The notes beneath the pieces are model-generated. The model saw only the letters and a program-made list of their open reading frames with translations. It did no database searches and had not been told where the DNA came from. A DNA stretch of 64,000 nt, taken from Mucilaginibacter cryoferens (GTDB lineage: Bacteria; Bacteroidota; Bacteroidia; Sphingobacteriales; Sphingobacteriaceae). The position numbers were made by a program, and so were the translations under genes. The stretch is from positions 89,877 through 153,876 of the forward strand of contig NZ_JACHCR010000018.1 in NCBI RefSeq assembly GCF_014205845.1, given 5' to 3'. Shown here one piece after another: positions 1-64,000 of this stretch (the first letter of the stretch is position 1; each line of letters begins with the position of its first letter).

Positions 1-495
1 GATATTGATAAAACCAATGACCTGATGACTGCTCTTCCCCAGGACCAGGTGGCAGCGAGGATGATGGTTGAGGTGCATTATTACTCGCCCTATCAACTTT
101 GCCTGATGGACGGCAACGCAAGCTGGGGCAAAATGTTCTATTACTGGGGTACAGGACACCATTCTGCAATAGAACCCGAACACAACGCCACCTGGGGTGA
201 AGAAAGTGATGTAAATACCACTTTCAACAAGATGAAAGTAAAATTCGCCGATAAGGGGATTCCTGTCTTGTTGGGTGAGTATGGTGCTTACAGGCGTAAC
301 AACGGCAAACACGTTCCTTTAGACCTGGCAACACATAACGATGCTGTGGATTATTGGCTAACTTATATTACAAAACAGGCGAAAGCCAACGGCATGCTGC
401 CATTTTTCTGGGACACGGGTGGTGCTTTGGACAGGCAAAATTATTCGGTAAAAGATCAGCGTACGATTGTGGCCCTCAACGCGGGCGCTAACTAA
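1..495 (+). CDS. GH5 endo-beta-glucanase, C-terminal part (5' end outside window)
   Basis: The open frame runs in from base 1, so the start is outside the window and about 164 residues remain. The visible part is the C-terminal third of a GH5 (beta/alpha)8 barrel: a VHYYSPY strand with the substrate-contacting His/Tyr pair, then PVLLGEYGAYRR, whose Glu is the catalytic nucleophile of the family, then FFWDTGG near the last strand. The acid/base Glu is in the missing part. Motif style resembles GH5_4, a subfamily with many xyloglucanases; that is family knowledge, not proof. As first gene of the run it would supply the endo-acting step for the exo-enzymes that follow. Confidence 0.85.
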   Translation, partial: DIDKTNDLMTALPQDQVAARMMVEVHYYSPYQLCLMDGNASWGKMFYYWGTGHHSAIEPEHNATWGEESDVNTTFNKMKVKFADKGIPVLLGEYGAYRRNNGKHVPLDLATHNDAVDYWLTYITKQAKANGMLPFFWDTGGALDRQNYSVKDQRTIVALNAGAN

Positions 496-546
496 AGTAT
501 TACACATGAAATCTTCAGATTATTTTAAATATTAATAAATACAATG

Positions 547-581
547 CTGCCGCTATTATGGGTAAAACATGATAGCGGCAG
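547..581 (+). terminator. Strong hairpin after the GH5 gene
   Basis: A perfect 10-bp stem (CTGCCGCTAT at 547-556 pairing with ATAGCGGCAG at 572-581) with a 15-nt loop lies 50 nt past the GH5 stop. No U-tract follows, so it may be a transcript-stabilising or attenuating hairpin rather than a simple rho-independent terminator. The rest of the 211-nt gap before the next gene shows nothing I recognise. Confidence 0.5.
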
Positions 582-706
582 TATTACGGATAAGCAGAAC
601 TGATACGTCACCTGAATCTATAACAGATGACATTATTGATAATGCTGACTGAAATTTATCTTGAAACAACTTATAACAGCTTCCATAGAAAACCCCGGTA
701 TCTTAG

Positions 707-2794
707 ATGAGAAAATTAATAACCATAATTATATTAGGGATCTTAATCCCTTCGTCAGCATTAAAAGCACAGGAAGCCAATCGGTTTTTCCCGGAAAAAG
801 ATTTAGTAACTACCGGTATCTATTATTACCCTGAACATTGGAATGAAGCCCAATGGGAAAGGGATATAAAAAAGATATCCGCAATGGGTTTTGAGTTTGT
901 TCACCTGGCTGAATTTGCCTGGTTTAAAATGGAACCCGAGGAAGGACGGTTTGATTTTACCTGGCTTGACAGGGTGGTGAGCCTTTGCGCAAAATATCAT
1001 CTCAAAGTGTTGCTCTGTACGCCATCTGCAACTACTCCAACGTGGATGCGGGTAAACTACCCCGAGACGTTTGTTATGGACGGCCACTATATCCGTGCGG
1101 AGAATGGCACGCGGGGCCTGGAGTCAATGGTCAATCCGAAATTCCGTGGCTATGTACAAAGGATAGTAACGGAAATGGCAAAACGATACGGGCAGAATAG
1201 TAATGTGATGGGGTGGCAAATAGATAATGAACCCGGTGCTGTTTCCGATTATAGCCCCTCATCGCAGGAAGCATTCAGAGCGTGGCTGAAAAATAAATAC
1301 AAAACCATTGATGCATTAAATACGGCCTGGGGGGCCGCTTTCTGGAGCCAGTGGTTTAATAACTTTGACCAGGTTATCATACCGAATACGAACCTGGTAG
1401 GCTGGTGGGGTAACAATCCTCACGCCTTACTGGATTTTAAGAGATACTCGGCAGACGCCCAGGCAGAATTTCTTGATTTACAGGCGGGCACTTTACGTAA
1501 TTACATATCAAAGTCGCAATTTGTTACTACCAATTATACCGCGGTTTGTACGGGTTCAGACCCGAATCGTACCACGAAACTGGATTTTGCAGCTTACACT
1601 GCTTATCCAAACGGAGGTAGTGATAATATTGGTGAATCAGGTTTCCGCTTAGGCAACAGTGATGTTGTTCTTTTTGCTTCAGAATATTACAAATCAGTAG
1701 GCGGTGTATCCGGGGTTTTAGAGATTCAGCCAGGCCCTGTTAACTGGGGAAGCTACAATCCCCTGCTTTTACCGGGTACCGTTAGGCTATGGTTGTACCA
1801 CAGTTTTGCCGCAGGAGGAAAGATCGCTTGTTCGTATCGTTTTCGTCAAATCTTATATGGTGCCGAACAATATCATGCCGGTGTGATCCAAACGGATGGC
1901 GTAACACCTTCGCAGGGAGGTAAAGATTATATGCAGTTCATGAAAGAAATAACAGAACTGAGGAAGCAATTTACGCCAGGTGTGAAGATGCCGGCAAAGC
2001 TGGCCGCACGGTCAACCGCGCTTCTGTGGAACGTAGAAAATTACTGGAGCATTGACAGGCAAAAACAGACCGGGCAATGGAATACCTGGGATTACCCGGT
2101 AAAGTTCCTTAAAACTGCAAGGGCATTGGGTGCCCCCGTTGATGTAATTCAGGAAACGGCAGATTTATCAAAGTATAAGCTCGTGATCGTCCCTGCTTAT
2201 GAAATGGCTGATTCTGCATTGGTAAAAAAATGGACTGATTATGTAGCAAAAGGCGGCAACCTGGTTGTTACCTGCCGTACCGCTACTAAAGATCGCAGGG
2301 GGCATTTCTGGGAAGGAGAGACCGCCATGCCAATTTCAAACCTGATTGGTGCCCATATAGGCCAGACAGATATGCTGTCATCGTATGGTAAAGGCGATAT
2401 ACTGATGAATTCAAACCATTATTCATGGCATAGTTGGGCGGATTTGCTTGTGCCCGATAATACTACCGGTGTGCTGGCTACCTATAATAATCAGTTCTAT
2501 AAAGGGAAAGCTGCTGTTGTAAGACACCGGATCGGAAAAGGCTCGGTAACCTACATTGGTGTAGATACAGATGATTCTAAATTAGAAAAGGATCTATTGC
2601 GTCAAATTTATAAAGATGCCGGTGCTACAACGGAAGATTACCCTCCCGGGGTATTTGTTTATTGGCGCGATGGTTTTTATACGGCATTAAATTATTCATC
2701 AGAAAATTACACGGTAAATGTGCCTGATAATGCTAAAGTTTTAATAGGGGAAAAAACACTAAAACCATCGGGCGTGCTCGTGTGGACAGAATAA
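707..2794 (+). CDS. GH42 beta-galactosidase, secreted
   Basis: This is a 695-residue glycoside hydrolase of family 42 that removes terminal beta-linked galactose (some members act on related sugars). An N-terminal signal peptide ends near SALKAQ. The barrel opens with GIYYYPEHW and the EPEEGRFDF motif. The acid/base Glu is in DNEPG (E175), and the nucleophile is most likely the Glu of LEIQPGPVNW (E339). A central trimerisation-like domain (about 430-620) and a small C-terminal beta domain complete a usual-length protein. It begins 211 nt after the GH5 stop and is followed 23 nt later by GH39, so it looks like part of the same run. Confidence 0.88.
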   Translation: MRKLITIIILGILIPSSALKAQEANRFFPEKDLVTTGIYYYPEHWNEAQWERDIKKISAMGFEFVHLAEFAWFKMEPEEGRFDFTWLDRVVSLCAKYHLKVLLCTPSATTPTWMRVNYPETFVMDGHYIRAENGTRGLESMVNPKFRGYVQRIVTEMAKRYGQNSNVMGWQIDNEPGAVSDYSPSSQEAFRAWLKNKYKTIDALNTAWGAAFWSQWFNNFDQVIIPNTNLVGWWGNNPHALLDFKRYSADAQAEFLDLQAGTLRNYISKSQFVTTNYTAVCTGSDPNRTTKLDFAAYTAYPNGGSDNIGESGFRLGNSDVVLFASEYYKSVGGVSGVLEIQPGPVNWGSYNPLLLPGTVRLWLYHSFAAGGKIACSYRFRQILYGAEQYHAGVIQTDGVTPSQGGKDYMQFMKEITELRKQFTPGVKMPAKLAARSTALLWNVENYWSIDRQKQTGQWNTWDYPVKFLKTARALGAPVDVIQETADLSKYKLVIVPAYEMADSALVKKWTDYVAKGGNLVVTCRTATKDRRGHFWEGETAMPISNLIGAHIGQTDMLSSYGKGDILMNSNHYSWHSWADLLVPDNTTGVLATYNNQFYKGKAAVVRHRIGKGSVTYIGVDTDDSKLEKDLLRQIYKDAGATTEDYPPGVFVYWRDGFYTALNYSSENYTVNVPDNAKVLIGEKTLKPSGVLVWTE

Positions 2795-2817
2795 TTTTAT
2801 TAAGAATTAACAAACAG

Positions 2818-4374
2818 ATGAAAAAAATAATTTGGGTATTGGTGGTTTCGCAATTCGCTTTTTTGGCAAATGTAAAAGGCCAAAGATCGATTAATGTTGA
2901 TTTAAACAAAACTTCGGGTAAGCTTAATGCCATGTTTAACACCTGTGTAGGTGCAGGCCGGGCAAATGAAGGGTTGCGTGCCGACTGGCAACAACAGCTG
3001 GAATATGTAAGAAAACAATGTGGTTTTAGGTATATCCGCATGCATGGGTTACTCACCGATGATATGGCTGTTTATACCGAAGACTCAAAAGGGAAACCAC
3101 AGTATAATTATATGTATGTAGATGCCTTGTTTGATTTTCTGCATAAAATTGGGATGAAGCCTTTTGTAGAGTTGGGCTTTATGCCTAATGCCCTGGCAAG
3201 CGGAAGCCAAACGATTTTTTGGTGGCGTGGCAATGTTACACCGCCAAAAGATTATAACAAATGGCAGGCCCTTATCAGCAACCTTGTTCAGCATTTTACA
3301 GATCGCTATGGTGTCGAGGAAGTAAAATCCTGGTATTTTGAAGTATGGAATGAACCTAACTTATCTCCCGGATTCTGGACGGGTACGCAAGATGATTATT
3401 TCAAATTGTACGATTATTCTGTAAAGGCAGTAAAAAGCGTAAACCCCGAATATAAAGTAGGCGGGCCAGCCACCGCGGGTGCCGCCTGGGTTCCTGAAAT
3501 GATAAACCATTGCAGCAAAAACAACGTGCCGATTGATTTCGTCAGTACCCATTCTTATGGTGTAAAGCAGGGCTTTCTGGATGAGTATGGCAATTCGGGT
3601 ACGGTATTAAGTAAAGATTCGTTGGCGGTAAGTGGTGATGTATTAAATTCCCGTAAACAAATCTCTCAATCGGCAATACCCGGCCTGGAGCTGCATTATA
3701 CAGAATGGAGCTCATCGTACACACCGGCAGATCCTGTGCACGACAGTTATCATGAAGCAGCCTATATATTGGAAAAAATAAAACAGGTTGGCAATGCAGC
3801 CAGCTCTATGTCGTACTGGGTTTTTACTGATGTTTTTGAAGAACCAGGCCCACGTTTTACGCCTTTTCACGGAGGTTTTGGTTTACTGAATACCCAAGGC
3901 GTAAACAAGCCTGCTTTTTATTCTTATCAATTTATGAATAAACTTGGAGGAACAGAGTTAGCCAATACCGACAAACGTTCATGGGTTTGCAAAAATGATA
4001 GGGGGGATATCCAGGCATTATTATGGGACTATACCTATACGTTGCCGGATTCTGTCAATAACCAATCTTATTATATTAAGGATTTGCCCGCCAAACCAAA
4101 AGGCAAAGTAAAAATAAACCTATCGCATGTGCCTGCTGGAAAATACACGATGGAAATTTATAAAGTAGGTTATAGGATGAACGATGCCTATACAGGCTAT
4201 GTTGATATGGGCAGGCCAAATCAGCTAAACAGGCAGCAGGTTGAAAAGTTAAAAGAAGAAAATGGCTCTCCTGTTGCAAAACAGGAAATCGTAATAAAAC
4301 CCAATACGGTGTACTCCCGCGAATTTGATATCCGGGAAAATGATGTTATCCTGATAAACCTGATTAAAAACTAA
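2818..4374 (+). CDS. GH39 beta-xylosidase-type glycosidase, secreted
   Basis: This is a 518-residue GH39 enzyme, a family with beta-xylosidases, alpha-L-iduronidases and some arabinosidases; the exact substrate cannot be read here. The acid/base Glu lies in VWNEPNLSPGFW (E179) and the nucleophile in HYTEWSSS (E296). I place the start at 2818 because MKKIIWVLVVSQFAFLANVKGQ makes a proper signal peptide. An earlier in-frame ATG at 2782 would overlap the upstream gene and prepend 12 charged residues. GH3 starts only 3 nt after its stop, which implies cotranscription. A C-terminal beta-sandwich follows the barrel. Confidence 0.85.
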   Translation: MKKIIWVLVVSQFAFLANVKGQRSINVDLNKTSGKLNAMFNTCVGAGRANEGLRADWQQQLEYVRKQCGFRYIRMHGLLTDDMAVYTEDSKGKPQYNYMYVDALFDFLHKIGMKPFVELGFMPNALASGSQTIFWWRGNVTPPKDYNKWQALISNLVQHFTDRYGVEEVKSWYFEVWNEPNLSPGFWTGTQDDYFKLYDYSVKAVKSVNPEYKVGGPATAGAAWVPEMINHCSKNNVPIDFVSTHSYGVKQGFLDEYGNSGTVLSKDSLAVSGDVLNSRKQISQSAIPGLELHYTEWSSSYTPADPVHDSYHEAAYILEKIKQVGNAASSMSYWVFTDVFEEPGPRFTPFHGGFGLLNTQGVNKPAFYSYQFMNKLGGTELANTDKRSWVCKNDRGDIQALLWDYTYTLPDSVNNQSYYIKDLPAKPKGKVKINLSHVPAGKYTMEIYKVGYRMNDAYTGYVDMGRPNQLNRQQVEKLKEENGSPVAKQEIVIKPNTVYSREFDIRENDVILINLIKN

Positions 4375-4377
4375 CCA

Positions 4378-6585
4378 ATGAATGTATTGATATTGAGACT
4401 AAAAATAGTGGTAAAAAAATCTTGCTCTGCACTTTTCTTTATACTGCTGGCAGCAGGAATGGCAAATGCACAGCAGAGTTTGAATAATAGCAAACAAGAA
4501 GAAAAAATCCGGCTCCTGATCAACCAGATGACTTTGCAGGAAAAGGTGAGCCTTTTGCATGCGAATTCCAAGTTTTATGTTTCGGGGATAAAGAGGTTAG
4601 GGATCCCTGAATTGGCGCTGAGTGATGGTCCGCATGGTGTGCGCGCAGAAATTAACAGGCACGACTGGGCTTATGCTGGCTGGACTACTGATTCGGCAAC
4701 CTGCTTTCCTCCGGGAACAGCCCTTGCTGCAACCTGGAATCCTGAACTGGCCTCAAAACAAGGGCTGGTATTAGGCGAAGAAGCCCGTTTCCGGCAAAAG
4801 GATGTGCTGCTGGGGCCTGGTATCAACATTATCCGTTCGCCACTTGGTGGCCGTAATTTCGAATACATGAGCGAAGACCCTTTTCTTATTTCGAGGATGG
4901 CCGTTGCTTACATCAAAGCCCTGCAGTCTAAAGATGTTGCGGTGAGTGTAAAACACTGGGTAGCCAATAACCAGGAAACGCATCGCGATTCTGTTGATGT
5001 ACAAGTAAGCGAAAGGGCTTTTCGTGAAATTTATTTGCCGGGTTTTAAAGCCGCTGTTACCGAAGGAGGCGCTTATACCGTTATGGCTGCTTACAATAAG
5101 TTCCGGGGCGACTGGTGTTCGGAAAACGAATATTTGAACAGGCAAATTCTTCGGAAAGAATTTGGATTTAAAGGCGTTTTAATGACCGATTGGGCCGCGG
5201 CACATAGTACGGTAAAGGCCGCGTTAAGCGGGCTCGACCTTGAAATGGGCACCGATATAAAAGATTACAACGAATGGTATTTTGCCAATCCGTTGATAAA
5301 AGCCGTAGAAGAAGGAAAAGTACCCATATCGGTAGTTGACGAAAAAGTAGCGGATGTGTTGCGTGTAATGTTCAAAACAAAAATGTTTGATGAAGAACAC
5401 CGCGAAAAGGGAAAAATGAATACACCTGAGCATCAAAAGGCAGCTTACAATTCTGCTGCCGAAGCCGCGGTATTACTTCAGAACAAAGGCGATATTCTGC
5501 CTATTAATTTTAACAAAATACAATCGATTGCTATTATTGGTGACAACGCTACCCGCAAACATTGCGGGGCAGGGCTTAGCTCCGAAATAAAAGCATTATA
5601 TGAAATAACTCCCTTGCAGGCCATTAAGCAAAAGTTTGGCGCCCACGTAAAAATAAATTTTGCCCAGGGATATGAAAAACAATCTACATTCAAAGAAGGC
5701 AGCAATAGGGGCCAGGGAAATTCAGAGAATGTTGATTGGAAATTGATTAAAGAGGCTGTAAAAGTTGCCCGGGAATCAGACGTTGTTATCATTTTCGGAG
5801 GGTTAAACCATGATTTTGATACGGAATCTTTTGACAAACAAAACATGGACCTGCCTTATGGGCAGGAAGTATTGATGCAGGAAGTGACAAAAGCAAACCC
5901 TAATACAGTGGTAGTAATAGTAGCCGGTTCGCCTGTAAAGTTGGCGGATATTGTTAACCGGGTGCCCGCTATTTTATGGTCGTGGTATGGCGGCATGGAG
6001 GCTGGTAATGCGGTGGCAGATATATTAAGCGGCAAGGTGAATCCATCCGGCAAATTGCCTTTTACAATACCGGTGGCGCTTGATCAGTCGCCCGCCCATG
6101 CTTTGGGCAATTTTCCCGGAAAAGATTTGAAAGTGAATTATGAGGAGGATGTGCTGGTGGGGTATCGTTGGTTTGATACTAAGAAAATCCAGCCCCAGTT
6201 TCCTTTTGGGTACGGGCTCTCTTACACCGGTTTTGCGCTCAATAATTTTTCTACAGACAAGAAGATCTATGAGAAGAATGATATCATCCATGCAAAATTG
6301 GTGGTTAAAAATACTGGTAGCCGTTACGGTGCCGAGGTTGTGCAATTGTATGTAAGCGATCTGGTCTGTTCGGTTTTGCGTCCTGAAAAAGAATTGAAGG
6401 CTTTTGAAAAGGTTTTCCTGCAACCTGGAGAAACGAAAACAGTTGAACTGGCTGTAAAGGTTAGTGATCTGGCTTTTTATGATGAAGGAAAAAAATCATG
6501 GAAAGTTGAAGCCGGCGAATTTGTGCTGCAATTAGGTAATTCATCACGCAATATTTCAAAAACGGTAAAAATATCGGTTGAATAA
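4378..6585 (+). CDS. GH3 beta-glucosidase, secreted
   Basis: This 735-residue GH3 enzyme hydrolyses terminal beta-glucosides (or beta-xylosides) from oligosaccharides. A signal peptide ends near MANAQQ. The order is the usual one: N-terminal barrel with KHWVANNQE and the nucleophile Asp in GVLMTDW (D271), the alpha/beta sandwich (about 360-600), then a C-terminal fibronectin-III-like domain (about 620-735). It begins 3 nt after the GH39 stop. Its last 23 codons are closely copied, with a stop mutation, at 6813-6881 just before the next gene; see the remnant entry. Confidence 0.92.
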   Translation: MNVLILRLKIVVKKSCSALFFILLAAGMANAQQSLNNSKQEEKIRLLINQMTLQEKVSLLHANSKFYVSGIKRLGIPELALSDGPHGVRAEINRHDWAYAGWTTDSATCFPPGTALAATWNPELASKQGLVLGEEARFRQKDVLLGPGINIIRSPLGGRNFEYMSEDPFLISRMAVAYIKALQSKDVAVSVKHWVANNQETHRDSVDVQVSERAFREIYLPGFKAAVTEGGAYTVMAAYNKFRGDWCSENEYLNRQILRKEFGFKGVLMTDWAAAHSTVKAALSGLDLEMGTDIKDYNEWYFANPLIKAVEEGKVPISVVDEKVADVLRVMFKTKMFDEEHREKGKMNTPEHQKAAYNSAAEAAVLLQNKGDILPINFNKIQSIAIIGDNATRKHCGAGLSSEIKALYEITPLQAIKQKFGAHVKINFAQGYEKQSTFKEGSNRGQGNSENVDWKLIKEAVKVARESDVVIIFGGLNHDFDTESFDKQNMDLPYGQEVLMQEVTKANPNTVVVIVAGSPVKLADIVNRVPAILWSWYGGMEAGNAVADILSGKVNPSGKLPFTIPVALDQSPAHALGNFPGKDLKVNYEEDVLVGYRWFDTKKIQPQFPFGYGLSYTGFALNNFSTDKKIYEKNDIIHAKLVVKNTGSRYGAEVVQLYVSDLVCSVLRPEKELKAFEKVFLQPGETKTVELAVKVSDLAFYDEGKKSWKVEAGEFVLQLGNSSRNISKTVKISVE

Positions 6586-6812
6586 ACATCAATCTGGATG
6601 CTGTCATACTCAGAAACAAATTCCAATTGACAAACAAATGTCGGTTTTGTATAAAAAAAAGTCCCTTTAAATAAAACATTAGGGGATTCTTTAAGGTAAG
6701 TTTGACTCACCCATTATTAATTCGTTATCATGAATTAAGTGGAGAACCAATTATCGACCGCCATGCTTCTTTCTGTATGGATTTGCTATGACCTGCTAAA
6801 CAAATAACAAGG

Positions 6813-6881
6813 GAATTTATGCTGCGGTTAGGCAATTCATCGCGTAATATTTAAAAAACAGTAAAAATATCAGTTAAATAA
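6813..6881 (+). pseudogene. Remnant of the 3' end of a second GH3 gene
   Basis: These 69 nt align without gaps to the last 69 nt of the GH3 gene (6517-6585), with 59 of 69 bases identical by eye. Both read EF-L-LGNSSRNI-KTVKISV and end in TAA; the remnant has TAA in place of the Ser codon after RNI. Most differences are third-position or conservative changes, as expected for a once-coding paralogue that later decayed. The TAA directly abuts the ATG of the next gene. The 227 nt between 6586 and 6812 show no further similarity that I can see. Confidence 0.8.
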
Positions 6882-8924
6882 ATGAAAATACAAATCAAAA
6901 AGCTGGTGGTAGTTTCAACGTTCGTGCTTGCCATCTTATCGGTTAAAGCTCAGGAATTATACGTTGGCACCAATTATCATCCACATGATGATAAAGATCA
7001 GGAAAAAATAAAAAAAGACATTGGGTTGATGAAAGCTGCCGGATTCAAGGTGGTTAGGATGGGCCACCTGGCCTGGGATAGTTATGAACCTTCTGAAGGT
7101 AAGTTTGATTTTCAATGGTTTGATTTTGTGATGGACATGATGAATAAAGCGGGGATTAAGGTGGTCCTTGATATTGCCATTCGTCCGGCACCTATTTGGC
7201 TGCACCATAAATATCCCTCAATTGATGTTACCAGTCCAGGGGGTAATGCGCAATATCCCAACCATCGCTACATGGAAGATGTAGGCGATCCGATGTATCA
7301 AAAATACGCTGTGCGTTATGCGGATACACTTACAAAACATTATGCTAAACATCCGGCCCTATTAGCTTTTGGTGTCGATAACGAATCTGGTGACGGCCCT
7401 ATTTCATACTCAGAAGCCGTAAGAAAAAGGTTTGTGGCTTGGCTAACGAAGAAGTATGCAACCTTAGATAATTTTAACAGAGCATGGGCTACGCAGCGTT
7501 GGTCAAGAAAGATTAACGATTTTGATGAGGTAGGGCTACCCGTAACCGGTGAAAAAAATGGTTCCCCGGAGAAAATTTTAGACTTCAGGCGTTTTATATC
7601 AGACGAAGTTAACCAGATCTTATTCAAAGTACTTGACAGGGTAAATACCAATGCCCCTGGTGTGCTTACTAATACCAATGCCTGGTATTACAGCTCGTTG
7701 AAATATTTTGACTATTCGCAGATCGCTTATTCAGGCAAGATGTCCCGTGGAGGCGCGGGCTTTTATCCCGGGAATTCTTTAACTACCAATTGGGGGGTGA
7801 TGAATGCCTTGTTCGGAATTTCCCGTATCCAGTTTGAAAGTACCAATCCTTTCTGGTGCAGTGAGTTTACTACAATGACCGCCGTTCCCAATTCCATCAG
7901 AAAATCGGCCTATGCCACGCTGATGTACGGCAATCAAGTGGTTTGCGGATGGACCTGGCAAAGTATGTGGTCGGGCGAAGAACAATATCTGGAAGGGATG
8001 CTTGATTGGGATGGAGTTCCTAACCGTAAATATGAAGAATATAAAAAGATAGCAACGGAATTTAAAAAGATCGAAAAATACTTTCCCTACAAGGCCAGCC
8101 CGGAAGTTGGCCTGGCATTCTCCTTTCCAAGCCAGATAGCCAGCAGTTCTTTCCCCGAAGCGCAGGACCAACAGTTACAGGGTTGCTGGAATCTGTTTTA
8201 TAACCGTAACATGGATGCCAATGTTGTTGAGATCAGTAAAAGCCCATTAAAGTATAAATTGCTTTTTGTGCCAGGGGTAACTGTAATGGATGAAATAACG
8301 GCTAATAAAATCAGAGATTTTGTAAAAAATGGGGGCACGGTTGTGATGACAAGTAATTCTGCCGTGGTTGACGAAACCGGGAAAGTATTTGCATCCACCC
8401 ATCCCGGGCGTTTAAGCGATGTGTTTGGGATACGGGTAGCCGGTTATGAAGAAACAGAGCCGATGAATGAAATATCCCGCGCATCGTTAAGAGGAAAAAA
8501 AATTGAACTAAATTACATAGGGAAAACTATCGGAACAGAATCAAGCCGATATGACGTTATTGAATCCAAAGGTGCTGAAATTCTCGGAAGCATAACCAGT
8601 TTAGATAAAGATTATCCAATTATTACGGCTAACAAGTACGGCAAAGGCAGGGCAATTTATGTTGGCTTGCCTGCAAGTGGTGAGGTATTGGGCTCCTTGC
8701 TTGATAAACTGATAGATGAACTGGGTATTAAAAAGGGGCCACAGGTACCCGTTGGTGTTATGGCCAGGCAAATTGACAAGAATCATTTTTTATACCTGAA
8801 CGTGACGGGAGAACCAAAAGAAATCCCAATGAGCGGAAAATCGCAGAGTATTCTTTTGGATAAAAGCTATGATGGCAATTTTACTGTTGCGCCATACGAG
8901 CCCGAGTTTATAGAAATAAAGTAG
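6882..8924 (+). CDS. GH42 beta-galactosidase (second copy), secreted
   Basis: This is a 680-residue GH42 enzyme, clearly distinct from the one at 707. The signal peptide ends near SVKAQ, followed by GTNYHPHDD and EPSEGKFDF barrel strands. The acid/base Glu is in GVDNESGD (E168; the usual NEP is NES here) and the likely nucleophile is in WCSEFTT (E328). A middle glutamine-amidotransferase-like domain with FVKNGGTVVMTSNS (about 400-590) is normal for the family. Its leader is the GH3 remnant at 6813-6881, so it may once have sat directly behind another GH3 gene. Substrate is inferred as beta-galactoside only from the family. Confidence 0.85.
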   Translation: MKIQIKKLVVVSTFVLAILSVKAQELYVGTNYHPHDDKDQEKIKKDIGLMKAAGFKVVRMGHLAWDSYEPSEGKFDFQWFDFVMDMMNKAGIKVVLDIAIRPAPIWLHHKYPSIDVTSPGGNAQYPNHRYMEDVGDPMYQKYAVRYADTLTKHYAKHPALLAFGVDNESGDGPISYSEAVRKRFVAWLTKKYATLDNFNRAWATQRWSRKINDFDEVGLPVTGEKNGSPEKILDFRRFISDEVNQILFKVLDRVNTNAPGVLTNTNAWYYSSLKYFDYSQIAYSGKMSRGGAGFYPGNSLTTNWGVMNALFGISRIQFESTNPFWCSEFTTMTAVPNSIRKSAYATLMYGNQVVCGWTWQSMWSGEEQYLEGMLDWDGVPNRKYEEYKKIATEFKKIEKYFPYKASPEVGLAFSFPSQIASSSFPEAQDQQLQGCWNLFYNRNMDANVVEISKSPLKYKLLFVPGVTVMDEITANKIRDFVKNGGTVVMTSNSAVVDETGKVFASTHPGRLSDVFGIRVAGYEETEPMNEISRASLRGKKIELNYIGKTIGTESSRYDVIESKGAEILGSITSLDKDYPIITANKYGKGRAIYVGLPASGEVLGSLLDKLIDELGIKKGPQVPVGVMARQIDKNHFLYLNVTGEPKEIPMSGKSQSILLDKSYDGNFTVAPYEPEFIEIK

Positions 8925-8945
8925 GTTTAGACCTAATAACATTAA

Positions 8946-11312
8946 ATGCAGAAAGTTAAGAACTTAATCGTAACATCACTATTGCTTGCTGTTTTCCTAT
9001 GGCCGGCCGGCAGCAGCGCACAAACTAATTTATATGTTTCCCTCGGCGGTAATGATAGCAATCCGGGTACCCAAAGCGCCCCATTTGCTTCTATAAGCGG
9101 TGCATTGATCAGGGCGCGGAAAATTTCGGGCGCCGTTTTCATCAGGCTTTATGCAGGTACCTATTATTTGAGTAATCCTGTGGTGTTCCGTTCTGCCGAT
9201 TCAAGGAAGGATAATGAGCCCCTTACTTTGACGAATGTTGACCACCAGAAGGTTATCATAAGCGGCGGCGCTATATTAGGCGGTTTGAACTGGACGGTAT
9301 ATAAAAATGGTATCTGGCAGGCTAAGATTGGTCATGACCTTGTTTTCGATGAACTGTTTGTGAACAGAAAATTACAGCGGATGGCCCGTTACCCAAACTA
9401 TGACCCTTCGGCTCAATTTCTCGGCGGTACAGCAGCCGATGCCGTGAGCAAAGAACGGGCTGCAAGATGGAAGTCGCCTGCGGGTGGATACGTGCATGCC
9501 CTGCACAGCGCCAAATGGGGTGATTTTCATTATATCATTACAGGAAAAGACACCCACGGCGAACCGATACTGGAAGGGGGTTGGCAAAATAACCGGCGTT
9601 CGGGCATGCATGAAAAATATCGGTATACAGAGAATGTTTTTGAAGAGCTTGATACAGTCAACGAATGGTATTATAACAAGAAAACGAAAATCTTATATTA
9701 TTTACCGCCTAAAGGCCTTGATTTAAAAACTGCAAAGTTTGAAACACCTCAGATTGCCCATTTATTTGAATTTAGGGGGGCGGAAGAAAAGCCGGTTAAA
9801 AATATTACTATATCCGGCCTTACATTAACGGAGACGGTACGCGCTTTTATGCAAAACAAGGAGCCATTGCTGCGCAGCGACTGGACGATTTATCGGGGTG
9901 CGGCAGTATTTTACGAAGGTGCGGTACGTTGCCACCTCGAAAATTGTGTGCTGCATGATTTGGGCAGCAATGCCGTCTTTTTTAGCAAATTCAACCGCGA
10001 CTGTGAAGTGTCCGGGTGCCAGATTTCCGAAATTGGTGCAAGCGGCATTTGTTTTGTCGGCGATCCGGGTGCGGTACGTTCGCCCAGCTTTGAATATAAC
10101 GAGTACATACCATCAACGGAAATTGACCGTACGCCCGGGCCAAAAACAAACAATTACCCAAAGGACTGTAAAGTTTATGATAACCTGATGTTTGATCTCG
10201 GTTTCGTAGAAAAACAATCAACAGGTGTGGAGCTATCTATGTGCCAGGACATCACGGTGAGCCACAATACCATTTACGATGTGCCCCGTGCCGGTATAAA
10301 CGTAAGTGAAGGGACCTGGGGAGGGCATATTATTGAATTTAACGATGTGTTTAATACCGTAAAGGAAACCGGAGACCATGGTTCATTTAATTCCTGGGGA
10401 CGCGACCGTTACTGGCAAGCTGATAAGAAAAAGCTTGATTCAATTGTTGCCGAAAACCCCGGCATAGCGCTCCTTGATGTAGTGAAGCCGATTATCATTC
10501 GTAACAACCGGTTCCGCTGCGACCACGGTTGGGATATCGACCTGGACGACGGATCAAGTAATTATCATATTTACAATAACCTGTGCTTAAACGGGGGTAT
10601 TAAGCTGCGCGAGGGCGTAAACCGTATTGTTGAGAATAACATCATGGTTAATAGTACTTTTCACCCTCATGTGTGGTTTAAAAACAGCCATGATATCTTT
10701 CGCTATAATATAGTCGGGGCGGGATACCTGCCTATAGGTATCACCACCTGGGGAAAAGAAGTTGATGATAACGCTTTTCCTGATTCCGTTTCACTGGCTG
10801 AAGCACGTTTGCGCGGAACGGATAGTCATTCGGTGCAGGGCCCCCTAACCTTTGAAAATTCTGAAAAAGGAGATTTTCGCGTGAAAGAGGGTGCTGCTGC
10901 GTTATCCGTCGGTTTCAAAAATTTCGCGATGGATAATTTCGGAGTTGTTTCCGCGCGGTTGAAAGCTATTGCCAGGAAACCGTCTTTCCCGGCAATAGTA
11001 GTCACTGGTAATTTAAGCGAAGATGATACGATAGATTTCATGGGTGCCAGGATTAAAAACCTGAGCACAGCCGGCGAGCAATCTGCAACCGGCATGGGCC
11101 AGATCAAAGGCGTGTTGGTACTCTCAGTTGCACGTGGATCGGCCGCGTCGGTATTCCTTCAGGCCAATGATGTAATATTAATTTTTAATCACCGGCAGGT
11201 TGACAATCTTAAAGATCTGCTGGAAGCCCGGGGCGCGGTCGGGAAAAATACCGAAATAGTGATCTTTCGCAACCAACATCAATTGAAGCAAAAGATTGAA
11301 GTAAAGATGTAA
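8946..11312 (+). CDS. Right-handed beta-helix glycosidase, GH141-like, with C-terminal PDZ domain
   Basis: The 788-residue secreted protein has a signal peptide ending near GSSAQ, then YVSLGGNDSNPGTQSAPF, the standard opening of right-handed parallel beta-helix carbohydrate enzymes. The body (about 25-650) carries repeated beta-helix coils, and DHGSFNSWGRDRYW resembles a signature I associate with GH141, a family with alpha-L-fucosidase and xylanase members. A pectate-lyase-like role is the alternative. Residues from about 690 to the end form a PDZ-like module (IKGVLVLSVARGSAA, then ANDVILIFNHRQVDNLKDL), unusual for a polysaccharide-degrading enzyme. It lies 21 nt after GH42 and 13 nt before GH29. 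Confidence 0.72.
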   Translation: MQKVKNLIVTSLLLAVFLWPAGSSAQTNLYVSLGGNDSNPGTQSAPFASISGALIRARKISGAVFIRLYAGTYYLSNPVVFRSADSRKDNEPLTLTNVDHQKVIISGGAILGGLNWTVYKNGIWQAKIGHDLVFDELFVNRKLQRMARYPNYDPSAQFLGGTAADAVSKERAARWKSPAGGYVHALHSAKWGDFHYIITGKDTHGEPILEGGWQNNRRSGMHEKYRYTENVFEELDTVNEWYYNKKTKILYYLPPKGLDLKTAKFETPQIAHLFEFRGAEEKPVKNITISGLTLTETVRAFMQNKEPLLRSDWTIYRGAAVFYEGAVRCHLENCVLHDLGSNAVFFSKFNRDCEVSGCQISEIGASGICFVGDPGAVRSPSFEYNEYIPSTEIDRTPGPKTNNYPKDCKVYDNLMFDLGFVEKQSTGVELSMCQDITVSHNTIYDVPRAGINVSEGTWGGHIIEFNDVFNTVKETGDHGSFNSWGRDRYWQADKKKLDSIVAENPGIALLDVVKPIIIRNNRFRCDHGWDIDLDDGSSNYHIYNNLCLNGGIKLREGVNRIVENNIMVNSTFHPHVWFKNSHDIFRYNIVGAGYLPIGITTWGKEVDDNAFPDSVSLAEARLRGTDSHSVQGPLTFENSEKGDFRVKEGAAALSVGFKNFAMDNFGVVSARLKAIARKPSFPAIVVTGNLSEDDTIDFMGARIKNLSTAGEQSATGMGQIKGVLVLSVARGSAASVFLQANDVILIFNHRQVDNLKDLLEARGAVGKNTEIVIFRNQHQLKQKIEVKM

Positions 11313-11325
11313 TAATTATGAATTT

Positions 11326-13413
11326 ATGAATAGAAATTTTTTCCTGGGAATCGTTTTTTCTTTATGCCCAACTGTGTTTTGCAGTGCTCAAATCGGTGCG
11401 CCTAAACCATTTGGTCCGGTCCCAACCAGTAACCAACTGCTTGTGCAGCAAATGGAATCCTATGCGTTTGTGCATTTTTCATTGAATACCTACACTGATC
11501 AATCCTGGGGATTTGGTAACGAAGATGTGAACTTGTTTAATCCGAAAGATCTTGATTGCCGCCAATGGGCACGTAGCTGCAAAGAAGCAGGTATGAAAGG
11601 AATCATCATCACCGCGAAGCATCACTGCGGTTTTTGCCTTTGGCCGTCAAAATATACAGCGTATTCTGTTAAAAATTCACCATGGAAAAATGGCAAAGGT
11701 GATGTGGTGAGGGAAATGGCCGACGCCTGTAAAGAATATGGTTTGAAATTGGGCATTTATTTATCGCCCTGGGACAGAAACGATCCGGATTATGGCAAGC
11801 CCGAATACATTAGCTATTTCAGGAATCAGCTTACTGAACTGCTGACTAATTATGGGCCCATTTTCGAGGTATGGTTTGATGGCGCTAATGGCGGTTCGGG
11901 TTATTATGGCGGTGCTAATGAAACCCGTACTATTGACCGGACAACCTATTATGACTGGAAGAATACCTATGCCCTTATCCATAAACTACAGCCAAATTGC
12001 GTAATCTGGAACGATGGTGGAGATAGAGGCGATCTTCGTTGGGTAGGAACGGAAGCAGGTTATGTAGGCGAAACCAATTGGAGCCTGCTCAATGCTACGG
12101 GCGAAGTAACCTGGAATATGTTACATCATGGTTTAGAAAACGGTAATGCATGGGTGGCTGCTGAAGTAAATACTTCTATCAGGCCAGAGTGGTTTTATCA
12201 CCCCGCTGAAGACACTAAGGTAAAAACGTTGCCTCAGCTGATGGATACTTACTATCACTCCATTGGGCGCAATGCTACCTTCTTGCTTAACTTCCCTATC
12301 ATGCCCAATGGTTTGATCAATGAAAGAGATGAAAAAGCAGCCTCAGAATTTGGTAAAGCGGTTAACGAAGCCTTTGCGGTAGACCTGGCTAAAATAAAGA
12401 AAACAACTGCTTCCAACGTTCGTGGAAACAATAAAGAATTTGGTGCCGACAAAGCTGTTGATAATAATAAAGATACTTATTGGGTAACGGACGATGATGT
12501 GAAAACTGCTTCGCTGACTATCGATTTGGGTAAGCCAACTACATTTAATCGTTTCCTGGTGCAGGAATATATCCAGTTGGGGCAAAGGGTGAAAGCATTC
12601 ACGGTTGAAGCCCAGGTTGATGGCAGTTGGAAGGAAGTAGCCAATGCGACAACGATTGGCTACAAACGTATTCTTACATTCCCGAGTGTGAAGGCAACAA
12701 AGGTTCGGTTAAATATTACCGATTCTAAAAGTTGTCCTCTTATTTCCAATATCGGTGTTTATGACGCACCGCAGATTTTAACGGCACCTGCTATTATCAG
12801 GGATCAATCCGGTAAAATAATCATAACCCCGGCAGACAAAGAATCGGTGGTTTACTTCACATTGGATGGAAGTGCGCCCACCACAGGTTCAAAAAAATAT
12901 GCCGGACCGTTTCAAACAGACGGGAAGCTGGATGTAAAGGCAATTGCCGGCGACGCTACCACGGGGAAAAGCAGCCCTGAAGTTGAGGAGAAATTTGACC
13001 TGCCCCGCACCGATTGGAAAATTTTAGGAATAAGCGACGAAAAGGCTAACGCAATTTTAGATGGAGATCCCTCTACAGTATGGCACCAGGATAAAGAGAA
13101 AAAAATGCCGGTTGATTTGGTGATCGACCTGGGAAAAGAAGAAAGCCTGGCTGGTTTCAGGTATTTGCCAGATCCTGGTTTATGGGGCCCTGGCATTATT
13201 ACCAACTATCAATTTTATGTATCTGCCGACACTAAAGAATGGAAATTGGTTGATAAAGGAGAGTTCTCCAATATCAAAAACAATCCTCTGATACAAATTA
13301 AAAACTTTGCGGCTGTAAAAGCACGCTATATTAAATTGAGGGCTTTGAAAAATACAGAAGGCAACGATAATACAGGATATGCCGAAGTTGATGTGATTAC
13401 AAGCCAGCCCTAA
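11326..13413 (+). CDS. GH29 alpha-L-fucosidase with accessory beta-sandwich domains, secreted
   Basis: This 695-residue enzyme releases terminal alpha-L-fucose. The signal peptide ends near FCSAQ. The GH29 barrel (about 30-340) shows TAKHHCGFCLWPS and the nucleophile Asp in EVWFDGANG (D185); this style fits the GH29-B branch with 1,3/1,4 linkage preference, though I cannot confirm linkage. Downstream are an F5/8-type (CBM32-like) domain (about 360-480), a short chitobiase-like beta domain with VYFTLDGSAPTTGS, and a second F5/8-type domain to the end. The fucosidase is the strongest pointer that the target glycan is fucosylated. Confidence 0.9.
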   Translation: MNRNFFLGIVFSLCPTVFCSAQIGAPKPFGPVPTSNQLLVQQMESYAFVHFSLNTYTDQSWGFGNEDVNLFNPKDLDCRQWARSCKEAGMKGIIITAKHHCGFCLWPSKYTAYSVKNSPWKNGKGDVVREMADACKEYGLKLGIYLSPWDRNDPDYGKPEYISYFRNQLTELLTNYGPIFEVWFDGANGGSGYYGGANETRTIDRTTYYDWKNTYALIHKLQPNCVIWNDGGDRGDLRWVGTEAGYVGETNWSLLNATGEVTWNMLHHGLENGNAWVAAEVNTSIRPEWFYHPAEDTKVKTLPQLMDTYYHSIGRNATFLLNFPIMPNGLINERDEKAASEFGKAVNEAFAVDLAKIKKTTASNVRGNNKEFGADKAVDNNKDTYWVTDDDVKTASLTIDLGKPTTFNRFLVQEYIQLGQRVKAFTVEAQVDGSWKEVANATTIGYKRILTFPSVKATKVRLNITDSKSCPLISNIGVYDAPQILTAPAIIRDQSGKIIITPADKESVVYFTLDGSAPTTGSKKYAGPFQTDGKLDVKAIAGDATTGKSSPEVEEKFDLPRTDWKILGISDEKANAILDGDPSTVWHQDKEKKMPVDLVIDLGKEESLAGFRYLPDPGLWGPGIITNYQFYVSADTKEWKLVDKGEFSNIKNNPLIQIKNFAAVKARYIKLRALKNTEGNDNTGYAEVDVITSQP

Positions 13414-13494
13414 TGTTATTATCCGGCATTTGTGGAGCCGGTTATCCATTTAAATGATGAATACACATATCAAATTAATAATCAATTATTTAAT

Positions 13495-15936
13495 ATGCTA
13501 CTGCGGGGAATAGCGCTCTTGTTTGCAGTTTTATTGGCTTTAAATGTAACAGCACAGGACAGGTCAAATGCCGGGTCTGAAAGGACAAGAGATAATTTTG
13601 ACTTTAGCTGGAAGTTTCACAAAGGCGATATCGCTATCAAACGGGCAGTGAAAGCTGCGGGATATGGAGGTTTGACAGATATCAATGTCAAAGTTGAAAC
13701 AAATAAAGAAGTCATTGTTGCTTATACCGATGTTGATAAAGCAGCAACATTTAAACCCGAAGACTGGAAGGAAATAAACCTGCCGCATGATTGGTGTGTG
13801 GAGGGGACTTTTGTTAATGATAAATCAATCGGGAGCTCGCCTGCCGTAAGCGGATATTTGCCTGGTGGGACAGGCTTTTATAGAAAGGAGTTTGAAATAC
13901 CGGAAGCCGATAAAGGAAAAAAAATATCTATAGAATTTGACGGGATTTTTAGAAACAGCACCGTTTGGGTCAATGGTCAGCTTTTAGGCACGCACCAAAG
14001 CGGCTATACCCCTTCCAACTATGATTTGACAGATGTTTTGCGTTACGGTAACGAAGGCAAAAATGTTATTCTTGTAAAGGTTGACGCAACCGAATACGAA
14101 GGCTGGTGGTACGAAGGGTGTGGGATTTACCGGCACGTTTGGCTCAATAAAACCGACAGGCTCCATGTTGACCGGTTTGGTACCTATGTTACTACAACTT
14201 TAGCGTGGCCTGATGAAGCTGCTGTAAACGTAAAAACCAATATTAAAAACGAATACGGCGTAGTTAAAAACATTACACTCGTCTCTAAAATTGTCGATAA
14301 TAAAGGAATGGTGCTTGATACAAAAACTTCATCGCAAATAATTGACCCGTTTAGCACTACTGAACTTTCACAAAAAGGAACTATTCAAAAGCCCTTGCTT
14401 TGGACACCCGAAACACCAAATCTTTATAAGATACTGACTGAAGTTTCTGAAAACGGGATAGTCGTCGACAATTACGAAACCACTTTTGGGGTAAGGACAA
14501 TCGAGATAAACCGTAACGGGGTGTTTTTAAACGGAAAGCTTTACCCTGTGAAGGGCACTTGTAACCACCAGGATTTTGCCGGGATTGGTGTGGCACTCCC
14601 CGATAAAATAAACGAATACAAATTAAAGTTGCTCAAAGAAATGGGCAGCAATGCTTATCGTTGTTCCCATCATCCTCCCACGCCAGAACTGCTTGATATG
14701 TGCGACAGGATGGGGTTACTCGTATTGGACGAAAACCGCATGTTGTCCAGCTCTGAAGAAGGGACAAAGGATTTGAAAGCCATGTTATACCGGGATCGCA
14801 ACCACCCGTCAATATTTATGTGGAGTATGGAAAATGAGGAATGGATTCAAGGCACGGTGACCGGGGCCAGGGTACTAAAAACACTGGTTGATATCACCCA
14901 TAAAATAGACCCTACCCGCCCGGTGACTGCCGCCATGAATCACGGACGGAACGAAGGTGGTTATAGTGATGTGCTGGATGTTGTGGGTTATAATTATGGA
15001 GATAAGGGGCTGGCGTATGTGAAAGACCATGAAAAATATCCCAACCGAATTGAGTTTTGTACAGAAGCCACAAGCTTCATTTCAACCCGCGGTGAGTATC
15101 AGAACGATTTGGGTAAAGGTTATGTCTCAAACCTCGGGCTATGGCAACCCAACTGGGGGCCGCTGCCTGGTGAAGACTGGGCAGACATTGTTAAATATCC
15201 CTATCTGGGAGGCTTGTTTGTATGGACAGGTTTTGATTACCGGGGTGAGCCTACTCCATACCAATGGCCATGTGTTACATCTCATTTCGGGTTTATGGAT
15301 ATATGCGGTTTCCCCAAAGATGGGTACTACGCGTACAAAGCGGCCTGGACGAGCGAACCGGTTGTTCATATTTTCCCCCATTGGAACTGGCTCGGCAAAG
15401 ATGGAGACAGCATAAAGGTGCATTGTTACACCAACTGCGACGAAGTAGAGCTATTGCTCAACGGCAAAAGTATAGGCAGGCAAAAAACAACTCCTTATAC
15501 CAAACTGATATGGAGTCTTGTATATAAGCCCGGTAAACTTGAAAGCAGGGGATATAAAGGCGGAAAGTTGGTAACAACCGACATTGTTGAAACAACAACT
15601 GCCCCGGCCCAGTTGGCACTGAAGAGCGATTGCAGCTTACTTAAAGCTGACGGTGCCGACGTTGCTGTCATCCAGGTGGCACTTAAAGACGCCAAAGGAA
15701 GGATAGTCCCTACAGCGGCGAACCTGGTAAAGTTTTCAATTGAAGGCCCGGGAAGAATTATCGGCACAGGCAATGGTAACCCCAGCAGTCATGAACCGGA
15801 TAAAGCCAGCCAGCGGATGGCTTTCAACGGATATTGCCTGGTGTTGGTTCAATCCAATAAGCAGCCAGGGGAAATTCGGTTAAAAGCTCAATCCAAAACC
15901 CTTAAAGGAGCTGAAGTTGTTATCAAAGTCCAATAA
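13495..15936 (+). CDS. GH2 beta-galactosidase family enzyme (first copy), secreted
   Basis: This 813-residue GH2 enzyme has the usual order of sugar-binding domain (LPHDWCVEG), immunoglobulin-like domain, TIM barrel and C-terminal beta domains (PGRIIGTGNGNPSSHE). The acid/base is the Glu of ENE in MWSMENEEW (E448) and the nucleophile is in FCTEATS (E524). I start it at 13495, where MLLRGIALLFAVLLALNVTAQ forms a signal peptide; the upstream ATG at 13432 would add 21 non-signal residues. The 81-nt gap to GH29 is the second longest within the run after GH42. GH2 also includes beta-mannosidases and glucuronidases, so galactosidase activity is inferred. Confidence 0.85.
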   Translation: MLLRGIALLFAVLLALNVTAQDRSNAGSERTRDNFDFSWKFHKGDIAIKRAVKAAGYGGLTDINVKVETNKEVIVAYTDVDKAATFKPEDWKEINLPHDWCVEGTFVNDKSIGSSPAVSGYLPGGTGFYRKEFEIPEADKGKKISIEFDGIFRNSTVWVNGQLLGTHQSGYTPSNYDLTDVLRYGNEGKNVILVKVDATEYEGWWYEGCGIYRHVWLNKTDRLHVDRFGTYVTTTLAWPDEAAVNVKTNIKNEYGVVKNITLVSKIVDNKGMVLDTKTSSQIIDPFSTTELSQKGTIQKPLLWTPETPNLYKILTEVSENGIVVDNYETTFGVRTIEINRNGVFLNGKLYPVKGTCNHQDFAGIGVALPDKINEYKLKLLKEMGSNAYRCSHHPPTPELLDMCDRMGLLVLDENRMLSSSEEGTKDLKAMLYRDRNHPSIFMWSMENEEWIQGTVTGARVLKTLVDITHKIDPTRPVTAAMNHGRNEGGYSDVLDVVGYNYGDKGLAYVKDHEKYPNRIEFCTEATSFISTRGEYQNDLGKGYVSNLGLWQPNWGPLPGEDWADIVKYPYLGGLFVWTGFDYRGEPTPYQWPCVTSHFGFMDICGFPKDGYYAYKAAWTSEPVVHIFPHWNWLGKDGDSIKVHCYTNCDEVELLLNGKSIGRQKTTPYTKLIWSLVYKPGKLESRGYKGGKLVTTDIVETTTAPAQLALKSDCSLLKADGADVAVIQVALKDAKGRIVPTAANLVKFSIEGPGRIIGTGNGNPSSHEPDKASQRMAFNGYCLVLVQSNKQPGEIRLKAQSKTLKGAEVVIKVQ

Positions 15937-15974
15937 GATTAAAATATTATTTCCTCAAAGAATAAAACATCACT

Positions 15975-18419
15975 ATGAAGTTGCATAAAACTTACTGTAT
16001 AGAACATCATGTTAAAGCAATAGTAACAGGCTTACTGTTTTTGGCTGTTAGCATCGCGTGTCAGGCTCAAAATGCCGTTAAAATTGAACGGAAACAACTA
16101 TTTGATTATAACTGGAAATTTTTTCAGGGAGACATGGCATCGACAAAATCAAGGGATTTTGACGATATGGGCTGGCGGAGCCTTGATTTACCGCACGATT
16201 GGAGTATCGAAGGTAAAATAAGCCCTAAAAATCCTATGGGAGGGGCGGGGGGATATTTTCCGGCAGGTATTGGCTGGTACAAGAAAACTTTCAAAGTTCC
16301 CGGTGAATGGAAAGGCAAAAAAGTTTCCATTTATTTTGAAGGGGTCTATATGAATTCTGAAGTGTTTATCAATGGAAAATCACTTGGAATTTACCCATAT
16401 GGCTATTCATCCTTTAGTTACGACCTTTCGCCTGATTTAGATTTTAATAATGAAAATGTGATAGCGGTGCGGGTAGACAATTCGCAACAAGTGAACAGCA
16501 GGTGGTACAGTGGTTCAGGCATTTATCGCCACGTTTGGATGAACGTTACCGATGCTGTACATATAGCCAATTGGGGAGTCGCCATTACAACCCCTGATGT
16601 GTCACCCCAAAAAGCAACTGTTCAAATTAAAACATTGCTAAAAAACGAAAGTGATTTACCTCAAAGTATTGCTCTTAGCACCTGGTTAAAGGATGCAAAT
16701 TCTAAAAATGCAGGAAATAACCAGGTAAAGGTTGAACTGGCTGCAAATAGCGAGAAAGAAGTTGCGCAAACCATTATTGTAGCAAAACCACAGCAATGGA
16801 CGCCGGAATCACCTCGTTTATACGATGCACAAATAAGTATCATCCTAAATAAAAATGTAATTGACAAAACGGAAACGAGTTTTGGCATACGTGCCATAAA
16901 ATTTACACCTGAAAATGGATTTCAGCTTAATGGCAAAACAGTAAAACTCAATGGCGGGTGTGTACACCATGATAATGGTTGCCTGGGGGCTGCCGCTTTT
17001 GACCGCGCCGAGGAACGTAAGGTGGAATTGCTCAAAGAAGCAGGCTTTAACGCGGTTCGAACTTCTCATAATCCCCCTTCCGAGGCTTTTTTAAATGCCT
17101 GCGACAAGTTAGGCCTATTGGTTGTTGATGAATCGTTTGACTGCTGGAGAACAGGCAAAAACAAACAGGACTATGCGCAATATTTCGCCCAGTGGTGGAA
17201 ACGCGACTTAGACGCTATGGTTTTACGGGATCGTAATCACCCTTCAATTGTAATGTGGAGCATAGGTAACGAAATAGTAGAGAGGGGGAGTCCGGACGCT
17301 GTAAAAACAGCCAAAATGCTTGCAGATGCTATAAAAGAGATAGACACTATCCGACCGGTTACATCGGCTATTGTAGCTAATGGTAAAGATTGGGCAACGC
17401 TTGATTCCCTTATGGCGGCCCATAATGTAGGTGGTTATAATTATCATTTATGGAGCGCGTCTGCTGATCATAAGCGGGTACCTTCACGGATGATCGTTCA
17501 AACGGAGTCGTACCCCAGGGATGCTTTTGCAAACTGGAAACTGGTAAAAAGCAACAATTATGTGCTTGGGGATTTTGTTTGGACAGCTATGGATTATCTC
17601 GGAGAATCGGGGATAGGCCGTTGGTATTATTCGGGCGATGTACCCGGTGAACACTGGGAACATGATTTTTTTCCCTGGCATGGTGCCTATTGTGGCGATA
17701 TTGATTTGATTGGGTGGAGAAAGCCGATTTCGCACTACCGTAACCTGTTATATAATAATACCGAAAAGCTCTACATGGCTGTTCGTGAGTCTGAGCCCGA
17801 TCCGCTGGAGATTAAGACAACGTGGTGGTCTGTATGGCCAACCTGGGAAAGCTGGACCTGGCCCGAGTATTTGGGAAAGGCGATTAAGGTAGAAGTTTAT
17901 TCGAAGTACCCTAAGGTACGCCTGTACCTCAACAACAAGTTAATTGGAGAAAAGTCAACGACTGAGGAACAGGAATATAAAGCTGAATTTACAGTGCCTT
18001 ACACGCCCGGCCAGCTTAAAGCCATTGGTGTGGATAACGATAAAGAGCTTGAATCAACCGTTTTGCAAACCTCGGGGGAGGCTGCAAAAATCAAACTAAC
18101 CGCTGATCGGAAAGAGATAATCGCCAATGGACAGGACTTGTCATATGTTGCCATAGAGATAACCGACAAGGACGGTGTACTTCAGCCAAATGCTGCAAAC
18201 AGCCTGCTTTTCAAAATTGACGGCCCCGGAATAATTGCCGGAGTGGCCAATGCGGATATGAAAGATACGGACCCGTACGTTGGAAATACGCACAAAGCCT
18301 GGCACGGACGAGCGCTGGTTATAATAAAAAGTACTCACGGCGCGGGTGATATTAAATTGACGGTTAGTTCCCCCGATCTATCAGAGGCTATTTTAAATAT
18401 TAAAACACTTGGGCATTAA
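15975..18419 (+). CDS. GH2 beta-galactosidase (second copy), secreted
   Basis: This is an 814-residue GH2 enzyme paralogous to the previous gene in architecture but not near-identical. The signal peptide ends around ACQAQ. Motifs are LPHDWSIEG in the sugar-binding domain, SGSGIYRHVW, the acid/base Glu in WSIGNEIVE (E433) and the nucleophile in IVQTESYPRD (E511). The C-terminal part carries a DUF4982-like and a GH2 C-terminal beta domain (KIDGPGIIAGVANAD). It lies 38 nt after the first GH2. Two different GH2 enzymes side by side suggest two beta-galactosyl linkages or contexts in one glycan rather than simple redundancy. Confidence 0.87.
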   Translation: MKLHKTYCIEHHVKAIVTGLLFLAVSIACQAQNAVKIERKQLFDYNWKFFQGDMASTKSRDFDDMGWRSLDLPHDWSIEGKISPKNPMGGAGGYFPAGIGWYKKTFKVPGEWKGKKVSIYFEGVYMNSEVFINGKSLGIYPYGYSSFSYDLSPDLDFNNENVIAVRVDNSQQVNSRWYSGSGIYRHVWMNVTDAVHIANWGVAITTPDVSPQKATVQIKTLLKNESDLPQSIALSTWLKDANSKNAGNNQVKVELAANSEKEVAQTIIVAKPQQWTPESPRLYDAQISIILNKNVIDKTETSFGIRAIKFTPENGFQLNGKTVKLNGGCVHHDNGCLGAAAFDRAEERKVELLKEAGFNAVRTSHNPPSEAFLNACDKLGLLVVDESFDCWRTGKNKQDYAQYFAQWWKRDLDAMVLRDRNHPSIVMWSIGNEIVERGSPDAVKTAKMLADAIKEIDTIRPVTSAIVANGKDWATLDSLMAAHNVGGYNYHLWSASADHKRVPSRMIVQTESYPRDAFANWKLVKSNNYVLGDFVWTAMDYLGESGIGRWYYSGDVPGEHWEHDFFPWHGAYCGDIDLIGWRKPISHYRNLLYNNTEKLYMAVRESEPDPLEIKTTWWSVWPTWESWTWPEYLGKAIKVEVYSKYPKVRLYLNNKLIGEKSTTEEQEYKAEFTVPYTPGQLKAIGVDNDKELESTVLQTSGEAAKIKLTADRKEIIANGQDLSYVAIEITDKDGVLQPNAANSLLFKIDGPGIIAGVANADMKDTDPYVGNTHKAWHGRALVIIKSTHGAGDIKLTVSSPDLSEAILNIKTLGH

Positions 18420-18446
18420 CATGATGAACGATGAAAAATTTATATT

Positions 18447-20120
18447 ATGAAAAGATTTACGCTACTTACCCTTTTATTTTCCACAGTTTTACAATTTAAT
18501 TATTTAACGGCGCAGGAATTACCTCAATTGAAACATGAGGGTAATATAACCAGGTTGTATGTTGATGGTAAGCCATTTATTATGGTTGCCGGAGAGTTAC
18601 ATAACTCTACATCATCCAATTTAACCTATTTGGCACCCATTTTCCCCAAATTAAAGGAAATGGGACTTAATACTGTTCTCGCATCTATTGCATGGGAACA
18701 ATTCGAACCTCAGGAGGGTAAATTTGATTATTCTATTATTGACGGGATCATATCCCAGGCTCGTCGAAACAAACTAAAACTTTGTCTGCTATGGTTTGGA
18801 AGCTGGAAAAACGGGCTTTCCACTTACCCGCCACTTTGGGTAAAAAAGGATTCAAAACGTTTTTTTAAACTGAAGCAAAGTAATGGAAGCACCGGCGAAG
18901 TAATTTCACCTTTTTGCAAGGAAGCGCAAATTGCAGATGCTAAGGTATTTGTGCAATTGATGAAACGAATAAAAGAAGTAGACAAGGAACATACGGTTGT
19001 AATGATCCAAGCCGAAAATGAAGTTGGGGCATTCCAGGATATAGATTACAATAAACAAGCACTGGACTTATTTCATTCCCAGGTACCGGAAACTTTAATC
19101 CGCTATTTGCAAAAAAACATCAATAATTTAAGTCCCGAAATGAAATATGTTTGGCAAAAAAACGGGAGCAAAACCAGAGGTACATGGTCTGAAATATTTG
19201 CTGATACAATGAAAAGTGCACAAAACTTCTTCATGACATGGCAATATGCCAAATATATAAATGAAATATGTCGCTCAGGTAAAAAAGAACTAAACCTTCC
19301 GATGTATGTCAATGCCTGGTTGGTTCAAAAAAACACTGATTTACCCGGGGTATATCCAAACGGAGGGCCAGTTTCCAGGGTAATTGATATTTACAAAGCC
19401 ATTGCTCCCGACATCGATTTATGTGCACCTGATATTTATGCACCTAACTATAAAGAAATATTGTCGATGTATCATCGTTCGGATAATCCGCTTTTTATTC
19501 CCGAAAGCACTACTGAACAGTCCCGGGCTTTTTATGCCTATGCAGAACATGATGCCATTTGCTTTTCTCCTTTTGGGATTGAAGATGCTTATCCCAATTT
19601 AGCTTATCGGCAGGCCATCTCTGTAATCAATGAATTAATGCCATACATCATAAAATATCAAGGTACCGGTAAAATGCGGGGTTTTATGCGCACTAAGAAC
19701 AGGACTACCGACACACTTGTATTTGGCGGGGATAAAGTAATTGTAGAATATAATAATTGGGATAATACAGGATATGGTCTGGTTATTCAAACCGCTCCGG
19801 ATGAATATATAGTAGCAGGCATTACAGCACGACTAAAATTTGAATCGGGAAATCCATCGAAAAATATTCGCCTTGGGCAGGTGTTTGAAGGGAGGTTTGA
19901 AGGAGAACAATGGGGAACTACCCGTATGCTTAATGGTGACGAAACCTGGCATCATGAATGTCTGATTATAACAGGGCGTAAAACGATGATTGCTCAAACT
20001 TTAGAAGGGCAAATAGTTCCTCCTCAACCAGGACCAAATCAACCTGCATTGGAATCAGCTAAGAATACAGAAGTTCAAACTCCTGCGGTCTATAAAGTGA
20101 TCACTTATGAAATGAAATGA
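18447..20120 (+). CDS. GH35 beta-galactosidase with DUF5597 C-terminus, secreted
   Basis: This 557-residue secreted enzyme (signal ending near YLTAQ) has the GH35 barrel opening GKPFIMVAGELHNS and ASIAWEQFEPQEGKFDY. The acid/base Glu is in IQAENEVGAF (E192) and the nucleophile is in LFIPESTTE (E353). The last 150 residues match the DUF5597 type of C-terminus, the arrangement I associate with the GH35 enzymes of Bacteroides xyloglucan loci. It is the last gene of the hydrolase run, 27 nt after GH2, and about 1.1 kb without a convincing gene follow. Beta-galactosidase activity is inferred from family and context. Confidence 0.85.
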   Translation: MKRFTLLTLLFSTVLQFNYLTAQELPQLKHEGNITRLYVDGKPFIMVAGELHNSTSSNLTYLAPIFPKLKEMGLNTVLASIAWEQFEPQEGKFDYSIIDGIISQARRNKLKLCLLWFGSWKNGLSTYPPLWVKKDSKRFFKLKQSNGSTGEVISPFCKEAQIADAKVFVQLMKRIKEVDKEHTVVMIQAENEVGAFQDIDYNKQALDLFHSQVPETLIRYLQKNINNLSPEMKYVWQKNGSKTRGTWSEIFADTMKSAQNFFMTWQYAKYINEICRSGKKELNLPMYVNAWLVQKNTDLPGVYPNGGPVSRVIDIYKAIAPDIDLCAPDIYAPNYKEILSMYHRSDNPLFIPESTTEQSRAFYAYAEHDAICFSPFGIEDAYPNLAYRQAISVINELMPYIIKYQGTGKMRGFMRTKNRTTDTLVFGGDKVIVEYNNWDNTGYGLVIQTAPDEYIVAGITARLKFESGNPSKNIRLGQVFEGRFEGEQWGTTRMLNGDETWHHECLIITGRKTMIAQTLEGQIVPPQPGPNQPALESAKNTEVQTPAVYKVITYEMK

Positions 20121-20266
20121 AAATATTCTTTTAAAAGTTAATTCTTGGGGGAACATAGATAGCCTCGCACCCAGCTTTTCCGACTGATCCGGTATGGCTT
20201 ATCGAACCGGGCGAATCAGTGAACCTGCTAAGCTTATCTTTCAGATTAACAAGCAGTTAAGGCATG

Positions 20267-20305
20267 AAAAAAAAGGGAAAGAATGCAAGCCGTTGCATCT
20301 TTCCC
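20267..20305 (-). terminator. Rho-independent terminator behind the tRNA 3' remnant
   Basis: Read on the minus strand, a 13-bp stem (GGGAAAG..TGCAA pairing with TTGCAT..CTTTCCC, one bulged base, 4-nt loop) is followed by eight T residues. It starts 6 nt beyond the acceptor end of the tRNA fragment, the normal spacing for a tRNA gene terminator. That spacing argues the fragment once belonged to a transcribed tRNA gene on this strand. Confidence 0.8.
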
Positions 20306-20310
20306 GTTCA

Positions 20311-20337
20311 GTACCCAGAGCGGGAATCGAACCCGCT
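20311..20337 (-). other. tRNA 3' end fragment (T-arm plus acceptor strand), no tRNA body
   Basis: On the minus strand the sequence reads a perfect T-arm (GCGGG stem, TTCGATT loop, CCCGC stem at 20320-20336) followed by a 7-nt acceptor strand and a discriminator A. The sequence where anticodon and D arms should be (20338-20410) is AT-rich, contains a 9-bp perfect hairpin, and folds into no tRNA that I can see. A T-arm plus acceptor left alone is the classic attachment-site footprint of tyrosine-recombinase elements. Anticodon identity cannot be told. Confidence 0.65.
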
Positions 20338-20509
20338 TTGTAAGTTCCTAATTTATAATAAGTTATAAATTACCAAAAGGTCATTCAACGATTTATACAA
20401 CAACATATTTAGCCATTAATCGTTAAATACAAATATAATAAACGTTCGATCTGATAGAGAATCTTTAAAATAATTTTAAAGATGAAAATTATTTTAGAAT
20501 TTTTCTTAA

Positions 20510-20597
20510 GGAGAGCTAGGGTTTTGAACCTATTGCGTTTCCGCTTCACTGATGCTGTTTTTGGTAAGTTTTGAACTTGAACACTACGAATAGCGCA
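20510..20597 (-). repeat. 88-nt imperfect direct repeat, copy 1
   Basis: This copy begins with GGAGAGCTAGG and TTTTGAACCT and ends with CTACGAATAGCGCA (+ strand). Copy 2 at 20620-20707 has the same length and the same conserved ends, offset by exactly 110 nt; the interior is poorly conserved. Read on the minus strand the GGAGAG end resembles the T-arm and acceptor of a class II tRNA such as tRNA-Ser, also about 88 nt long, but the other end does not pair with it. Confidence 0.55.
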
Positions 20598-20619
20598 TTT
20601 TTTTCATTTTACCATTGGC

Positions 20620-20707
20620 GGAGAGTTAGGTTTGTGAACCTCGACTCTTGTGTGTTGGTAATCAGTATTTTACATTTTCAAAAGTCTTTTACTCTACGAA
20701 TAGCGCA
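20620..20707 (-). repeat. 88-nt imperfect direct repeat, copy 2
   Basis: This is the second copy, with GGAGAGTTAGG, TGAACCT and a terminal CTACGAATAGCGCA identical to copy 1. The bases before it (TTGGC) extend the tRNA-Ser-like acceptor resemblance on the minus strand. Conservation limited to both ends, with a decayed interior, suggests either selected recombination sites or ancient duplication. Confidence 0.55.
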
Positions 20708-20786
20708 ATAGCAAATAACTCTAATTGTTAAGTCAAATATATAAATAATATTAAAAAAGTAAAAGTCTATTTTCTTTTATCAGCAG

Positions 20787-21045
20787 GTCGGTTCGAGCCC
20801 AGTCTGGGGAACCAAACTAAGGAGAACCCCATTGGATTCGAATCGATCTAAGCTATTTGTAATTCATTTAAAAGCTTCAATTGTTCCACCAAATGGTTCG
20901 AATTATGTCCAGTTGGGGAGCAAATGCCATCAATTGAAAAATTGATAGCATTTTTTATAATTTAAATTTTCTTACAATAATGCAGAACAGGACATTTGTA
21001 AAATTCATAAAATAGTTGAGGAAACTGGTTCGAGGCCAGTATGGT
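20787..21045 (+). repeat. Three T-arm-like motifs (GGTTCGA..CCAGT)
   Basis: GGTTCGAGCCCAGTCTGGGG (from 20790), GGTTCGAATTATGTCCAGTT (from 20895) and ACTGG-TTCGAGG-CCAGT (21024-21040) share a GGTTCGA core followed by CCAGT. Only the last forms a perfect 5-bp stem with a 7-nt TTCGAGG loop, the geometry of a tRNA T-arm. None has a tRNA body in front. They may be further decayed attachment sites on the opposite strand. Confidence 0.35.
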
Positions 21046-21259
21046 ATCGTATTCACGACCTTTCTTTATTCAAAACACACATTTGCTCAATAATTGGATT
21101 TGATATTGAATCAATTAAAGGATTTAAAATAGTTGTTAGTTTTATTTCCATACCTTTTGAAATAGCTGACCTCTCCGGTTTATTAAAAAAGCACTTCCTG
21201 AAAGGAATTAGGAGCCAATAATGTTTAGGCAGGTATAACTGCATTTTATTTTAGGCCCG

Positions 21260-21838
21260 CTAATGAAAAAGCTGTTTCCTGATCCGGCTTAAACTTTCCG
21301 GGGTAATACCCAGGAAAGATGCCACATAGATAAGCGGTACACGAGCTGCAACCTGGGGAAAATCATGGATCAGCATCCTGTAACGATCCTCAGCATTGAG
21401 GCTCACTGTGGTATTCAGCCGCTGTTGTAAGCCCACATAGGCGCGCTGGAATAAGTGACGGAAATATCGCTCTAAAGCCGGGACCTGATCGTAAAGCAGG
21501 TCAAGTTCATGATGCGGCAAAAGCAAAACTTCGCTGTCCTCAATGGCTTCAATATTGACATTACCCGGCACCTGGGTAACAAAGCTGTAAAGGTCCGCAA
21601 TCCAATGATCCTCCAGTGCCAGTTGAATGACATGCTCAGTACCCTCTTTGTCGATCGTAAAAGATCGAAGCGCCCCCTTTTCAATAAAATAGATGTAGCG
21701 GCTAACGTCTCCAGCTGTCAATAAAGTCCTTCTTTTTTTTACGAATCTTTTTGACATTACCTTTTCGATCTGTTCAAAATCCGACTCCGTTATTCTGGCA
21801 TATTTATTAAAGTTGTCAAATAGAAAAGATGAGCGCAT
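21260..21838 (-). CDS. Crp/Fnr-family transcription regulator
   Basis: This 192-residue regulator has an N-terminal cyclic-nucleotide-binding fold (about 20-130, with YIYFIEKGALRSF) and a short C-terminal helix-turn-helix ending LGITPESLSRIRKQ. The recognition helix carries ExxSR (E181, S184, R185), the pattern that in FNR contacts TTGAT half-sites. No N-terminal cysteine cluster is present, so an FNR-type iron-sulfur cluster is excluded. The protein ends right after the recognition helix, which is normal for this Bacteroidota subgroup. It sits 22 nt downstream of a truncated hydrolase on the same strand; that pairing may once have been an operon. The ligand is unknown. Confidence 0.8.
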   Translation of the reverse strand: MRSSFLFDNFNKYARITESDFEQIEKVMSKRFVKKRRTLLTAGDVSRYIYFIEKGALRSFTIDKEGTEHVIQLALEDHWIADLYSFVTQVPGNVNIEAIEDSEVLLLPHHELDLLYDQVPALERYFRHLFQRAYVGLQQRLNTTVSLNAEDRYRMLIHDFPQVAARVPLIYVASFLGITPESLSRIRKQLFH

Positions 21839-21860
21839 GCGGATAAATTATTTCCGCAAT

Positions 21861-22094
21861 TTAAGCAGTTTTAGCCAATAGCCAATCAATAAGGTCAGCA
21901 AGTTCCTTTTCACCCACGGTATGGGCCATATCATATTCGTGGTAGGTAATGTTGCTGGTTAAAGTTTGCAGATAAGCGAGTGCATCAGTTGCATAAGTTA
22001 AAGGTAATACCGGGTCGTTTTTCCCATGGGCGATGAATATCGGCAAGTTTTGCAATTCTTCACCCGGCCTGATCAGGGGTGGATATTCCGGCAT
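21861..22094 (-). pseudogene. C-terminal fragment of an alpha/beta hydrolase (phospholipase/carboxylesterase type)
   Basis: The 77-residue frame holds only the last third of a small esterase: PIFIAHGKNDPVLPLTYA carries the catalytic Asp and YHEYDMAHTVGEKEL the catalytic His. The GxSxG nucleophile elbow and everything before it are missing. Similarity to the hydrolase stops near residue 5, where the DNA becomes one copy of the 171-bp direct repeat. The first codons therefore come from foreign sequence and the gene was cut by that junction. I consider it non-functional. It lies just upstream of the Crp/Fnr gene on the same strand. Confidence 0.8.
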
Positions 22095-22251
22095 GCTTGA
22101 CCATACTGTCCCGTGCCCATTAGACCATTGGATTGTGTTGATGAATATAAAATTTCAAAAATGTAATTCAGGATGATAGCATGGTCAAAGTGTAACAGAA
22201 TGCCTTGTACTCATTTCCGGAACACATTGATCAACGACTCCGGAATATCCA
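22081..22251 (-). repeat. 171-bp direct repeat, copy A (joined to the hydrolase fragment)
   Basis: This copy aligns almost without gaps to copy B at 22463-22633 (offset 381-382). Shared blocks include GGATATTCCG, CTTGACCAT, TTCCGTGC-like stretches, ATGRTCAAAGTG and GAATATCCA. Its left end is the breakpoint with the truncated hydrolase. On the minus strand it encodes the end of the 140-residue frame (MDIPESL) and then stops. Confidence 0.75.
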
Positions 22252-22633
22252 TCCTTAGCCCCTTATTCGTCCATCCCAATTGATCATCTAAATAAATTTC
22301 CCTGATACCCGTTACAAAGCCCAGTCCTTTGATATTCGTTCTGGAAATCTCTGCACGGAAATAATACCAGGGGCCGTGCTCGTGCTTATGTAGCGGATAA
22401 TGTTTATCAGTTGAAGAATGGATGATAATCTTGGAGTTATATTTTCGATTCTTGGGCTCGATGGATATTCCGAGAGGCTTGACCATGTAATTCCGTGCTC
22501 TAGGTTCATGTGTTTGTGTGATATGTATAATCAAATTGATTATAGGCGTAAGAGTATGAGCATGATCAAAGTGTTTCGGAATAATATTTTTGATATTCTG
22601 GAACGAGGTGGTCAATGACTCCTGAATATCCAA
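22211..22633 (-). CDS. Hypothetical protein, internally duplicated, doubtful gene
   Basis: This is a 140-residue frame that I do not recognise. It starts MDIQESLTTSF and near its end repeats the same motif as MDIPESLINVF because the DNA is a partial tandem duplication of a unit of about 381 bp. In the second unit the reading frame stops 13 codons after that motif. The middle (KIIIHSSTDKHYPLHKHEHG to GIREIYLDD) has plausible protein composition but no family signature. It may be a remnant of a small gene tied to a mobile unit, or not coding at all. Confidence 0.35.
   Translation of the reverse strand: MDIQESLTTSFQNIKNIIPKHFDHAHTLTPIINLIIHITQTHEPRARNYMVKPLGISIEPKNRKYNSKIIIHSSTDKHYPLHKHEHGPWYYFRAEISRTNIKGLGFVTGIREIYLDDQLGWTNKGLRMDIPESLINVFRK
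22463..22633 (-). repeat. 171-bp direct repeat, copy B
   Basis: This is the partner of copy A (22081-22251), with one single-base indel between them by eye. It forms the first 57 codons of the 140-residue frame. Together the copies mark a tandem duplication of about 381 bp of which the second unit was cut when it joined the hydrolase fragment. Confidence 0.75.
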
Positions 22634-22842
22634 TTATATCGCTGCGAGGCTATTTTCTGATCATTTATGATAAATTACTTTTCAAATCCATGCGAATTTG
22701 GGGCGAGGTATATTGGCTGGACTTTTTTCAGCTAAGGCTATCGGATCATTAATAAACCATCTTAAAACAATTACCCTTTATTTAGCTTATATTTAAGCTG
22801 CACTTCTTGCAAGAATCTATCCCCATTTAAGTTTTATAAATT

Positions 22843-25800
22843 ATGGCTAAAATTGTCGATAAACAATACATAATAGCCATTGGTGCGTCGGCCGGTGGAC
22901 TGGAAGCTATATCCGCATTTTTTGATTACACACCTTTGGACGCGGTATCTTATATTCTTATACAGCATCTTTCCTCAGATTTTAAAAGCCAGATGGCTAA
23001 TATCCTCGCCCAACATAGTAAGTTGCGGATAATAGAAGCTATAGAAAATGTGGATATTATGGCAAACACTGTTTATCTCATTCCGAGTTCTAAATTTATG
23101 ATCGTTGAAAACGGAAGGTTAATCTTATCAGACAAAAAAGACCAGCCAAGACCTTACATGACCATAGACTATTTTTTCACGTCGCTTGCTAAAGAACGTG
23201 GTAATAAAGCTATTGGCATTATTTTGTCTGGTACCGGTAACGACGGATCAAAAGGAATCGAAGCTATCAAAAACGGGGGAGGGCTGGTTATTGTTCAGGA
23301 TCCAAATACCGCAGGCTTTAATGGAATGCCGTTGGCTGCCATTGAAACGGATTGCGCAGACTTAGTGTTATCTCCTAAAGCTATGCCCCAGGTTATCGAA
23401 GATTATGTTAAAAACGGTAAGTTGAAATCCTCCTCCGATCTAAAATCAGAAGAAATAACCGACGAACAATTCAGTGTTATCTTCAACTTGATCAAAGGGA
23501 ATTTGCCGCTTGATTTTACTGATTATAAACGACCTACAATTATCAGGCGAATAAAACGGCGGGTGGCTGAACATAATTTTGCTACCGTTAATAAATACAT
23601 CAAATTCCTAAAAGGCAATATACTCGAGATAGAATTGCTGGCCAATGATTTTCTGATCAGTGTGACCTCCTTCTTCCGGAACCCGGAGGCCTTTAAAATC
23701 ATGGAGCAAGAAGTTATTCCAGCTGTCTTTAAGAGTAACAGCGAAGTATTAAAAATCTGGGTTGCCGGTTGTGCAACTGGTGAAGAGGCTTACTCCATTG
23801 CCATTTTAGCGAAAGAGTACTTAATGAAAAGTCCTAAAGACATTGAAGTTAAGATATTTGCTACTGATATTAATAAGGCCGCATTGGATACAGCGTCTAA
23901 AGGAATTTATCCGGTTGCCATTGAAAAAACGGTTTCAAAACAAAGGCTTCAAAATTTTTTTACTAAGGAGGACGATTCTTATAAAATTAAACATGAGATT
24001 CGAAAAATGTTGGTGTTTGCTCAACATGATCTTGTTAGAAATCCCCCTTATTGCAATGTAGACCTGATTAGCTGTCGCAATCTGTTAATCTATTTAAATG
24101 TTGTTCTGCAAAAAAAAGTCTTTTCTATGCTGCATTTTGGTCTTAAAAAAGATGGTTACCTGTTTCTGGGGCCAAGCGAAAATGCGGCAGTTTTGAAAGA
24201 CGATTTCGATGAAATCAGCAGTAAATGGAATATCTTAAAAAGTAATAAGGCCGGAATTGCAGTAAAATTTGATGCATTTTCCTCTCATGTGATCGAAGAA
24301 GTGAAGACGAAAAAAACAGGCGTGCCTAAAAAAGACCTATTACCAGTTTCCACTTCATTGATAACAGATCAGATCAATAGTTTAATTATCAGGGAATCCG
24401 GCATTAGTGGCGTTTGCACAGATGAAGATTTGATAGTAAGACAATCTTTTGGCAACGTTTCCACTTATCTTAAAAATAAGATTTTTAATTTTAATCTCAA
24501 TGAGTTGTTACCGGAGAGCATCTCCATCATTTTTAAGGCAGCGGCTCATAAAGCTCTAACATTAAATGAACGGGTAGTGTTGGAGTCTTTTGATTTGAAT
24601 ATGGAAGCTGATAAAAGTTCTCGTTTGGTAAATATCACTATTACCCCATTCTATTTCAACAAATCCGCAGAAAAGCTGCTTCTTATACTTTTTACAGTTC
24701 CAGGAATCTGGCATAAGGAAAAAAATACCATCAATGTACAGGATATCAATGAGATCACCAAAGAACATTTGATTAGCCTGGAAATACAGGTGGCTGAATT
24801 AAAGCAGGAGTTGTTAGCAGCAAATGAACGTATTGAATCTTCAGATGAAAATATGCAGTCTTTTAATGAGGAATTGCAATCAGCTAATGAAGAAATGCAA
24901 TCTGCTAATGAAGAAATGCAAAGCACCAATGAGGAACTGCAATCAGTAAATGAAGAGCTGCAAACCGTGAATAAAGAACATCAGGCTACTATCGACGAAT
25001 TAACAGACATGAACGATGACCTGAACAATTATTTTCGTAGTAATACCAATGGTCAGCTATTTGTTGACCAGGACCTGTTGCTTAAAAGATATTCTCCTGG
25101 AGCCGTTAAGCATATCAACATCCGGGAAAGTGACATTGGAAGGCCGCTTAGTAATATTACAACGAACATCAAGTTTGAAACCCTGATCGAAGATGTTAAA
25201 AGAGTAATCCTCGATGAAAAAACTATAACCAAGGAAGCAGAGTCAATTGACGGCAAGATTTATCAGGTAATGACGATGCCTTATCTTAGGAAGGGAAGTA
25301 AAAAGTCGGATGGGGCGATCATTAGTTTCTATGATATCACAGAACTGAAAACATTGCTAAATGAATTGGACATCAGCAATGTCAATTTGCAGGAATCAAT
25401 TGCTGCCCTTGAAGATGGAAAAGACAAGGTAAGCAAGTCATTGGAAAAAGAAAAGGAGTTAAGCATTCTAAAAAGCCGCTTTGTATCTATGGCATCCCAT
25501 GAATTCAGAACACCACTCAGTTCCATTCAGTTATCGGCTTCTATCATAGAGAAATATTCAGAAACTTATCAAAACGAGAACATCGTAAACCACCTTAATA
25601 AAATTAAAATTGCTGTAGGTAATCTTACCGGGATACTGAACGACTTTTTATCATTGGAAAGGTTGGAAGGCGGAAAGGTAGAAAGCCAACTCACTACATT
25701 TGATGTCGTCAAATTCAGTGAGGCGATTACTGATGAAATGCAGATGATCGCTAAACAAAATCAGCGAATCATTTATAAGCATTCAGGTAAGTCAGGTAAA

Positions 25801-26136
25801 GTAAAAATTGATCAGGGCATGTTAAAAAATTGCGTGATGAACCTGGTTAGTAATGCTATAAAATATTCAGGAGAGGAAACGAATATCGCCTTTAATACCA
25901 CTATATCTGGCACAGTTTTGACCATCGTAGTAAAAGATGATGGAATCGGTATTCCTGTTCAGGATCAGAAGCATCTTTTTGAAGCCTTTTTCCGGGCTCA
26001 TAATACCGGAACAATCCCAGGTACTGGTTTAGGGTTAAATATCGTAACCAGGTACACTAAATTGATGAACGGTCAAATTAAGTTCATAAGCAAAGTAAAT
26101 AAAGGGACAACATTTACACTCACATTTCCCGTATAG
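22843..26136 (+). CDS. CheB-CheR-PAS-histidine kinase fusion protein
   Basis: This 1097-residue signalling protein has several domains in order. First is a CheB methylesterase domain (about 8-190) with the full triad in GASAGG (S16), IQHLS (H42) and GTGNDG (D134). Next is a CheR methyltransferase (about 205-475) with the SAM loop VAGCATGEEAYS. PAS-like domains flank a strong coiled coil of repeated NEE-Q heptads (about 645-720), then comes HisKA with SMASHEFRTP (H886) and an HATPase domain (NLVSNAIKYSG, DDGIGIP, GTGLGLNI). There are no membrane segments, no receiver domain and no chemotaxis genes nearby. Its kinase half is close to that of the kinase at 35536, so both could use the same regulator. 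The role of the CheB/CheR halves without a chemoreceptor is unknown. Confidence 0.92.
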   Translation: MAKIVDKQYIIAIGASAGGLEAISAFFDYTPLDAVSYILIQHLSSDFKSQMANILAQHSKLRIIEAIENVDIMANTVYLIPSSKFMIVENGRLILSDKKDQPRPYMTIDYFFTSLAKERGNKAIGIILSGTGNDGSKGIEAIKNGGGLVIVQDPNTAGFNGMPLAAIETDCADLVLSPKAMPQVIEDYVKNGKLKSSSDLKSEEITDEQFSVIFNLIKGNLPLDFTDYKRPTIIRRIKRRVAEHNFATVNKYIKFLKGNILEIELLANDFLISVTSFFRNPEAFKIMEQEVIPAVFKSNSEVLKIWVAGCATGEEAYSIAILAKEYLMKSPKDIEVKIFATDINKAALDTASKGIYPVAIEKTVSKQRLQNFFTKEDDSYKIKHEIRKMLVFAQHDLVRNPPYCNVDLISCRNLLIYLNVVLQKKVFSMLHFGLKKDGYLFLGPSENAAVLKDDFDEISSKWNILKSNKAGIAVKFDAFSSHVIEEVKTKKTGVPKKDLLPVSTSLITDQINSLIIRESGISGVCTDEDLIVRQSFGNVSTYLKNKIFNFNLNELLPESISIIFKAAAHKALTLNERVVLESFDLNMEADKSSRLVNITITPFYFNKSAEKLLLILFTVPGIWHKEKNTINVQDINEITKEHLISLEIQVAELKQELLAANERIESSDENMQSFNEELQSANEEMQSANEEMQSTNEELQSVNEELQTVNKEHQATIDELTDMNDDLNNYFRSNTNGQLFVDQDLLLKRYSPGAVKHINIRESDIGRPLSNITTNIKFETLIEDVKRVILDEKTITKEAESIDGKIYQVMTMPYLRKGSKKSDGAIISFYDITELKTLLNELDISNVNLQESIAALEDGKDKVSKSLEKEKELSILKSRFVSMASHEFRTPLSSIQLSASIIEKYSETYQNENIVNHLNKIKIAVGNLTGILNDFLSLERLEGGKVESQLTTFDVVKFSEAITDEMQMIAKQNQRIIYKHSGKSGKVKIDQGMLKNCVMNLVSNAIKYSGEETNIAFNTTISGTVLTIVVKDDGIGIPVQDQKHLFEAFFRAHNTGTIPGTGLGLNIVTRYTKLMNGQIKFISKVNKGTTFTLTFPV

Positions 26137-26191
26137 CTGTTTGCTGCAAGAATTGAATTCAGGCGTATGGGTAAGTCGTAAAATCGGTCTA

Positions 26192-26503
26192 CTATCGTTG
26201 ATCTTTCTCTTTCAACGCATTGATTAGGTTTTCCGTTAGGTGGTCACTGGAAGTGCCGTAGCCATTGACCAATATGCCCTTAATGTTGTGTTTAATGGAG
26301 GAAATAGCATATACAATGGCTGCATCGGCAGGATCAGAAGGGCCTTCAAAACGGTAATGTTTATCCACGACAAATTCCTCAGGATGAATTTTTAAATCAT
26401 TTCTGGCGCATTCCAAGCAGTCGTCTTTTAAATTAAAATCAGTAGTATAACCTTCCTTTTGCAAGTGGTTTAGCACTTCAGAAAGTGTCGTCATGGTATT
26501 CAT
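26192..26503 (-). CDS. Conserved small protein, function unknown
   Basis: About 103 residues starting MNTMTTLSEVLNHLQKEGY. It has the pattern GYTTDFNLKDDCLEC...HPEEFVVDKHYRFEG...VYAISS...KGILVNGYG of a Bacteroidota small-protein family that databases sometimes label phosphoribosylpyrophosphate synthetase; nothing here resembles that enzyme. An upstream in-frame ATG at 26533 would add 10 residues, and I prefer 26503 because homology begins there. The protein has no signal or membrane segment. It is a single gene on the minus strand, convergent with the kinase upstream. Confidence 0.7.
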   Translation of the reverse strand: MNTMTTLSEVLNHLQKEGYTTDFNLKDDCLECARNDLKIHPEEFVVDKHYRFEGPSDPADAAIVYAISSIKHNIKGILVNGYGTSSDHLTENLINALKEKDQR

Positions 26504-26533
26504 AGGCTTTTTATTCAAAGTTAACATACTCAC

Positions 26534-26878
26534 CCGTTAATGACGCCGGATATCAAATTAACACCATATCCTATTAAGAGATCATGCCGTTGCCTTGCTT
26601 GCATTTAATCAATGGGTTCGCTTTGAGAAAACCGTAACTGTGCAAGAAATAGCTATAGGTCTAATATTCTACTCTCCGTATTCCCTATAAACACCAATAA
26701 TTTTTTGGACCCCCTAAATTTTCATAATGATGAGTATCAATGATTATGATGCCCGGCATCACTCTTTTGCGCCGCACTTCAAGTGATCTTTGTTAAATCA
26801 AAATAGCATTAACCAAGAGGTGTTTGTTCAAAGACCAACTGGTGCTACACTAATTTTCATCGTTAATTATTTATACCC
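26534..26878. other. 345-nt intergenic region with one FNR-like box
   Basis: This gap lies between divergent genes. The only structured element I see is the TGAT-N4-ATCA palindrome at 26728-26739. No tRNA, repeat or small frame with a good start was found. Confidence 0.6.
26728..26739. promoter_or_regulatory. FNR-like box TGAT-GAGT-ATCA
   Basis: This is a perfect TGAT-N4-ATCA palindrome with flanks A..A (FNR consensus TTGAT-N4-ATCAA). It lies 139 nt before the start at 26879. It matches the half-sites expected for regulators with an ExxSR recognition helix such as the receiver-Crp fusion at 34488. Confidence 0.5.
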
Positions 26879-27094
26879 ATGACGTACAATGTTTATCATA
26901 TTCGGGGAGTAGACATGATCTGGTGCTTCCTTGTATTTATACTGATCTTCCTGGCACTTGCTACCGCATCGGTTGTTCCGGGGCTGCGGAAAAGAAAGGC
27001 TGGTGCGCATAATACAACAAGGGCTCTCATTCAGGATCATCCTTTGGATACTGACCAGGGGAATGGAAACGGTATTGTCAGAAAAAACTTATGA
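26879..27094 (+). CDS. Small single-pass membrane protein, divergent relative of the SHOCT membrane proteins
   Basis: 71 residues: a short aromatic N-terminus (YNVYHIRGVDMIW), one transmembrane helix (about 13-32), then PGLRKRK and a polar tail. The layout matches the two SHOCT proteins of this window (54548 and 59478; YYNNF.GMDFIWW, helix, DIP.QRNKK) but the C-terminal SHOCT motif is absent. I therefore read it as a distant family member, an inference from pattern only. Its stop overlaps the next start by 4 nt (ATGA), so the two are translationally coupled. An FNR-like box lies upstream. Confidence 0.6.
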   Translation: MTYNVYHIRGVDMIWCFLVFILIFLALATASVVPGLRKRKAGAHNTTRALIQDHPLDTDQGNGNGIVRKNL

Positions 27095-27486
27095 GTATAG
27101 CACTTCAAGTTGGTTGGTTATTCGTATTAGCCATCCCCGTCGCCTGTATGGCATGGACCGTAACCCATGAAGAGGTATTTCGTGAACCACGCGAATATTT
27201 CGCAAAGAGAAGCCGGGAGGGCAAAACTATCATCGAAAGGAAGTTTTTTTACCTTTTTACGTGTGAGTATTGCTTCAGCCACTACGTTACAATCCTGATC
27301 CTGATTTTTACTGAATACCACCTTCTATTCGATAACTGGAGAGGCTATGTAATCGCGGGATTCGCCCTTGTATGGATAGCTAATATTTACATGAGCTTAT
27401 ATGCACTCATCAGAGTCGATATCAAAAGAGATAATGCCGAAATTAAAAAGATGGACGAAAGGGCTAATAAACTCCCTGCCAAATAG
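27091..27486 (+). CDS. Small inner-membrane protein, function unknown
   Basis: 131 residues with three predicted membrane helices (about 6-24, 60-80 and 88-112) and a C-terminal charged tail (DIKRDNAEIKKMDERANK). A CEYC motif (YLFTCEYCFSHYV) at the start of the second helix recalls the CxxC of DUF1360-type membrane proteins; I would not go further than that. The start overlaps the preceding gene by 4 nt. It belongs to the small operon just before hsp20. Confidence 0.65.
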   Translation: MSIALQVGWLFVLAIPVACMAWTVTHEEVFREPREYFAKRSREGKTIIERKFFYLFTCEYCFSHYVTILILIFTEYHLLFDNWRGYVIAGFALVWIANIYMSLYALIRVDIKRDNAEIKKMDERANKLPAK

Positions 27487-27587
27487 AAGAAGGCCTGTGT
27501 TTCAGGAGTCATCCATTGAACTGACAGCTATCGTAAATTGAACCGACCTGAATACCGACTATTATTTCTAAAATAAAATCTATTTAT

Positions 27588-27995
27588 ATGTCAAACGTAA
27601 TTAAATCAAAGAAAGCCAGTGAAACCTCTATTGTTGAAGAATTCCTGGCTGCAAATAACCCCGTTTCCCTTCATAATGCTGTTAATATCCGGGAAACCGG
27701 TCACAAGTACGAACTTCAAATAATAGCTCCGGGATTTAAAAAGGGAGATTTTAGCATTACTGCTGATGGCGGCCTGCTAACTATTAGCGCCGAAACAGAT
27801 GACGAAAAAAGTGATGAGGAAGGAACATTCACCCGGCGGGAGTTTTCAAGATCTTCGTTTGGTCGCGCTTTTAAATTACCCGAAAATGTACTGACAGATC
27901 ATATTTCCGCATCCTATGATCACGGCATTCTTACACTGGACCTAAAAAAGAACGACAGGTTTTTCCTAGGTAAAAAGCATGTGGCCATCGACTGA
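27588..27995 (+). CDS. Hsp20/alpha-crystallin small heat shock protein
   Basis: This 135-residue sHSP is an ATP-independent holdase that keeps unfolding proteins soluble. The alpha-crystallin domain spans about 32-125 (VNIRETGHKYELQIIAPGFKKGDF to HGILTLDLKK), with the typical EFSRSSFGRAFKLPENV beta-strand pair. The usual C-terminal IxI oligomerisation motif is not evident; the end is GKKHVAID. A 101-nt leader separates it from the membrane gene upstream. Neighbours (BON, usp genes) are common companions in stress regulons. Confidence 0.9.
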   Translation: MSNVIKSKKASETSIVEEFLAANNPVSLHNAVNIRETGHKYELQIIAPGFKKGDFSITADGGLLTISAETDDEKSDEEGTFTRREFSRSSFGRAFKLPENVLTDHISASYDHGILTLDLKKNDRFFLGKKHVAID

Positions 27996-28065
27996 ACCCA
28001 GTCATGGGATAACGATCCCCAATCTTTGAAACAAAATAATTATAAACTACTATATCTAAAATCAA

Positions 28066-28725
28066 ATGAAAACTAACGAAGAATTACAGAAAGACGTTCA
28101 AAACGCAATCAAATGGGAACCATTGTTAAGTGCAGCAGAGATTGGCGTAACGGCTAAGGATGGTGTTATTACCTTAAGTGGTTCAGTAAATAGTTATGCC
28201 AAGAAGAAACACGCCGAACACGCGGCTAAAAATGTAGCTGGCGTAAAAGTGGTTGCTGAAACTATCGACATCAACTTCGGTAGCCTGAGCAAAAAAAGTG
28301 ATACCGAGATCGCCCACGAGATCGTAAATGCCTGGCAGTGGAACTGGGAAGTTCCTGAAGATAAAATAAAAGTAAAAGTGGAAGACGGTTGGGTAACCCT
28401 TGAAGGTGAATTACAATGGAATTCCCAAAAGGAAGCAGCTAATAAATCAGTAGAGCACCTGATGGGGGTTACGGGCGTATCAAATAATATTGTCATAAAA
28501 TCTGAAGCTCACGACAGGGTAGAAAAAGCGGCTATTGAAGATGCGCTAACCAGGAGTTGGTCAATTGATGATGAAGAGATCCTGGTTAAAGTAAAAGGCA
28601 ATAATGTCACGCTTTCCGGAATAGTTGAATCTATCTATCAGAAAGATGAAGCAGGCCGTATTGCCTGGAATGCACCTGGTGTACTTTCCGTGGAAAACGA
28701 ATTGCTCGTTGAATACGATTGTTAA
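28066..28725 (+). CDS. Triple BON-domain protein
   Basis: 219 residues made of three consecutive BON domains (about 2-70, 78-147, 150-217), each with the pattern VTAKDGVITLSGSV...A..V.GV..V. Each domain is about 68 residues, as expected. No signal peptide is present, unlike OsmY, so it is probably cytoplasmic. BON domains bind phospholipid or other hydrophobic surfaces in characterised cases. A rho-independent terminator follows at 28736, so this gene ends its transcript. Confidence 0.88.
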   Translation: MKTNEELQKDVQNAIKWEPLLSAAEIGVTAKDGVITLSGSVNSYAKKKHAEHAAKNVAGVKVVAETIDINFGSLSKKSDTEIAHEIVNAWQWNWEVPEDKIKVKVEDGWVTLEGELQWNSQKEAANKSVEHLMGVTGVSNNIVIKSEAHDRVEKAAIEDALTRSWSIDDEEILVKVKGNNVTLSGIVESIYQKDEAGRIAWNAPGVLSVENELLVEYDC

Positions 28726-28735
28726 TATTGAAAAG

Positions 28736-28763
28736 GGCTGTTTCGTTGTGGAACAGCCTTTTT
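28736..28763 (+). terminator. Rho-independent terminator after the BON gene
   Basis: A GGCTGTT stem (28736-28742) pairs with AACAGCC (28752-28758) across a 9-nt loop, followed by five T residues. It starts 10 nt past the stop codon. Confidence 0.8.
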
Positions 28764-28845
28764 GCTTTGGTGCTTTTTAGCACAAAGACACTGTTTTGAT
28801 GCACCGGTTTAACAAGCAAACCGTGTTTACAAACAGCTAATAGGA

Positions 28846-28857
28846 TGATACAAGTCA
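28846..28857. promoter_or_regulatory. FNR-like box, one mismatch (TGAT-ACAA-GTCA)
   Basis: It lies 51 nt upstream of the start at 28909, a fitting distance for an activator site. One base departs from the TGAT-N4-ATCA pattern. Confidence 0.3.
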
Positions 28858-28908
28858 CTCGTTAATAGCCAAATTGCCATCATCTTTACCATAATCAAAT
28901 AAGAAATT

Positions 28909-30213
28909 ATGGAAGCAGGACGAAAGCTGTTAAACGGCGTAGAGAGCAATGGAAAGGTTTTTTTTATTTGCTGTATTAGTATTCTTTTATGTGGCTCGTC
29001 CGTTGAAGGCTTATCAAGGCCGTCCGAAAATGCAATACGCTTCTTAGCAAAGCCGGAACTGTCCGTTCTTAACGAAATACGCATTCAGTTATCAGATCAA
29101 AAAAATCCCCTGCACATCAATTATCCGGGGGAAATAAACAGACTTTATCTTCAAGCGGGTGATAAACTATTGTGGTTAGCCCCCGATACCGTAAAAATGC
29201 ATGCCGGGGATGCAATGATGATCCTTGATTGCGTATTGCAGTATGGACTTAGTCATCGTGATTACCATCCTCAGGAATTACTATACGATAAACTCAATTT
29301 ATATACTTCGAAATTCTCAAAGATCCCTTTCGCTAAAAAAGCCCGGTTTGATATTCTGCTAACGGATGCGATGTTGACCCTAATGAATAACCTGCATTAC
29401 GGTAAGTTAAATCCTGAACACACTGCCGAACAAATTGATGCTTCTGGCTTTACCGGTTTCCGGGCAAATAACACCTTGATGTCAGCTCTGAAAAGCGGTG
29501 ATTTCACAGGTGTAGTTGCAGGTGTACAGCCTAAATCAAAAATGTATTTAAACCTGCAATACCGGATGCACCTGTTGGAGGGTCGCTATACAGCAGAGTG
29601 CTATACCGTTCCGGAATCTGATATTCGGAAAATGGCCATCAATATGGAACGTTTGCGTTGGGTGAGCACGGATAACCCTGTCTACATGCTCGTGAATATT
29701 CCCGCTGCCACACTTAACTTAATTACTCCTGAAACCAGTTATCAATTTAAGGTAGTTGTTGGTAGACCTTCTTCGCCGACACCAGTGCAACGTGGAGTTG
29801 TTGATTTTTTTACTCTCGCTCAACCGGGACCGCGCTGGGCGTTCGAATCAAACAAAGTCATGAAAATAAGTATAAGAGGCGGCGCTTATAAGCAGCTTTT
29901 TAATAAAAAACAAAGATCGCTCAGTATGGGTAGTGTCTTGGTTGAGCAACCTGCTAAACTCGCCGGATTGCTGTTGAAGCAAGATAACGCAATGGTTCTC
30001 GCTTTTGAGATGAATAATGCCATTGCTAACCATAAAACAAAAAAAATTAATTTAAAAAATCCAGTTCCGGTAATTATTACCTACCTCACTTGCGAAGTGA
30101 AGGACGGGGTTATGATCACTTATAGAGATATTTATAAGCAGGATAAAAATCTGGAAATGGCGCTGTACGGAATTAAACAACCGTTCATTATCAACAATAA
30201 AATTAACCTGTAA
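28909..30213 (+). CDS. L,D-transpeptidase-fold protein (YcbB type) lacking catalytic Cys and His
   Basis: This is a 434-residue exported protein. An N-terminal membrane/signal segment (VFFICCISILLCG) is followed by the helical scaffold of YcbB-type L,D-transpeptidases (about 60-250) and a YkuD-like catalytic fold (about 255-400), recognisable from NMERLRW, YMLVNIPAATLNLI and VVVGRPSSPTP. The active-site block that normally reads YLHDTP...SHGCIRVE appears here as SIRGGA...SMGSVLVE. Arg323 stands for the catalytic His, Ser342 for the nucleophilic Cys, and Leu344 for the conserved Arg. It should therefore not form 3-3 cross-links and may bind peptidoglycan or regulate an active enzyme. The frame is otherwise intact. 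Confidence 0.8.
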   Translation: MEAGRKLLNGVESNGKVFFICCISILLCGSSVEGLSRPSENAIRFLAKPELSVLNEIRIQLSDQKNPLHINYPGEINRLYLQAGDKLLWLAPDTVKMHAGDAMMILDCVLQYGLSHRDYHPQELLYDKLNLYTSKFSKIPFAKKARFDILLTDAMLTLMNNLHYGKLNPEHTAEQIDASGFTGFRANNTLMSALKSGDFTGVVAGVQPKSKMYLNLQYRMHLLEGRYTAECYTVPESDIRKMAINMERLRWVSTDNPVYMLVNIPAATLNLITPETSYQFKVVVGRPSSPTPVQRGVVDFFTLAQPGPRWAFESNKVMKISIRGGAYKQLFNKKQRSLSMGSVLVEQPAKLAGLLLKQDNAMVLAFEMNNAIANHKTKKINLKNPVPVIITYLTCEVKDGVMITYRDIYKQDKNLEMALYGIKQPFIINNKINL

Positions 30214-30231
30214 ATAAATTGCTCCAACATC

Positions 30232-31134
30232 ATGAAAAAGATAGCTGTTTTAACTGATTTTTCCGTCCGGGCTGAAAATGCTGCCATCTACGCTTTGCAT
30301 TTAGCCCAATATTTAAATGCAAACATTGTACTGTACAACTCATTTGTGATACCCTCTGCAGAACCATTGGCAAGCCAGGTGGCCTGGCCGATGGAAGATT
30401 ATGATCAGCTGAAAGGTGAGAATGAAAAATGTATGGAATTATTTACCTTGAAATTGAAAAGGGAATTATCCGCGTTCTCCGATAACGACTTTAAGCCTAC
30501 GATCACTGGAAAGTGTCATTTTGGACATCTTACTGCTTATCTTGATGAGTTTGTTGCAGATAACCAAATCGTTATGCTGGTTATGGCCAGTCATCAAAAA
30601 GGTTTTTCGGCAATGATGCTGGGTAATCATTTAACAGAAATTATAGAAAGTACAGCGTTGCCTGTTTTAGTCATCCCGGAAGACCGACAGTTTAATAAAT
30701 TAAATAAAATTGCCTTCGCGACAGACTTTGGCAAATCTGATCTGGAGGTGCTGAATGCGGTCAAAGATCTGGCTATGCCATTTCATGGTGAAGTGATGCT
30801 TGCCCATATTTGTGAAGATCCATCAAGCCAGGAAGCAAAGCATAATTTGGATTTTTTTCTGACCCAGGTTTCCAACAAAATAAATTATCCCAATATTTAT
30901 TATCGTGACGTAGTAGACCAACATATTAAGAGCGGCCTGGAATGGCTTGTGGATAACGTAGCATTTGACTTACTGGTGATGGTTCATCGTGATAAAGGTT
31001 TCTTTACCAAACTTTTTAATAATAGTAATACAGAAACAATGGCAGCAGCAACGCATTTACCGTTACTGGTATATCCGGAAACAGGAGCAATTATAACAAC
31101 TGGTAACATTAAAAAACAATATTCATCAATCTAA
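30232..31134 (+). CDS. Universal stress protein, tandem UspA domains
   Basis: 300 residues comprising two UspA domains (about 1-145 and 157-285). Domain 1 starts KKIAVLTDFSVRAENAA and ends LPVLVIPED; domain 2 starts KIAFATDFGKSDLE and ends LPLLVYPE. The ATP-binding GxxG-x9-G(S/T) loop is degenerate in both, so nucleotide binding is uncertain. It begins 18 nt after the transpeptidase-like gene, which suggests one transcript. Tandem USPs of this size are standard in Bacteroidota stress islands. Confidence 0.88.
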   Translation: MKKIAVLTDFSVRAENAAIYALHLAQYLNANIVLYNSFVIPSAEPLASQVAWPMEDYDQLKGENEKCMELFTLKLKRELSAFSDNDFKPTITGKCHFGHLTAYLDEFVADNQIVMLVMASHQKGFSAMMLGNHLTEIIESTALPVLVIPEDRQFNKLNKIAFATDFGKSDLEVLNAVKDLAMPFHGEVMLAHICEDPSSQEAKHNLDFFLTQVSNKINYPNIYYRDVVDQHIKSGLEWLVDNVAFDLLVMVHRDKGFFTKLFNNSNTETMAAATHLPLLVYPETGAIITTGNIKKQYSSI

Positions 31135-31208
31135 CGTCATGTGCATCACTCAAACCGGTAGGGGTTTAATCAACAAGAGGGGCATCCTCCGACAATTATC
31201 CATTTGAA

Positions 31209-32216
31209 ATGAAAATACCTGAAATGATGCATGCCATGGTGCTGGAAAAAGTTGGTCTGCCACTGGTCTACAAAGATATTCCCGTTCCGGTAGCAAAAGG
31301 GTTTCAGGTGCTGATCAAAGTAAAAGCATGCGGGGTCTGTCAGACAGACCTGCTTATAATAGATGGAGAGTTGACCTGCCCGAAGCTGCCAGTGGTTCCA
31401 GGGCATGGAATTATTGGCAGAATAGTCTGTAAAGGAGCCACAGTAGGCAATTTTTATAATGGTGACCTGGTGGGAGTGCCCTGGTTAGGTCACACCTGCG
31501 GTTACTGCAAGTTTTGCCTTGAAGGAAAAGAAAATCTTTGCGATAAAGCATCTTTTACCGGTTATACAATGAATGGTGGTTTTGCGGAATATGTAATAGC
31601 AGATATAAGGTTTTGCATCGGCCTTGGAGCGGAATATGACAGTCCCTCGGCCACGGCTTTACTTTGTACCGGTCTTATCGGCTACCGGTCGTTCAGTATG
31701 ATAGAGGTATCTGCAAAAAATATCGGCATTTATGGATTTGGCCAGGCAGCTCAAATCATCACCAGAATTGCAAAATTGCAAGGCAAACGTTTGTTTGCTT
31801 TTACCCGGGAAACCGATAAGGAAGCGCAGATTTTTGCTTTAAGAATAGGTGCCGACTGGGCGGGGAGCAGCAACGAGAGTCCTCCTGAAAAGCTTGATGC
31901 CGCGATCATTTTTGCCCCTGAAGGAGAGTTGATCCCCAAAGCCCTGATGAATGTAGACAAGGGGGGACAGGTAATCTGTGCAGCTATCCAAATGACAGAT
32001 GTCCCCGCATTTCCTTATCATTTACTATGGGGGGAAAGGTCTGTCAGATCGGTAACAAACACGACTCGACAGGATAACGCAGCCTTTTTTGAGCTATTAA
32101 AGAATATTCCTGTTCATATTCAAACAGAAATATTTGAATTAAAACAAGTCAACGATGCCATACTTAAGATCAGGCATGGAAAAGTAAAGGGAAGTGCAGT
32201 CCTGATTATGGAATAA
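31209..32216 (+). CDS. Zinc-dependent alcohol dehydrogenase
   Basis: 335-residue medium-chain dehydrogenase. The GroES-like N-terminal domain has catalytic zinc ligands C44 (GVCQTD) and H66 (PGHGIIG), plus four structural-zinc cysteines in CGYCKFCLEGKENLC (about 98-112). The Rossmann domain has the dinucleotide loop GFGQAA near 178. The usual GHE/GHQ at the catalytic His is GHG here, a small oddity. It would interconvert alcohols and aldehydes with NAD(P). Its place among usp and hypoxia-type genes fits a fermentative or redox-balancing role, which is an inference. Confidence 0.85.
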   Translation: MKIPEMMHAMVLEKVGLPLVYKDIPVPVAKGFQVLIKVKACGVCQTDLLIIDGELTCPKLPVVPGHGIIGRIVCKGATVGNFYNGDLVGVPWLGHTCGYCKFCLEGKENLCDKASFTGYTMNGGFAEYVIADIRFCIGLGAEYDSPSATALLCTGLIGYRSFSMIEVSAKNIGIYGFGQAAQIITRIAKLQGKRLFAFTRETDKEAQIFALRIGADWAGSSNESPPEKLDAAIIFAPEGELIPKALMNVDKGGQVICAAIQMTDVPAFPYHLLWGERSVRSVTNTTRQDNAAFFELLKNIPVHIQTEIFELKQVNDAILKIRHGKVKGSAVLIME

Positions 32217-32238
32217 CGATAGGAAGGTGATCCATAAG

Positions 32239-32264
32239 ACATTCTTTCTGATAAGATGTTTTTT
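32239..32264 (+). terminator. Possible terminator after the alcohol dehydrogenase
   Basis: A short bulged stem (ACAT-T-CTT pairing with AAGATGT) with a 6-nt loop and a run of six T residues starts 23 nt past the stop codon. The stem is weak. Confidence 0.4.
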
Positions 32265-32267
32265 AAC

Positions 32268-32600
32268 TTACGCTGTTTCGCAAGGTAATGCGCCGCATGC
32301 TTTGTTCCTTGGTAGCTGTAGTTTATTGTTCCAATTATAAATAACCCATTTGCTTACCTGTCTGAATGTCTGTTCTTCATTAGGAAGATTAATCAGCATC
32401 GTCTCAATTTTTTGCGCCGATTTAATGGTTATGAGCGCGTTCTTATTCATTAACTGATTGATCAGAAAAACAACCTCGCAGCCCTGATGCCGGTTAAAAA
32501 CAGTAAAACCAAAGTATTCTAATTGTTTGCCGTTATTTTCCTTATTCCATTTATAACGGTTTTTAAAAAGCAGATCGTCCTTGTGGTAAGTATTTTTCAT
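32268..32600 (-). CDS. Hypothetical protein
   Basis: 110 residues with no family I recognise. It is basic and Asn/Lys-rich, begins MKNTYHKDDLLFKNRYKWN, has a central hydrophobic stretch (CEVVFLINQL) and ends with two cysteines (ACGALPCETA). There is no signal peptide or membrane helix. It sits alone on the minus strand between two plus-strand genes, convergent with the alcohol dehydrogenase. Length and composition are plausible for a real small gene, but there is no independent support. Confidence 0.45.
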   Translation of the reverse strand: MKNTYHKDDLLFKNRYKWNKENNGKQLEYFGFTVFNRHQGCEVVFLINQLMNKNALITIKSAQKIETMLINLPNEEQTFRQVSKWVIYNWNNKLQLPRNKACGALPCETA

Positions 32601-32676
32601 GTGAAGGTTGTTTTTAATTCAATCAAAAGTATCTTTTAGCAGCTTCATGGCCGGTGAGCGGGGACAGCATTATTCA

Positions 32677-32718
32677 TGATGTTCGTCAAACCCGGATTAC
32701 CGTTGCTGACGAATATCA
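32677..32718. promoter_or_regulatory. Two near-FNR boxes upstream of the second usp
   Basis: TGAT-GTTC-GTCA (32677-32688) and TGAC-GAAT-ATCA (32707-32718) each differ from TGAT-N4-ATCA by one base. The nearer one ends 57 nt before the start at 32776. Confidence 0.3.
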
Positions 32719-32775
32719 TGGTTTTAAATGCCCGATATCATGCTCCAGGTTCTCCTGCTTGGGTAGGTTTGTTAT

Positions 32776-33696
32776 ATGAAAACTATCCTGGTACTAACAA
32801 ATTTTACAATAAGGGCAGGAGCTGCTGCCAGATTTGCCTTGCAACTGGCTATCAAAAGTCAGGCAAACCTGGTCTTATGTAATGTGATTGAGCCAAATTC
32901 ACGCTTTTTTTATGATACCGGCTATATAACTGATACGCAACGGGAACTTAAAAAAGATAGCCTGGCCGACTTGGAGGAAACAGCAAACAGGTTGAAAAAA
33001 ATGATCCCGATGGGGGAAGCTTTTACTCCGCAGATTGATTATATCGTACCTTTTGGAATATTAACCGTTATAATCGAGAAAATCATTTCCGAAAGAAAAG
33101 TTGATATCGTAGTTATGGCTACACACCGAGCAAATGTTTTTACAAGGTTTTTATCCCAAAGGCATATTTATAAGTTGATTGACAATTTCAGTTGCCCGGC
33201 ATTGCTGATCCCGGAAGGGTTTCCTTATCAGGAAATATGTGGTATAGGGTATGCTACTGATCTTACTTTCGATAATACAAAGACCATCGATTACCTGACA
33301 AAAATGGCTGCTCCTTTACATGCTGCAATTGCTATCAATTACATTTCCCCGGTTGGATTCCCTACAACTCCATCTGAGAGGGAAAATGGCTTTTCTTTAA
33401 TCTTTCATCAGAATCAAGATCATCCGTTAATATCGTATAATAATATAAAGGCTGATAATATCAGGGACGGGATATTAAACGTTAGCAGCTCAAAAACTAT
33501 AAATGTCCTGGCATTGGTGCATAAACACTATTCTTTCGTCGAGGGACTTTTTCACAGAAGTATAAGTAAGCAGATGGCCGGTTGCTCACGAATCCCATTA
33601 CTGATTTTACCTGATTCATTTTGCAGGAATATTACGGATTGGGAAAATGATTTATTAAACGATTACCAGTATCAGTCTGCAATGATTGTTAGTTGA
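32776..33696 (+). CDS. Universal stress protein, tandem UspA domains (second)
   Basis: 306 residues. Domain 1 (about 1-150) is clear, starting KTILVLTNFTIRAGAAARFAL and ending CPALLIPEG. Domain 2 (about 155-290) starts GIGYATDLTFDNTKTIDYL and is more diverged but ends with the same LLILPD strand. Nucleotide-binding residues are not well kept. Transcription probably starts just upstream, where two near-FNR boxes lie. Convergent with the DUF1275 gene, whose stop is 22 nt away. Confidence 0.85.
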   Translation: MKTILVLTNFTIRAGAAARFALQLAIKSQANLVLCNVIEPNSRFFYDTGYITDTQRELKKDSLADLEETANRLKKMIPMGEAFTPQIDYIVPFGILTVIIEKIISERKVDIVVMATHRANVFTRFLSQRHIYKLIDNFSCPALLIPEGFPYQEICGIGYATDLTFDNTKTIDYLTKMAAPLHAAIAINYISPVGFPTTPSERENGFSLIFHQNQDHPLISYNNIKADNIRDGILNVSSSKTINVLALVHKHYSFVEGLFHRSISKQMAGCSRIPLLILPDSFCRNITDWENDLLNDYQYQSAMIVS

Positions 33697-33718
33697 TGGG
33701 TAGTTTTTAATTTTTGAT

Positions 33719-34471
33719 TTACGTCTTCCAATGGACCGATTTTCTGAATTTACCAGCTTTTACATGGTAGTAATGCTGCGCTTTTACGTAAAATATATCG
33801 TAAGCCAGGGCTGAAAATAATATGATCACAGGTATAAAAAAGGAATGAAAATCCCAAATACGATAAAGGTAGGCTCCCGAAACTGCACCCGTCATAAAGA
33901 AGAAAATGATATATAGCCTGAGTTTTATCCTTGCGTAAAGCGCAGGTCGTTCGGTCGTTTTCTTGTGAAATAAATGCGCGGTATCGATACCAAGATCAGT
34001 GAAGGTTCCGGTAAGGTGAGTAGTCCTCACGACAGAACCGGAAACCATGGAAACGAGTGCGTTTTGCAGTCCCATAGCAAACAACAAACTACCCGCAAAG
34101 AATTCTTTGGATACCAGCGAACCATTATACCGGTAACCGTATAGTGCTGACACTAATAAAATCGATATTTCAATCAGAACCGGAATCAGGTAAGAAAAAC
34201 GCTGGTGTTTGCTGGTTAATGATACTATCAAACTTGAAACAAAAGCGCCCGCAAAAAAAAGGAACATCCACAATGCTACTACTTTTGCAGTTTTCCAGTC
34301 TTCCAGCGCTACTCTTTCCGCAAATAATGCAACGTGCCCGGTTATATTGGTTGTTAAAACCGAAAACACAAGGAAGCCTGCAGCATTTACAAAGCCTGCC
34401 GTTAACCCCAGGAGCGCCGCAAGTTTAAGATTGTGTTGCGGGGTGCGCTTTGAGCCGCGGTGTCTTAACAT
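33719..34471 (-). CDS. DUF1275 (YoaK-like) membrane protein
   Basis: 250 residues with about six membrane helices. The family hallmark GFVNAAGFLVFSVLTTNITGH near residue 25-48 and GLQNALVSMVSG...RTTHLTGTFTDLG near 130-165 identify DUF1275. Function is unknown. Its start is 16 nt after the stop of the response regulator gene (34488) on the same strand, so it is probably the last gene of that signalling operon and thus a candidate component of the sensing system. Confidence 0.88.
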   Translation of the reverse strand: MLRHRGSKRTPQHNLKLAALLGLTAGFVNAAGFLVFSVLTTNITGHVALFAERVALEDWKTAKVVALWMFLFFAGAFVSSLIVSLTSKHQRFSYLIPVLIEISILLVSALYGYRYNGSLVSKEFFAGSLLFAMGLQNALVSMVSGSVVRTTHLTGTFTDLGIDTAHLFHKKTTERPALYARIKLRLYIIFFFMTGAVSGAYLYRIWDFHSFFIPVIILFSALAYDIFYVKAQHYYHVKAGKFRKSVHWKT

Positions 34472-34487
34472 CAGTCGTTATCGTAAT

Positions 34488-35543
34488 TTAGTTCTTCATT
34501 TTTATCAGGCGGTCAATATCCAAAATATCGATTAGGTTATTGGTTTTATTAATTATCCCCTCATCTTTAAAATCTGTCAGCGTACGGCTTACTGTTTCGG
34601 TGGCTATTCCAGCCATTGTGGCTAATTGCTCCCGTGATATTTTAAAATGCAAAGGATCATTATTCGCTTGTTTGCTCACCCGGATCAATACTTGGGCCAG
34701 GCGTTTTCTAACCGAATGATAAGCCAACTCCAAAAGCTGGTCCTCTTTTTCACGAACATTATTAGATAATATTTTGATGAACTGCTGCCCGAGGCCAGGA
34801 TGCTGGTTCAGTAAAGCGATCACCGATTCTTTGGGAAGCAGGCATATCGCGGAGTCTTCCACGGCTTCCGCTGTTTCGTTAAATGATTCGTCGAGTAACA
34901 GGGCGTTGATCCCAAGATAGTCGTCGGGTTTAAAAATTCCGGTCATCAATTCCCTTCCATCTTCGGCAAGTTTAATGGTTTTGATTGTACCGGCTAAAAT
35001 AAGATAGATCCCTAAGGGCTGGTCACCTTCATAATACAGAATTTGCTTTTTCTTGACCTGTCTTGTTTTACGCCCGGCAATTAATGCTTTTAGCTCGACA
35101 ACCCCGCTTCCGAATCCTGCAGTGAGCCGCTCCAGGCTTTGTATAGTTTTGCTGAAATATGCTTTCTGCATTTCATTTTTTTCTAACCGGCATTCTATGG
35201 CACTCATTAGCTCTTTTGCATCAAAAGGCTTGGTCAAATAATCATCAGCACCCATTTCCATCCCCTTTCGCATATCCAGCCGCTCAGCTTTCGCAGTTAA
35301 GAAAATGAAAGGAATAGCGGCGGTTTCCAGACTTTTATTCAAAAGATATAAAACACCATACCCGTCCAGTTCAGGCATCATGATGTCACAAAGGATTAGA
35401 TCAGGAATATGCTTGACAGCCATTTCCGCCCCGGTTTTTCCGTTATCTGCGAGTAATGCATTGTATCCCCAGAGTTGCAATATTTCAGCTGTACTTTCGC
35501 GGATATCTTTATTGTCTTCGATGACTAAGATCGTTTTACTCAT
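34488..35543 (-). CDS. Response regulator fused to a Crp/Fnr transcription factor
   Basis: This 351-residue protein joins a receiver domain (about 1-120; phospho-acceptor D53 in LILCDIMMPELDG, K105 in LTKPF) to a cyclic-nucleotide-binding fold (about 150-265) and a Crp-type winged helix (about 270-350). The recognition helix reads ATETVSRTL: E316, S319 and R320 match the ExxSR triad of FNR that reads TTGAT. There are no FNR cysteines, so control should come through phosphorylation. In effect FixJ and FixK of the rhizobial oxygen cascade are combined in one protein. Its start overlaps the kinase gene by 8 nt, which marks them as a cognate pair. Confidence 0.9.
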   Translation of the reverse strand: MSKTILVIEDNKDIRESTAEILQLWGYNALLADNGKTGAEMAVKHIPDLILCDIMMPELDGYGVLYLLNKSLETAAIPFIFLTAKAERLDMRKGMEMGADDYLTKPFDAKELMSAIECRLEKNEMQKAYFSKTIQSLERLTAGFGSGVVELKALIAGRKTRQVKKKQILYYEGDQPLGIYLILAGTIKTIKLAEDGRELMTGIFKPDDYLGINALLLDESFNETAEAVEDSAICLLPKESVIALLNQHPGLGQQFIKILSNNVREKEDQLLELAYHSVRKRLAQVLIRVSKQANNDPLHFKISREQLATMAGIATETVSRTLTDFKDEGIINKTNNLIDILDIDRLIKMKN

Positions 35544-36729
35544 GCTGGTTAGGGAATGAAAGAGTGAAGGATGTACTTTGGGTAACGTCGCTGCTAAAAG
35601 ATACTGTCCCGTTCATCAGCTCGGTATATCTGCTTACTATATTGAGTCCAAGTCCGGTTCCTGGAATATTACCTGTATTATGCGCCCTGAAAAATGGTTC
35701 GAAGAGATGCTTTTGATCTTCTTTCGGGATACCTATTCCATTATCTTTAATACTTACAATGATGTTTTTATCCGTAACAACTGTACTGAACTGGATAAAT
35801 GTGTGCTCGCCGGAATATTTTATGGCGTTACTGATCAAATTAATGATACAGGTTTTTAACAGGGATTGATCAATTCGCACAATTGAAGATATGCCGGTAT
35901 GTCCATAGATGATCTTTTGATCTTCCTTAGCAATTACCTGCATCTCTTCCGTGATCTCTGCTGAAAAACCAACAATATCAAAAGATAAAGCCTCCGGTTC
36001 CATCTTTCCCGTTTCAAGGCGTTCCAGGGATAGGAAATCATTGAGGATACCGGTAAGGTTAGTTACCGAATTTTTGATCTTGCCGAGGTGTCGGTTAATA
36101 TTTTCGATATCTGAGTTTTCAGCATATTTCTCAATAAGATCTGATGACAGCTGTATGGAACTTAATGGAGTCCTGAATTCATGGGATGCCATAGATACAA
36201 AACGACTTTTCAACTGGCCGAGCTCTTTTTCCTTATCCAAAGACTGGTTAACTTTTGAGTTGGCTGCTTCCAGTGCCTTAACAGATTCATTTAACAGTTG
36301 GGTGCGGAGTTCTACTTGTTCTTCGAGATGTGCGGCGTAATCTTTTAGTTTTTCCTCTGCTTCTTTTTCTTTACTCAGGTCATGTATAAATCCTGTATAT
36401 ATTTTGCGGCCGGAGAATTGAACTTCACTGATAGCCAACCGAAAGGGAAAAATACTTCCATCTTTACGTAAACCGGATACCTCACGTCCTTTACCGATAA
36501 TGTTTGGTTGTCCGGTACGCCGATAATTTTGCAGATAGCCATCATGTTGTTCTTTGTCAGGCTTGGGCATCATCATGGAGATGTTCATCCCAATAACTTC
36601 GTGTGCCTCATAGGCAAATAGCTTGCAGCCGGAAGGGTTAATGGATTCAATTTTACCATGGTCATCAATCGTAATAATGCCATCAATGGCATTATCAATG
36701 ATCGCTTTTAATAAAGCCGTATTTTCCAT
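35536..36729 (-). CDS. FixL-like PAS sensor histidine kinase
   Basis: This 397-residue soluble kinase has an N-terminal PAS domain (about 5-120), a coiled coil (about 120-172), HisKA with SMASHEFRTP (H183) and HATPase with NLISNAIKYSG, DNGIGIP and GTGLGLNI. The PAS domain keeps H62 in QHDGYL and R82 in IIGKGRE, with the same 20-residue spacing as the heme-ligand His200 and O2-sensing Arg220 of Bradyrhizobium FixL (Arg206 is Asn68 here). A heme oxygen-sensor function is therefore likely but unproven. It has no membrane segment. Downstream are the receiver-Crp fusion (8-nt overlap) and DUF1275. An FNR-like box lies upstream at 36852, so the system could control itself. Confidence 0.88.
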   Translation of the reverse strand: MENTALLKAIIDNAIDGIITIDDHGKIESINPSGCKLFAYEAHEVIGMNISMMMPKPDKEQHDGYLQNYRRTGQPNIIGKGREVSGLRKDGSIFPFRLAISEVQFSGRKIYTGFIHDLSKEKEAEEKLKDYAAHLEEQVELRTQLLNESVKALEAANSKVNQSLDKEKELGQLKSRFVSMASHEFRTPLSSIQLSSDLIEKYAENSDIENINRHLGKIKNSVTNLTGILNDFLSLERLETGKMEPEALSFDIVGFSAEITEEMQVIAKEDQKIIYGHTGISSIVRIDQSLLKTCIINLISNAIKYSGEHTFIQFSTVVTDKNIIVSIKDNGIGIPKEDQKHLFEPFFRAHNTGNIPGTGLGLNIVSRYTELMNGTVSFSSDVTQSTSFTLSFPNQHE

Positions 36730-36851
36730 GGAATATAAATAAGAGCATTTTTCTTCTGTTGTGCAAGGTCAGGTAAATTAATCGTAAGCTGAATTTATTG
36801 AACGTACACACGTATCCATACAAAGATACACCGGCTTTGTGTGGGAAATGA

Positions 36852-36863
36852 TGATTAAGATCA
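36852..36863. promoter_or_regulatory. FNR-like box TGAT-TAAG-ATCA
   Basis: Perfect TGAT-N4-ATCA palindrome 122 nt upstream of the FixL-like kinase start (36729), on the kinase side of the divergent region. Suggests autoregulation of the two-component operon. Confidence 0.5.
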
Positions 36864-36994
36864 CGCTTTCTGGTGATTGGGGTCAAACAGCCAAAAACAA
36901 TTAGTTGTTAAGAGTTACCTGTTGTCTTTTTAAAGAGGTGGATAACACCTATCTAAACCCCAGATGGATTGAAGTACATAAATAGCTGTCACAG

Positions 36995-37006
36995 TGATGA
37001 GCATCA
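36995..37006. promoter_or_regulatory. FNR-like box TGAT-GAGC-ATCA
   Basis: Perfect TGAT-N4-ATCA palindrome whose centre is about 83 nt upstream of the chosen fumarase start. If it acts at the usual -41.5 position, transcription would start around 37042, leaving a short leader. Confidence 0.55.
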
Positions 37007-37083
37007 TGATTGTGGCTGTTCGTGGTCACTACCAGCGGCCGGTGTCTCACCGACCTTTACGGCCGAACATTAACAAGCTAACT

Positions 37084-38544
37084 ATGCCAACTTCAGAAAA
37101 AACAAACGGTACGTTGTCTAAGGATTTCAGAACCGAACATGATACCATGGGTGACGTACAGGTTCCCGGTACGCGGTATTGGGGAGCACAAACTGAACGG
37201 TCCCGTAACAACTTTAAGATCGGCCCGGAAGCCTCTATGCCCGAGGAAATTATTATGGCCTTTGCTTATCTCAAAAAAGCCGCAGCTTATGCCAATACAG
37301 ATTTAGGTGTTTTGACGACTGACAAAAGAGACCTGATCGCGCTAGCTTGCCAGGAAATATTGGATGGCAAACTTGATGGAGAATTTCCGCTGGTGATCTG
37401 GCAAACAGGCTCGGGTACACAGTCAAATATGAATGTGAACGAGGTGATTGCTAACCGTACCCATGTTTTGCAGGGAAATCAATTAGGTGAGGGTAAAACT
37501 TATATCCATCCAAATGACGACGTGAATAAATCACAATCATCCAATGACACTTTTCCAACAGCAATGTATATTGCTGCTTATAAAATGCTTATCGATATCA
37601 CTATCCCGGGTATTGAAAAACTCCGTGATACGCTGAAACTAAAATCGGAAGATTTCAAATCTATTATCAAGATCGGGCGTACGCATCTCATGGATGCAAC
37701 GCCGCTAACCCTCGGCCAGGAATTTTCGGGCTATGTGTCTCAATTGGAACATGGTTTAAAGGCGCTTAGAAACACGCTTGATCACCTTTCCGAACTGGCG
37801 CTTGGTGGTACAGCTGTAGGTACTGGTATGAATACCCCCGGCGGTTACGATGTTAAAGTTGCTGCCTACATTGCAGAATTTACAGACCTGCCATTCCGTA
37901 CCGCTGAAAATAAATATGAGGCCTTATCAGCCCATGATGCCATCGTGGAAAGTCATGGCGCGCTTAAACAGATTGCAGTTTCATTAATGATGATCGCCAA
38001 CAATATCCGCATGCTGGCTTCCGGGCCACGCTGCAGTATCGGGGAACTTCACCTGCCGGAAAACGAACCGGGTTCATCCATTATGCCCGGTAAAGTTAAC
38101 CCAACGCAAAACGAAGCTGTTACTATGGTAGCGGCGCAGGTTATGGGAAATGATGTAACGATTTCTATTGCAGGATCAAATGGTCAGTTCCAGCTAAATG
38201 TATTTAAAACAGTCATGGCCGCAAACTTCCTGCAATCTGCGCGCCTTATCGGCGACGTTTGCGCTTCCTTTAACGAACATTGCGCTATGGGTATTTTACC
38301 CGATCATGATGGAATTAAAAAACATCTTGAAAATTCATTGATGCTGGTAACCGCACTTAACCCGCATATCGGTTACGATAATGCCGCTAAAATTTCAAAG
38401 AAAGCATTAAAAGAGAACAAAACACTGCGTGAAGCAGCCGTGGAACTTAAACTGGTAACCAGCGAACAGTTTGACCTTTGGGTTAAACCGGCTGACATGG
38501 TAGGTGAAATCAGTGAAACCTTACTTCCTGCAGTCATTTCATAG
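37084..38544 (+). CDS. fumC: Fumarate hydratase class II
   Basis: 486-residue oxygen-stable, iron-free fumarase that interconverts fumarate and L-malate as a homotetramer. It has [48 protein letters not shown] and the family signature [15 protein letters not shown] with the catalytic Ser loop. I start at 37084 (MPTSEKTNG), where FumC homology begins; the longer reading from 36994 adds 30 unlikely residues and overlaps an FNR-like box. It opens a plus-strand block of porin, dicarboxylate transporter and succinate dehydrogenase/fumarate reductase, which together could make and exchange fumarate and succinate. Confidence 0.95.
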
Positions 38545-38687
38545 ACAGTGCTTTAAAAAATGATGACGGTCAACGGACTATCGGGCAAAGTCAATAGGAT
38601 TCTGCTACGATGGTCCGTTGCAACTGAAACTCTTAGATAAGATGGCAGTGGTTCTCATAGTTAGTTGCCAGTTAACAAGTAAATAAC

Positions 38688-38699
38688 TGATGAAGATCA
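38688..38699. promoter_or_regulatory. FNR-like box TGAT-GAAG-ATCA
   Basis: Perfect TGAT-N4-ATCA palindrome in the 260-nt gap between fumC and the porin gene, 105 nt upstream of the porin start. It could drive the porin-transporter-sdh block. Confidence 0.5.
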
Positions 38700-38804
38700 C
38701 GGTTTATCATGTCCTTGCACATCTTCCGGGCAAAAGGATTAAATGACCTTTGGAGATCACCATATACAGTATTAAAAACCCACACAATTCTTCAGTTGTT
38801 TTTT

Positions 38805-39929
38805 ATGAAAAAATATATACTCTTAATACTGATTACCATGTCAGGTGCGATCAAAGCCACAGGACAGATCGTCGGACTAACAGATTCAACCAAAGCTAAA
38901 ATATCGATAAAGGGCTTGTTTCAGGCACGTTACCTGTTTAGCGCACATAAAAACATAGATGTAAACGGTATGCAGCATACCGATGGCAAAGCCGTTGATA
39001 ACGATTTTAATATCAAACGGGCCAGGCTCCAATTTACTTCTGACATATCCGACCGCACGCAGGTAGTGCTGCTCTTAAATCTCGCTGATTTTGAAAGTAA
39101 TCCTGCTAACAAGGTATTGGAAAATGCCTATATCACTTATCGTTTAAGCCCTTACGCCAATGTTAAGATGGGCCAGTTTCGACCAGCTTTCGGCCTCGAG
39201 GATATGTATCCGGTGGACATCATCACCTCACTTGATTATTCTAATCAATATACCGCTTTTGGCAATAATGGATGGGAAAGTTTCCAGATCGGCGCAAGTT
39301 TTTATGGTGCCACACACGGACCTATTCCTGTTAAATATGAGTTCTCGGTAGTAAACGGGAACAACCGTAACCAGCTGATGGATGCTGACAACGGCAAACA
39401 CTTTTCATCGCGGGTAGAATTGGGCCTCCAGAAAAGCTTACAAATTAAGCTTGGCCTTAATGGCGGTTTGGGTAATGTGTCAGGAAATAACATTTATGCA
39501 ACCGGTGTGGACCTTTCGGGAATAATACCCCTTGCCAAGAAATGGTCGATCAAAATAGAAACGGAGGCCAAACAAGGTAATAATCAGGTTTCTTATCTCG
39601 CGTTGGATTCTGCCAAACGCATCGGAAAAAGTGTGGATCAGTATCAAATGCGAGGCATCTATGTATTGCCAAACCTGCGCTATGCTATTAATTATCATCG
39701 CCTGAGTTCGCTGGAAGTCTCTTGCCGTTACGAATATTTTGATGCCGATTTTAAACATGCCGGTAACCCCAGGCAAACTTTTACGCCTATGGTGAGCGCG
39801 GAATTTCTAAAGTCCTATAATGCCCGCATCCAGTTGGGGGTTAATATTGATCATTATAAAAAAAATATCCCTGTGACCACACAGTATAGTAATTCCATTT
39901 TCGTCTTACAGGTACAGTCAAGGTTATAA
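38805..39929 (+). CDS. Outer-membrane porin, phosphate-selective porin O/P type
   Basis: 374 residues; MKKYILLILITMSGAIKATGQ is the signal peptide, so I start at 38805 rather than at the ATG at 38709. The mature part is all alternating beta-strand with the OprP/OprO-like opening IKGLFQARYLFS...DFNIKRARLQFTSDISDRTQVVLLLNLAD and VKMGQFRPAFGLEDMYP. The last residue is a Leu after an Arg-Leu ending, with a penultimate aromatic-rich strand (SIFVLQVQSRL). It lies 18 nt before the dicarboxylate transporter, so it probably admits the anion that the transporter takes up, rather than phosphate. Confidence 0.82.
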   Translation: MKKYILLILITMSGAIKATGQIVGLTDSTKAKISIKGLFQARYLFSAHKNIDVNGMQHTDGKAVDNDFNIKRARLQFTSDISDRTQVVLLLNLADFESNPANKVLENAYITYRLSPYANVKMGQFRPAFGLEDMYPVDIITSLDYSNQYTAFGNNGWESFQIGASFYGATHGPIPVKYEFSVVNGNNRNQLMDADNGKHFSSRVELGLQKSLQIKLGLNGGLGNVSGNNIYATGVDLSGIIPLAKKWSIKIETEAKQGNNQVSYLALDSAKRIGKSVDQYQMRGIYVLPNLRYAINYHRLSSLEVSCRYEYFDADFKHAGNPRQTFTPMVSAEFLKSYNARIQLGVNIDHYKKNIPVTTQYSNSIFVLQVQSRL

Positions 39930-39947
39930 GCTCTTAATATTCACCTC

Positions 39948-41423
39948 ATGAAATCCACTACAACACTGCCGGCAGCAGCCGTTACCCTGCCCAAAAAAGA
40001 AATCCAGCCGATCCAGCTGCTCATAACTGTTGTGATCGGGCTCGTGATCTGGTTTATTCCGGCCCCGGCAGGCGTAAAACCTGAAGCCTGGCATTTGCTG
40101 GCCATATTCCTGGCTACCATTATAGGTATCATTCTAAAGGCTGCCAGCATGGGAACACTTTGTATGATGGCCATCGCTTTAGTAGCCGTAACAGGAATAC
40201 TAGCGCCGGGCAACCCAGGAAAATCCATCACCCTTGCCTTAAGCAGCTTTGGTGATAAAGTGATCTGGCTTATCGGGATCAGCTTTTTTATTGCCCGCGG
40301 ATTTATTAAAACCGGATTGGGGAGCAGGATAGCTTATATTTTTATCCGGCTTTTTGGAAAGAGTCCTTTGGGCTTAGCCTATAGCCTTGGCGCAGCCGAT
40401 CTGATACTGGCCCCGGCAATCCCCAGCAACACCGCGCGTGGCGGAGGCATCATTTACCCTATCATGAAATCAACGGCCATGAGCCTGGGTTCGATGCCGG
40501 ACAAACCGGAAACGCATCGTAAAGTAGGGGCATATCTTACATTAAACAGTTATTACATGAACCTCATCGGTTCGGCTATGTTCCTTACCGGAACGGCCAG
40601 TAACCCGATGTGCCAGAAATTCGCAGCGGACGTGGGTATCCATATCACCTGGATGAGTTGGTTTTGGGCGGCAATAGTACCGGGCCTGGCATCTGTACTT
40701 ATTATTCCCTATCTGCTTTATAAGATCTATCCACCTGAACTCCGGAAAACCCCCGAAGCACCGGCAATGGCCATTGCCAAACTAAAAGAAATGGGGAAGG
40801 TGACCAAAAATGAGTGGTTGATGCTGATGGCTTTCATCATTCTGTTGGTTTTATGGGTTACCGGAGATCTCTTTAAGATCGATGCAACCACTACAGCTTT
40901 TATAGGTCTGACCATTCTTTTATTAACTCAAGTGCTTACCTGGGAAGATGTGAAAGCAGAAAAGGGTGCCTGGGATACCATCGTTTGGTTTGCAACCCTG
41001 GTGATGATGGCAGGTGCGCTTAATTCTTTAGGGTTTATTCCCTGGTTCGGGCATCTTATCCAGGCGAAGTTGATGGGCCTGTCATGGACTTTTGCCTTTC
41101 CAATCATCATCGTGGTTTATTTTTTGAGTCACTACCTGTTTGCCAGTGCCACAGCGCATGTAGCGGCTATGTATGCTGCGCTATTAGCGGTGGGGGTTGC
41201 CATGGGTGTTCCGCCGATGCTATTGGCACTCATGCTGGGTTTCACCGGGTCCCTATATGGTACGATTACCCAATATGCGCACGGGCCTGCCCCGGTATTC
41301 TTCGGGAGTGGTTACGTAGACGTGAAACATTGGTGGACAATGGGCCTGATCATCGGCGTTACCTTTTTGGTGATCTGGATGGGCCTGGGTGGTTTATGGT
41401 GGAAAGTGACAGGTATTTATTAA
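39948..41423 (+). CDS. DASS-family anion:sodium symporter/antiporter (CitT/YgjE type, dicarboxylates)
   Basis: 491 residues with about 12 membrane helices. The two sodium/substrate loops of the family are present as PSNTARGGG (near residue 158-167) and TGTASNPMCQ (near 215-225), and a conserved ATAHVAAMYAA lies near the C-terminal repeat. Family members move succinate, malate, fumarate, tartrate, citrate or 2-oxoglutarate. Next to fumarase and succinate dehydrogenase/fumarate reductase, a succinate/fumarate or malate exchanger is the best guess. It lies 18 nt after the porin and 24 nt before the cytochrome b subunit. Confidence 0.88.
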   Translation: MKSTTTLPAAAVTLPKKEIQPIQLLITVVIGLVIWFIPAPAGVKPEAWHLLAIFLATIIGIILKAASMGTLCMMAIALVAVTGILAPGNPGKSITLALSSFGDKVIWLIGISFFIARGFIKTGLGSRIAYIFIRLFGKSPLGLAYSLGAADLILAPAIPSNTARGGGIIYPIMKSTAMSLGSMPDKPETHRKVGAYLTLNSYYMNLIGSAMFLTGTASNPMCQKFAADVGIHITWMSWFWAAIVPGLASVLIIPYLLYKIYPPELRKTPEAPAMAIAKLKEMGKVTKNEWLMLMAFIILLVLWVTGDLFKIDATTTAFIGLTILLLTQVLTWEDVKAEKGAWDTIVWFATLVMMAGALNSLGFIPWFGHLIQAKLMGLSWTFAFPIIIVVYFLSHYLFASATAHVAAMYAALLAVGVAMGVPPMLLALMLGFTGSLYGTITQYAHGPAPVFFGSGYVDVKHWWTMGLIIGVTFLVIWMGLGGLWWKVTGIY

Positions 41424-41447
41424 CCAGTACCTCAATTGAAAAATTAT

Positions 41448-42125
41448 ATGAAAATGCCTTTTTTGAAAAGTACATTATCCAGGAAGAACCTGATGGCGCT
41501 CACCGGGCTGTTTCTCTGCTTTTTCCTGGTCATTCATTTACTTGGAAACCTGCAGCTGCTTTTAGCGGCAGACAAAGCAAGTGTCAGTTTTAACAATTAT
41601 TCAACTTTGCTATCAGGCAATATATTTATAAAGATAATTGCTTATATCCTGTATTTCTCCATCATTGCCCATGCTGTGGATGCCCTTGTTATTACTGTTA
41701 AAAACAGGAAAACTGCCGCTAAATATGCTTACGATGAGCGGAAACATGCCAGCAAATGGTACTCCCGCAATATGGGAATCCTGGGCACGGTACTGCTTAT
41801 CTTTTTGGTGATCCATTTTAAGGATTTCTGGTACGTGTACAAGTTTGGTGCTCTGCCCCTGGATAAAAACGGTAATAAGAACCTGTACGTGATTGTTGTG
41901 AATGCTTTTCATTCCTGGTGGTACGTATGTATTTACGTGGTGTCCATGTTTGCATTAGGTTTTCACTTATTACACGGCTTTAAAAGTGCGGTAAGGACAC
42001 TTGGTTTGTACCATCCCCGGTATGCACGCTACGTAGAAATTTTTGGTGTAGTCTACAGCTATACCCTTACCATCGGTTTTTCATTCATTCCCGTTTATGT
42101 TTATATAACGCAATACATCAAATGA
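41448..42125 (+). CDS. sdhC: Succinate dehydrogenase/fumarate reductase cytochrome b subunit
   Basis: 225-residue membrane anchor with five helices, the diheme type found in Bacteroidota and Wolinella. Candidate heme-ligand histidines lie in the helices at [22 protein letters not shown] and GFHLLHGF. It passes electrons between menaquinol and the flavoprotein. I start at ATG 41448 ([14 protein letters not shown]); a TTG at 41436 gives four more residues. The stop overlaps the flavoprotein start by 4 nt, so C, A and B form one translationally coupled unit. Confidence 0.9.
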
Positions 42126-44038
42126 TCTTAAATGCAAAAATACCCGATGGTCCACTGGAAGATAAATGGACAACATATAAAGAAAAAGCCAAATTGGTTA
42201 ACCCGGCCAACAGGAAAAAACTGAATATTATTGTGGTTGGTACCGGGCTTTCCGGATCATCTGCTGCAGCCTCACTGGCAGAACTGGGTTATAATATCCA
42301 GTCTTTTTGCTTCCAGGATTCCGCACGCAGAGCACACTCTGTGGCGGCACAGGGCGGGGTAAACGCCGCAAAGAATTACCAGAATGATGGCGATTCGGTT
42401 TACCGCATGTTTTACGATACCCTAAAGGGCGGCGATTTTCGCTCCCGCGAAGCCAATGTTTACCGCCTGGCAGAATGCTCGCTTAACCTGATCGATCAGG
42501 CCGTTGCGCAAGGTGTTCCTTTTGCAAGAGAGTACGGCGGTTATTTGAGCAACCGCTCTTTTGGCGGCGTACAGGTAAGCCGCACCTTTTATGCCCGTGG
42601 ACAAACCGGCCAGCAATTGTTGTTAGGCGCTTACCAGGCATTGATCAGGCAGGTAGGTATTGGCAAAGTAAAGTTACATACCCGGCATGAGATGCTTGAC
42701 CTCGTACTTGTTGATGGCAAGGCAAAGGGTATTATTGTACGGAACCTGGATACAGGGGACATTGAACGTTTTGCGGCCGATGCTGTGGTAATTGCAACAG
42801 GAGGCTTTGGAAAGATCTACTACCTATCTACCCTGGCTATGGGCTGCAATGCCTCGGCCATTTGGCGTGCCCATAAAAAAGGAGCCCTGATGGCATGCCC
42901 CAGTTGGACACAAATGCACCCCACCTGTTTACCACAGGCCGGAGATTACCAGTCAAAGTTAACTCTGATGTCGGAATCATTACGTAATGATGGCCGCATC
43001 TGGGTGCCGAAATTAAAAGATGAAAAGCGTAAAGCCAATGAGATCCCCGAAGAAGAACGGGATTATTACCTGGAACGGCGATACCCAACCTTTGGTAACC
43101 TGGCACCGCGGGATATATCCTCCCGGGCCGCCAAGGAACGTATTGATGCTGGTTTTGGTGTTGGCCCATTGAATAACGCCGTTTATCTTGATTTTTCAAA
43201 GGCGATCAAAGAGCAGGGAATCGATAAGATCAGGGAGAAGTACAAAAACCTGTTTTCGATGTATAAAAAGATCACCGATGATGATGCCTACCAGGCACCC
43301 ATGAAGATCTCGCCAGCCGCCCATTTTTCTATGGGCGGATTATGGGTAGACTATGAATTGATGACTACCATCCCCGGGTTATTCGCTGTTGGTGAAGCCA
43401 ATTTTGCCGATCACGGGGCTAACCGTTTGGGCGCGAATTCACTTTTACAAGCCAGTATTGACGGGTATTTTATCCTGCCTTATACACTCACCAATTACCT
43501 GGCCGGCGAATTGAAAACCGAAAAAATAACCATCAAACACCGTGCATTTGATATTGCAGAGGCCGAAGTTAATGAACAGCTACAACTGCTGGTCAATATC
43601 AACGGGACTAAAACCGCTGACCATTTTCATAAAGAGCTGGGGAAATTACTGTATGATAAGTGCGGCCTATCCCGCACGGCCAAAGGCTTAACTGAGGCTA
43701 TTGCAGGCATTGAATTATTGTCTGGCAAGTTCTACCGCGAATTAAGGGTGTCCGGTACGGAAGGTGAGATCAACGCGGAACTGGAAAAAGCGGGTAGGGT
43801 GGCAGACTACCTGGAGATGGCTAGGCTGATGTGTTATGATGCATTAACCCGTAATGAATCCTGTGGTGCCCATTTTAGAGAAGAATACCAAACACCCGAT
43901 GGCGAAGCCCTTAGGAATGACAAAGATTTTTGCTTTGTATCTGCATGGGAGTGGCCCGGCCGGGGTATTGAACCAATCCTTCATCCGGAACCACTGGTTT
44001 TTGAGTTTATTAAATTGTCTGTCAGAAGTTATAGTTAG
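42122..44038 (+). CDS. sdhA: Succinate dehydrogenase/fumarate reductase flavoprotein subunit
   Basis: 638 residues. The FAD Rossmann motif [17 protein letters not shown] lies near 40-56. [18 protein letters not shown] carries the His that binds FAD covalently. MHPTCLPQ holds substrate-binding residues, and the C-terminal catalytic region keeps [10 protein letters not shown] and [17 protein letters not shown]. Length is usual for the Bacteroidota enzyme. Direction (succinate oxidation or fumarate reduction) cannot be read from sequence; next to fumC, a dicarboxylate exchanger and FNR-like boxes I lean to fumarate respiration at low oxygen. Confidence 0.93.
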
Positions 44039-44044
44039 CATATC

Positions 44045-44788
44045 ATGAAATTACATTTGAAAATATGGCGTCAGAGAGACGCGCAAAGCAATGGTGCCTT
44101 AGTGGATTATGATTTGGATGGAATTGATCAGCATATGTCTTTCCTCGAAATGATGGATACCCTTAACGGGCAATTGATACTAAATGGCGATATGCCCGTA
44201 GAGTTTGATCATGATTGCCGCGAAGGGATTTGTGGTAGCTGTGGTATGATGGTAAATGGACAGGCTCATGGGCCTGTTGCAGGCCTAACCGTTTGCCAAT
44301 TGCACATGCGGGAGTTTAAAGACGGGGCCACTATTTATGTAGAACCTTTTCGGGCAGCAGCTTTTCCCTTAAAAAGGGACTTGAAAATTGATCGTTCTGC
44401 CTTTGACAGGATCATACAGGCTGGCGGATTTATTTCTGCCAGTACCGGATCAGCAATAGAGGCTAATAATTTACCTATAACCCATGATATGGCAGAATCT
44501 GCTTTTGATTCGGCTGCCTGTATCGGCTGCGGTGCCTGCGTTGCTACTTGTAAAAATTCAAGTGCAGCCTTGTTTACGTCTGCTAAAGTCTCTCATTTGG
44601 TGAAACTGCCACAAGGAAAATTGGAGGCTGAAAAGCGGGTAATTCAAATGGTTGGCCAAATGGATGTGGAAGGTTTTGGACACTGCAGTAATACGGAGGC
44701 CTGTGAAGTGAAGTGCCCCCAGGGAATTTCAGTTTTAAATATAGCTATGATGAACTGGGAATTTAATAAGTCCAGTTTACTGGGTTAA
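44045..44788 (+). CDS. sdhB: Succinate dehydrogenase/fumarate reductase iron-sulfur subunit
   Basis: 247 residues with three clusters. The [2Fe-2S] ligands lie in CREGICGSCGM...C (about 58-81), the [4Fe-4S] ligands in CIGCGACVATC (about 159-169), and the [3Fe-4S]/[4Fe-4S] pair is completed by CSNTEACEVKCPQGI (about 218-232). The residue after the fourth cysteine of the second motif is Lys rather than the usual Pro. It starts 6 nt after the flavoprotein stop. It relays electrons between FAD and the heme subunit. Confidence 0.93.
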   Translation: MKLHLKIWRQRDAQSNGALVDYDLDGIDQHMSFLEMMDTLNGQLILNGDMPVEFDHDCREGICGSCGMMVNGQAHGPVAGLTVCQLHMREFKDGATIYVEPFRAAAFPLKRDLKIDRSAFDRIIQAGGFISASTGSAIEANNLPITHDMAESAFDSAACIGCGACVATCKNSSAALFTSAKVSHLVKLPQGKLEAEKRVIQMVGQMDVEGFGHCSNTEACEVKCPQGISVLNIAMMNWEFNKSSLLG

Positions 44789-44812
44789 GTAACATTTTAA
44801 ATAAAGAGAAAA

Positions 44813-45199
44813 ATGCCCTATTTGCAATTAGAAGTAAACCAACAATATCCCGTTGCTACAAAGAAATTATTAGCTAAACGACTTGGAGATATTTTCTCAG
44901 AGATCATGCAGGCAGATGTTAATCGCGTTACAGTTACCATCCGGGAATTAGATGGCGGAGTTTGGCGCTGCGGTGATGCAGATCCAAACCCTTCGGCCTT
45001 ATTAATGTGTGATATCAGGAGGGGGCGCACTCCCGAAAAACGGGAAGAAGTCGCGAAGAAACTCATCGCCGCTTGTGTGGAAATTTTAGGAGAGGGCGCA
45101 GATCTGTTGAATGTTGAGTTTACCCAGCATGCAGGTGATGAAATGTACCACCCAACCATGGGTGGATTGAGTGATGACTGGAATCCTGGTGAACGATAA
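44813..45199 (+). CDS. Tautomerase-superfamily protein
   Basis: 128 residues beginning MPYLQLEVN, so removal of Met exposes the N-terminal Pro that acts as catalytic base in the tautomerase superfamily. The ADVNRVTVTIREL strand and later EFTQHAGDEMYHPTMGG complete a fold of two beta-alpha-beta units, longer than 4-oxalocrotonate tautomerase (about 62) and close to MIF-like length. Substrate is unknown. It lies 24 nt after the iron-sulfur subunit and is probably the last gene of that transcript. Confidence 0.75.
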   Translation: MPYLQLEVNQQYPVATKKLLAKRLGDIFSEIMQADVNRVTVTIRELDGGVWRCGDADPNPSALLMCDIRRGRTPEKREEVAKKLIAACVEILGEGADLLNVEFTQHAGDEMYHPTMGGLSDDWNPGER

Positions 45200-45221
45200 T
45201 ATCAATTGTTTTTAAGGTTTT

Positions 45222-45646
45222 TTATAAGGCAGGTACCAGTAATAACGGAATAGTAGATCTTTTGATTACCTCATCAAAATCATCTGATCTGGAAAATTGA
45301 GCGTTTTCTATACCCGCATGAATTCCCATTACAATAACATCAGCACCCCAATCGACGGAAAATTTCAATAATGTGGAGTAAGGTTTTCCCTTTTCTACAA
45401 AGGTTTTCACCTCATAGTTTTTAAATACTTTGTTTACCAGCTTTTGCAGGGATTTATTATAAGTCAAGCTTAATTCTTCACTGATCTCGGCTATCGTAGC
45501 CCCGTCGTCACTCACATCAAGTGCCGGACAATACTGTTTAAAGCAATCTCTGCGTTTAAAGGTTTTCCAAATAATAAACCGGTCAGTGCTACTTTTTCCG
45601 CATACGGGCCGCCAGCAAGCGCGATAATCATTTTGAAGTTTTTCAT
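45222..45646 (-). pseudogene. Universal stress protein with a single-base frameshift
   Basis: Read from ATG 45646, the first 44 codons are a good UspA N-terminus (FKMIIALAGGPYAEKVALTG...GKPLNAEIALNSIV), then TGA. The rest of the domain continues in the next frame from about 45525 (PALDVSDDGATIAEISEEL to STIPLLLVPAL). One missing base, probably a C in the GTCCGG stretch near 45527, restores a normal 141-residue protein. The start overlaps the GH130 stop as ATGA, so it was once translationally coupled. It is either a recent null allele, a sequencing error in a C-run, or less likely programmed frameshifting. Confidence 0.75.
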
Positions 45647-46710
45647 CTTTTATTTTTTTTTAGTTCTTCAGGATCACTGATAGGTTTCTTATATCTTAAT
45701 AACTCATTCACCAAAGCGCTCAGATTAGTAGAGGCACACCCGATACACTTATCTGCGGCTCCATAATATATGTATAGCGTATCCCCAAATAAAGCAGAGC
45801 CTGAAGGGAAGCAAACATTATTTATGTCACCTTTTAATTCCCAGTCTGCTTCAGGTTTAAATAATGGATAGGGCAGACGGGCGATCTCGATCAGTGGGTT
45901 TTCCAGGTCCAATAATGCCGCGCAGGCGGAATAAACATAACCGTTTGTGGTGTCATGAACCCCATGATAAATGATCAACCAACCCGCTGAGGTTTCAACA
46001 GGTGGGCAACCGCCGCCGATATAGCTTACTTCGTGATCATATTTTGGTGACATCACGATGTGTTTCTTAAAGTTAAGCAGGTAATTATCCCAGTATTCTT
46101 TGGTCAGGTCACTTATTTCATCGATTGAAGCAAGCTGTATATCTGGCTTAATGCGATGAAGAAAACAGAGTTTATTCTTGATTCGTCTTGGAAAGAACAT
46201 CAGATCCTTATCCCAGATCAATACTTTTTTGTTTTGTTTCAGGACAGTCTTATCATGTGCGAACCTCTTATACTTGGTATTAAGTTTGCCGGACCTTTCT
46301 GCCAGTGAGCTGAAGTCCGGATAAGAATAGGCCGGAACGATAAGGCCACGTTTGGTAAATTTTTTCAGGTCTGAAGAGGTAGCTAGTGCGCCCATCGCAT
46401 TAACTCCGTCATAAGCCGTGTACGTGAGATAATACAGCTCATCAATTTTTACGATTCGCGGATCTTCAATTCCCTTTGACTCTATTTCCATTTCAGGGAA
46501 CAGGAGCGGGGTCTCCGACCTTTCTGCAATTGTTAACGGGCCATTCAGCTTACAAAAACCGATGCTGGAGTTGTTGTCATTACCTATGGCCCTGTAAAAC
46601 ATAAATAGTGAATCACGATCCTGAAAAATAGCCGGATTGAGGACAGCCTCACTTTCAAACGGAAACGACCTGCTTGTTAGAATTACACCTTCTTTTTTTA
46701 CAGTTAACAT
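45643..46710 (-). CDS. GH130 glycoside phosphorylase
   Basis: 355 residues forming a five-bladed beta-propeller. GIEDPRIVKID (about 80-90) carries the conserved catalytic Asp, with NPAIF, RRIKNKLCFLHR and GGGCPPVETSAGWLIIYHGV as further GH130 landmarks. Family members phosphorolyse beta-mannosides (for example Man-GlcNAc or beta-1,4/1,2-mannobiose). No signal peptide is present, so it acts in the cytoplasm. It lies 15 nt after oleate hydratase and is coupled to the broken usp. This trio recurs neither in the hydrolase run nor with a mannan locus here, so its link is to stress rather than to polysaccharide uptake, an inference. Confidence 0.85.
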   Translation of the reverse strand: MLTVKKEGVILTSRSFPFESEAVLNPAIFQDRDSLFMFYRAIGNDNNSSIGFCKLNGPLTIAERSETPLLFPEMEIESKGIEDPRIVKIDELYYLTYTAYDGVNAMGALATSSDLKKFTKRGLIVPAYSYPDFSSLAERSGKLNTKYKRFAHDKTVLKQNKKVLIWDKDLMFFPRRIKNKLCFLHRIKPDIQLASIDEISDLTKEYWDNYLLNFKKHIVMSPKYDHEVSYIGGGCPPVETSAGWLIIYHGVHDTTNGYVYSACAALLDLENPLIEIARLPYPLFKPEADWELKGDINNVCFPSGSALFGDTLYIYYGAADKCIGCASTNLSALVNELLRYKKPISDPEELKKNKR

Positions 46711-46725
46711 TTATAATCTTCAATT

Positions 46726-48330
46726 TTATCTGAACATGGCTTTAAGCGCGTCTAAAAGCACGTCAATGTGGTGATCTCCCCGGTACATAGGCAATGGCTT
46801 TTTATCAAGCTTCAAAAGGTCGTAAACAGCTGTCTGTGCAGTTCTTACTGAATACTCTACGGTGAATACTACATCATCCGGCACCTCTGCAAACTGGCCG
46901 ATAAACGCCAGGTTAGTTGAATTGTTCGGTACAACCAATGGCCTGTCTCCGTTTGCCCGCGTCAGGAATTGACTGGTGATGTAAGGCAGCATGCAAGGTA
47001 TGCAGTTAGCCGTTTTCAGTATATGTTTTTGGTCATCATCAAATCTAAGGTGCGCGAGTAATTCAGTCATGATCTCTTCTCCGCTGCAATCTGCCATCTT
47101 CTTTTTTACAAAGTTGCCTACTTCATCCACGAACAATCCATAACCCCAAAAAACGGTTACATCTTTTGGTTGGCCGATGAAATGGGGTTGATGTGCCAAT
47201 ACAATGGACATCAACCAATTGGAGTCTTTGAAAGTTACCAGGCCACCGGTGCCGGCGGTGTTGCCGGAGAATTTTTCCATCAGGTCAAAAAAGGTCTTCC
47301 CCTGGCAAGTAACGGTAAATGATTCCCATTTTGATTCGTTTACACGCTCATCAAAAACAAAAGGGCGGCCAAATTCCGGGCTGTGTGCTGCTATATTCTC
47401 CCATAATAACCAGGCTCCGTCCTTTTTCTCCGTGACAAGTTCCGGCGCCGAATGCATGGTGCCGAAACAGGAGTCCGCAGTCATGGAGCCTATCGTTACC
47501 AAAACGAGATCGTCTGTTGAAACCTTAATATCAATGGCTTTCCCGTGCTGTGTACAGCTAATCTGTTCGACGGCCATTTTTCCGTCAAGCTTTGTAAACC
47601 CAAGATCTGTAACTTTAATACCCATTTCGAAGTTTACACCCTGTTGTTTCAGCCATTTTAATAAAGGCCTGATGATGGCATCAAATTGGTTATAAGGGGT
47701 ACGGTCTACGCCTGCGAGGGTATTGATCCGCTTAAACTCATGTATAAACCGGTGTATATAGCGCTTAAATTCTACCGCGCTGTGCCAGGGTTGAAAAGCA
47801 AACATGGTATCCCACATGTACCAGAAATTTGTTTTAAAAAAAGCAGGTTCAAACCACTCGTTAATGCGTTTGGTTTCCAAATGTTCTTCGGAAACGGCCA
47901 TGATCTCCATTAAATTAAGACGGTCCGTATTAATGAAACCCATGGAAGATACATCGGTGATTTTTCCGGCTTCAACTACTCTGGCCTGGGCGTTCGTTTT
48001 TATTTTTTCGTTAAACGCTTTAATCTCTTCGTATACCGTCATGTCGGGATTATCGAGAGACGGTATAAATGATAATAGATCGTAAGTGCACAGGTAACTG
48101 AAATTGAGCATTCTGCCTCCTCTCATTACATAACCGTTTTCAGGTGTGCCTGCACTGTCCATACTGCCGCCCGCGATAGGTAATTCTTCCAGAATATGGA
48201 TGTGTTCTGCTGGAATATTCCCGTCTTTAATAAAATAAGCAGCACTTGCCAGGGAGGCTATGCCGCTACCTACCAGGTAAATTTTACGGTGTTGGTTTAT
48301 ATTGGGCTGAACTTCTTTCGAATTTTGCAT
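46726..48330 (-). CDS. ohyA: Oleate hydratase (fatty acid double-bond hydratase, MCRA family)
   Basis: 534-residue FAD protein that adds water to cis-9 unsaturated fatty acids, giving 10-hydroxy products. The N-terminal Rossmann motif is VGSGIASLASAAYFIKDG, followed by ILEELPIAGGSMDSAG and the lid region MRGGRML. In well-studied hydratases this motif is RGGRE, whose Glu activates water; Met stands there here, as I recall is natural in one family branch. PWHSAVEFKRY and the C-terminal ANGDRPLVVPNNSTNLAFIGQF are typical. It leads a minus-strand unit with GH130 and usp. The 25-bp dyad at 48412 lies 81 nt upstream. Possible role: detoxifying or remodelling unsaturated membrane lipids under stress. 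Confidence 0.9.
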   Translation of the reverse strand: MQNSKEVQPNINQHRKIYLVGSGIASLASAAYFIKDGNIPAEHIHILEELPIAGGSMDSAGTPENGYVMRGGRMLNFSYLCTYDLLSFIPSLDNPDMTVYEEIKAFNEKIKTNAQARVVEAGKITDVSSMGFINTDRLNLMEIMAVSEEHLETKRINEWFEPAFFKTNFWYMWDTMFAFQPWHSAVEFKRYIHRFIHEFKRINTLAGVDRTPYNQFDAIIRPLLKWLKQQGVNFEMGIKVTDLGFTKLDGKMAVEQISCTQHGKAIDIKVSTDDLVLVTIGSMTADSCFGTMHSAPELVTEKKDGAWLLWENIAAHSPEFGRPFVFDERVNESKWESFTVTCQGKTFFDLMEKFSGNTAGTGGLVTFKDSNWLMSIVLAHQPHFIGQPKDVTVFWGYGLFVDEVGNFVKKKMADCSGEEIMTELLAHLRFDDDQKHILKTANCIPCMLPYITSQFLTRANGDRPLVVPNNSTNLAFIGQFAEVPDDVVFTVEYSVRTAQTAVYDLLKLDKKPLPMYRGDHHIDVLLDALKAMFR

Positions 48331-48681
48331 ATGGAAAATTTATGAACTTGGTTGAAGTAATGGATGTTCCAGTACAACTCAAAATTGGAAGATTTACCCG
48401 GAGCAGGTGTTATGTAATTTTATGTATTTGTTACATCTTTCACACTTCTTTAGGTTTCCTGATTGTTGTGAAATAGGTTCGATTTGATTGTCAGGATATT
48501 TCACGCTACCTACGTAGGGGCCTTTCGAACCGACCCCGGTTGTAAGATTAATTGAGATAAATCACATAGAATGTGATCAAAATATGGGCGGCAATGATGA
48601 CTAAACCAATAAGCCGGTTTCTTTACTTAATAAAAAAAAATGACTTTAGCCGGCTCATCTCAGTAATTGATCAGTTGTTCC
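48331..48681. other. 351-nt intergenic region upstream of oleate hydratase
   Basis: Holds the 25-bp dyad element (48412-48445), a weak FNR-like site TGAG-ATAA-ATCA (48553-48564), and a widely spaced inverted repeat AGCCGG...CCGGCT (48612-48655) after the CopB stop that could be a terminator. No gene seen. Confidence 0.6.
48412..48445 (-). promoter_or_regulatory. 25-bp dyad element, copy 1 (oleate hydratase)
   Basis: Half-sites ATGTAATT and TGTTACAT are separated by 9 nt, then two bases and TTCACAC-type flank (CTTTCACAC). It lies 81 nt upstream of the oleate hydratase start, with the TTCACAC flank on the far side from the gene. One of five such elements; see copies at 54841, 59019, 59765 and 59819. 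Confidence 0.6.
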
Positions 48682-50700
48682 TTATTTGTTTTTTATTTGA
48701 AGTAGCCCTGCATTAATAGATACTACTACGGTGCTTACGGTCATCAAAACCGCACCTACAGCCGGGCTCAGTAAAATGCCTTCTTTATATAAAACTCCGG
48801 CAGCCAGGGGAAGAGCTATCACATTGTATCCTGTTGCCCAAATGAGGTTTTGGATCATTTTTCTGTAAGTGGCTTGGCCAAACAGAATCAGGCTGACAAT
48901 ATCCTTCGGGTTACTGTTTACCAGTATAATGCCTGCTGTTTCTGCCGCAATATCACTGCCAGAGCCTACCGCTATGCCTATATCGGCCTGGGCCAGCGCC
49001 GGGGCATCGTTAACACCGTCACCGGTCATCGCCACAAACTCTCCTTTGTTTTGCAGCTCTTTTATTTTTTCTAACTTTTGGTGAGGTAGTACTTCAGCAA
49101 TATAACTATCCATACCTAAAGTTTTACTTACGCTTGCAGCTACTTTACTATTGTCTCCGGTAAGGAGTATGGATTTGATCCCCGCTTGCCGGAGGGTTTT
49201 GATGGCTTCCGTTGATTCTGGTCGTAGTTCATCTGATAGCGCGATGTATCCGGCCAATTCTCTATTTACGAGAACAAATACTACTGTTTCTGTATCATTT
49301 GCTGTGTAACCCCCGGGTACTATGATGTTTTTATCTTTTAAATAACCTGGGCTAACTACCAATATATTTTTGCCCGCTATTGTAGCTTCAACACCCTGAC
49401 CAGTAATTGCATTAAAATTTGTTGCCTGCGGAATGCTGATTTTTAAGTCTTTGCTTTTCTGAAGAATGCCCGTGGCGATAGGATGTTCGGATTTTTGCTC
49501 TAATGCGGATGCCAGCCGGATGATCTCATTTTCTGAAATATCCTTATTCAGGGATTTTACTTTTGATACTTCAAATTTCCCCATGGTAAGTGTACCTGTT
49601 TTATCAAACACGATGGTGGTAATTTTTCTTGCATTCTCAAAAGCGCTTCTGTTTTTAATGAGGAGTCCATGTTTAGCCGATAAGGCTGTCGATCTGGCCA
49701 CTACGAGCGGTACAGCCAAACCCAACGCATGCGGGCAGCAGATCACGATCACCGTTACCATCCTTTCCATAGCAAAGGCTAAACTTTGGCCGGTTAAAAA
49801 CCAGTATAGAAAAGTGGCAATACCAATTACAAGTGCAACTATAGTTAACCATCTGGCCGCCCTGTCAGCCAGGAGCTGTGTTTCAGACTTTGATTGCTGT
49901 GCATCATCAACCAGCTTAATAACCTGAGCCAGGTAAGAATCTTTGGCAGGATGCGTAACGTTCACTTTAAAAGAACCGCTGCCATTAATAGAACCAGCTA
50001 TTACTTTATCCCCCTTCGTCTTTTGTACAGGCACGGATTCACCGGTCAGCATCGATTCATTGAGATAGCTATCGCCATCCAGGATAATGCCATCCGCCGC
50101 TATTTTTTCACCGGGTTTTACCAGGATAACATCGTTCACTTTTAGCATTTCTGTTTTTACATCATGTACCATGTCCGGCATCACCAGGTGTGCTTCGTCT
50201 GGCATCAGCCCAACCAGTAATTCCAGATCTTTGGATGCACCCATAACAGATCTCATTTCTATCCAGTGCCCTAAAAGCATGATGAGGATCAGGGTATCCA
50301 GTTCCCAAAAGAAATCCATCCCCTGTAACCCAAATACAACGGCAGCACTATAGCTATAAGCTACGGTAATGGCAAAACCGATGAGGGACATCATCCCTGG
50401 GTTTTTAGCTTTTATTTCATCGACCAATCCTGTTAAAAATGGCCAACCACCGTAGATGAATACTATGGAAGATAATAAGAATAAAATATAGGAAGAGCCG
50501 GTAAAAGTCCAGCTTATTCCAATAAAACGCTGTATCATAGCAGACAACAGCATATTGGGAACTGTAAGGATCGCTACGACGCAAAATCTCTTTTTAAAAT
50601 CTGCTATCATCATGCTATGATGATCATTGCCTTTCATGTTCATTGGTGGTTTATGACCATGCTGCATTTCGTTGTGAATCATTGAAACGTTCCCCGACAT
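48682..50700 (-). CDS. copB: Copper/silver-translocating P-type ATPase, CopB (P1B-3) type
   Basis: 672-residue P1B-ATPase. The N-terminus is His/Met-rich (MIHNEMQHGHKPPMNMKGNDHHSMM) and has no HMA domain. Eight membrane helices, the TGES actuator loop, CPH in transmembrane segment 6 (VICCPHALG), phosphorylation site DKTGTLT, SEHP and GDGVNDAPAL follow. CPH with a His-rich tail is the CopB branch, which exports Cu+ or Cu2+/Ag+ from the cytoplasm. The AraC-type regulator with a metal-binding N-terminus starts its stop-to-start gap only 43 nt upstream, so metal-responsive control is likely. Confidence 0.9.
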   Translation of the reverse strand: MSGNVSMIHNEMQHGHKPPMNMKGNDHHSMMIADFKKRFCVVAILTVPNMLLSAMIQRFIGISWTFTGSSYILFLLSSIVFIYGGWPFLTGLVDEIKAKNPGMMSLIGFAITVAYSYSAAVVFGLQGMDFFWELDTLILIMLLGHWIEMRSVMGASKDLELLVGLMPDEAHLVMPDMVHDVKTEMLKVNDVILVKPGEKIAADGIILDGDSYLNESMLTGESVPVQKTKGDKVIAGSINGSGSFKVNVTHPAKDSYLAQVIKLVDDAQQSKSETQLLADRAARWLTIVALVIGIATFLYWFLTGQSLAFAMERMVTVIVICCPHALGLAVPLVVARSTALSAKHGLLIKNRSAFENARKITTIVFDKTGTLTMGKFEVSKVKSLNKDISENEIIRLASALEQKSEHPIATGILQKSKDLKISIPQATNFNAITGQGVEATIAGKNILVVSPGYLKDKNIIVPGGYTANDTETVVFVLVNRELAGYIALSDELRPESTEAIKTLRQAGIKSILLTGDNSKVAASVSKTLGMDSYIAEVLPHQKLEKIKELQNKGEFVAMTGDGVNDAPALAQADIGIAVGSGSDIAAETAGIILVNSNPKDIVSLILFGQATYRKMIQNLIWATGYNVIALPLAAGVLYKEGILLSPAVGAVLMTVSTVVVSINAGLLQIKNK

Positions 50701-50743
50701 TGTATGAGTTTTAAAGGTTTTGGGATAAAACGAAATAGATCAT

Positions 50744-51301
50744 TTAGTTGTAAACAAACTCATTTGTTCTTTCTTTTTGCTTTTTAAAGTGGGTAGGGGT
50801 TAGGCCGGTGATTTTTTTGAACTGGTTGCATAGATGCGCTACGCTGCTGTATTGTAATTTATATGAAATTTCTGTAAGCGAAAGCTGATCATAAACCAGT
50901 AGTTCCTTAACCCGTTCTATTTTATGAACAATTATATAGTGCTCTATGTTGACGCCCACCGAATCAGAAAACACATTAGCCATATAGGTATAGGAGTGGT
51001 TTAACTTTTCGCTTAAATAATCCGAAAAATTGAGTTTTATAGGATGTTCTTCATAATGGACCAATTCTACTATGACATTTTTTATTTTTTCAATCAACAG
51101 GCTTTTACGGTCATATAGGATGTCTAAACCAAAATCCATCAGGGACAGTTTCAAATATGCCAGTTGCGAAGCTGATACATCGCCAATTGTTTCTACTTCA
51201 CCTAATTCAATTGTTTTGTAGGGAATGGATAGTTTTTTCAACTCTTGGCTAACAACCACTTTACAGCGGATACAAACCATATTTTTTATGTAAAGCTTCA
51301 T
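50744..51301 (-). CDS. AraC-type regulator with an N-terminal HMA-like metal-binding domain
   Basis: 185 residues in two parts. Residues 1-70 resemble a heavy-metal-associated domain: MKLYIKNMVCIRCK gives a CxxC motif (MVCIRC) in the right loop of a ferredoxin-like fold. Residues about 85-180 are a full AraC helix-turn-helix pair (LSLTEISYKLQYSSVAHLCNQFKKITGLTPTHFKK). The second HTH with FKKITGLTP is canonical. It lies 43 nt upstream of copB on the same strand, so I read it as the copper/silver sensor of that operon. The usual AraC sugar-binding domain is absent. Confidence 0.82.
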   Translation of the reverse strand: MKLYIKNMVCIRCKVVVSQELKKLSIPYKTIELGEVETIGDVSASQLAYLKLSLMDFGLDILYDRKSLLIEKIKNVIVELVHYEEHPIKLNFSDYLSEKLNHSYTYMANVFSDSVGVNIEHYIIVHKIERVKELLVYDQLSLTEISYKLQYSSVAHLCNQFKKITGLTPTHFKKQKERTNEFVYN

Positions 51302-51487
51302 TTTAAACTATTGGTTTAAAAGGCCAAACAATAAAACTAAAGGAAAGATAAATTGGATTGCAGGTGTTGAGTTTGCGATATTCCATGGTAGATTGTGGTG
51401 CCTTATAGCATTACTCAAATCTCCTGAATATCTCTTTTTATAAGAGTGACGGTGGTCACCCCCGATCATGTTTTACATCACGATTAG

Positions 51488-52489
51488 CTATTGGACGGGT
51501 AGCGCCTTATTTGCCTGCTTTTTTTTCTCCAGATCTTTAAAGTATCCCTTAAAAAAGAAGTTATGCTTTAAAGCTTCCATATTCTGGTTAAAGCCGTCCG
51601 TTCCTTTCATCACGTTATCAAGACTGATACTGATCTTCCGCGCTATCAGCGAGTCTTTAAGCAGGGCGTGTAATGTTCCATGCCCATCATTCATATCATG
51701 ATTAACGGATGTCATGATCATATTTGCCTGTAAAGTAAGTTTATTGGCATTGTCGCTGGCCGACTTTAATTTAGTTATTGCCTGTTTTAAATTACCTGCG
51801 AAGGCGGTGTCGGTCAGCAAGAGGCCGGCTGCTCCTTTCCCCTGCTTTATCTGCGTAACCAGCTCATTTAAGCCCATCGTCATATCGCTGGCATTTTTAC
51901 TTGCCTTGTTGATATTGCCGAGGGATGACTTCAAACTCGGGCCGATGGTTTTGTCATTCAAGATATCAAATATAGCGCTGCTGTCCAGGCGAAGAACCGT
52001 CGCTTTCAAAGCTTCGGATATACTGGCGATGTTATTATTGGTCTTGGAAAGTGTTTGCAACATTTCTTCGGTACTGATCAGCTTCTGCGCGGTGAGCATG
52101 TCTCCGTTACTGACGCTGAAACTCGCTGCCTTAACAGGCTGTATATTGACCACTTTATTACCCATCAGCCCTTCTGTACCTATAGCGGCTAAAGCATTTT
52201 TATGTATAAAAGATTTTACTTTACTATCAATTTGCAGGGTGACCTCAATAGTGGTATCGTTAACCATCTCAATGCTTTTAACTGTACCCGCCTGTATGCC
52301 GGAGAACAATACGTTATTCCCTTCCATTAAGCCATTTAAACTAGAAAAACGAGCCTTAAGCTCAAAGTCGCTGCCGAAGATATTACGATTCTTGCCAATC
52401 ATATAAAAGGCTACCATGAGAACCAGTAACCCGGCAAGTACAAATAACCCAAGTTTAATATTATTTTCTCCCTGTTTTGCCATGATCAT
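51488..52489 (-). CDS. mlaD: MCE-domain lipid-transport protein (MlaD-like)
   Basis: 333 residues: one N-terminal membrane helix (about 12-32, LGLFVLAGLLVLMVAFYMIG), a single MCE domain (about 38-118; SSLNGLMEGNNVLFSGIQAGTV, GTEGLMGNKVVNI), then a long helical tail (about 150-330) expected to form a tube or span the periplasm. It is the substrate-binding part of an inner-membrane phospholipid transporter. Its start overlaps the ATPase stop by one base. No periplasmic carrier or outer-membrane lipoprotein gene is adjacent, as is common outside Proteobacteria. Confidence 0.88.
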   Translation of the reverse strand: MIMAKQGENNIKLGLFVLAGLLVLMVAFYMIGKNRNIFGSDFELKARFSSLNGLMEGNNVLFSGIQAGTVKSIEMVNDTTIEVTLQIDSKVKSFIHKNALAAIGTEGLMGNKVVNIQPVKAASFSVSNGDMLTAQKLISTEEMLQTLSKTNNNIASISEALKATVLRLDSSAIFDILNDKTIGPSLKSSLGNINKASKNASDMTMGLNELVTQIKQGKGAAGLLLTDTAFAGNLKQAITKLKSASDNANKLTLQANMIMTSVNHDMNDGHGTLHALLKDSLIARKISISLDNVMKGTDGFNQNMEALKHNFFFKGYFKDLEKKKQANKALPVQ

Positions 52490-53268
52490 TATTCAAAAAA
52501 TTGTTTGATCTTTTGATCTGTCGAGTGTTCCAGTTCATCGTATGATCCGTCCGCATAGCATTTTCCGTCCAGTAATAAAATGACCCGGTCTGCTATATTT
52601 TTAACGCAGTTCATATCGTGCGAAATGATAATGGATGAGGTATGGTATTTTTTCTGTAGTTTGAGGATCAGTTGATCTATTTCCCTGGCCGTAACAGGAT
52701 CAAGACCGGTTGTAGGTTCATCGTATAAAATAATCTCTGGCTTCAGGATCAATGTCCTGGCCAGAGCGATACGTTTAAGCATGCCTCCGGATAATTCTGA
52801 TGGCATCATATCGAGCGTATGTAATAAAGCTACGTTTTCAAGGGCTTCTTTGACCATTTTTTCAACTTCCTTTTGAGATATATTGATCCAGTGCCTGCGC
52901 AAAGGGAACTCGAGGTTTTCTCTCACCGTCATGGAATCATACAGCGCGTTGGCCTGGAACAGGAAGCCAACTTTCGACCTTACCCGGTCCAGGTCATCAT
53001 CGTTTAATGCCGTTACATTTTCGCCCAAAACCATGATATTACCTTTATCAGGTTTTAATAAACCAATAACACATTTAATCAATACTGATTTACCAGCTCC
53101 TGATTTTCCGAGAACAACTACATTTTCTTCCTTATAAACGGTGAGGCTAAAATCCTCAAGCACCACATTACGGCCAAATTGTTTATACAGGTGTTCAATA
53201 ACAATAACCGGTTTGCTGGTTACGGTACCGGTCTTTTCGTCGGAAGGCGTATTTAAAACAGTTGGCAT
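52489..53268 (-). CDS. mlaF: ABC transporter ATP-binding protein (MlaF-like)
   Basis: 259 residues with Walker A GKSGAGKSV, Q-loop FLFQANALYDSMTVREN, signature SGGMLKR (LSGGM type characteristic of Mla/Ttg2A ATPases), Walker B IILYDEPTTGLD and the switch His in SHDMN. It drives lipid movement through the permease encoded immediately upstream (5-nt gap) with the MCE subunit downstream. The complete E-F-D set is in one minus-strand operon. Confidence 0.92.
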   Translation of the reverse strand: MPTVLNTPSDEKTGTVTSKPVIVIEHLYKQFGRNVVLEDFSLTVYKEENVVVLGKSGAGKSVLIKCVIGLLKPDKGNIMVLGENVTALNDDDLDRVRSKVGFLFQANALYDSMTVRENLEFPLRRHWINISQKEVEKMVKEALENVALLHTLDMMPSELSGGMLKRIALARTLILKPEIILYDEPTTGLDPVTAREIDQLILKLQKKYHTSSIIISHDMNCVKNIADRVILLLDGKCYADGSYDELEHSTDQKIKQFFE

Positions 53269-53273
53269 GATGG

Positions 53274-54044
53274 TTAATTTAATCCAATTAAGTTAGTTAG
53301 CTGAACAGTAAGCAGGTCGATAATAAATATCAGGACAGAAGAAAGTACCACGGCGGAATTGGCGGAAATGCCTACACCCTGTGTTCCTTTAGTCGAATTA
53401 AATCCTTTGTAGCATCCTATTATCCCTACGGCAAAACCGAAGAACAGCGTTTTGATTACAGCAGGCACAATATCACTGTAGGTTAAACTTTGAAATACCT
53501 GGGTAAAAAAGAAACGTAAACTGGTAACCGAACTAATGTTTACCCCTATGTAAGCGCCGAATAAAGAAATAGCATCTCCCAGTAATGTTAATATAGGTAG
53601 CATTAATGTTGTAGCTACTACCCTTGTGGCTACCAGGTATTTATAGGGATTGGTTCCGCTTACCTCCATCGCATCAATCTGTTCGGTAACCTTCATGGAA
53701 CCGAGTTCTGCGCCGATACTGCTGCCTATTTTTCCTGCAAAAATCAGGGCGGTTATCACCGGGCCTATCTCTCTCACGATGGCAATCCCTACCATTACGG
53801 GTAGTTCAGACTGTACGCCGTAACTTACCAGCGAAGGCCTTAATTGCATAGTTAGTACCAGGCCCATAATAAAACCAGTCAAGCCAACAAGCGGAAACGA
53901 TTTATAACCGATCAGGTAACACTGTGACAGCAACTCTTTGATCTCGAACCTGGGTTTAATGCCATGCGAGAAAAAGTGTCCTGCAAACCTGGATATCTTT
54001 CCGGTTTGTTCGAGGAAATCCTCCGTATTTGTTATAAGAGACAT
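53274..54044 (-). CDS. mlaE: MlaE-family ABC permease
   Basis: 256 residues with five to six membrane helices. Family landmarks are LVGLTGFIMGLVLTMQ, IVREIGPVITALIFAGKIGSSIGAELGSMKVTEQIDAMEVSG and GCYKGFNSTKGTQGVG. It is the first gene of the Mla-type operon; 51 nt separate it from the cupin gene upstream on the same strand, so a longer transcript from 54775 is possible and would put lipid transport under the dyad element at 54841. Confidence 0.92.
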   Translation of the reverse strand: MSLITNTEDFLEQTGKISRFAGHFFSHGIKPRFEIKELLSQCYLIGYKSFPLVGLTGFIMGLVLTMQLRPSLVSYGVQSELPVMVGIAIVREIGPVITALIFAGKIGSSIGAELGSMKVTEQIDAMEVSGTNPYKYLVATRVVATTLMLPILTLLGDAISLFGAYIGVNISSVTSLRFFFTQVFQSLTYSDIVPAVIKTLFFGFAVGIIGCYKGFNSTKGTQGVGISANSAVVLSSVLIFIIDLLTVQLTNLIGLN

Positions 54045-54095
54045 GTTTTAAATACCTAATGGATATAGATTAAGGCTTGCCTGCGTGATAGTAGG

Positions 54096-54527
54096 CTATT
54101 CAGTGGTTGTTCCTTCAAATTTTTCGGGGTTTTCTTCCGCTTCTTTTTTGGTTGCACGGATTATTCCGTCTTTGTGATGGGGAGGAGCATAGATGGTATA
54201 CATTTTTAACTCATTTTTGGTATCTGTGTTGATAACGTTGTGTTTGGCACCGGCAGGTACTACAATGGCATCCCCGTTTTTTACATCATAAACATGGCCA
54301 TTGATGATGCATTTTCCACTACCGCTCTCAAAACGAAAAAATTGGTCATTGGCATTATGTATTTCTTCTCCGATGTCTTCTCCTACGTCAAGACTCATCA
54401 GCACAACCTGCAGATGATTAGAGGTATACAGTACCTTTCTGAAATTTGTATTCTCCAGTGCTTCTCCTTCAATATTGTCACTAAATCCTCTCATGGGTTT
54501 AGTTTGCAGATCTTCGCTGTTTTTCAT
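54096..54527 (-). CDS. Cupin-domain protein
   Basis: 143-residue single-domain cupin. The two cupin motifs are partly kept: GEDIGEEIHNANDQFFRFESGSG (about 53-75, with the acidic pair and one His) and PAGAKHNVIN (about 97-106, with a His). Several metal ligands are present, so a metal centre is possible. C-terminal residues are charged (KKEAEENPEKFEG). Function unknown; it lies 20 nt after the SHOCT gene and in front of mlaE. Confidence 0.82.
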   Translation of the reverse strand: MKNSEDLQTKPMRGFSDNIEGEALENTNFRKVLYTSNHLQVVLMSLDVGEDIGEEIHNANDQFFRFESGSGKCIINGHVYDVKNGDAIVVPAGAKHNVINTDTKNELKMYTIYAPPHHKDGIIRATKKEAEENPEKFEGTTTE

Positions 54528-54547
54528 TTCTTTATTTTTTTTAGATG

Positions 54548-54775
54548 TTATGTGTGCCGGATTAAATCGATCTCCAGGAGTTTCTTTCTTTCATGGTACT
54601 CCTCAGGTCCGATTTCACCGGAGGCTAACCGCCTTTGTAAATTATCGAGCGGGCCAATTTTTTTATTGCGCTGACCTGGAATATCATAAGGGATGGCGAA
54701 GATCCATAATAGCAGCATGATCCATACACACCACCAGATAAAATCCATACCGTAGAAGTTATTATAGTAAAACAT
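54548..54775 (-). CDS. Small membrane protein with SHOCT domain (first copy)
   Basis: 75 residues: aromatic N-terminus YYNNFYGMDFIWW, one membrane helix (about 12-30), the linker YDIPGQRNKK and a C-terminal SHOCT motif (PLDNLQRRLASGEIGPEEYHERKK, about 41-68). SHOCT modules occur on the ends of many small envelope proteins and are thought to mediate oligomerisation. It is close to the protein at 59478 and shares its upstream DNA, so the pair arose by duplication including the promoter. It leads the cupin-mlaEFD run. Confidence 0.82.
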   Translation of the reverse strand: MFYYNNFYGMDFIWWCVWIMLLLWIFAIPYDIPGQRNKKIGPLDNLQRRLASGEIGPEEYHERKKLLEIDLIRHT

Positions 54776-54840
54776 GATCTTTCAATTACTGACTAAATTA
54801 GAACACTGTAAAGCTGGCTCATTTTACAAGTTGATGCGTT

Positions 54841-54874
54841 ATGCAATTCTTTGAATTAATTACATGATTCACAC
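54841..54874 (-). promoter_or_regulatory. 25-bp dyad element, copy 2 (SHOCT-cupin-mla run)
   Basis: ATGCAATT and AATTACAT with a 9-nt spacer, followed by GATTCACAC. It lies 65 nt upstream of the SHOCT start at 54775. About 60 further upstream bases also resemble the region before 59693, consistent with promoter duplication. Confidence 0.65.
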
Positions 54875-54942
54875 TTTTGAGTTTGAATAAACAGAGCAGA
54901 AATGTGTATAATTAGGTAAAATATCTATATAAATTGGCAGTC

Positions 54943-54956
54943 TTGATATTAATCAA
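54943..54956. promoter_or_regulatory. Perfect FNR consensus TTGAT-ATTA-ATCAA
   Basis: All ten specified bases of the FNR consensus are present. The site overlaps the last codons of the ABC exporter gene and lies 167 nt upstream of the SHOCT start, with the dyad element between. It could serve the SHOCT-cupin-mla transcript from a distant start or be fortuitous. Confidence 0.4.
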
Positions 54957-56760
54957 ACTGTGCATTATATAAATCATAATATTTACCTTTCTTCGCCAGT
55001 AAGGCATCGTGGTTTCCACGTTCCGTGATTAATCCGTTTTCCAGCACAATAATTTCATCTGCATTTCTGACAGTAGATAAGCGGTGTGCGATCACAAAGC
55101 TGGTCCTGTCTTGCATGAGCTGATCCATTCCTTTCTGTATAGTTTGTTCCGTGCGGGTATCAATTGAACTGGTCGCCTCGTCCATGATCAGGATGACCGG
55201 TTTGGAAACAGTTGCGCGGGCAATATTCAATAATTGCCGCTGTCCCTGGCTTAAATTCCCGCCATCTTTTTTCAGTATCGTATGGTAACCTTTTGGTAGT
55301 TGTTGAATAAATGTATTCGCGCCTGCTAATGTACAGGCCGCAATCACCTCTTCATCGGTCGCGGCCAGTCGGCCATAACGGATGTTCTCCATAACCGACG
55401 CTGTAAAAAGATGGGTATCCTGAAGCACGATAGCTAATAACCGTCGTAAACTGCTGCGCTTGATTTTCTGAATATTTATTCCATCAATCGTAATTTCACC
55501 TGATAGGATATCGTAAAACCGGGGCAGTAAATTCATGATCGTTGTTTTACCGGCACCAGTGGAGCCGACAAAGGCAATTTTCTGTCCGGCTTTCACATCA
55601 AGCGATATATCCTTTAATACAGTTTTAGACGTGTCGTACCCGAAGGAAACATTCTTAAACTGCACATTTCCTTTAATCGTATTTAAGACTATAGCATCAG
55701 GCGCGTCAGCTATTTCCGGTATTTCGTCCATGATCTCAAAAATTCGTTCAGCTCCAGCAAGCCCGGCCTGAAGATTATTATACTGGCTGGATATTTCGTT
55801 AACAGGACGTCCAAACTGGCGAGAGTACTGTAGGAACGCGGCTAATCCTCCCAGATCAAAACCTCTCAACACCGCTAATAAGCCACCTAGAATAGCTGTA
55901 AGCGCAAAATTTATGGTATTCAGGTTCTGGATCACAGGCATCATTACCCCGGAATATAATTGCGCTTGTGTGGCCTTATTCCGCAGATCATAATTCAGTT
56001 TTTCAAATGCGGTTTCCGTATTTCCTTCATAACAAAAAACTTTAACCACCTTTTGCCCGGTTATCATTTCTTCCACATATCCGTTTAGGTTTCCGAGTGC
56101 TGATTGCTGTGTTGTAAAAAAAGCTTTGCTTTTTTTAATGATTAGTGCGGCTACCCAAAGCATCACCGGAACGATAATTAAAGTGACCAGGGTAAGTAAA
56201 GGACTGATATAGATCATGAGCATAAAAATACCGGCCAGCGTTATCCCGCTGGTAAATAATTGTAAAACGCTGGTATTTAGCAGGTCGCTGATATTATCGA
56301 CATCATTTGTAAAACGGCTCATCAGGTCGCCATGATTGTGTGTGTCGAAAAACTTTAAGGGTAATGACTGTAGTTTATTAAAAAGGTCAGCCCTGATCAT
56401 ATTGACTGTTTTCTGAGCAACTATAATCATCAGTCGGTTTTGAAAAATTCCCGCAATAACTCCAATGACATAAATACCGAAGAGCAGGAATACCATATCT
56501 ATCAATCCCGGTACATTATGCGGAATTATATATTTATTAATGATAGGACGTAATAAATAGGAGCCCGTTAATGTAGTAGCAATGTTGATAAGCAGCAGGA
56601 CAAGAATGACAAGTATCAATATTTTTTGCTTGCTTAAATATTTCCATAACCGAAGAATGGCCTGTCCGGAGTTTTTAGGTTTTTCAGCTGAAATACCTCC
56701 ATGCCTGCCAGGTAGGCCGGATATGCTTAGTTTGTTTTTGTTTGTATCCTGCTCTTTCAT
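54949..56760 (-). CDS. ABC exporter half-transporter (permease-ATPase), consensus site subunit
   Basis: 603 residues: a 40-residue polar leader, six membrane helices (about 45-340) and a nucleotide-binding domain (about 365-600). Walker A is GSTGAGKTT, the signature is LSQGQ (canonical LSGGQ altered), Walker B LIMDEATSSID keeps the catalytic Glu, and the switch His is in AHRLS. The start overlaps the partner gene by 4 nt. The altered signature pairs with the partner's altered Walker B, the usual layout of heterodimeric exporters. Substrate unknown; multidrug or lipid efflux is typical. Confidence 0.9.
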   Translation of the reverse strand: MKEQDTNKNKLSISGLPGRHGGISAEKPKNSGQAILRLWKYLSKQKILILVILVLLLINIATTLTGSYLLRPIINKYIIPHNVPGLIDMVFLLFGIYVIGVIAGIFQNRLMIIVAQKTVNMIRADLFNKLQSLPLKFFDTHNHGDLMSRFTNDVDNISDLLNTSVLQLFTSGITLAGIFMLMIYISPLLTLVTLIIVPVMLWVAALIIKKSKAFFTTQQSALGNLNGYVEEMITGQKVVKVFCYEGNTETAFEKLNYDLRNKATQAQLYSGVMMPVIQNLNTINFALTAILGGLLAVLRGFDLGGLAAFLQYSRQFGRPVNEISSQYNNLQAGLAGAERIFEIMDEIPEIADAPDAIVLNTIKGNVQFKNVSFGYDTSKTVLKDISLDVKAGQKIAFVGSTGAGKTTIMNLLPRFYDILSGEITIDGINIQKIKRSSLRRLLAIVLQDTHLFTASVMENIRYGRLAATDEEVIAACTLAGANTFIQQLPKGYHTILKKDGGNLSQGQRQLLNIARATVSKPVILIMDEATSSIDTRTEQTIQKGMDQLMQDRTSFVIAHRLSTVRNADEIIVLENGLITERGNHDALLAKKGKYYDLYNAQFD

Positions 56761-58496
56761 CGTACAGTTCCCTTCTGCAGCTGTTGCGAAGCATATATTT
56801 CATGGTAAACGGTATTGGTTTTGATCAATTCCCCGTGCGTTCCGTTTCCTATAATTTCACCGTGATCAAGCAAAATAATCTGATCTGCAGACTGGATGGA
56901 ACTGATTCTTTGCGCTGTAATTATGGTGGTAGTTTTTTGAAGATATTGATTAAATGACGCCCTTATTTTTGCTTCTGTAGCTACATCAACAGCACTCGTG
57001 CTATCATCCAAAATGAGGACAACCGGTTTTCTGAGGATTGCTCTTGCAATACAAAGACGTTGTTTTTGTCCGCCAGATAGGTTTACACCGCTTTGTCCTA
57101 AAACCGTTTCATATTGTTCTGGGAACGCCATGATAAAATCATGTGCCTGCGCATATTTTGCAGCGGTAATGATATCTTTATCCGATGCAGTTGCGTTCCC
57201 CCATTTCAGATTTTGTTTGATGGTGCCAGAAAATAATTCATTTTGCTGTAAGATCAGATTGACCCCCGTTCGCAGATTCTTCAGGGTATAATCGTTGATG
57301 TCCATGTCATCTATCCAAATATTCCCGCTGGAAACATTATAGAGTCTTGGTATCAGCTGTATCAAAGTGCTTTTTGCAGATCCGGTCGCGCCGATAATGG
57401 CAACAGTTTTACCCGGAGCGATAGTGAAGCTGATATTCTTTAATATATATTCACTGCCTTCGGCATGGTATTTAAAGCACACATTTTTAAATTCTACCTT
57501 TCCCCTGGTAACCTGTACGTTTTTTTCTTTCGCGGTTATGGAATCTACGATTGTAGGTTTTGTATTTAATATTTCCAAAACGCGTTCTGATGATGCTTCG
57601 GCTCGTGAAAAGGCCATAATGGTCATGGAAAGCATCATCAGGGACATCAGGATCTGGGTGATATAGGTGATGAATGACATGAGTTGCCCTACCTGGAATG
57701 TACCTGAAATAATTTTATTACCGCCAAACCAAACAATGGCAACAATAGAGATATTCATGACCAGCTGCATTACCGGCATGATCAGCACTACCGTGCCGGA
57801 CGCTTTCACTGCAATTTTCCTCAGTTCATTATTGGTGAAGCTGAACTTCCTTTCTTCGAAATCTTCTCTCACAAATGACTTTATCACCCGTACATTGATT
57901 AGGTTTTCCTGGATAACACCGTTTACCTGATCCAGTTTTTTCTGCATTTTTTCAAAAAATGGCAGCCCCCTGCGAAGAATAACATATATTGTGATAGCCA
58001 ATACCGGAATTGCGACTGCAATAATGGATGCCAAACCGGCATTGATGCGTACAGCAATGACAACAGCAAACAACAACATTAAGGGCGCACGTATCAGTAA
58101 CCGTAAAGACATCATAATAACCTCCTGCAGAATATTGATATCGTTGGTTATGCGCGTAGTTAAGGAAGCTGAGCTGAACCGATCCAGATCTGAAAAGGAA
58201 AACTCCTGTATCTTGCTAAACATGCCTTTTCTGAGTTCGGCAGCAAAACCAACGGAAGCATGAGAAGAATAATAGATATTGCCAATATTGGCAGCAATGG
58301 CAACCAAAGACAACAATACCATGATGCCCCCGGTTTGGTAGATATAGGACAGGTTTTTTTGCCCAACACCTGTATCAACAATTTTTGACATCAGTTCAGG
58401 CTGAACGATTTCACAAAAAACATCTATAATAACCAGTAAAGGCGCTAATATCAGCGCCTTTTTATAGGTAAGGAAAAAGGGAAAGTATTTTCTCAT
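56757..58496 (-). CDS. ABC exporter half-transporter, degenerate-site subunit
   Basis: 579 residues with six membrane helices (about 15-300) and an ATPase domain (about 340-575). Walker A is GATGSAKST, the signature is canonical LSGGQKQR, but Walker B reads LILDDSTSAVD with Asp where the catalytic Glu should be, and the switch position is AQRIS with Gln for His. This combination marks the non-hydrolysing site of heterodimeric exporters such as TM287/288. It is the first gene of the pair. I see no regulator beside it. Confidence 0.9.
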   Translation of the reverse strand: MRKYFPFFLTYKKALILAPLLVIIDVFCEIVQPELMSKIVDTGVGQKNLSYIYQTGGIMVLLSLVAIAANIGNIYYSSHASVGFAAELRKGMFSKIQEFSFSDLDRFSSASLTTRITNDINILQEVIMMSLRLLIRAPLMLLFAVVIAVRINAGLASIIAVAIPVLAITIYVILRRGLPFFEKMQKKLDQVNGVIQENLINVRVIKSFVREDFEERKFSFTNNELRKIAVKASGTVVLIMPVMQLVMNISIVAIVWFGGNKIISGTFQVGQLMSFITYITQILMSLMMLSMTIMAFSRAEASSERVLEILNTKPTIVDSITAKEKNVQVTRGKVEFKNVCFKYHAEGSEYILKNISFTIAPGKTVAIIGATGSAKSTLIQLIPRLYNVSSGNIWIDDMDINDYTLKNLRTGVNLILQQNELFSGTIKQNLKWGNATASDKDIITAAKYAQAHDFIMAFPEQYETVLGQSGVNLSGGQKQRLCIARAILRKPVVLILDDSTSAVDVATEAKIRASFNQYLQKTTTIITAQRISSIQSADQIILLDHGEIIGNGTHGELIKTNTVYHEIYASQQLQKGTVR

Positions 58497-58589
58497 TCAA
58501 TTGGAGATCGGATCTGCTAAGACATAATTCGCCTTTATTCGGCGACATTAGCAGATGGTTAGCGTATTAACGATTTTCCGATACCGAAA

Positions 58590-58973
58590 TTAACGGGATG
58601 CAAAATAATCCTTCACAAAAGCATGTTCCTGGTTTTCTGTCATCTTATCGGTTGGGACGACAGTGAATTTTATATTCGAGAAAACATGGTTATCTTTTAA
58701 TGTGTTATATAATTCCACTTTAGCATCCGTGGGGCCAAAAAGAACCACCTCACCGTAGTCGCGGATAATTTCGCCAATTTCCCTGTAATAGTCAGCCTGT
58801 TCATGCTGTTCCTTATTGTGCATGAGATTTTCGCTCCGTTCCAGAATTTGCTCTTTTTCCTGATACGTAAATTTTGATTCAATTGTCCTGGTTGTGATAG
58901 GGCTTGCCCTAAACTCCATTAAATGAGCGTTTTGGTGATCCATGCAGATGCCAATATATTTTGCTTCTTTCAT
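58590..58973 (-). CDS. Conserved hypothetical protein, release-factor-like (eRF1 domain) fold suspected
   Basis: 127 residues from MKEAKYIGICMDHQNAHLMEF; a longer frame to 59024 adds 17 residues that overlap the dyad element, so I prefer 58973. The pattern is a beta-strand, then a Glu-rich helix (about 30-60), then YYREIGEIIRDYGEVVLFGPTDAKVELYNTLKDN and a TDKMTENQEHAFVKDYF end. This recalls bacterial proteins related to archaeo-eukaryotic release factors or the host-attachment family, but I hold that loosely. The dyad element at 59019 lies 45 nt upstream. Confidence 0.7.
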   Translation of the reverse strand: MKEAKYIGICMDHQNAHLMEFRASPITTRTIESKFTYQEKEQILERSENLMHNKEQHEQADYYREIGEIIRDYGEVVLFGPTDAKVELYNTLKDNHVFSNIKFTVVPTDKMTENQEHAFVKDYFASR

Positions 58974-59018
58974 TGCTTTTTTATAAATAAAGATGGCTTT
59001 TCTAAAGGCATAACCATT

Positions 59019-59052
59019 ACACAATTGATGATATGAATTACATCATTCACAC
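59019..59052 (-). promoter_or_regulatory. 25-bp dyad element, copy 3 (release-factor-like gene)
   Basis: Left half-site ACACAATT is degenerate, right half-site AATTACAT is perfect, spacer 9 nt, then CATTCACAC. It lies 45 nt upstream of the start at 58973. Confidence 0.55.
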
Positions 59053-59086
59053 ATTTTTCCGAACTAAACTATACAAGGTCACTACT

Positions 59087-59380
59087 TCAGCTGGCCTTGA
59101 GCGTTAAGAAATCAATCAGGTATTGTTCCAGTAAGCCGCTATTGTATTCTGGGCTGATATTGTTCTCTGTAACGGTAATTTCTTTTTCGGTGACGATTAT
59201 AGAAAAGGCAATTCCCTCAATAACATCCGGAAACATCACATTGATCACATCTTCCACGTGAGCAAATTCTATATTCAACCCTGAATCTAATTTACTATCG
59301 ATATAGTCGGCAAAATCATTTTTTAAAATACCAAAAAGTCCTTCTGCGCTCAGGGAAGCTATGTTTTTAATAGGTGTCAT
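59087..59380 (-). CDS. Hypothetical protein
   Basis: 97 residues with no family I recognise. It is acidic and alternates helix and strand: SAEGLFGILKNDFADYIDSKL, then VEDVINVMFPDVIEGIAFSIIVTEKEITVTENN, then LLEQYLIDFLTL. No signal peptide or membrane helix. It is between the SHOCT gene (59478) and the release-factor-like gene on the same strand, with about 100 nt on each side, so it may be on the SHOCT transcript. Confidence 0.6.
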   Translation of the reverse strand: MTPIKNIASLSAEGLFGILKNDFADYIDSKLDSGLNIEFAHVEDVINVMFPDVIEGIAFSIIVTEKEITVTENNISPEYNSGLLEQYLIDFLTLKAS

Positions 59381-59477
59381 CGTTTATTGGGTTTTGAAAT
59401 GTATTTTATAGTGTTGTTTAGAAAAGGTAACTGTTCCTATTGTGGAAGTTAATCGATTAGAGCGAACAGGTATTGTA

Positions 59478-59693
59478 TTATAAGTCTGCTTCAATGATTT
59501 TTTTCCTCTCCTGATAATCTTCCGGCCCTATCTCGCCTGAAGCGAACCGCTTTTGCAAGATATCCAAAGGGCCGTTTTTTTTATTCCGTTGAAAGGGAAT
59601 ATCATATGGAGTTGCGAAGATCCAGAATAGCAGCATGATCCATATGCACCACCAGATAAAGTCCATACCCCAAAAGTTATTATAATAAAACAT
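59478..59693 (-). CDS. Small membrane protein with SHOCT domain (second copy)
   Basis: 71 residues, near-duplicate of the protein at 54548: YYNNFWGMDFIWW, one membrane helix, YDIPFQRNKK and PLDILQKRFASGEIGPEDYQERKK. I start at 59693 to match the paralogue; an ATG at 59735 would add 14 residues from the leader. The upstream region, including dyad copy 4 and the stretch next to it, also matches that of the first copy. Downstream genes differ (here a hypothetical protein, there a cupin and mla), so only gene and promoter were duplicated. Confidence 0.82.
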   Translation of the reverse strand: MFYYNNFWGMDFIWWCIWIMLLFWIFATPYDIPFQRNKKNGPLDILQKRFASGEIGPEDYQERKKIIEADL

Positions 59694-59764
59694 GATGTTG
59701 ATTTTTAAATGATCGTTTAATTGAGAACACTGCAAAACTGCCCCCTTTTGTAGGATGGTGTGTT

Positions 59765-59798
59765 ATGCAATTCTTTTAATTAATTACATGATTCACAC
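59765..59798 (-). promoter_or_regulatory. 25-bp dyad element, copy 4 (second SHOCT gene)
   Basis: ATGCAATT and AATTACAT with 9-nt spacer, then GATTCACAC, 71 nt upstream of 59693. It is 20 nt from copy 5, which faces the other way. Confidence 0.65.
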
Positions 59799-59818
59799 TT
59801 TTAAAAGCACATCACAGG

Positions 59819-59852
59819 GTGTGAATTATGTAAGGTATAATCAGAGTTGTGT
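59819..59852 (+). promoter_or_regulatory. 25-bp dyad element, copy 5, inverted (gene at 59981)
   Basis: On the + strand it reads GTGTGAATT, then ATGTAAGG, 9 nt, AGTTGTGT: the reverse complement of the other copies, with both half-sites slightly degenerate. It lies 128 nt upstream of the divergent gene at 59981. The orientation again puts the GTGTGAA block on the side away from the gene. Confidence 0.5.
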
Positions 59853-59980
59853 AATGTCTTACCTTATGATTGTCCGACCTTTATACTGTTTATGGTTCAG
59901 GATGATATCTGTCAGTTACGGTGTAACCATGAGATAGATATGCTTAAGGACATTGGCTTGTAACGTTAAATTAAAATAGA

Positions 59981-60244
59981 ATGAGTTACGAAATCATACA
60001 AACAGCAGATAGCGATGTCATGAAGTTCTTGCACATTACATCGGTTATTTATAAGAAATGGAAAGTCTGGCGGGTTCAGTTTCATGACGGGAAAGAAACG
60101 TTCTTATATAGATGCGGTAAGGAATGGGTGCATTGGAGCAAAGACTACCTTGATAAACCTGCTTTGCAAGCAGTCGGGGAATGTGTTGAAGCTATTGTGA
60201 TCAGAAAACACCTGAAAGGAATTTTTGAATTACCAATTAATTAA
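59981..60244 (+). CDS. Hypothetical protein
   Basis: 87 residues, unrecognised. MSYEIIQTADSDVMKFLHITSVIYKKWKVWRVQFHDGKETFLYRCGKEW has alternating strand character rich in Trp and Tyr, and the C-terminus is a helix (KPALQAVGECVEAIVIRKHLKG). No signal or membrane segment. It starts the plus-strand unit with the oxidoreductase (4-nt gap), DJ-1 protein and P-ATPase; dyad copy 5 is upstream. Confidence 0.65.
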   Translation: MSYEIIQTADSDVMKFLHITSVIYKKWKVWRVQFHDGKETFLYRCGKEWVHWSKDYLDKPALQAVGECVEAIVIRKHLKGIFELPIN

Positions 60245-60248
60245 CGAT

Positions 60249-61244
60249 ATGAACAAAGTAATCCTGTTAGATAAAAGACCAGTTGGAAAACCGCAGATTA
60301 GTGATTTTAAGATCAACATAGAAGATGTGCCGGTAGCTGACGACGGTGAAATATTATTGCAAACACGTTATGTTTCGATAGATCCATACCTGCGAGGAAG
60401 AATGAATGATGCGGAGTCATACGTCCCGCCATTTGAATTGAAAAAGCCGTTACAGTCAGGTATTATAGCTGAGGTTATCGATTCAAATAACACGCGCTTT
60501 AAAATAGGGGACTTTGTTTTGGGAAACCTGGATTGGAAGGAGTACCAGGTATCCGACGGGAAGGGTTTGCGTTCAATTCCGAACGAACCAGCCTACTTAA
60601 CGGCCTACCTGGGCATTTTGGGGATGACCGGTCTGACCGCTTATTTAGGACTTACTCAGATAGGCTTTCCAAAACCGGGTGAAACTTTAGTTGTTTCTGG
60701 GGCAGCAGGTGCTGTTGGCAGTATTGCCGGTCAGGTGGGTAAGTTTCTGGGATGCAGGGTTGTTGGCCTCACGGGTTCGGATGAAAAGGTTCAGCTGCTA
60801 AAATCAAAATTCCATTTCGATGAGGCTATCAACTATAAAACTACCGTGGATCTGAACCGGGCCATTAAAGCAGCATGCCCAGATGGGGTTGATATTTATT
60901 TTGATAATGTAGGTGGCAAAATATCAGATGCTGTTTTAAACAATATTAATAAATATGCCCGCATACCGCTATGCGGAGCCATTTCCTTATACAATGAATC
61001 GGGGCCTGTATTGGGACCTTATATCCAGCCCATCCTTGTCAAAAAGAGTGCGCTGATACGTGGATTTATTGTTTCTGATTTCGCAGATCAATTTCCGGCT
61101 GCCACTAAGCAATTAACCGCCTGGCTCATGGAAGGCAATCTCAGCTATCATGAAACCATTTACGAAGGCTTTGACCATATTCCGCAGGCATTCCTGGGGC
61201 TGTTTGACGGCAGTAATGAAGGAAAAATGATCGTTAAAATTTAA
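60249..61244 (+). CDS. NADP-dependent oxidoreductase (MDR family, leukotriene B4 dehydrogenase/CurA type)
   Basis: 331 residues with the zinc-free medium-chain reductase layout: RYVSIDPYLRGRMNDAESY, then a Rossmann fold with VSGAAGAVGSIAGQVGK (about 145-161), VGLTGSDEKV for NADPH, YFDNVGGK and CGAISLYN. Members reduce activated C=C bonds of alpha,beta-unsaturated aldehydes and ketones, which are products of lipid peroxidation. I start at 60249 (MNKVILLDKRPVG) rather than at 60225. The gene lies 4 nt after the small gene and 26 nt before the DJ-1 gene. Confidence 0.9.
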   Translation: MNKVILLDKRPVGKPQISDFKINIEDVPVADDGEILLQTRYVSIDPYLRGRMNDAESYVPPFELKKPLQSGIIAEVIDSNNTRFKIGDFVLGNLDWKEYQVSDGKGLRSIPNEPAYLTAYLGILGMTGLTAYLGLTQIGFPKPGETLVVSGAAGAVGSIAGQVGKFLGCRVVGLTGSDEKVQLLKSKFHFDEAINYKTTVDLNRAIKAACPDGVDIYFDNVGGKISDAVLNNINKYARIPLCGAISLYNESGPVLGPYIQPILVKKSALIRGFIVSDFADQFPAATKQLTAWLMEGNLSYHETIYEGFDHIPQAFLGLFDGSNEGKMIVKI

Positions 61245-61270
61245 TCTTGTAAAAATTATAAAGCGCAAAT

Positions 61271-61954
61271 ATGAAAGTATTAATGGTATTGACATCCCAT
61301 AGTGAACTGGGAAAAACCGGCAGGAAAACCGGGTTTTGGATCGAGGAGTTTGCAGCGCCTTATTATGTACTGGCTGATGCAGGGGCTGAAATAACGCTGG
61401 CATCGCCTAAAGGCGGCCAGCCACCTATAGACCCCAAAAGCGAAAGCGCCGACGCGCAAACAGCGGCAACCCTGAGATTTGATCGCGATAAAGAACTTAA
61501 AGACAAACTGGCTCATACACTGCAACTGAATACGGTAAACGAAATGCATTATGATGCTGTATTCTATCCGGGTGGACACGGGCCCTTGTGGGACCTCGCT
61601 AATGATAGTGCTTCGATTGCCTTAATAGCCGATTTTTATACGCATCATAAACCTATGGCTTTTGTTTGCCATGCACCGGGTGTGTTATTGAAAGTTAAAT
61701 TACCCGACGGCAGGCCTTTGGTAAAGGGTAAAGCAGTTACCGGGTTCTCCAATACAGAGGAGGAGGCCGTTCAGTTAACTGATATTGTTCCCTTCCTGGT
61801 AGAAGATGAGTTGAAGAAATTGGGCGGACTTTACAGCAAAGGACCGGACTGGGGTTCCTATGTCAAGCAAGACGGCTTGTTGATCACCGGCCAAAACCCG
61901 GCATCCTCAGAACAGGCCGCTAAGTTATTACTGAAGGCCTTAGAAATAGCTTAA
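61271..61954 (+). CDS. DJ-1/PfpI family protein (class I glutamine amidotransferase-like, Hsp31 type)
   Basis: 227 residues. The nucleophile Cys is in AFVCHAPGVLL with a His next to it, the acidic partner in FWIEEFAAPYYVL, and PGGHGPLWDL matches the Hsp31/YhbO-like branch. Such proteins act as glyoxalase III or protein deglycases and chaperones against reactive carbonyls. Together with the neighbouring enone-type oxidoreductase this forms a plausible carbonyl-stress pair. It lies 6 nt before the P-ATPase. Confidence 0.88.
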   Translation: MKVLMVLTSHSELGKTGRKTGFWIEEFAAPYYVLADAGAEITLASPKGGQPPIDPKSESADAQTAATLRFDRDKELKDKLAHTLQLNTVNEMHYDAVFYPGGHGPLWDLANDSASIALIADFYTHHKPMAFVCHAPGVLLKVKLPDGRPLVKGKAVTGFSNTEEEAVQLTDIVPFLVEDELKKLGGLYSKGPDWGSYVKQDGLLITGQNPASSEQAAKLLLKALEIA

Positions 61955-61960
61955 TCAATA

Positions 61961-63910
61961 ATGGATATGGATCCAAAATCCTCAGTTGAACAAAGTTTCT
62001 GGCATCTCAGCCAGGAGGAAACTTTTAAACAATTCTCCTCAGGCGAAAATGGACTCACTCATACAGAAGCGGTAAAAAGGCTAAAAACGTATGGCCCTAA
62101 TACCATTAAAGCAACTGCTAATAGTTCGGCTCTGCTTTTATTTTTTTCTCAGTTTAAAAGTCCGGTCACCATTTTGCTGATTGTGGCTGCTTTTCTATCT
62201 GCAGCTTTGGGTGATAAAGCAGACACGGTCATAATTTTTTTGATTGTTTTGATTAGCAGTGTCCTCGGTTTTTGGCAGGAAAAAGGCGCAGCAGATGCGG
62301 TTCGGGAATTGCTGAAAATGGTACAGCTCCACTGCAATGTACTTCGAGATAGTAAAAATACTGAATTGGCACTTGCTGCAGTTGTTCCCGGAGACATCGT
62401 GCTGCTTTCAGCGGGAGACGTTATTCCCGGTGATTGTCTGCTCATCAAATCGCAGGAGTTATTTGTAGATGAGGCTGCTTTTACCGGGGAAAGCTATCCG
62501 GTAGAAAAAATAATTGGCGTGCTTCCGTTGGAAACGCCCTTGAGTAAAAGAAGTAATTCCTTATTTATGGGTTCTCATGTCATTAGCGGCAAGGGAACTG
62601 CACTGGTTGTTCAAACCGGTAAACAAACAGCGTTCGGGAAGATATCATCCAGCCTGCAGTTGAGGGCTCCGGAAACCGATTTTGAAAAAGGCATTCGCAA
62701 GTTTGGCTACTTGCTTATGCAAATCACCCTATTGCTGGTGTTCGTTATTTTTGCGATAAACGCATTGCTGCATAAACCGCTACTTGATTCATTCCTGTTC
62801 TCCCTGGCTTTGGCGGTAGGCCTTACCCCGCAGCTGTTGCCGGCCATTATTAGTGTAAATCTTGCCACGGGAGCCAGGCGTATGGCTAAGCATCAGGTTA
62901 TTGTTAAACGGCTTTCTTCCATTGAAAATTTTGGCAGCATGAACATCCTATGTTCCGATAAGACGGGGACGATCACAGAAGGCAAAGTAAAGTTGAAAGA
63001 TGCGCTCGACAATAATGGGGTACATAGTGACCGGGTATTACAATATGCCTGGTTAAATGCTTCCAAACAACAAGGCTTTCACAACCCGATTGATGAAGCA
63101 ATTAGCGCAGGGTTCAATTTTAAAAATGATCCCTTTGAATTGAAATCAGAGATCCCCTACGATTTTATCCGCAAAAGATTAACGGTTGTAGTAACTAATG
63201 ATCATGAAATCCTTGCCATAACTAAAGGTGCGTTAACCAGCATACTTTCCGTGTGCAACCAGATCGAAACCAAAGAAGGCAAGGTGGAAGCAATGGGGGA
63301 AAGTAAAAAAGCGATACTGGAGCAGTATAAAAAACAAAGTGAAGCCGGTTTCCGTACGCTTGGGGTCGCCTACAAACCTATCGATGGTCAAAATAGTTTC
63401 ACCATGGCAGACGAAAAAGATATGGTCTTTTTGGGTTTCATTACCTTGTTTGATCCGCCAAAGCCAGATGTCGCCGCCATTATTGCTAATTTACATAAAC
63501 TGGGTGTTAAGCTGAAGATCATCACCGGCGATAATGCCCTGGTCGCTAAAAGTCTCGCTTTACAAATTGGATTCAAAGATCCTAAAATACTTACTGGCGA
63601 AATGATGCAGAAAATGAGTAGCGCGGCGCTGATCCACCAGGCACCATTGACAGATATTTTCGCTGAAGTTGAACCTAACCAAAAGGAACGGATCATTTCG
63701 GTGTTGAAGAAAGCGGGTAATGTGGTAGGCTTTATGGGCGATGGCATCAATGATGCTCCTGCATTACATACAGCAGACGTGGGTATCTCGGTTGATTCCG
63801 CGGTTGATGTAGCTAAGGAGGCTGCCGATATTGTTTTATTGAGCCAGGGGCTTGAGGTATTGATAAAGGGGATTATAGAGGGGAGGAGGACGTTTACCAA
63901 TACCATGTAA
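61961..63910 (+). pseudogene. mgtA: P3-type (MgtA/MgtB-like) cation-transporting ATPase, C-terminally truncated
   Basis: 649 residues are present. They include the actuator TGES (AFTGESYPV), transmembrane segment 4 VGLTPQLLPAIISVNLATGA, phosphorylation site SDKTGTIT, the nucleotide domain and MGDGINDAPALHTADVGISVD. The protein stops right after GRRTFTNTM, whereas MgtA-type ATPases (about 850-900 residues) continue with transmembrane segments 5-10. Without them no ion path exists, so I call it broken. The first bases after the conserved Asn-Thr-Met codon are TAATAGCC, and a hairpin follows at 63924-63958. An insertion is suspected. Family members import Mg2+ or export other cations. Confidence 0.8.
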
Positions 63911-63923
63911 TAGCCACTATTTG

Positions 63924-63958
63924 ATCTGACAGTTGGGTTGTTTTATAAGTTGTCAGAT
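63924..63958. repeat. Inverted repeat just past the truncated ATPase
   Basis: ATCTGACA (63924-63931) and TGTCAGAT (63951-63958) form a perfect 8-bp stem around a 19-nt loop. It begins 14 nt after the premature stop. It may be the subterminal repeat of an insertion sequence that continues beyond the window; no transposase frame is visible in the remaining 42 nt. Confidence 0.4.
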
Positions 63959-64000
63959 GTGATTTGTGAATATAGCTTTTTCTCTTCTAAATGCATCGAC

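Follow-up and report, generated by a model that had tools for sequence, protein, structure and literature searches.

At the araBAD promoter of E. coli, AraC acts on the I1-I2 half-sites, and the AraC-family proteins MarA, SoxS, and Rob govern stress regulons. CueR, CsoR, CopY, and CusR are known copper regulators. Here, we describe a 37-bp element in a window of DNA from Mucilaginibacter cryoferens (the whole stretch analyzed, 64,000 nucleotides). We consider it very probable that this element is the operator of one-component HMA-AraC activators, that the activator of the window is encoded at 50744-51301, and that it drives protective genes.

The arrangement resembles that of AraC at araBAD in the spacing of its half-sites (about 21 bp), in their place immediately upstream of the -35/-33 region and reaching into it, and in the C-terminal AraC-type domain of its candidate regulator; the activation of a weak promoter, a further likeness, is one that we infer here. 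It differs in that the N-terminus, a sugar-binding cupin in AraC, is HMA-like here, and in having many targets and the -7 box of Bacteroidota. As with MarA, SoxS, and Rob, an AraC-type protein would be linked to many unrelated protective and efflux genes; however, the fused HMA-like domain suggests direct sensing, and the operator, besides being longer, keeps a strict distance from the -7 box. With the HMA domains of CopZ, Atx1, and copper ATPases, the N-terminal part shares a predicted ferredoxin-like fold and a CxxC in the first loop, but it is fused to a DNA-binding domain and the first Cys is replaced by Ser in 17 of 91 relatives. The proposed control of a copper-ATPase gene from an adjacent gene, in one branch of the family, recalls CueR, CsoR, CopY, and CusR, although those families are unrelated to HMA-AraC.

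A 2024 survey of one Flavobacteriaceae genome lists ArsR/SmtB-like and CusR-like copper candidates together with MerR and CopY relatives that lack a copper site, and the accessible portion of its main text does not use the term AraC (PMC11213822). Within the accessible open-access literature, we recognized neither an HMA-AraC fusion nor the 37-bp motif, which is no proof of novelty. For Bacteroidota, the results define an operator and promoter architecture and name a candidate for the control of a large group of protective genes; they also provide a candidate copper sensor of a kind unnamed in the accessible portion of that survey (PMC11213822). With site, spacing, and protein all specified, both claims lend themselves to direct tests in laboratory strains.

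The 37-bp element and its promoter box

A preliminary description of the window reported five intergenic copies of a 25-bp dyad, ATGYAATT-N9-AATTACAT, all in the same orientation to a downstream gene. All five elements were found where they had been reported, and every copy is followed on its own strand by a gene, with gaps to the start codon of about 79, 63, 43, 69, and 126 nt for copies 1 to 5. The strict 25-bp form fared less well, being exact at 54841 and 59765, carrying two mismatches at 48412 and 59019, and finding no match within three mismatches at 59819. Its 11 matches in the window, compared with 4.2 expected, were equaled in 4 of 100 shuffles, a weak result against chance; the significance comes from a longer element. 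We rejected the 25-bp dyad as the unit, since it is too loose and absent at copy 5, and use instead an element of 37 bp with the consensus GTGTGAATnATGTAAC-n10-ARTTRYRTAAY.

With E values from the covariance model described below, copy 1 (48409-48445, E 2.5e-9), copy 2 (54838-54874, E 1.2e-11), copy 3 (59016-59052, E 3.6e-10), and copy 4 (59762-59798, E 1.9e-11) lie on the minus strand, and copy 5 (59819-59855, E 2.2e-9) lies on the plus strand, divergent from copy 4. The pattern GTGTGAA-NN-ATGTAA-N13-TTRYRTAAY matches all five exactly. A narrower pattern ending in TTGYRTAAY, which was derived from these same window copies, matches four exactly and the copy at 48409 with one mismatch. Copies 2 and 4, said earlier to share a duplicated promoter, are indeed related: they precede paralogous small genes, and ungapped identity is 64% over the motif and its 60-nt flanks. 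The intergenic location of the copies holds with two reservations arising from the open reading frame (ORF) list, namely that short plus-strand ORFs at 48246-48476 and 59755-59937 cover copies 1, 4, and 5 and that the gene behind copy 3 is listed with an extension from a TTG start that reaches into that copy. We take these overlapping ORFs to be spurious.

The element is a 21-bp direct repeat and also an inverted repeat. Among 150 sites, identity at a lag of 21 bp is 0.545, compared with at most 0.32 at the other lags from 17 to 25. Because the dyad and the direct repeat score nearly alike, symmetry does not fix the binding mode. The element is as much a direct repeat as the dyad proposed earlier, a form well matched to an AraC-type protein, and it has a feature of AraC/XylS systems, direct-repeat half-sites placed upstream of the -35 region or overlapping it.

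A genome scan had been proposed as a check on the pattern. In the whole genome, the longer element gave nine matches at up to three mismatches, seven of them at zero or one mismatch. A covariance model trained without any site from this genome found seven copies in the 6.95 Mb, of which the window has five and contig C35 two, with the next match at E 0.02. The reversed form of the longer pattern gave zero matches. At no more than one mismatch, the element occurs in 19 of 100 genomes, a patchy distribution. A strict-matrix scan of 393 kb found 58 sites compared with 0 in the reversed sequence, a partly circular result in that many of the sites had built the matrix; three of the 58 were flagged as lying within an ORF, which we read as over-long ORF calls. 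The cleaner tests are the genome search with no own sites in the model and the loci chosen by protein, described below.

A TAnnTTTG-like housekeeping -7 box of Bacteroidota is present behind the motif. In 208 unique sites from many genomes, TT occurs 25 nt past the motif (offset 62) in 197, compared with a mean of 9% at other offsets (61 to 63 left out); the site matrix excluded the TT position at offset 62. This TT sits in CAnnTTTG, a variant of TAnnTTTG, with A59 in 172 of the 208 sites, T62 in 200, T63 in 199, T64 in 157, and G65 in 117; the first base departs from TAnnTTTG, with C in 93 sites and T in 49. TAnnTTTG is the -7 box of the phylum, and in Flavobacterium psychrophilum the box spans -12 to -5 (PMC9723704). 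The fixed place of the TT in a -7-like box puts the motif upstream, as an operator at about -70 to -34, and the fixed distance points to an operator of the activator type. In the window, the boxes are CAATTTTG (within 48380-48388, minus strand) for copy 1, CAGCTTTA (within 54809-54817, minus) for copy 2, CATCTTTA (within 58987-58995, minus) for copy 3, CAGTTTTG (within 59733-59741, minus) for copy 4, and GACCTTTA (within 59876-59884, plus) for copy 5. A scan between 50650 and 54900 carried little information: 8 sigma-70 promoters were predicted compared with a shuffled mean of 12.0, and 7 terminators compared with 3.4 in shuffles.

Genes behind the copies

The probable target of copy 1 is an oleate hydratase gene of the MCRA family (46726-48330, minus). 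Copy 2 is followed by a same-strand run of SHOCT, mlaE-, mlaF-, and mlaD-like, AraC, and copper-ATPase genes. Its probable targets include a small SHOCT-domain protein (54548-54775, minus; matches SHOCT), a 143-aa protein that is cupin-like by eye (54096-54527, minus; weak NCBIfam match below cut-off), and the mlaE-, mlaF-, and mlaD-like genes (51488-54044, minus; best NCBIfam matches, all below curated cut-offs). The copper-translocating P-type ATPase gene (48682-50700, minus; TIGR01511, 593 bits, cut-off 397) lies directly downstream of the candidate controller gene. Copy 3 stands before the gene of a 127-aa protein (58590-58973, minus), its probable target, which was earlier called release-factor-like and matched nothing in Pfam or NCBIfam; behind it come two ABC exporter-like genes (56757-58496 and 54949-56760, minus). 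A paralogue of the SHOCT gene (59478-59693, minus) is the probable target of copy 4. Copy 5 probably serves a four-gene run (59981-63910, plus) encoding an 87-aa protein (59981-60244, the first gene), an NADPH-oxidoreductase-like protein, a DJ-1-like protein, and a P-type ATPase, whose ORF ends at 63910 and covers no more than positions 16-664 of an 867-position model.

The view that the downstream genes are unrelated was borne out for many Bacteroidota: behind sites that score at least 20, have the TT, and precede a complete gene, 142 downstream proteins fall in 64 sequence clusters. The targets are broad and include ferritin/Dps-like, BON, ice-binding-like, alcohol dehydrogenase, YceI, oleate hydratase, and outer-membrane efflux genes; the family scan covered 62 of the 64 cluster representatives (two short ones were left out), with the first 25 of 74 families listed. 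DUF326 was found, among the families listed, in at least 2 of the 62 representatives, one of which has a match to the copper-storage protein Csp1 that falls short of the cut-off of 100 (47 bits, E 2e-12). With unrelated genes behind a motif whose orientation and distance are conserved, the regulon itself is strongly supported. As a whole, the earlier regulon interpretation survives in part and is corrected in its unit size, its promoter box, and its controller.

An HMA-AraC protein as candidate controller

Whereas the controller had been described as unknown and perhaps encoded outside the window, the best candidate is an AraC-like gene within it (50744-51301, minus). Domain matches, predicted fold, and linkage to the motif make its product, a 185-aa HMA-AraC protein, the probable controller. 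Its C-terminus matches HTH_18 (PF12833, E 2.1e-15) and HTH_AraC (PF00165, E 1.3e-6), and both matches recur in 53 of 53 family members scanned, in an alignment comprising the window protein and 52 of the 80 fetched AraC loci. A Pfam HMA match occurs in 6 of the 53; the window protein has none at E ≤ 0.01. In the predicted structure (pLDDT 92), the N-terminus has the order beta-alpha-beta-beta-alpha-beta of a ferredoxin-like fold, with C-x-x-C at residues 10-13 in the first loop of this HMA-like fold, and the model also contains the helical fold with two helix-turn-helix motifs that is a feature of AraC/XylS proteins. Sequence matches and predicted model together show a protein of two domains, one HMA-like and one of the AraC type.

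The best structural matches include the DNA-binding domains of AraT, YesN, MarA, and AraC, and SoxS and Rob are also among the matches. Structural matches to copper chaperones are weak (Foldseek E 0.06-0.1), and profile matches to two copper-ATPase HMA constructs reach E 0.002-0.0025 with no single stretch passing alone. For a relative from Flavobacterium, the N-terminus gave a match to the HMA portion of human-type copper-transporting ATPase 2 (E 3.7e-7). Residue 10 was read in the 91 of 125 rows that have a clean N-terminus; in 17 of these 91 relatives, Ser replaces the first Cys of the CxxC, so that copper sensing may have been lost in part of the family. The CxxC is present in 23 of 23 cleanly read relatives labeled as neighbors of HMA or copper-ATPase genes, the labels coming from regular expressions rather than curated families. 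The tree of the relatives was built by a quick search from 111 of the 125 rows, 14 being dropped as short or without a clean start.

Across 100 genomes, including that of the window, a strong AraC homologue (scoring at least about 179 bits, a threshold set post hoc from the list) is present in 28 of 36 motif genomes compared with 8 of 64 others (Fisher p = 7e-11). For any homologue at E ≤ 1e-12, the corresponding counts are 33 of 36 and 32 of 64 (p = 1.3e-5); the count of motif genomes is not independent of training, as model R1 was trained on sites from many of them. Three of the 36 motif genomes, G015 (71% complete), G030, and G065, have no homologue at E ≤ 1e-12, and several genomes have two to five. 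In 24 of the 36 motif genomes, the distance from a site to an AraC gene is at most 400 bp (16-44 bp in 21 of these 24), and in 11 of the 24 none of the listed sites had been used in the model; in the remaining 12, no site comes that close to an AraC gene. Among genomes with a single site, that site is within 36 bp of the AraC gene in 12 of 17. In the genome of the window, no site is closer than 2.3 kb to the regulator gene.

When loci were fetched by the AraC protein alone, 55 of 80 named loci held at least one site and 25 held none above the cut; at least four of the 80 are contigs whose sites had helped to build the matrix. These loci contain 99 sites in 908 kb compared with 3 in the reversed sequence, with the TT in 94 of the 99, and at 48 of the 80 loci the AraC gene has a site no more than 400 bp away. 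An AraC gene is itself the gene that follows the site in 9 of the 142 cases, which suggests autoregulation. In one branch of the family, the regulator adjoins copper-ATPase/HMA genes and has a variant site. A search for this variant put 28 of 31 regions, some of them near-copies, above the cut; the sites were picked by matrix plus a TT bonus, so that their -7 spacing is not independent evidence.

Proposed mechanism and alternative readings

DNA binding, activation, and the signal of the HMA-AraC protein are inferred from sequence, and we propose the following. Two HMA-AraC subunits would occupy two 16-bp half-sites (motif positions 0-15 and 21-36), which at 21 bp apart would present the same helix face between about -70 and -34. 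The bound subunits would overlap the -33 region and could help the housekeeping sigma factor to use a weakened -7 box, CAnnTTTG in place of TAnnTTTG. Genes for envelope upkeep, efflux, detoxification, and general protection would thereby be switched on. In the branch neighboring copper-ATPase/HMA genes, the regulator probably senses copper or another soft metal; in other lineages, including that of the window copy, the same promoter design stands before many stress-type genes.

Binding of the element by a Crp/Fnr-type regulator, either the one encoded on C35 or a receiver-cNMP-Crp protein (34488-35543) acting with a PAS histidine kinase, appears very unlikely. The C35 gene lies 4.2 kb from a site, genome G075 has a Crp/Fnr gene with a site upstream, and the TGTGA in the element resembles the classic CRP half-site. 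However, the spacing is, in our reading, unlike that of the CRP palindrome, and gene and site are 87 bp apart at the nearest (G075) and more than 4 kb apart in the other four genomes where they share a contig. Homologues of the C35 protein (E ≤ 1e-30) occur in 13 of 36 motif genomes and 26 of 64 others (p = 0.74), and for this lack of co-occurrence we rejected it as the controller. It is very unlikely that the sites owe their spread to gene duplication or to horizontal transfer of stress islands and have no specific binding protein. Their clustering in islands, the duplication of SHOCT-type genes together with their sites, and the patchy distribution speak for such spread; against it, the downstream proteins fall in as many as 64 clusters, and spacers vary across families while half-sites and -7 distance hold constant. 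Least likely of these readings is a promoter of an alternative sigma factor with no operator, which the two conserved blocks at fixed spacing before genes would suggest. A separate variant of the housekeeping -7 box 25 nt downstream would place the element at about -70 to -34, beyond the reach of core promoter contacts.

Compatible with an operator bound by the HMA-AraC protein is a sensor of iron, zinc, redox state, or general envelope stress in place of copper, a reading that comes close to being probable. We propose, more tentatively, that HMA-AraC proteins are a widespread, undescribed class of one-component soft-metal sensors running copper efflux in many Bacteroidota, and that sensor and promoter design were duplicated and rewired in several lineages into an envelope/stress regulon, with partial loss of the first Cys. 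If this is true, a local metal switch became a global stress regulator, and the family may illustrate how a metal regulator with a single target expands into a global one. The breadth of the target genes and the SxxC of 17 of the 91 relatives favor a signal other than copper. On the side of copper are the copper-ATPase gene directly behind the regulator gene in the window, the DUF326 targets with their one Csp1 match below cut-off, and the CxxC retained in all 23 relatives beside HMA or copper-ATPase genes.

The motif and its distribution

All five elements lie where the preliminary description put them; as 37-bp elements they span 48409-48445 (-), 54838-54874 (-), 59016-59052 (-), 59762-59798 (-), and 59819-59855 (+). 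The strict 25-bp dyad proposed as their unit is exact at two of the five copies, and the fifth copy is not within three mismatches of it; the dyad has 11 matches in the window compared to 4.2 expected from shuffles, and 4 of 100 shuffles reach 11. A longer unit, GTGTGAA-NN-ATGTAA-N13-TTRYRTAAY (read in gene direction), is common to all five copies and exact in each, while a narrower form with TTGYRTAAY is exact in four and has a single mismatch in the other. The reported dyad symmetry is part of the pattern: across 150 strong sites, the inverted repeat noted earlier has a mean identity of 0.525 (~0.3 at most other centres, with values as high as 0.45 where few columns are compared), but there is also a direct repeat at a 21-bp lag, with a mean identity of 0.545 (≤0.32 at other lags from 17 to 25).

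In the 6.95-Mb Mucilaginibacter cryoferens genome, the narrower form has seven matches at 0 to 1 mismatch and two at three mismatches; its reversed pattern has zero matches in the whole genome. A sequence-only covariance model of 70 sites, all from other genomes, recovered the same seven sites at E ≤ 1e-8, with an eighth match at E 0.02. The alternative that most matches fall within genes or at random positions therefore fails in this genome. Contig C35 carries both sites outside the window: one precedes an outer-membrane efflux gene, the head of a run that resembles MacAB-TolC by eye, and the other precedes a BON-domain gene. Beside the BON-gene site lies a shortened divergent copy (L005:1426-1448, -), in which GTGTGAATGATG is directly followed by TGTTGTGTAAG and most of the spacer is missing.

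We searched a set of 100 genomes comprising M. cryoferens, 60 that the table assigns roughly to its genus, and a single genome from each of 39 other families. Of those 39, 11 have motif matches at E ≤ 1e-3, and one Balneolota locus also has the architecture. The proposal of a regulon was right and that of the unit wrong in part; the operator and promoter architecture is present in several families of the class.

Promoter architecture

All 67 aligned sites have TT at positions 62-63 from the motif start. In a larger set, 197 of 208 sites have TT there, compared to an average of 9% for the other offsets (61-63 left out); the matrix that found the sites did not include this place. The operator and promoter architecture is real. 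The surrounding consensus is CAnnTTTG, and the housekeeping -7 box of Flavobacterium psychrophilum, TAnnTTTG, is placed at -12 to -5 (PMC9723704). On that scale the motif lies at about -70 to -34; it ends a median of 67 nt before the start codon, which leaves a ~33-nt leader. The box begins with C in 93 of 208 sites and with the canonical T in 49, which may suit an activator-dependent promoter. At araBAD, AraC half-sites are laid out as a direct repeat, the same layout as the 21-bp direct repeat of the motif. As far as this anatomy shows, the mode of action would be like AraC-family activation.

A candidate controller of the AraC family

The controller had been described as unknown, which was wrong in part, as a candidate regulator is encoded in the same window (50744-51301, -). 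Its C-terminus matches HTH_18 and HTH_AraC in Pfam, while its N-terminus has no Pfam match, HMA included. HMA matched in 6 of 53 family members scanned. With a profile of the 53, HMA constructs from two copper-ATPases matched at E 0.002-0.0025, and in a Flavobacterium relative the N-terminus matched copper-transporting ATPase 2 at E 3.7e-7. In the AlphaFold model (pLDDT 92.3), a helix links a ferredoxin-like N-terminus to an AraC domain, and Foldseek ranked AraC-type domains best, then copper chaperones at weak E-values (0.06-0.1). Domain and fold thus place the protein in the AraC family; its predicted fold and its relatives, not Pfam for the window copy, also place it in the HMA family.

The protein tracks the motif across genomes. 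A strong homologue occurs in 28 of 36 motif genomes and 8 of 64 others (p = 7e-11; the score cut was set once the list had been seen), and any homologue in 33 of 36 and 32 of 64 (p = 1.3e-5). A site lies ≤400 bp from an AraC gene in 24 of the 36 motif genomes, at 16-44 bp in 21 of them, and in 12 of the 36 there is none within 400 bp. Eleven of the 24 gave no site to the model (G004, G005, G020, G024, G037, G043, G053, G055, G056, G084, and G092). Among the 17 single-site genomes, the site is ≤36 bp from the AraC gene in 12 and not within that distance in five (G001, G013, G030, G051, and G089). Site-like matches also occur in G030, G065, and G015 (71% complete), which have no AraC homologue at E ≤ 1e-12. 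In a reverse test, 80 named loci were fetched by the AraC protein alone, at least four being contigs that had supplied sites; 55 had at least one site and 25 had none, with 99 sites in all, compared to 3 in reversed sequence, and a site ≤400 bp from the AraC gene in 48 loci. A Crp/Fnr protein on C35, considered as an alternative controller, showed no association with the motif (p = 0.74). Elsewhere, a strong site precedes a Crp/Fnr gene in G075 (L058:8041-8908), which hints at a cascade of regulators.

A quick tree covered 111 AraC relatives, with neighbours labelled by regular expression and 55 rows unlabelled. In it, the 28 with a downstream copper-ATPase/HMA label lie on one side of a single branch (support 94), and six labelled as neighbours of ice-binding-like lipoproteins group together (support 99). 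The 22 regulators whose loci have several strong sites require two changes and fall outside the metal group. In the metal branch the site has diverged to CTGTAAATnTTACAAATCATTnCCAAAATTGTATAAn, and its distance from a -7-like box is much the same; TT helped pick it, and 28 of 31 upstream regions score above a cut that we set. CxxC is kept in 23 of 23 cleanly read regulators labelled beside metal genes, and SxxC occurs in 17 of 91 relatives overall. The signal is probably a soft metal in one branch of the family. A 44%-identical M. cryoferens paralogue (G000:C24:4895-5437) groups with the metal branch, a placement made unsure by its long end branch; ~2.5 kb away is a weak site-like match (C24:7940-8000, E 0.05). 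In Bacteroidetes bacterium UKL13-3 (L163), a stop codon interrupts the matched AraC stretch in the frame that was read.

Probable target genes and other window features

The 142 proteins downstream of sites form 64 clusters, the largest being lipoproteins (n = 22; representative matching Ice_binding) and the next a small protein, cupin-like by eye (n = 14). At L073, L074, L076-L078, L085, L089, L090, L094, L104, and L132, the AraC gene directly precedes a lipoprotein gene with one site between; L132, representative of the AraC-adjacent lipoprotein cluster, matches Ice_binding. Pfam matches of 62 representatives, among the 25 families listed of 74, include ferritin-like, alcohol and aldehyde dehydrogenases, oleate hydratase, BON, outer-membrane efflux, YceI, MlaE, Band_7, HMA, DUF326, and others.

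Copy 2 of the window stands at the head of a run of genes on one strand. Among them are MlaE-, MlaF-, and MlaD-like genes, whose matches score below curated cut-offs; the AraC gene, 186 nt from the MlaD-like gene; and a gene for a copper-translocating ATPase (TIGR01511 at 593 bits; cut-off 397). The copy-5 run ends in a P-type ATPase ORF (61961-63910) that looks cut short, because its match covers just positions 16-664 of a model with 867 positions and it closes 90 nt before the contig end (C18:153876). Our guess is that this end might adjoin C35, the contig with the other two sites. At 34488-36729, a receiver/cyclic-nucleotide-binding/Crp-HTH fusion adjoins a PAS histidine kinase, a possible sensory two-component pair, and universal-stress-like and BON-like genes lie nearby (by eye).
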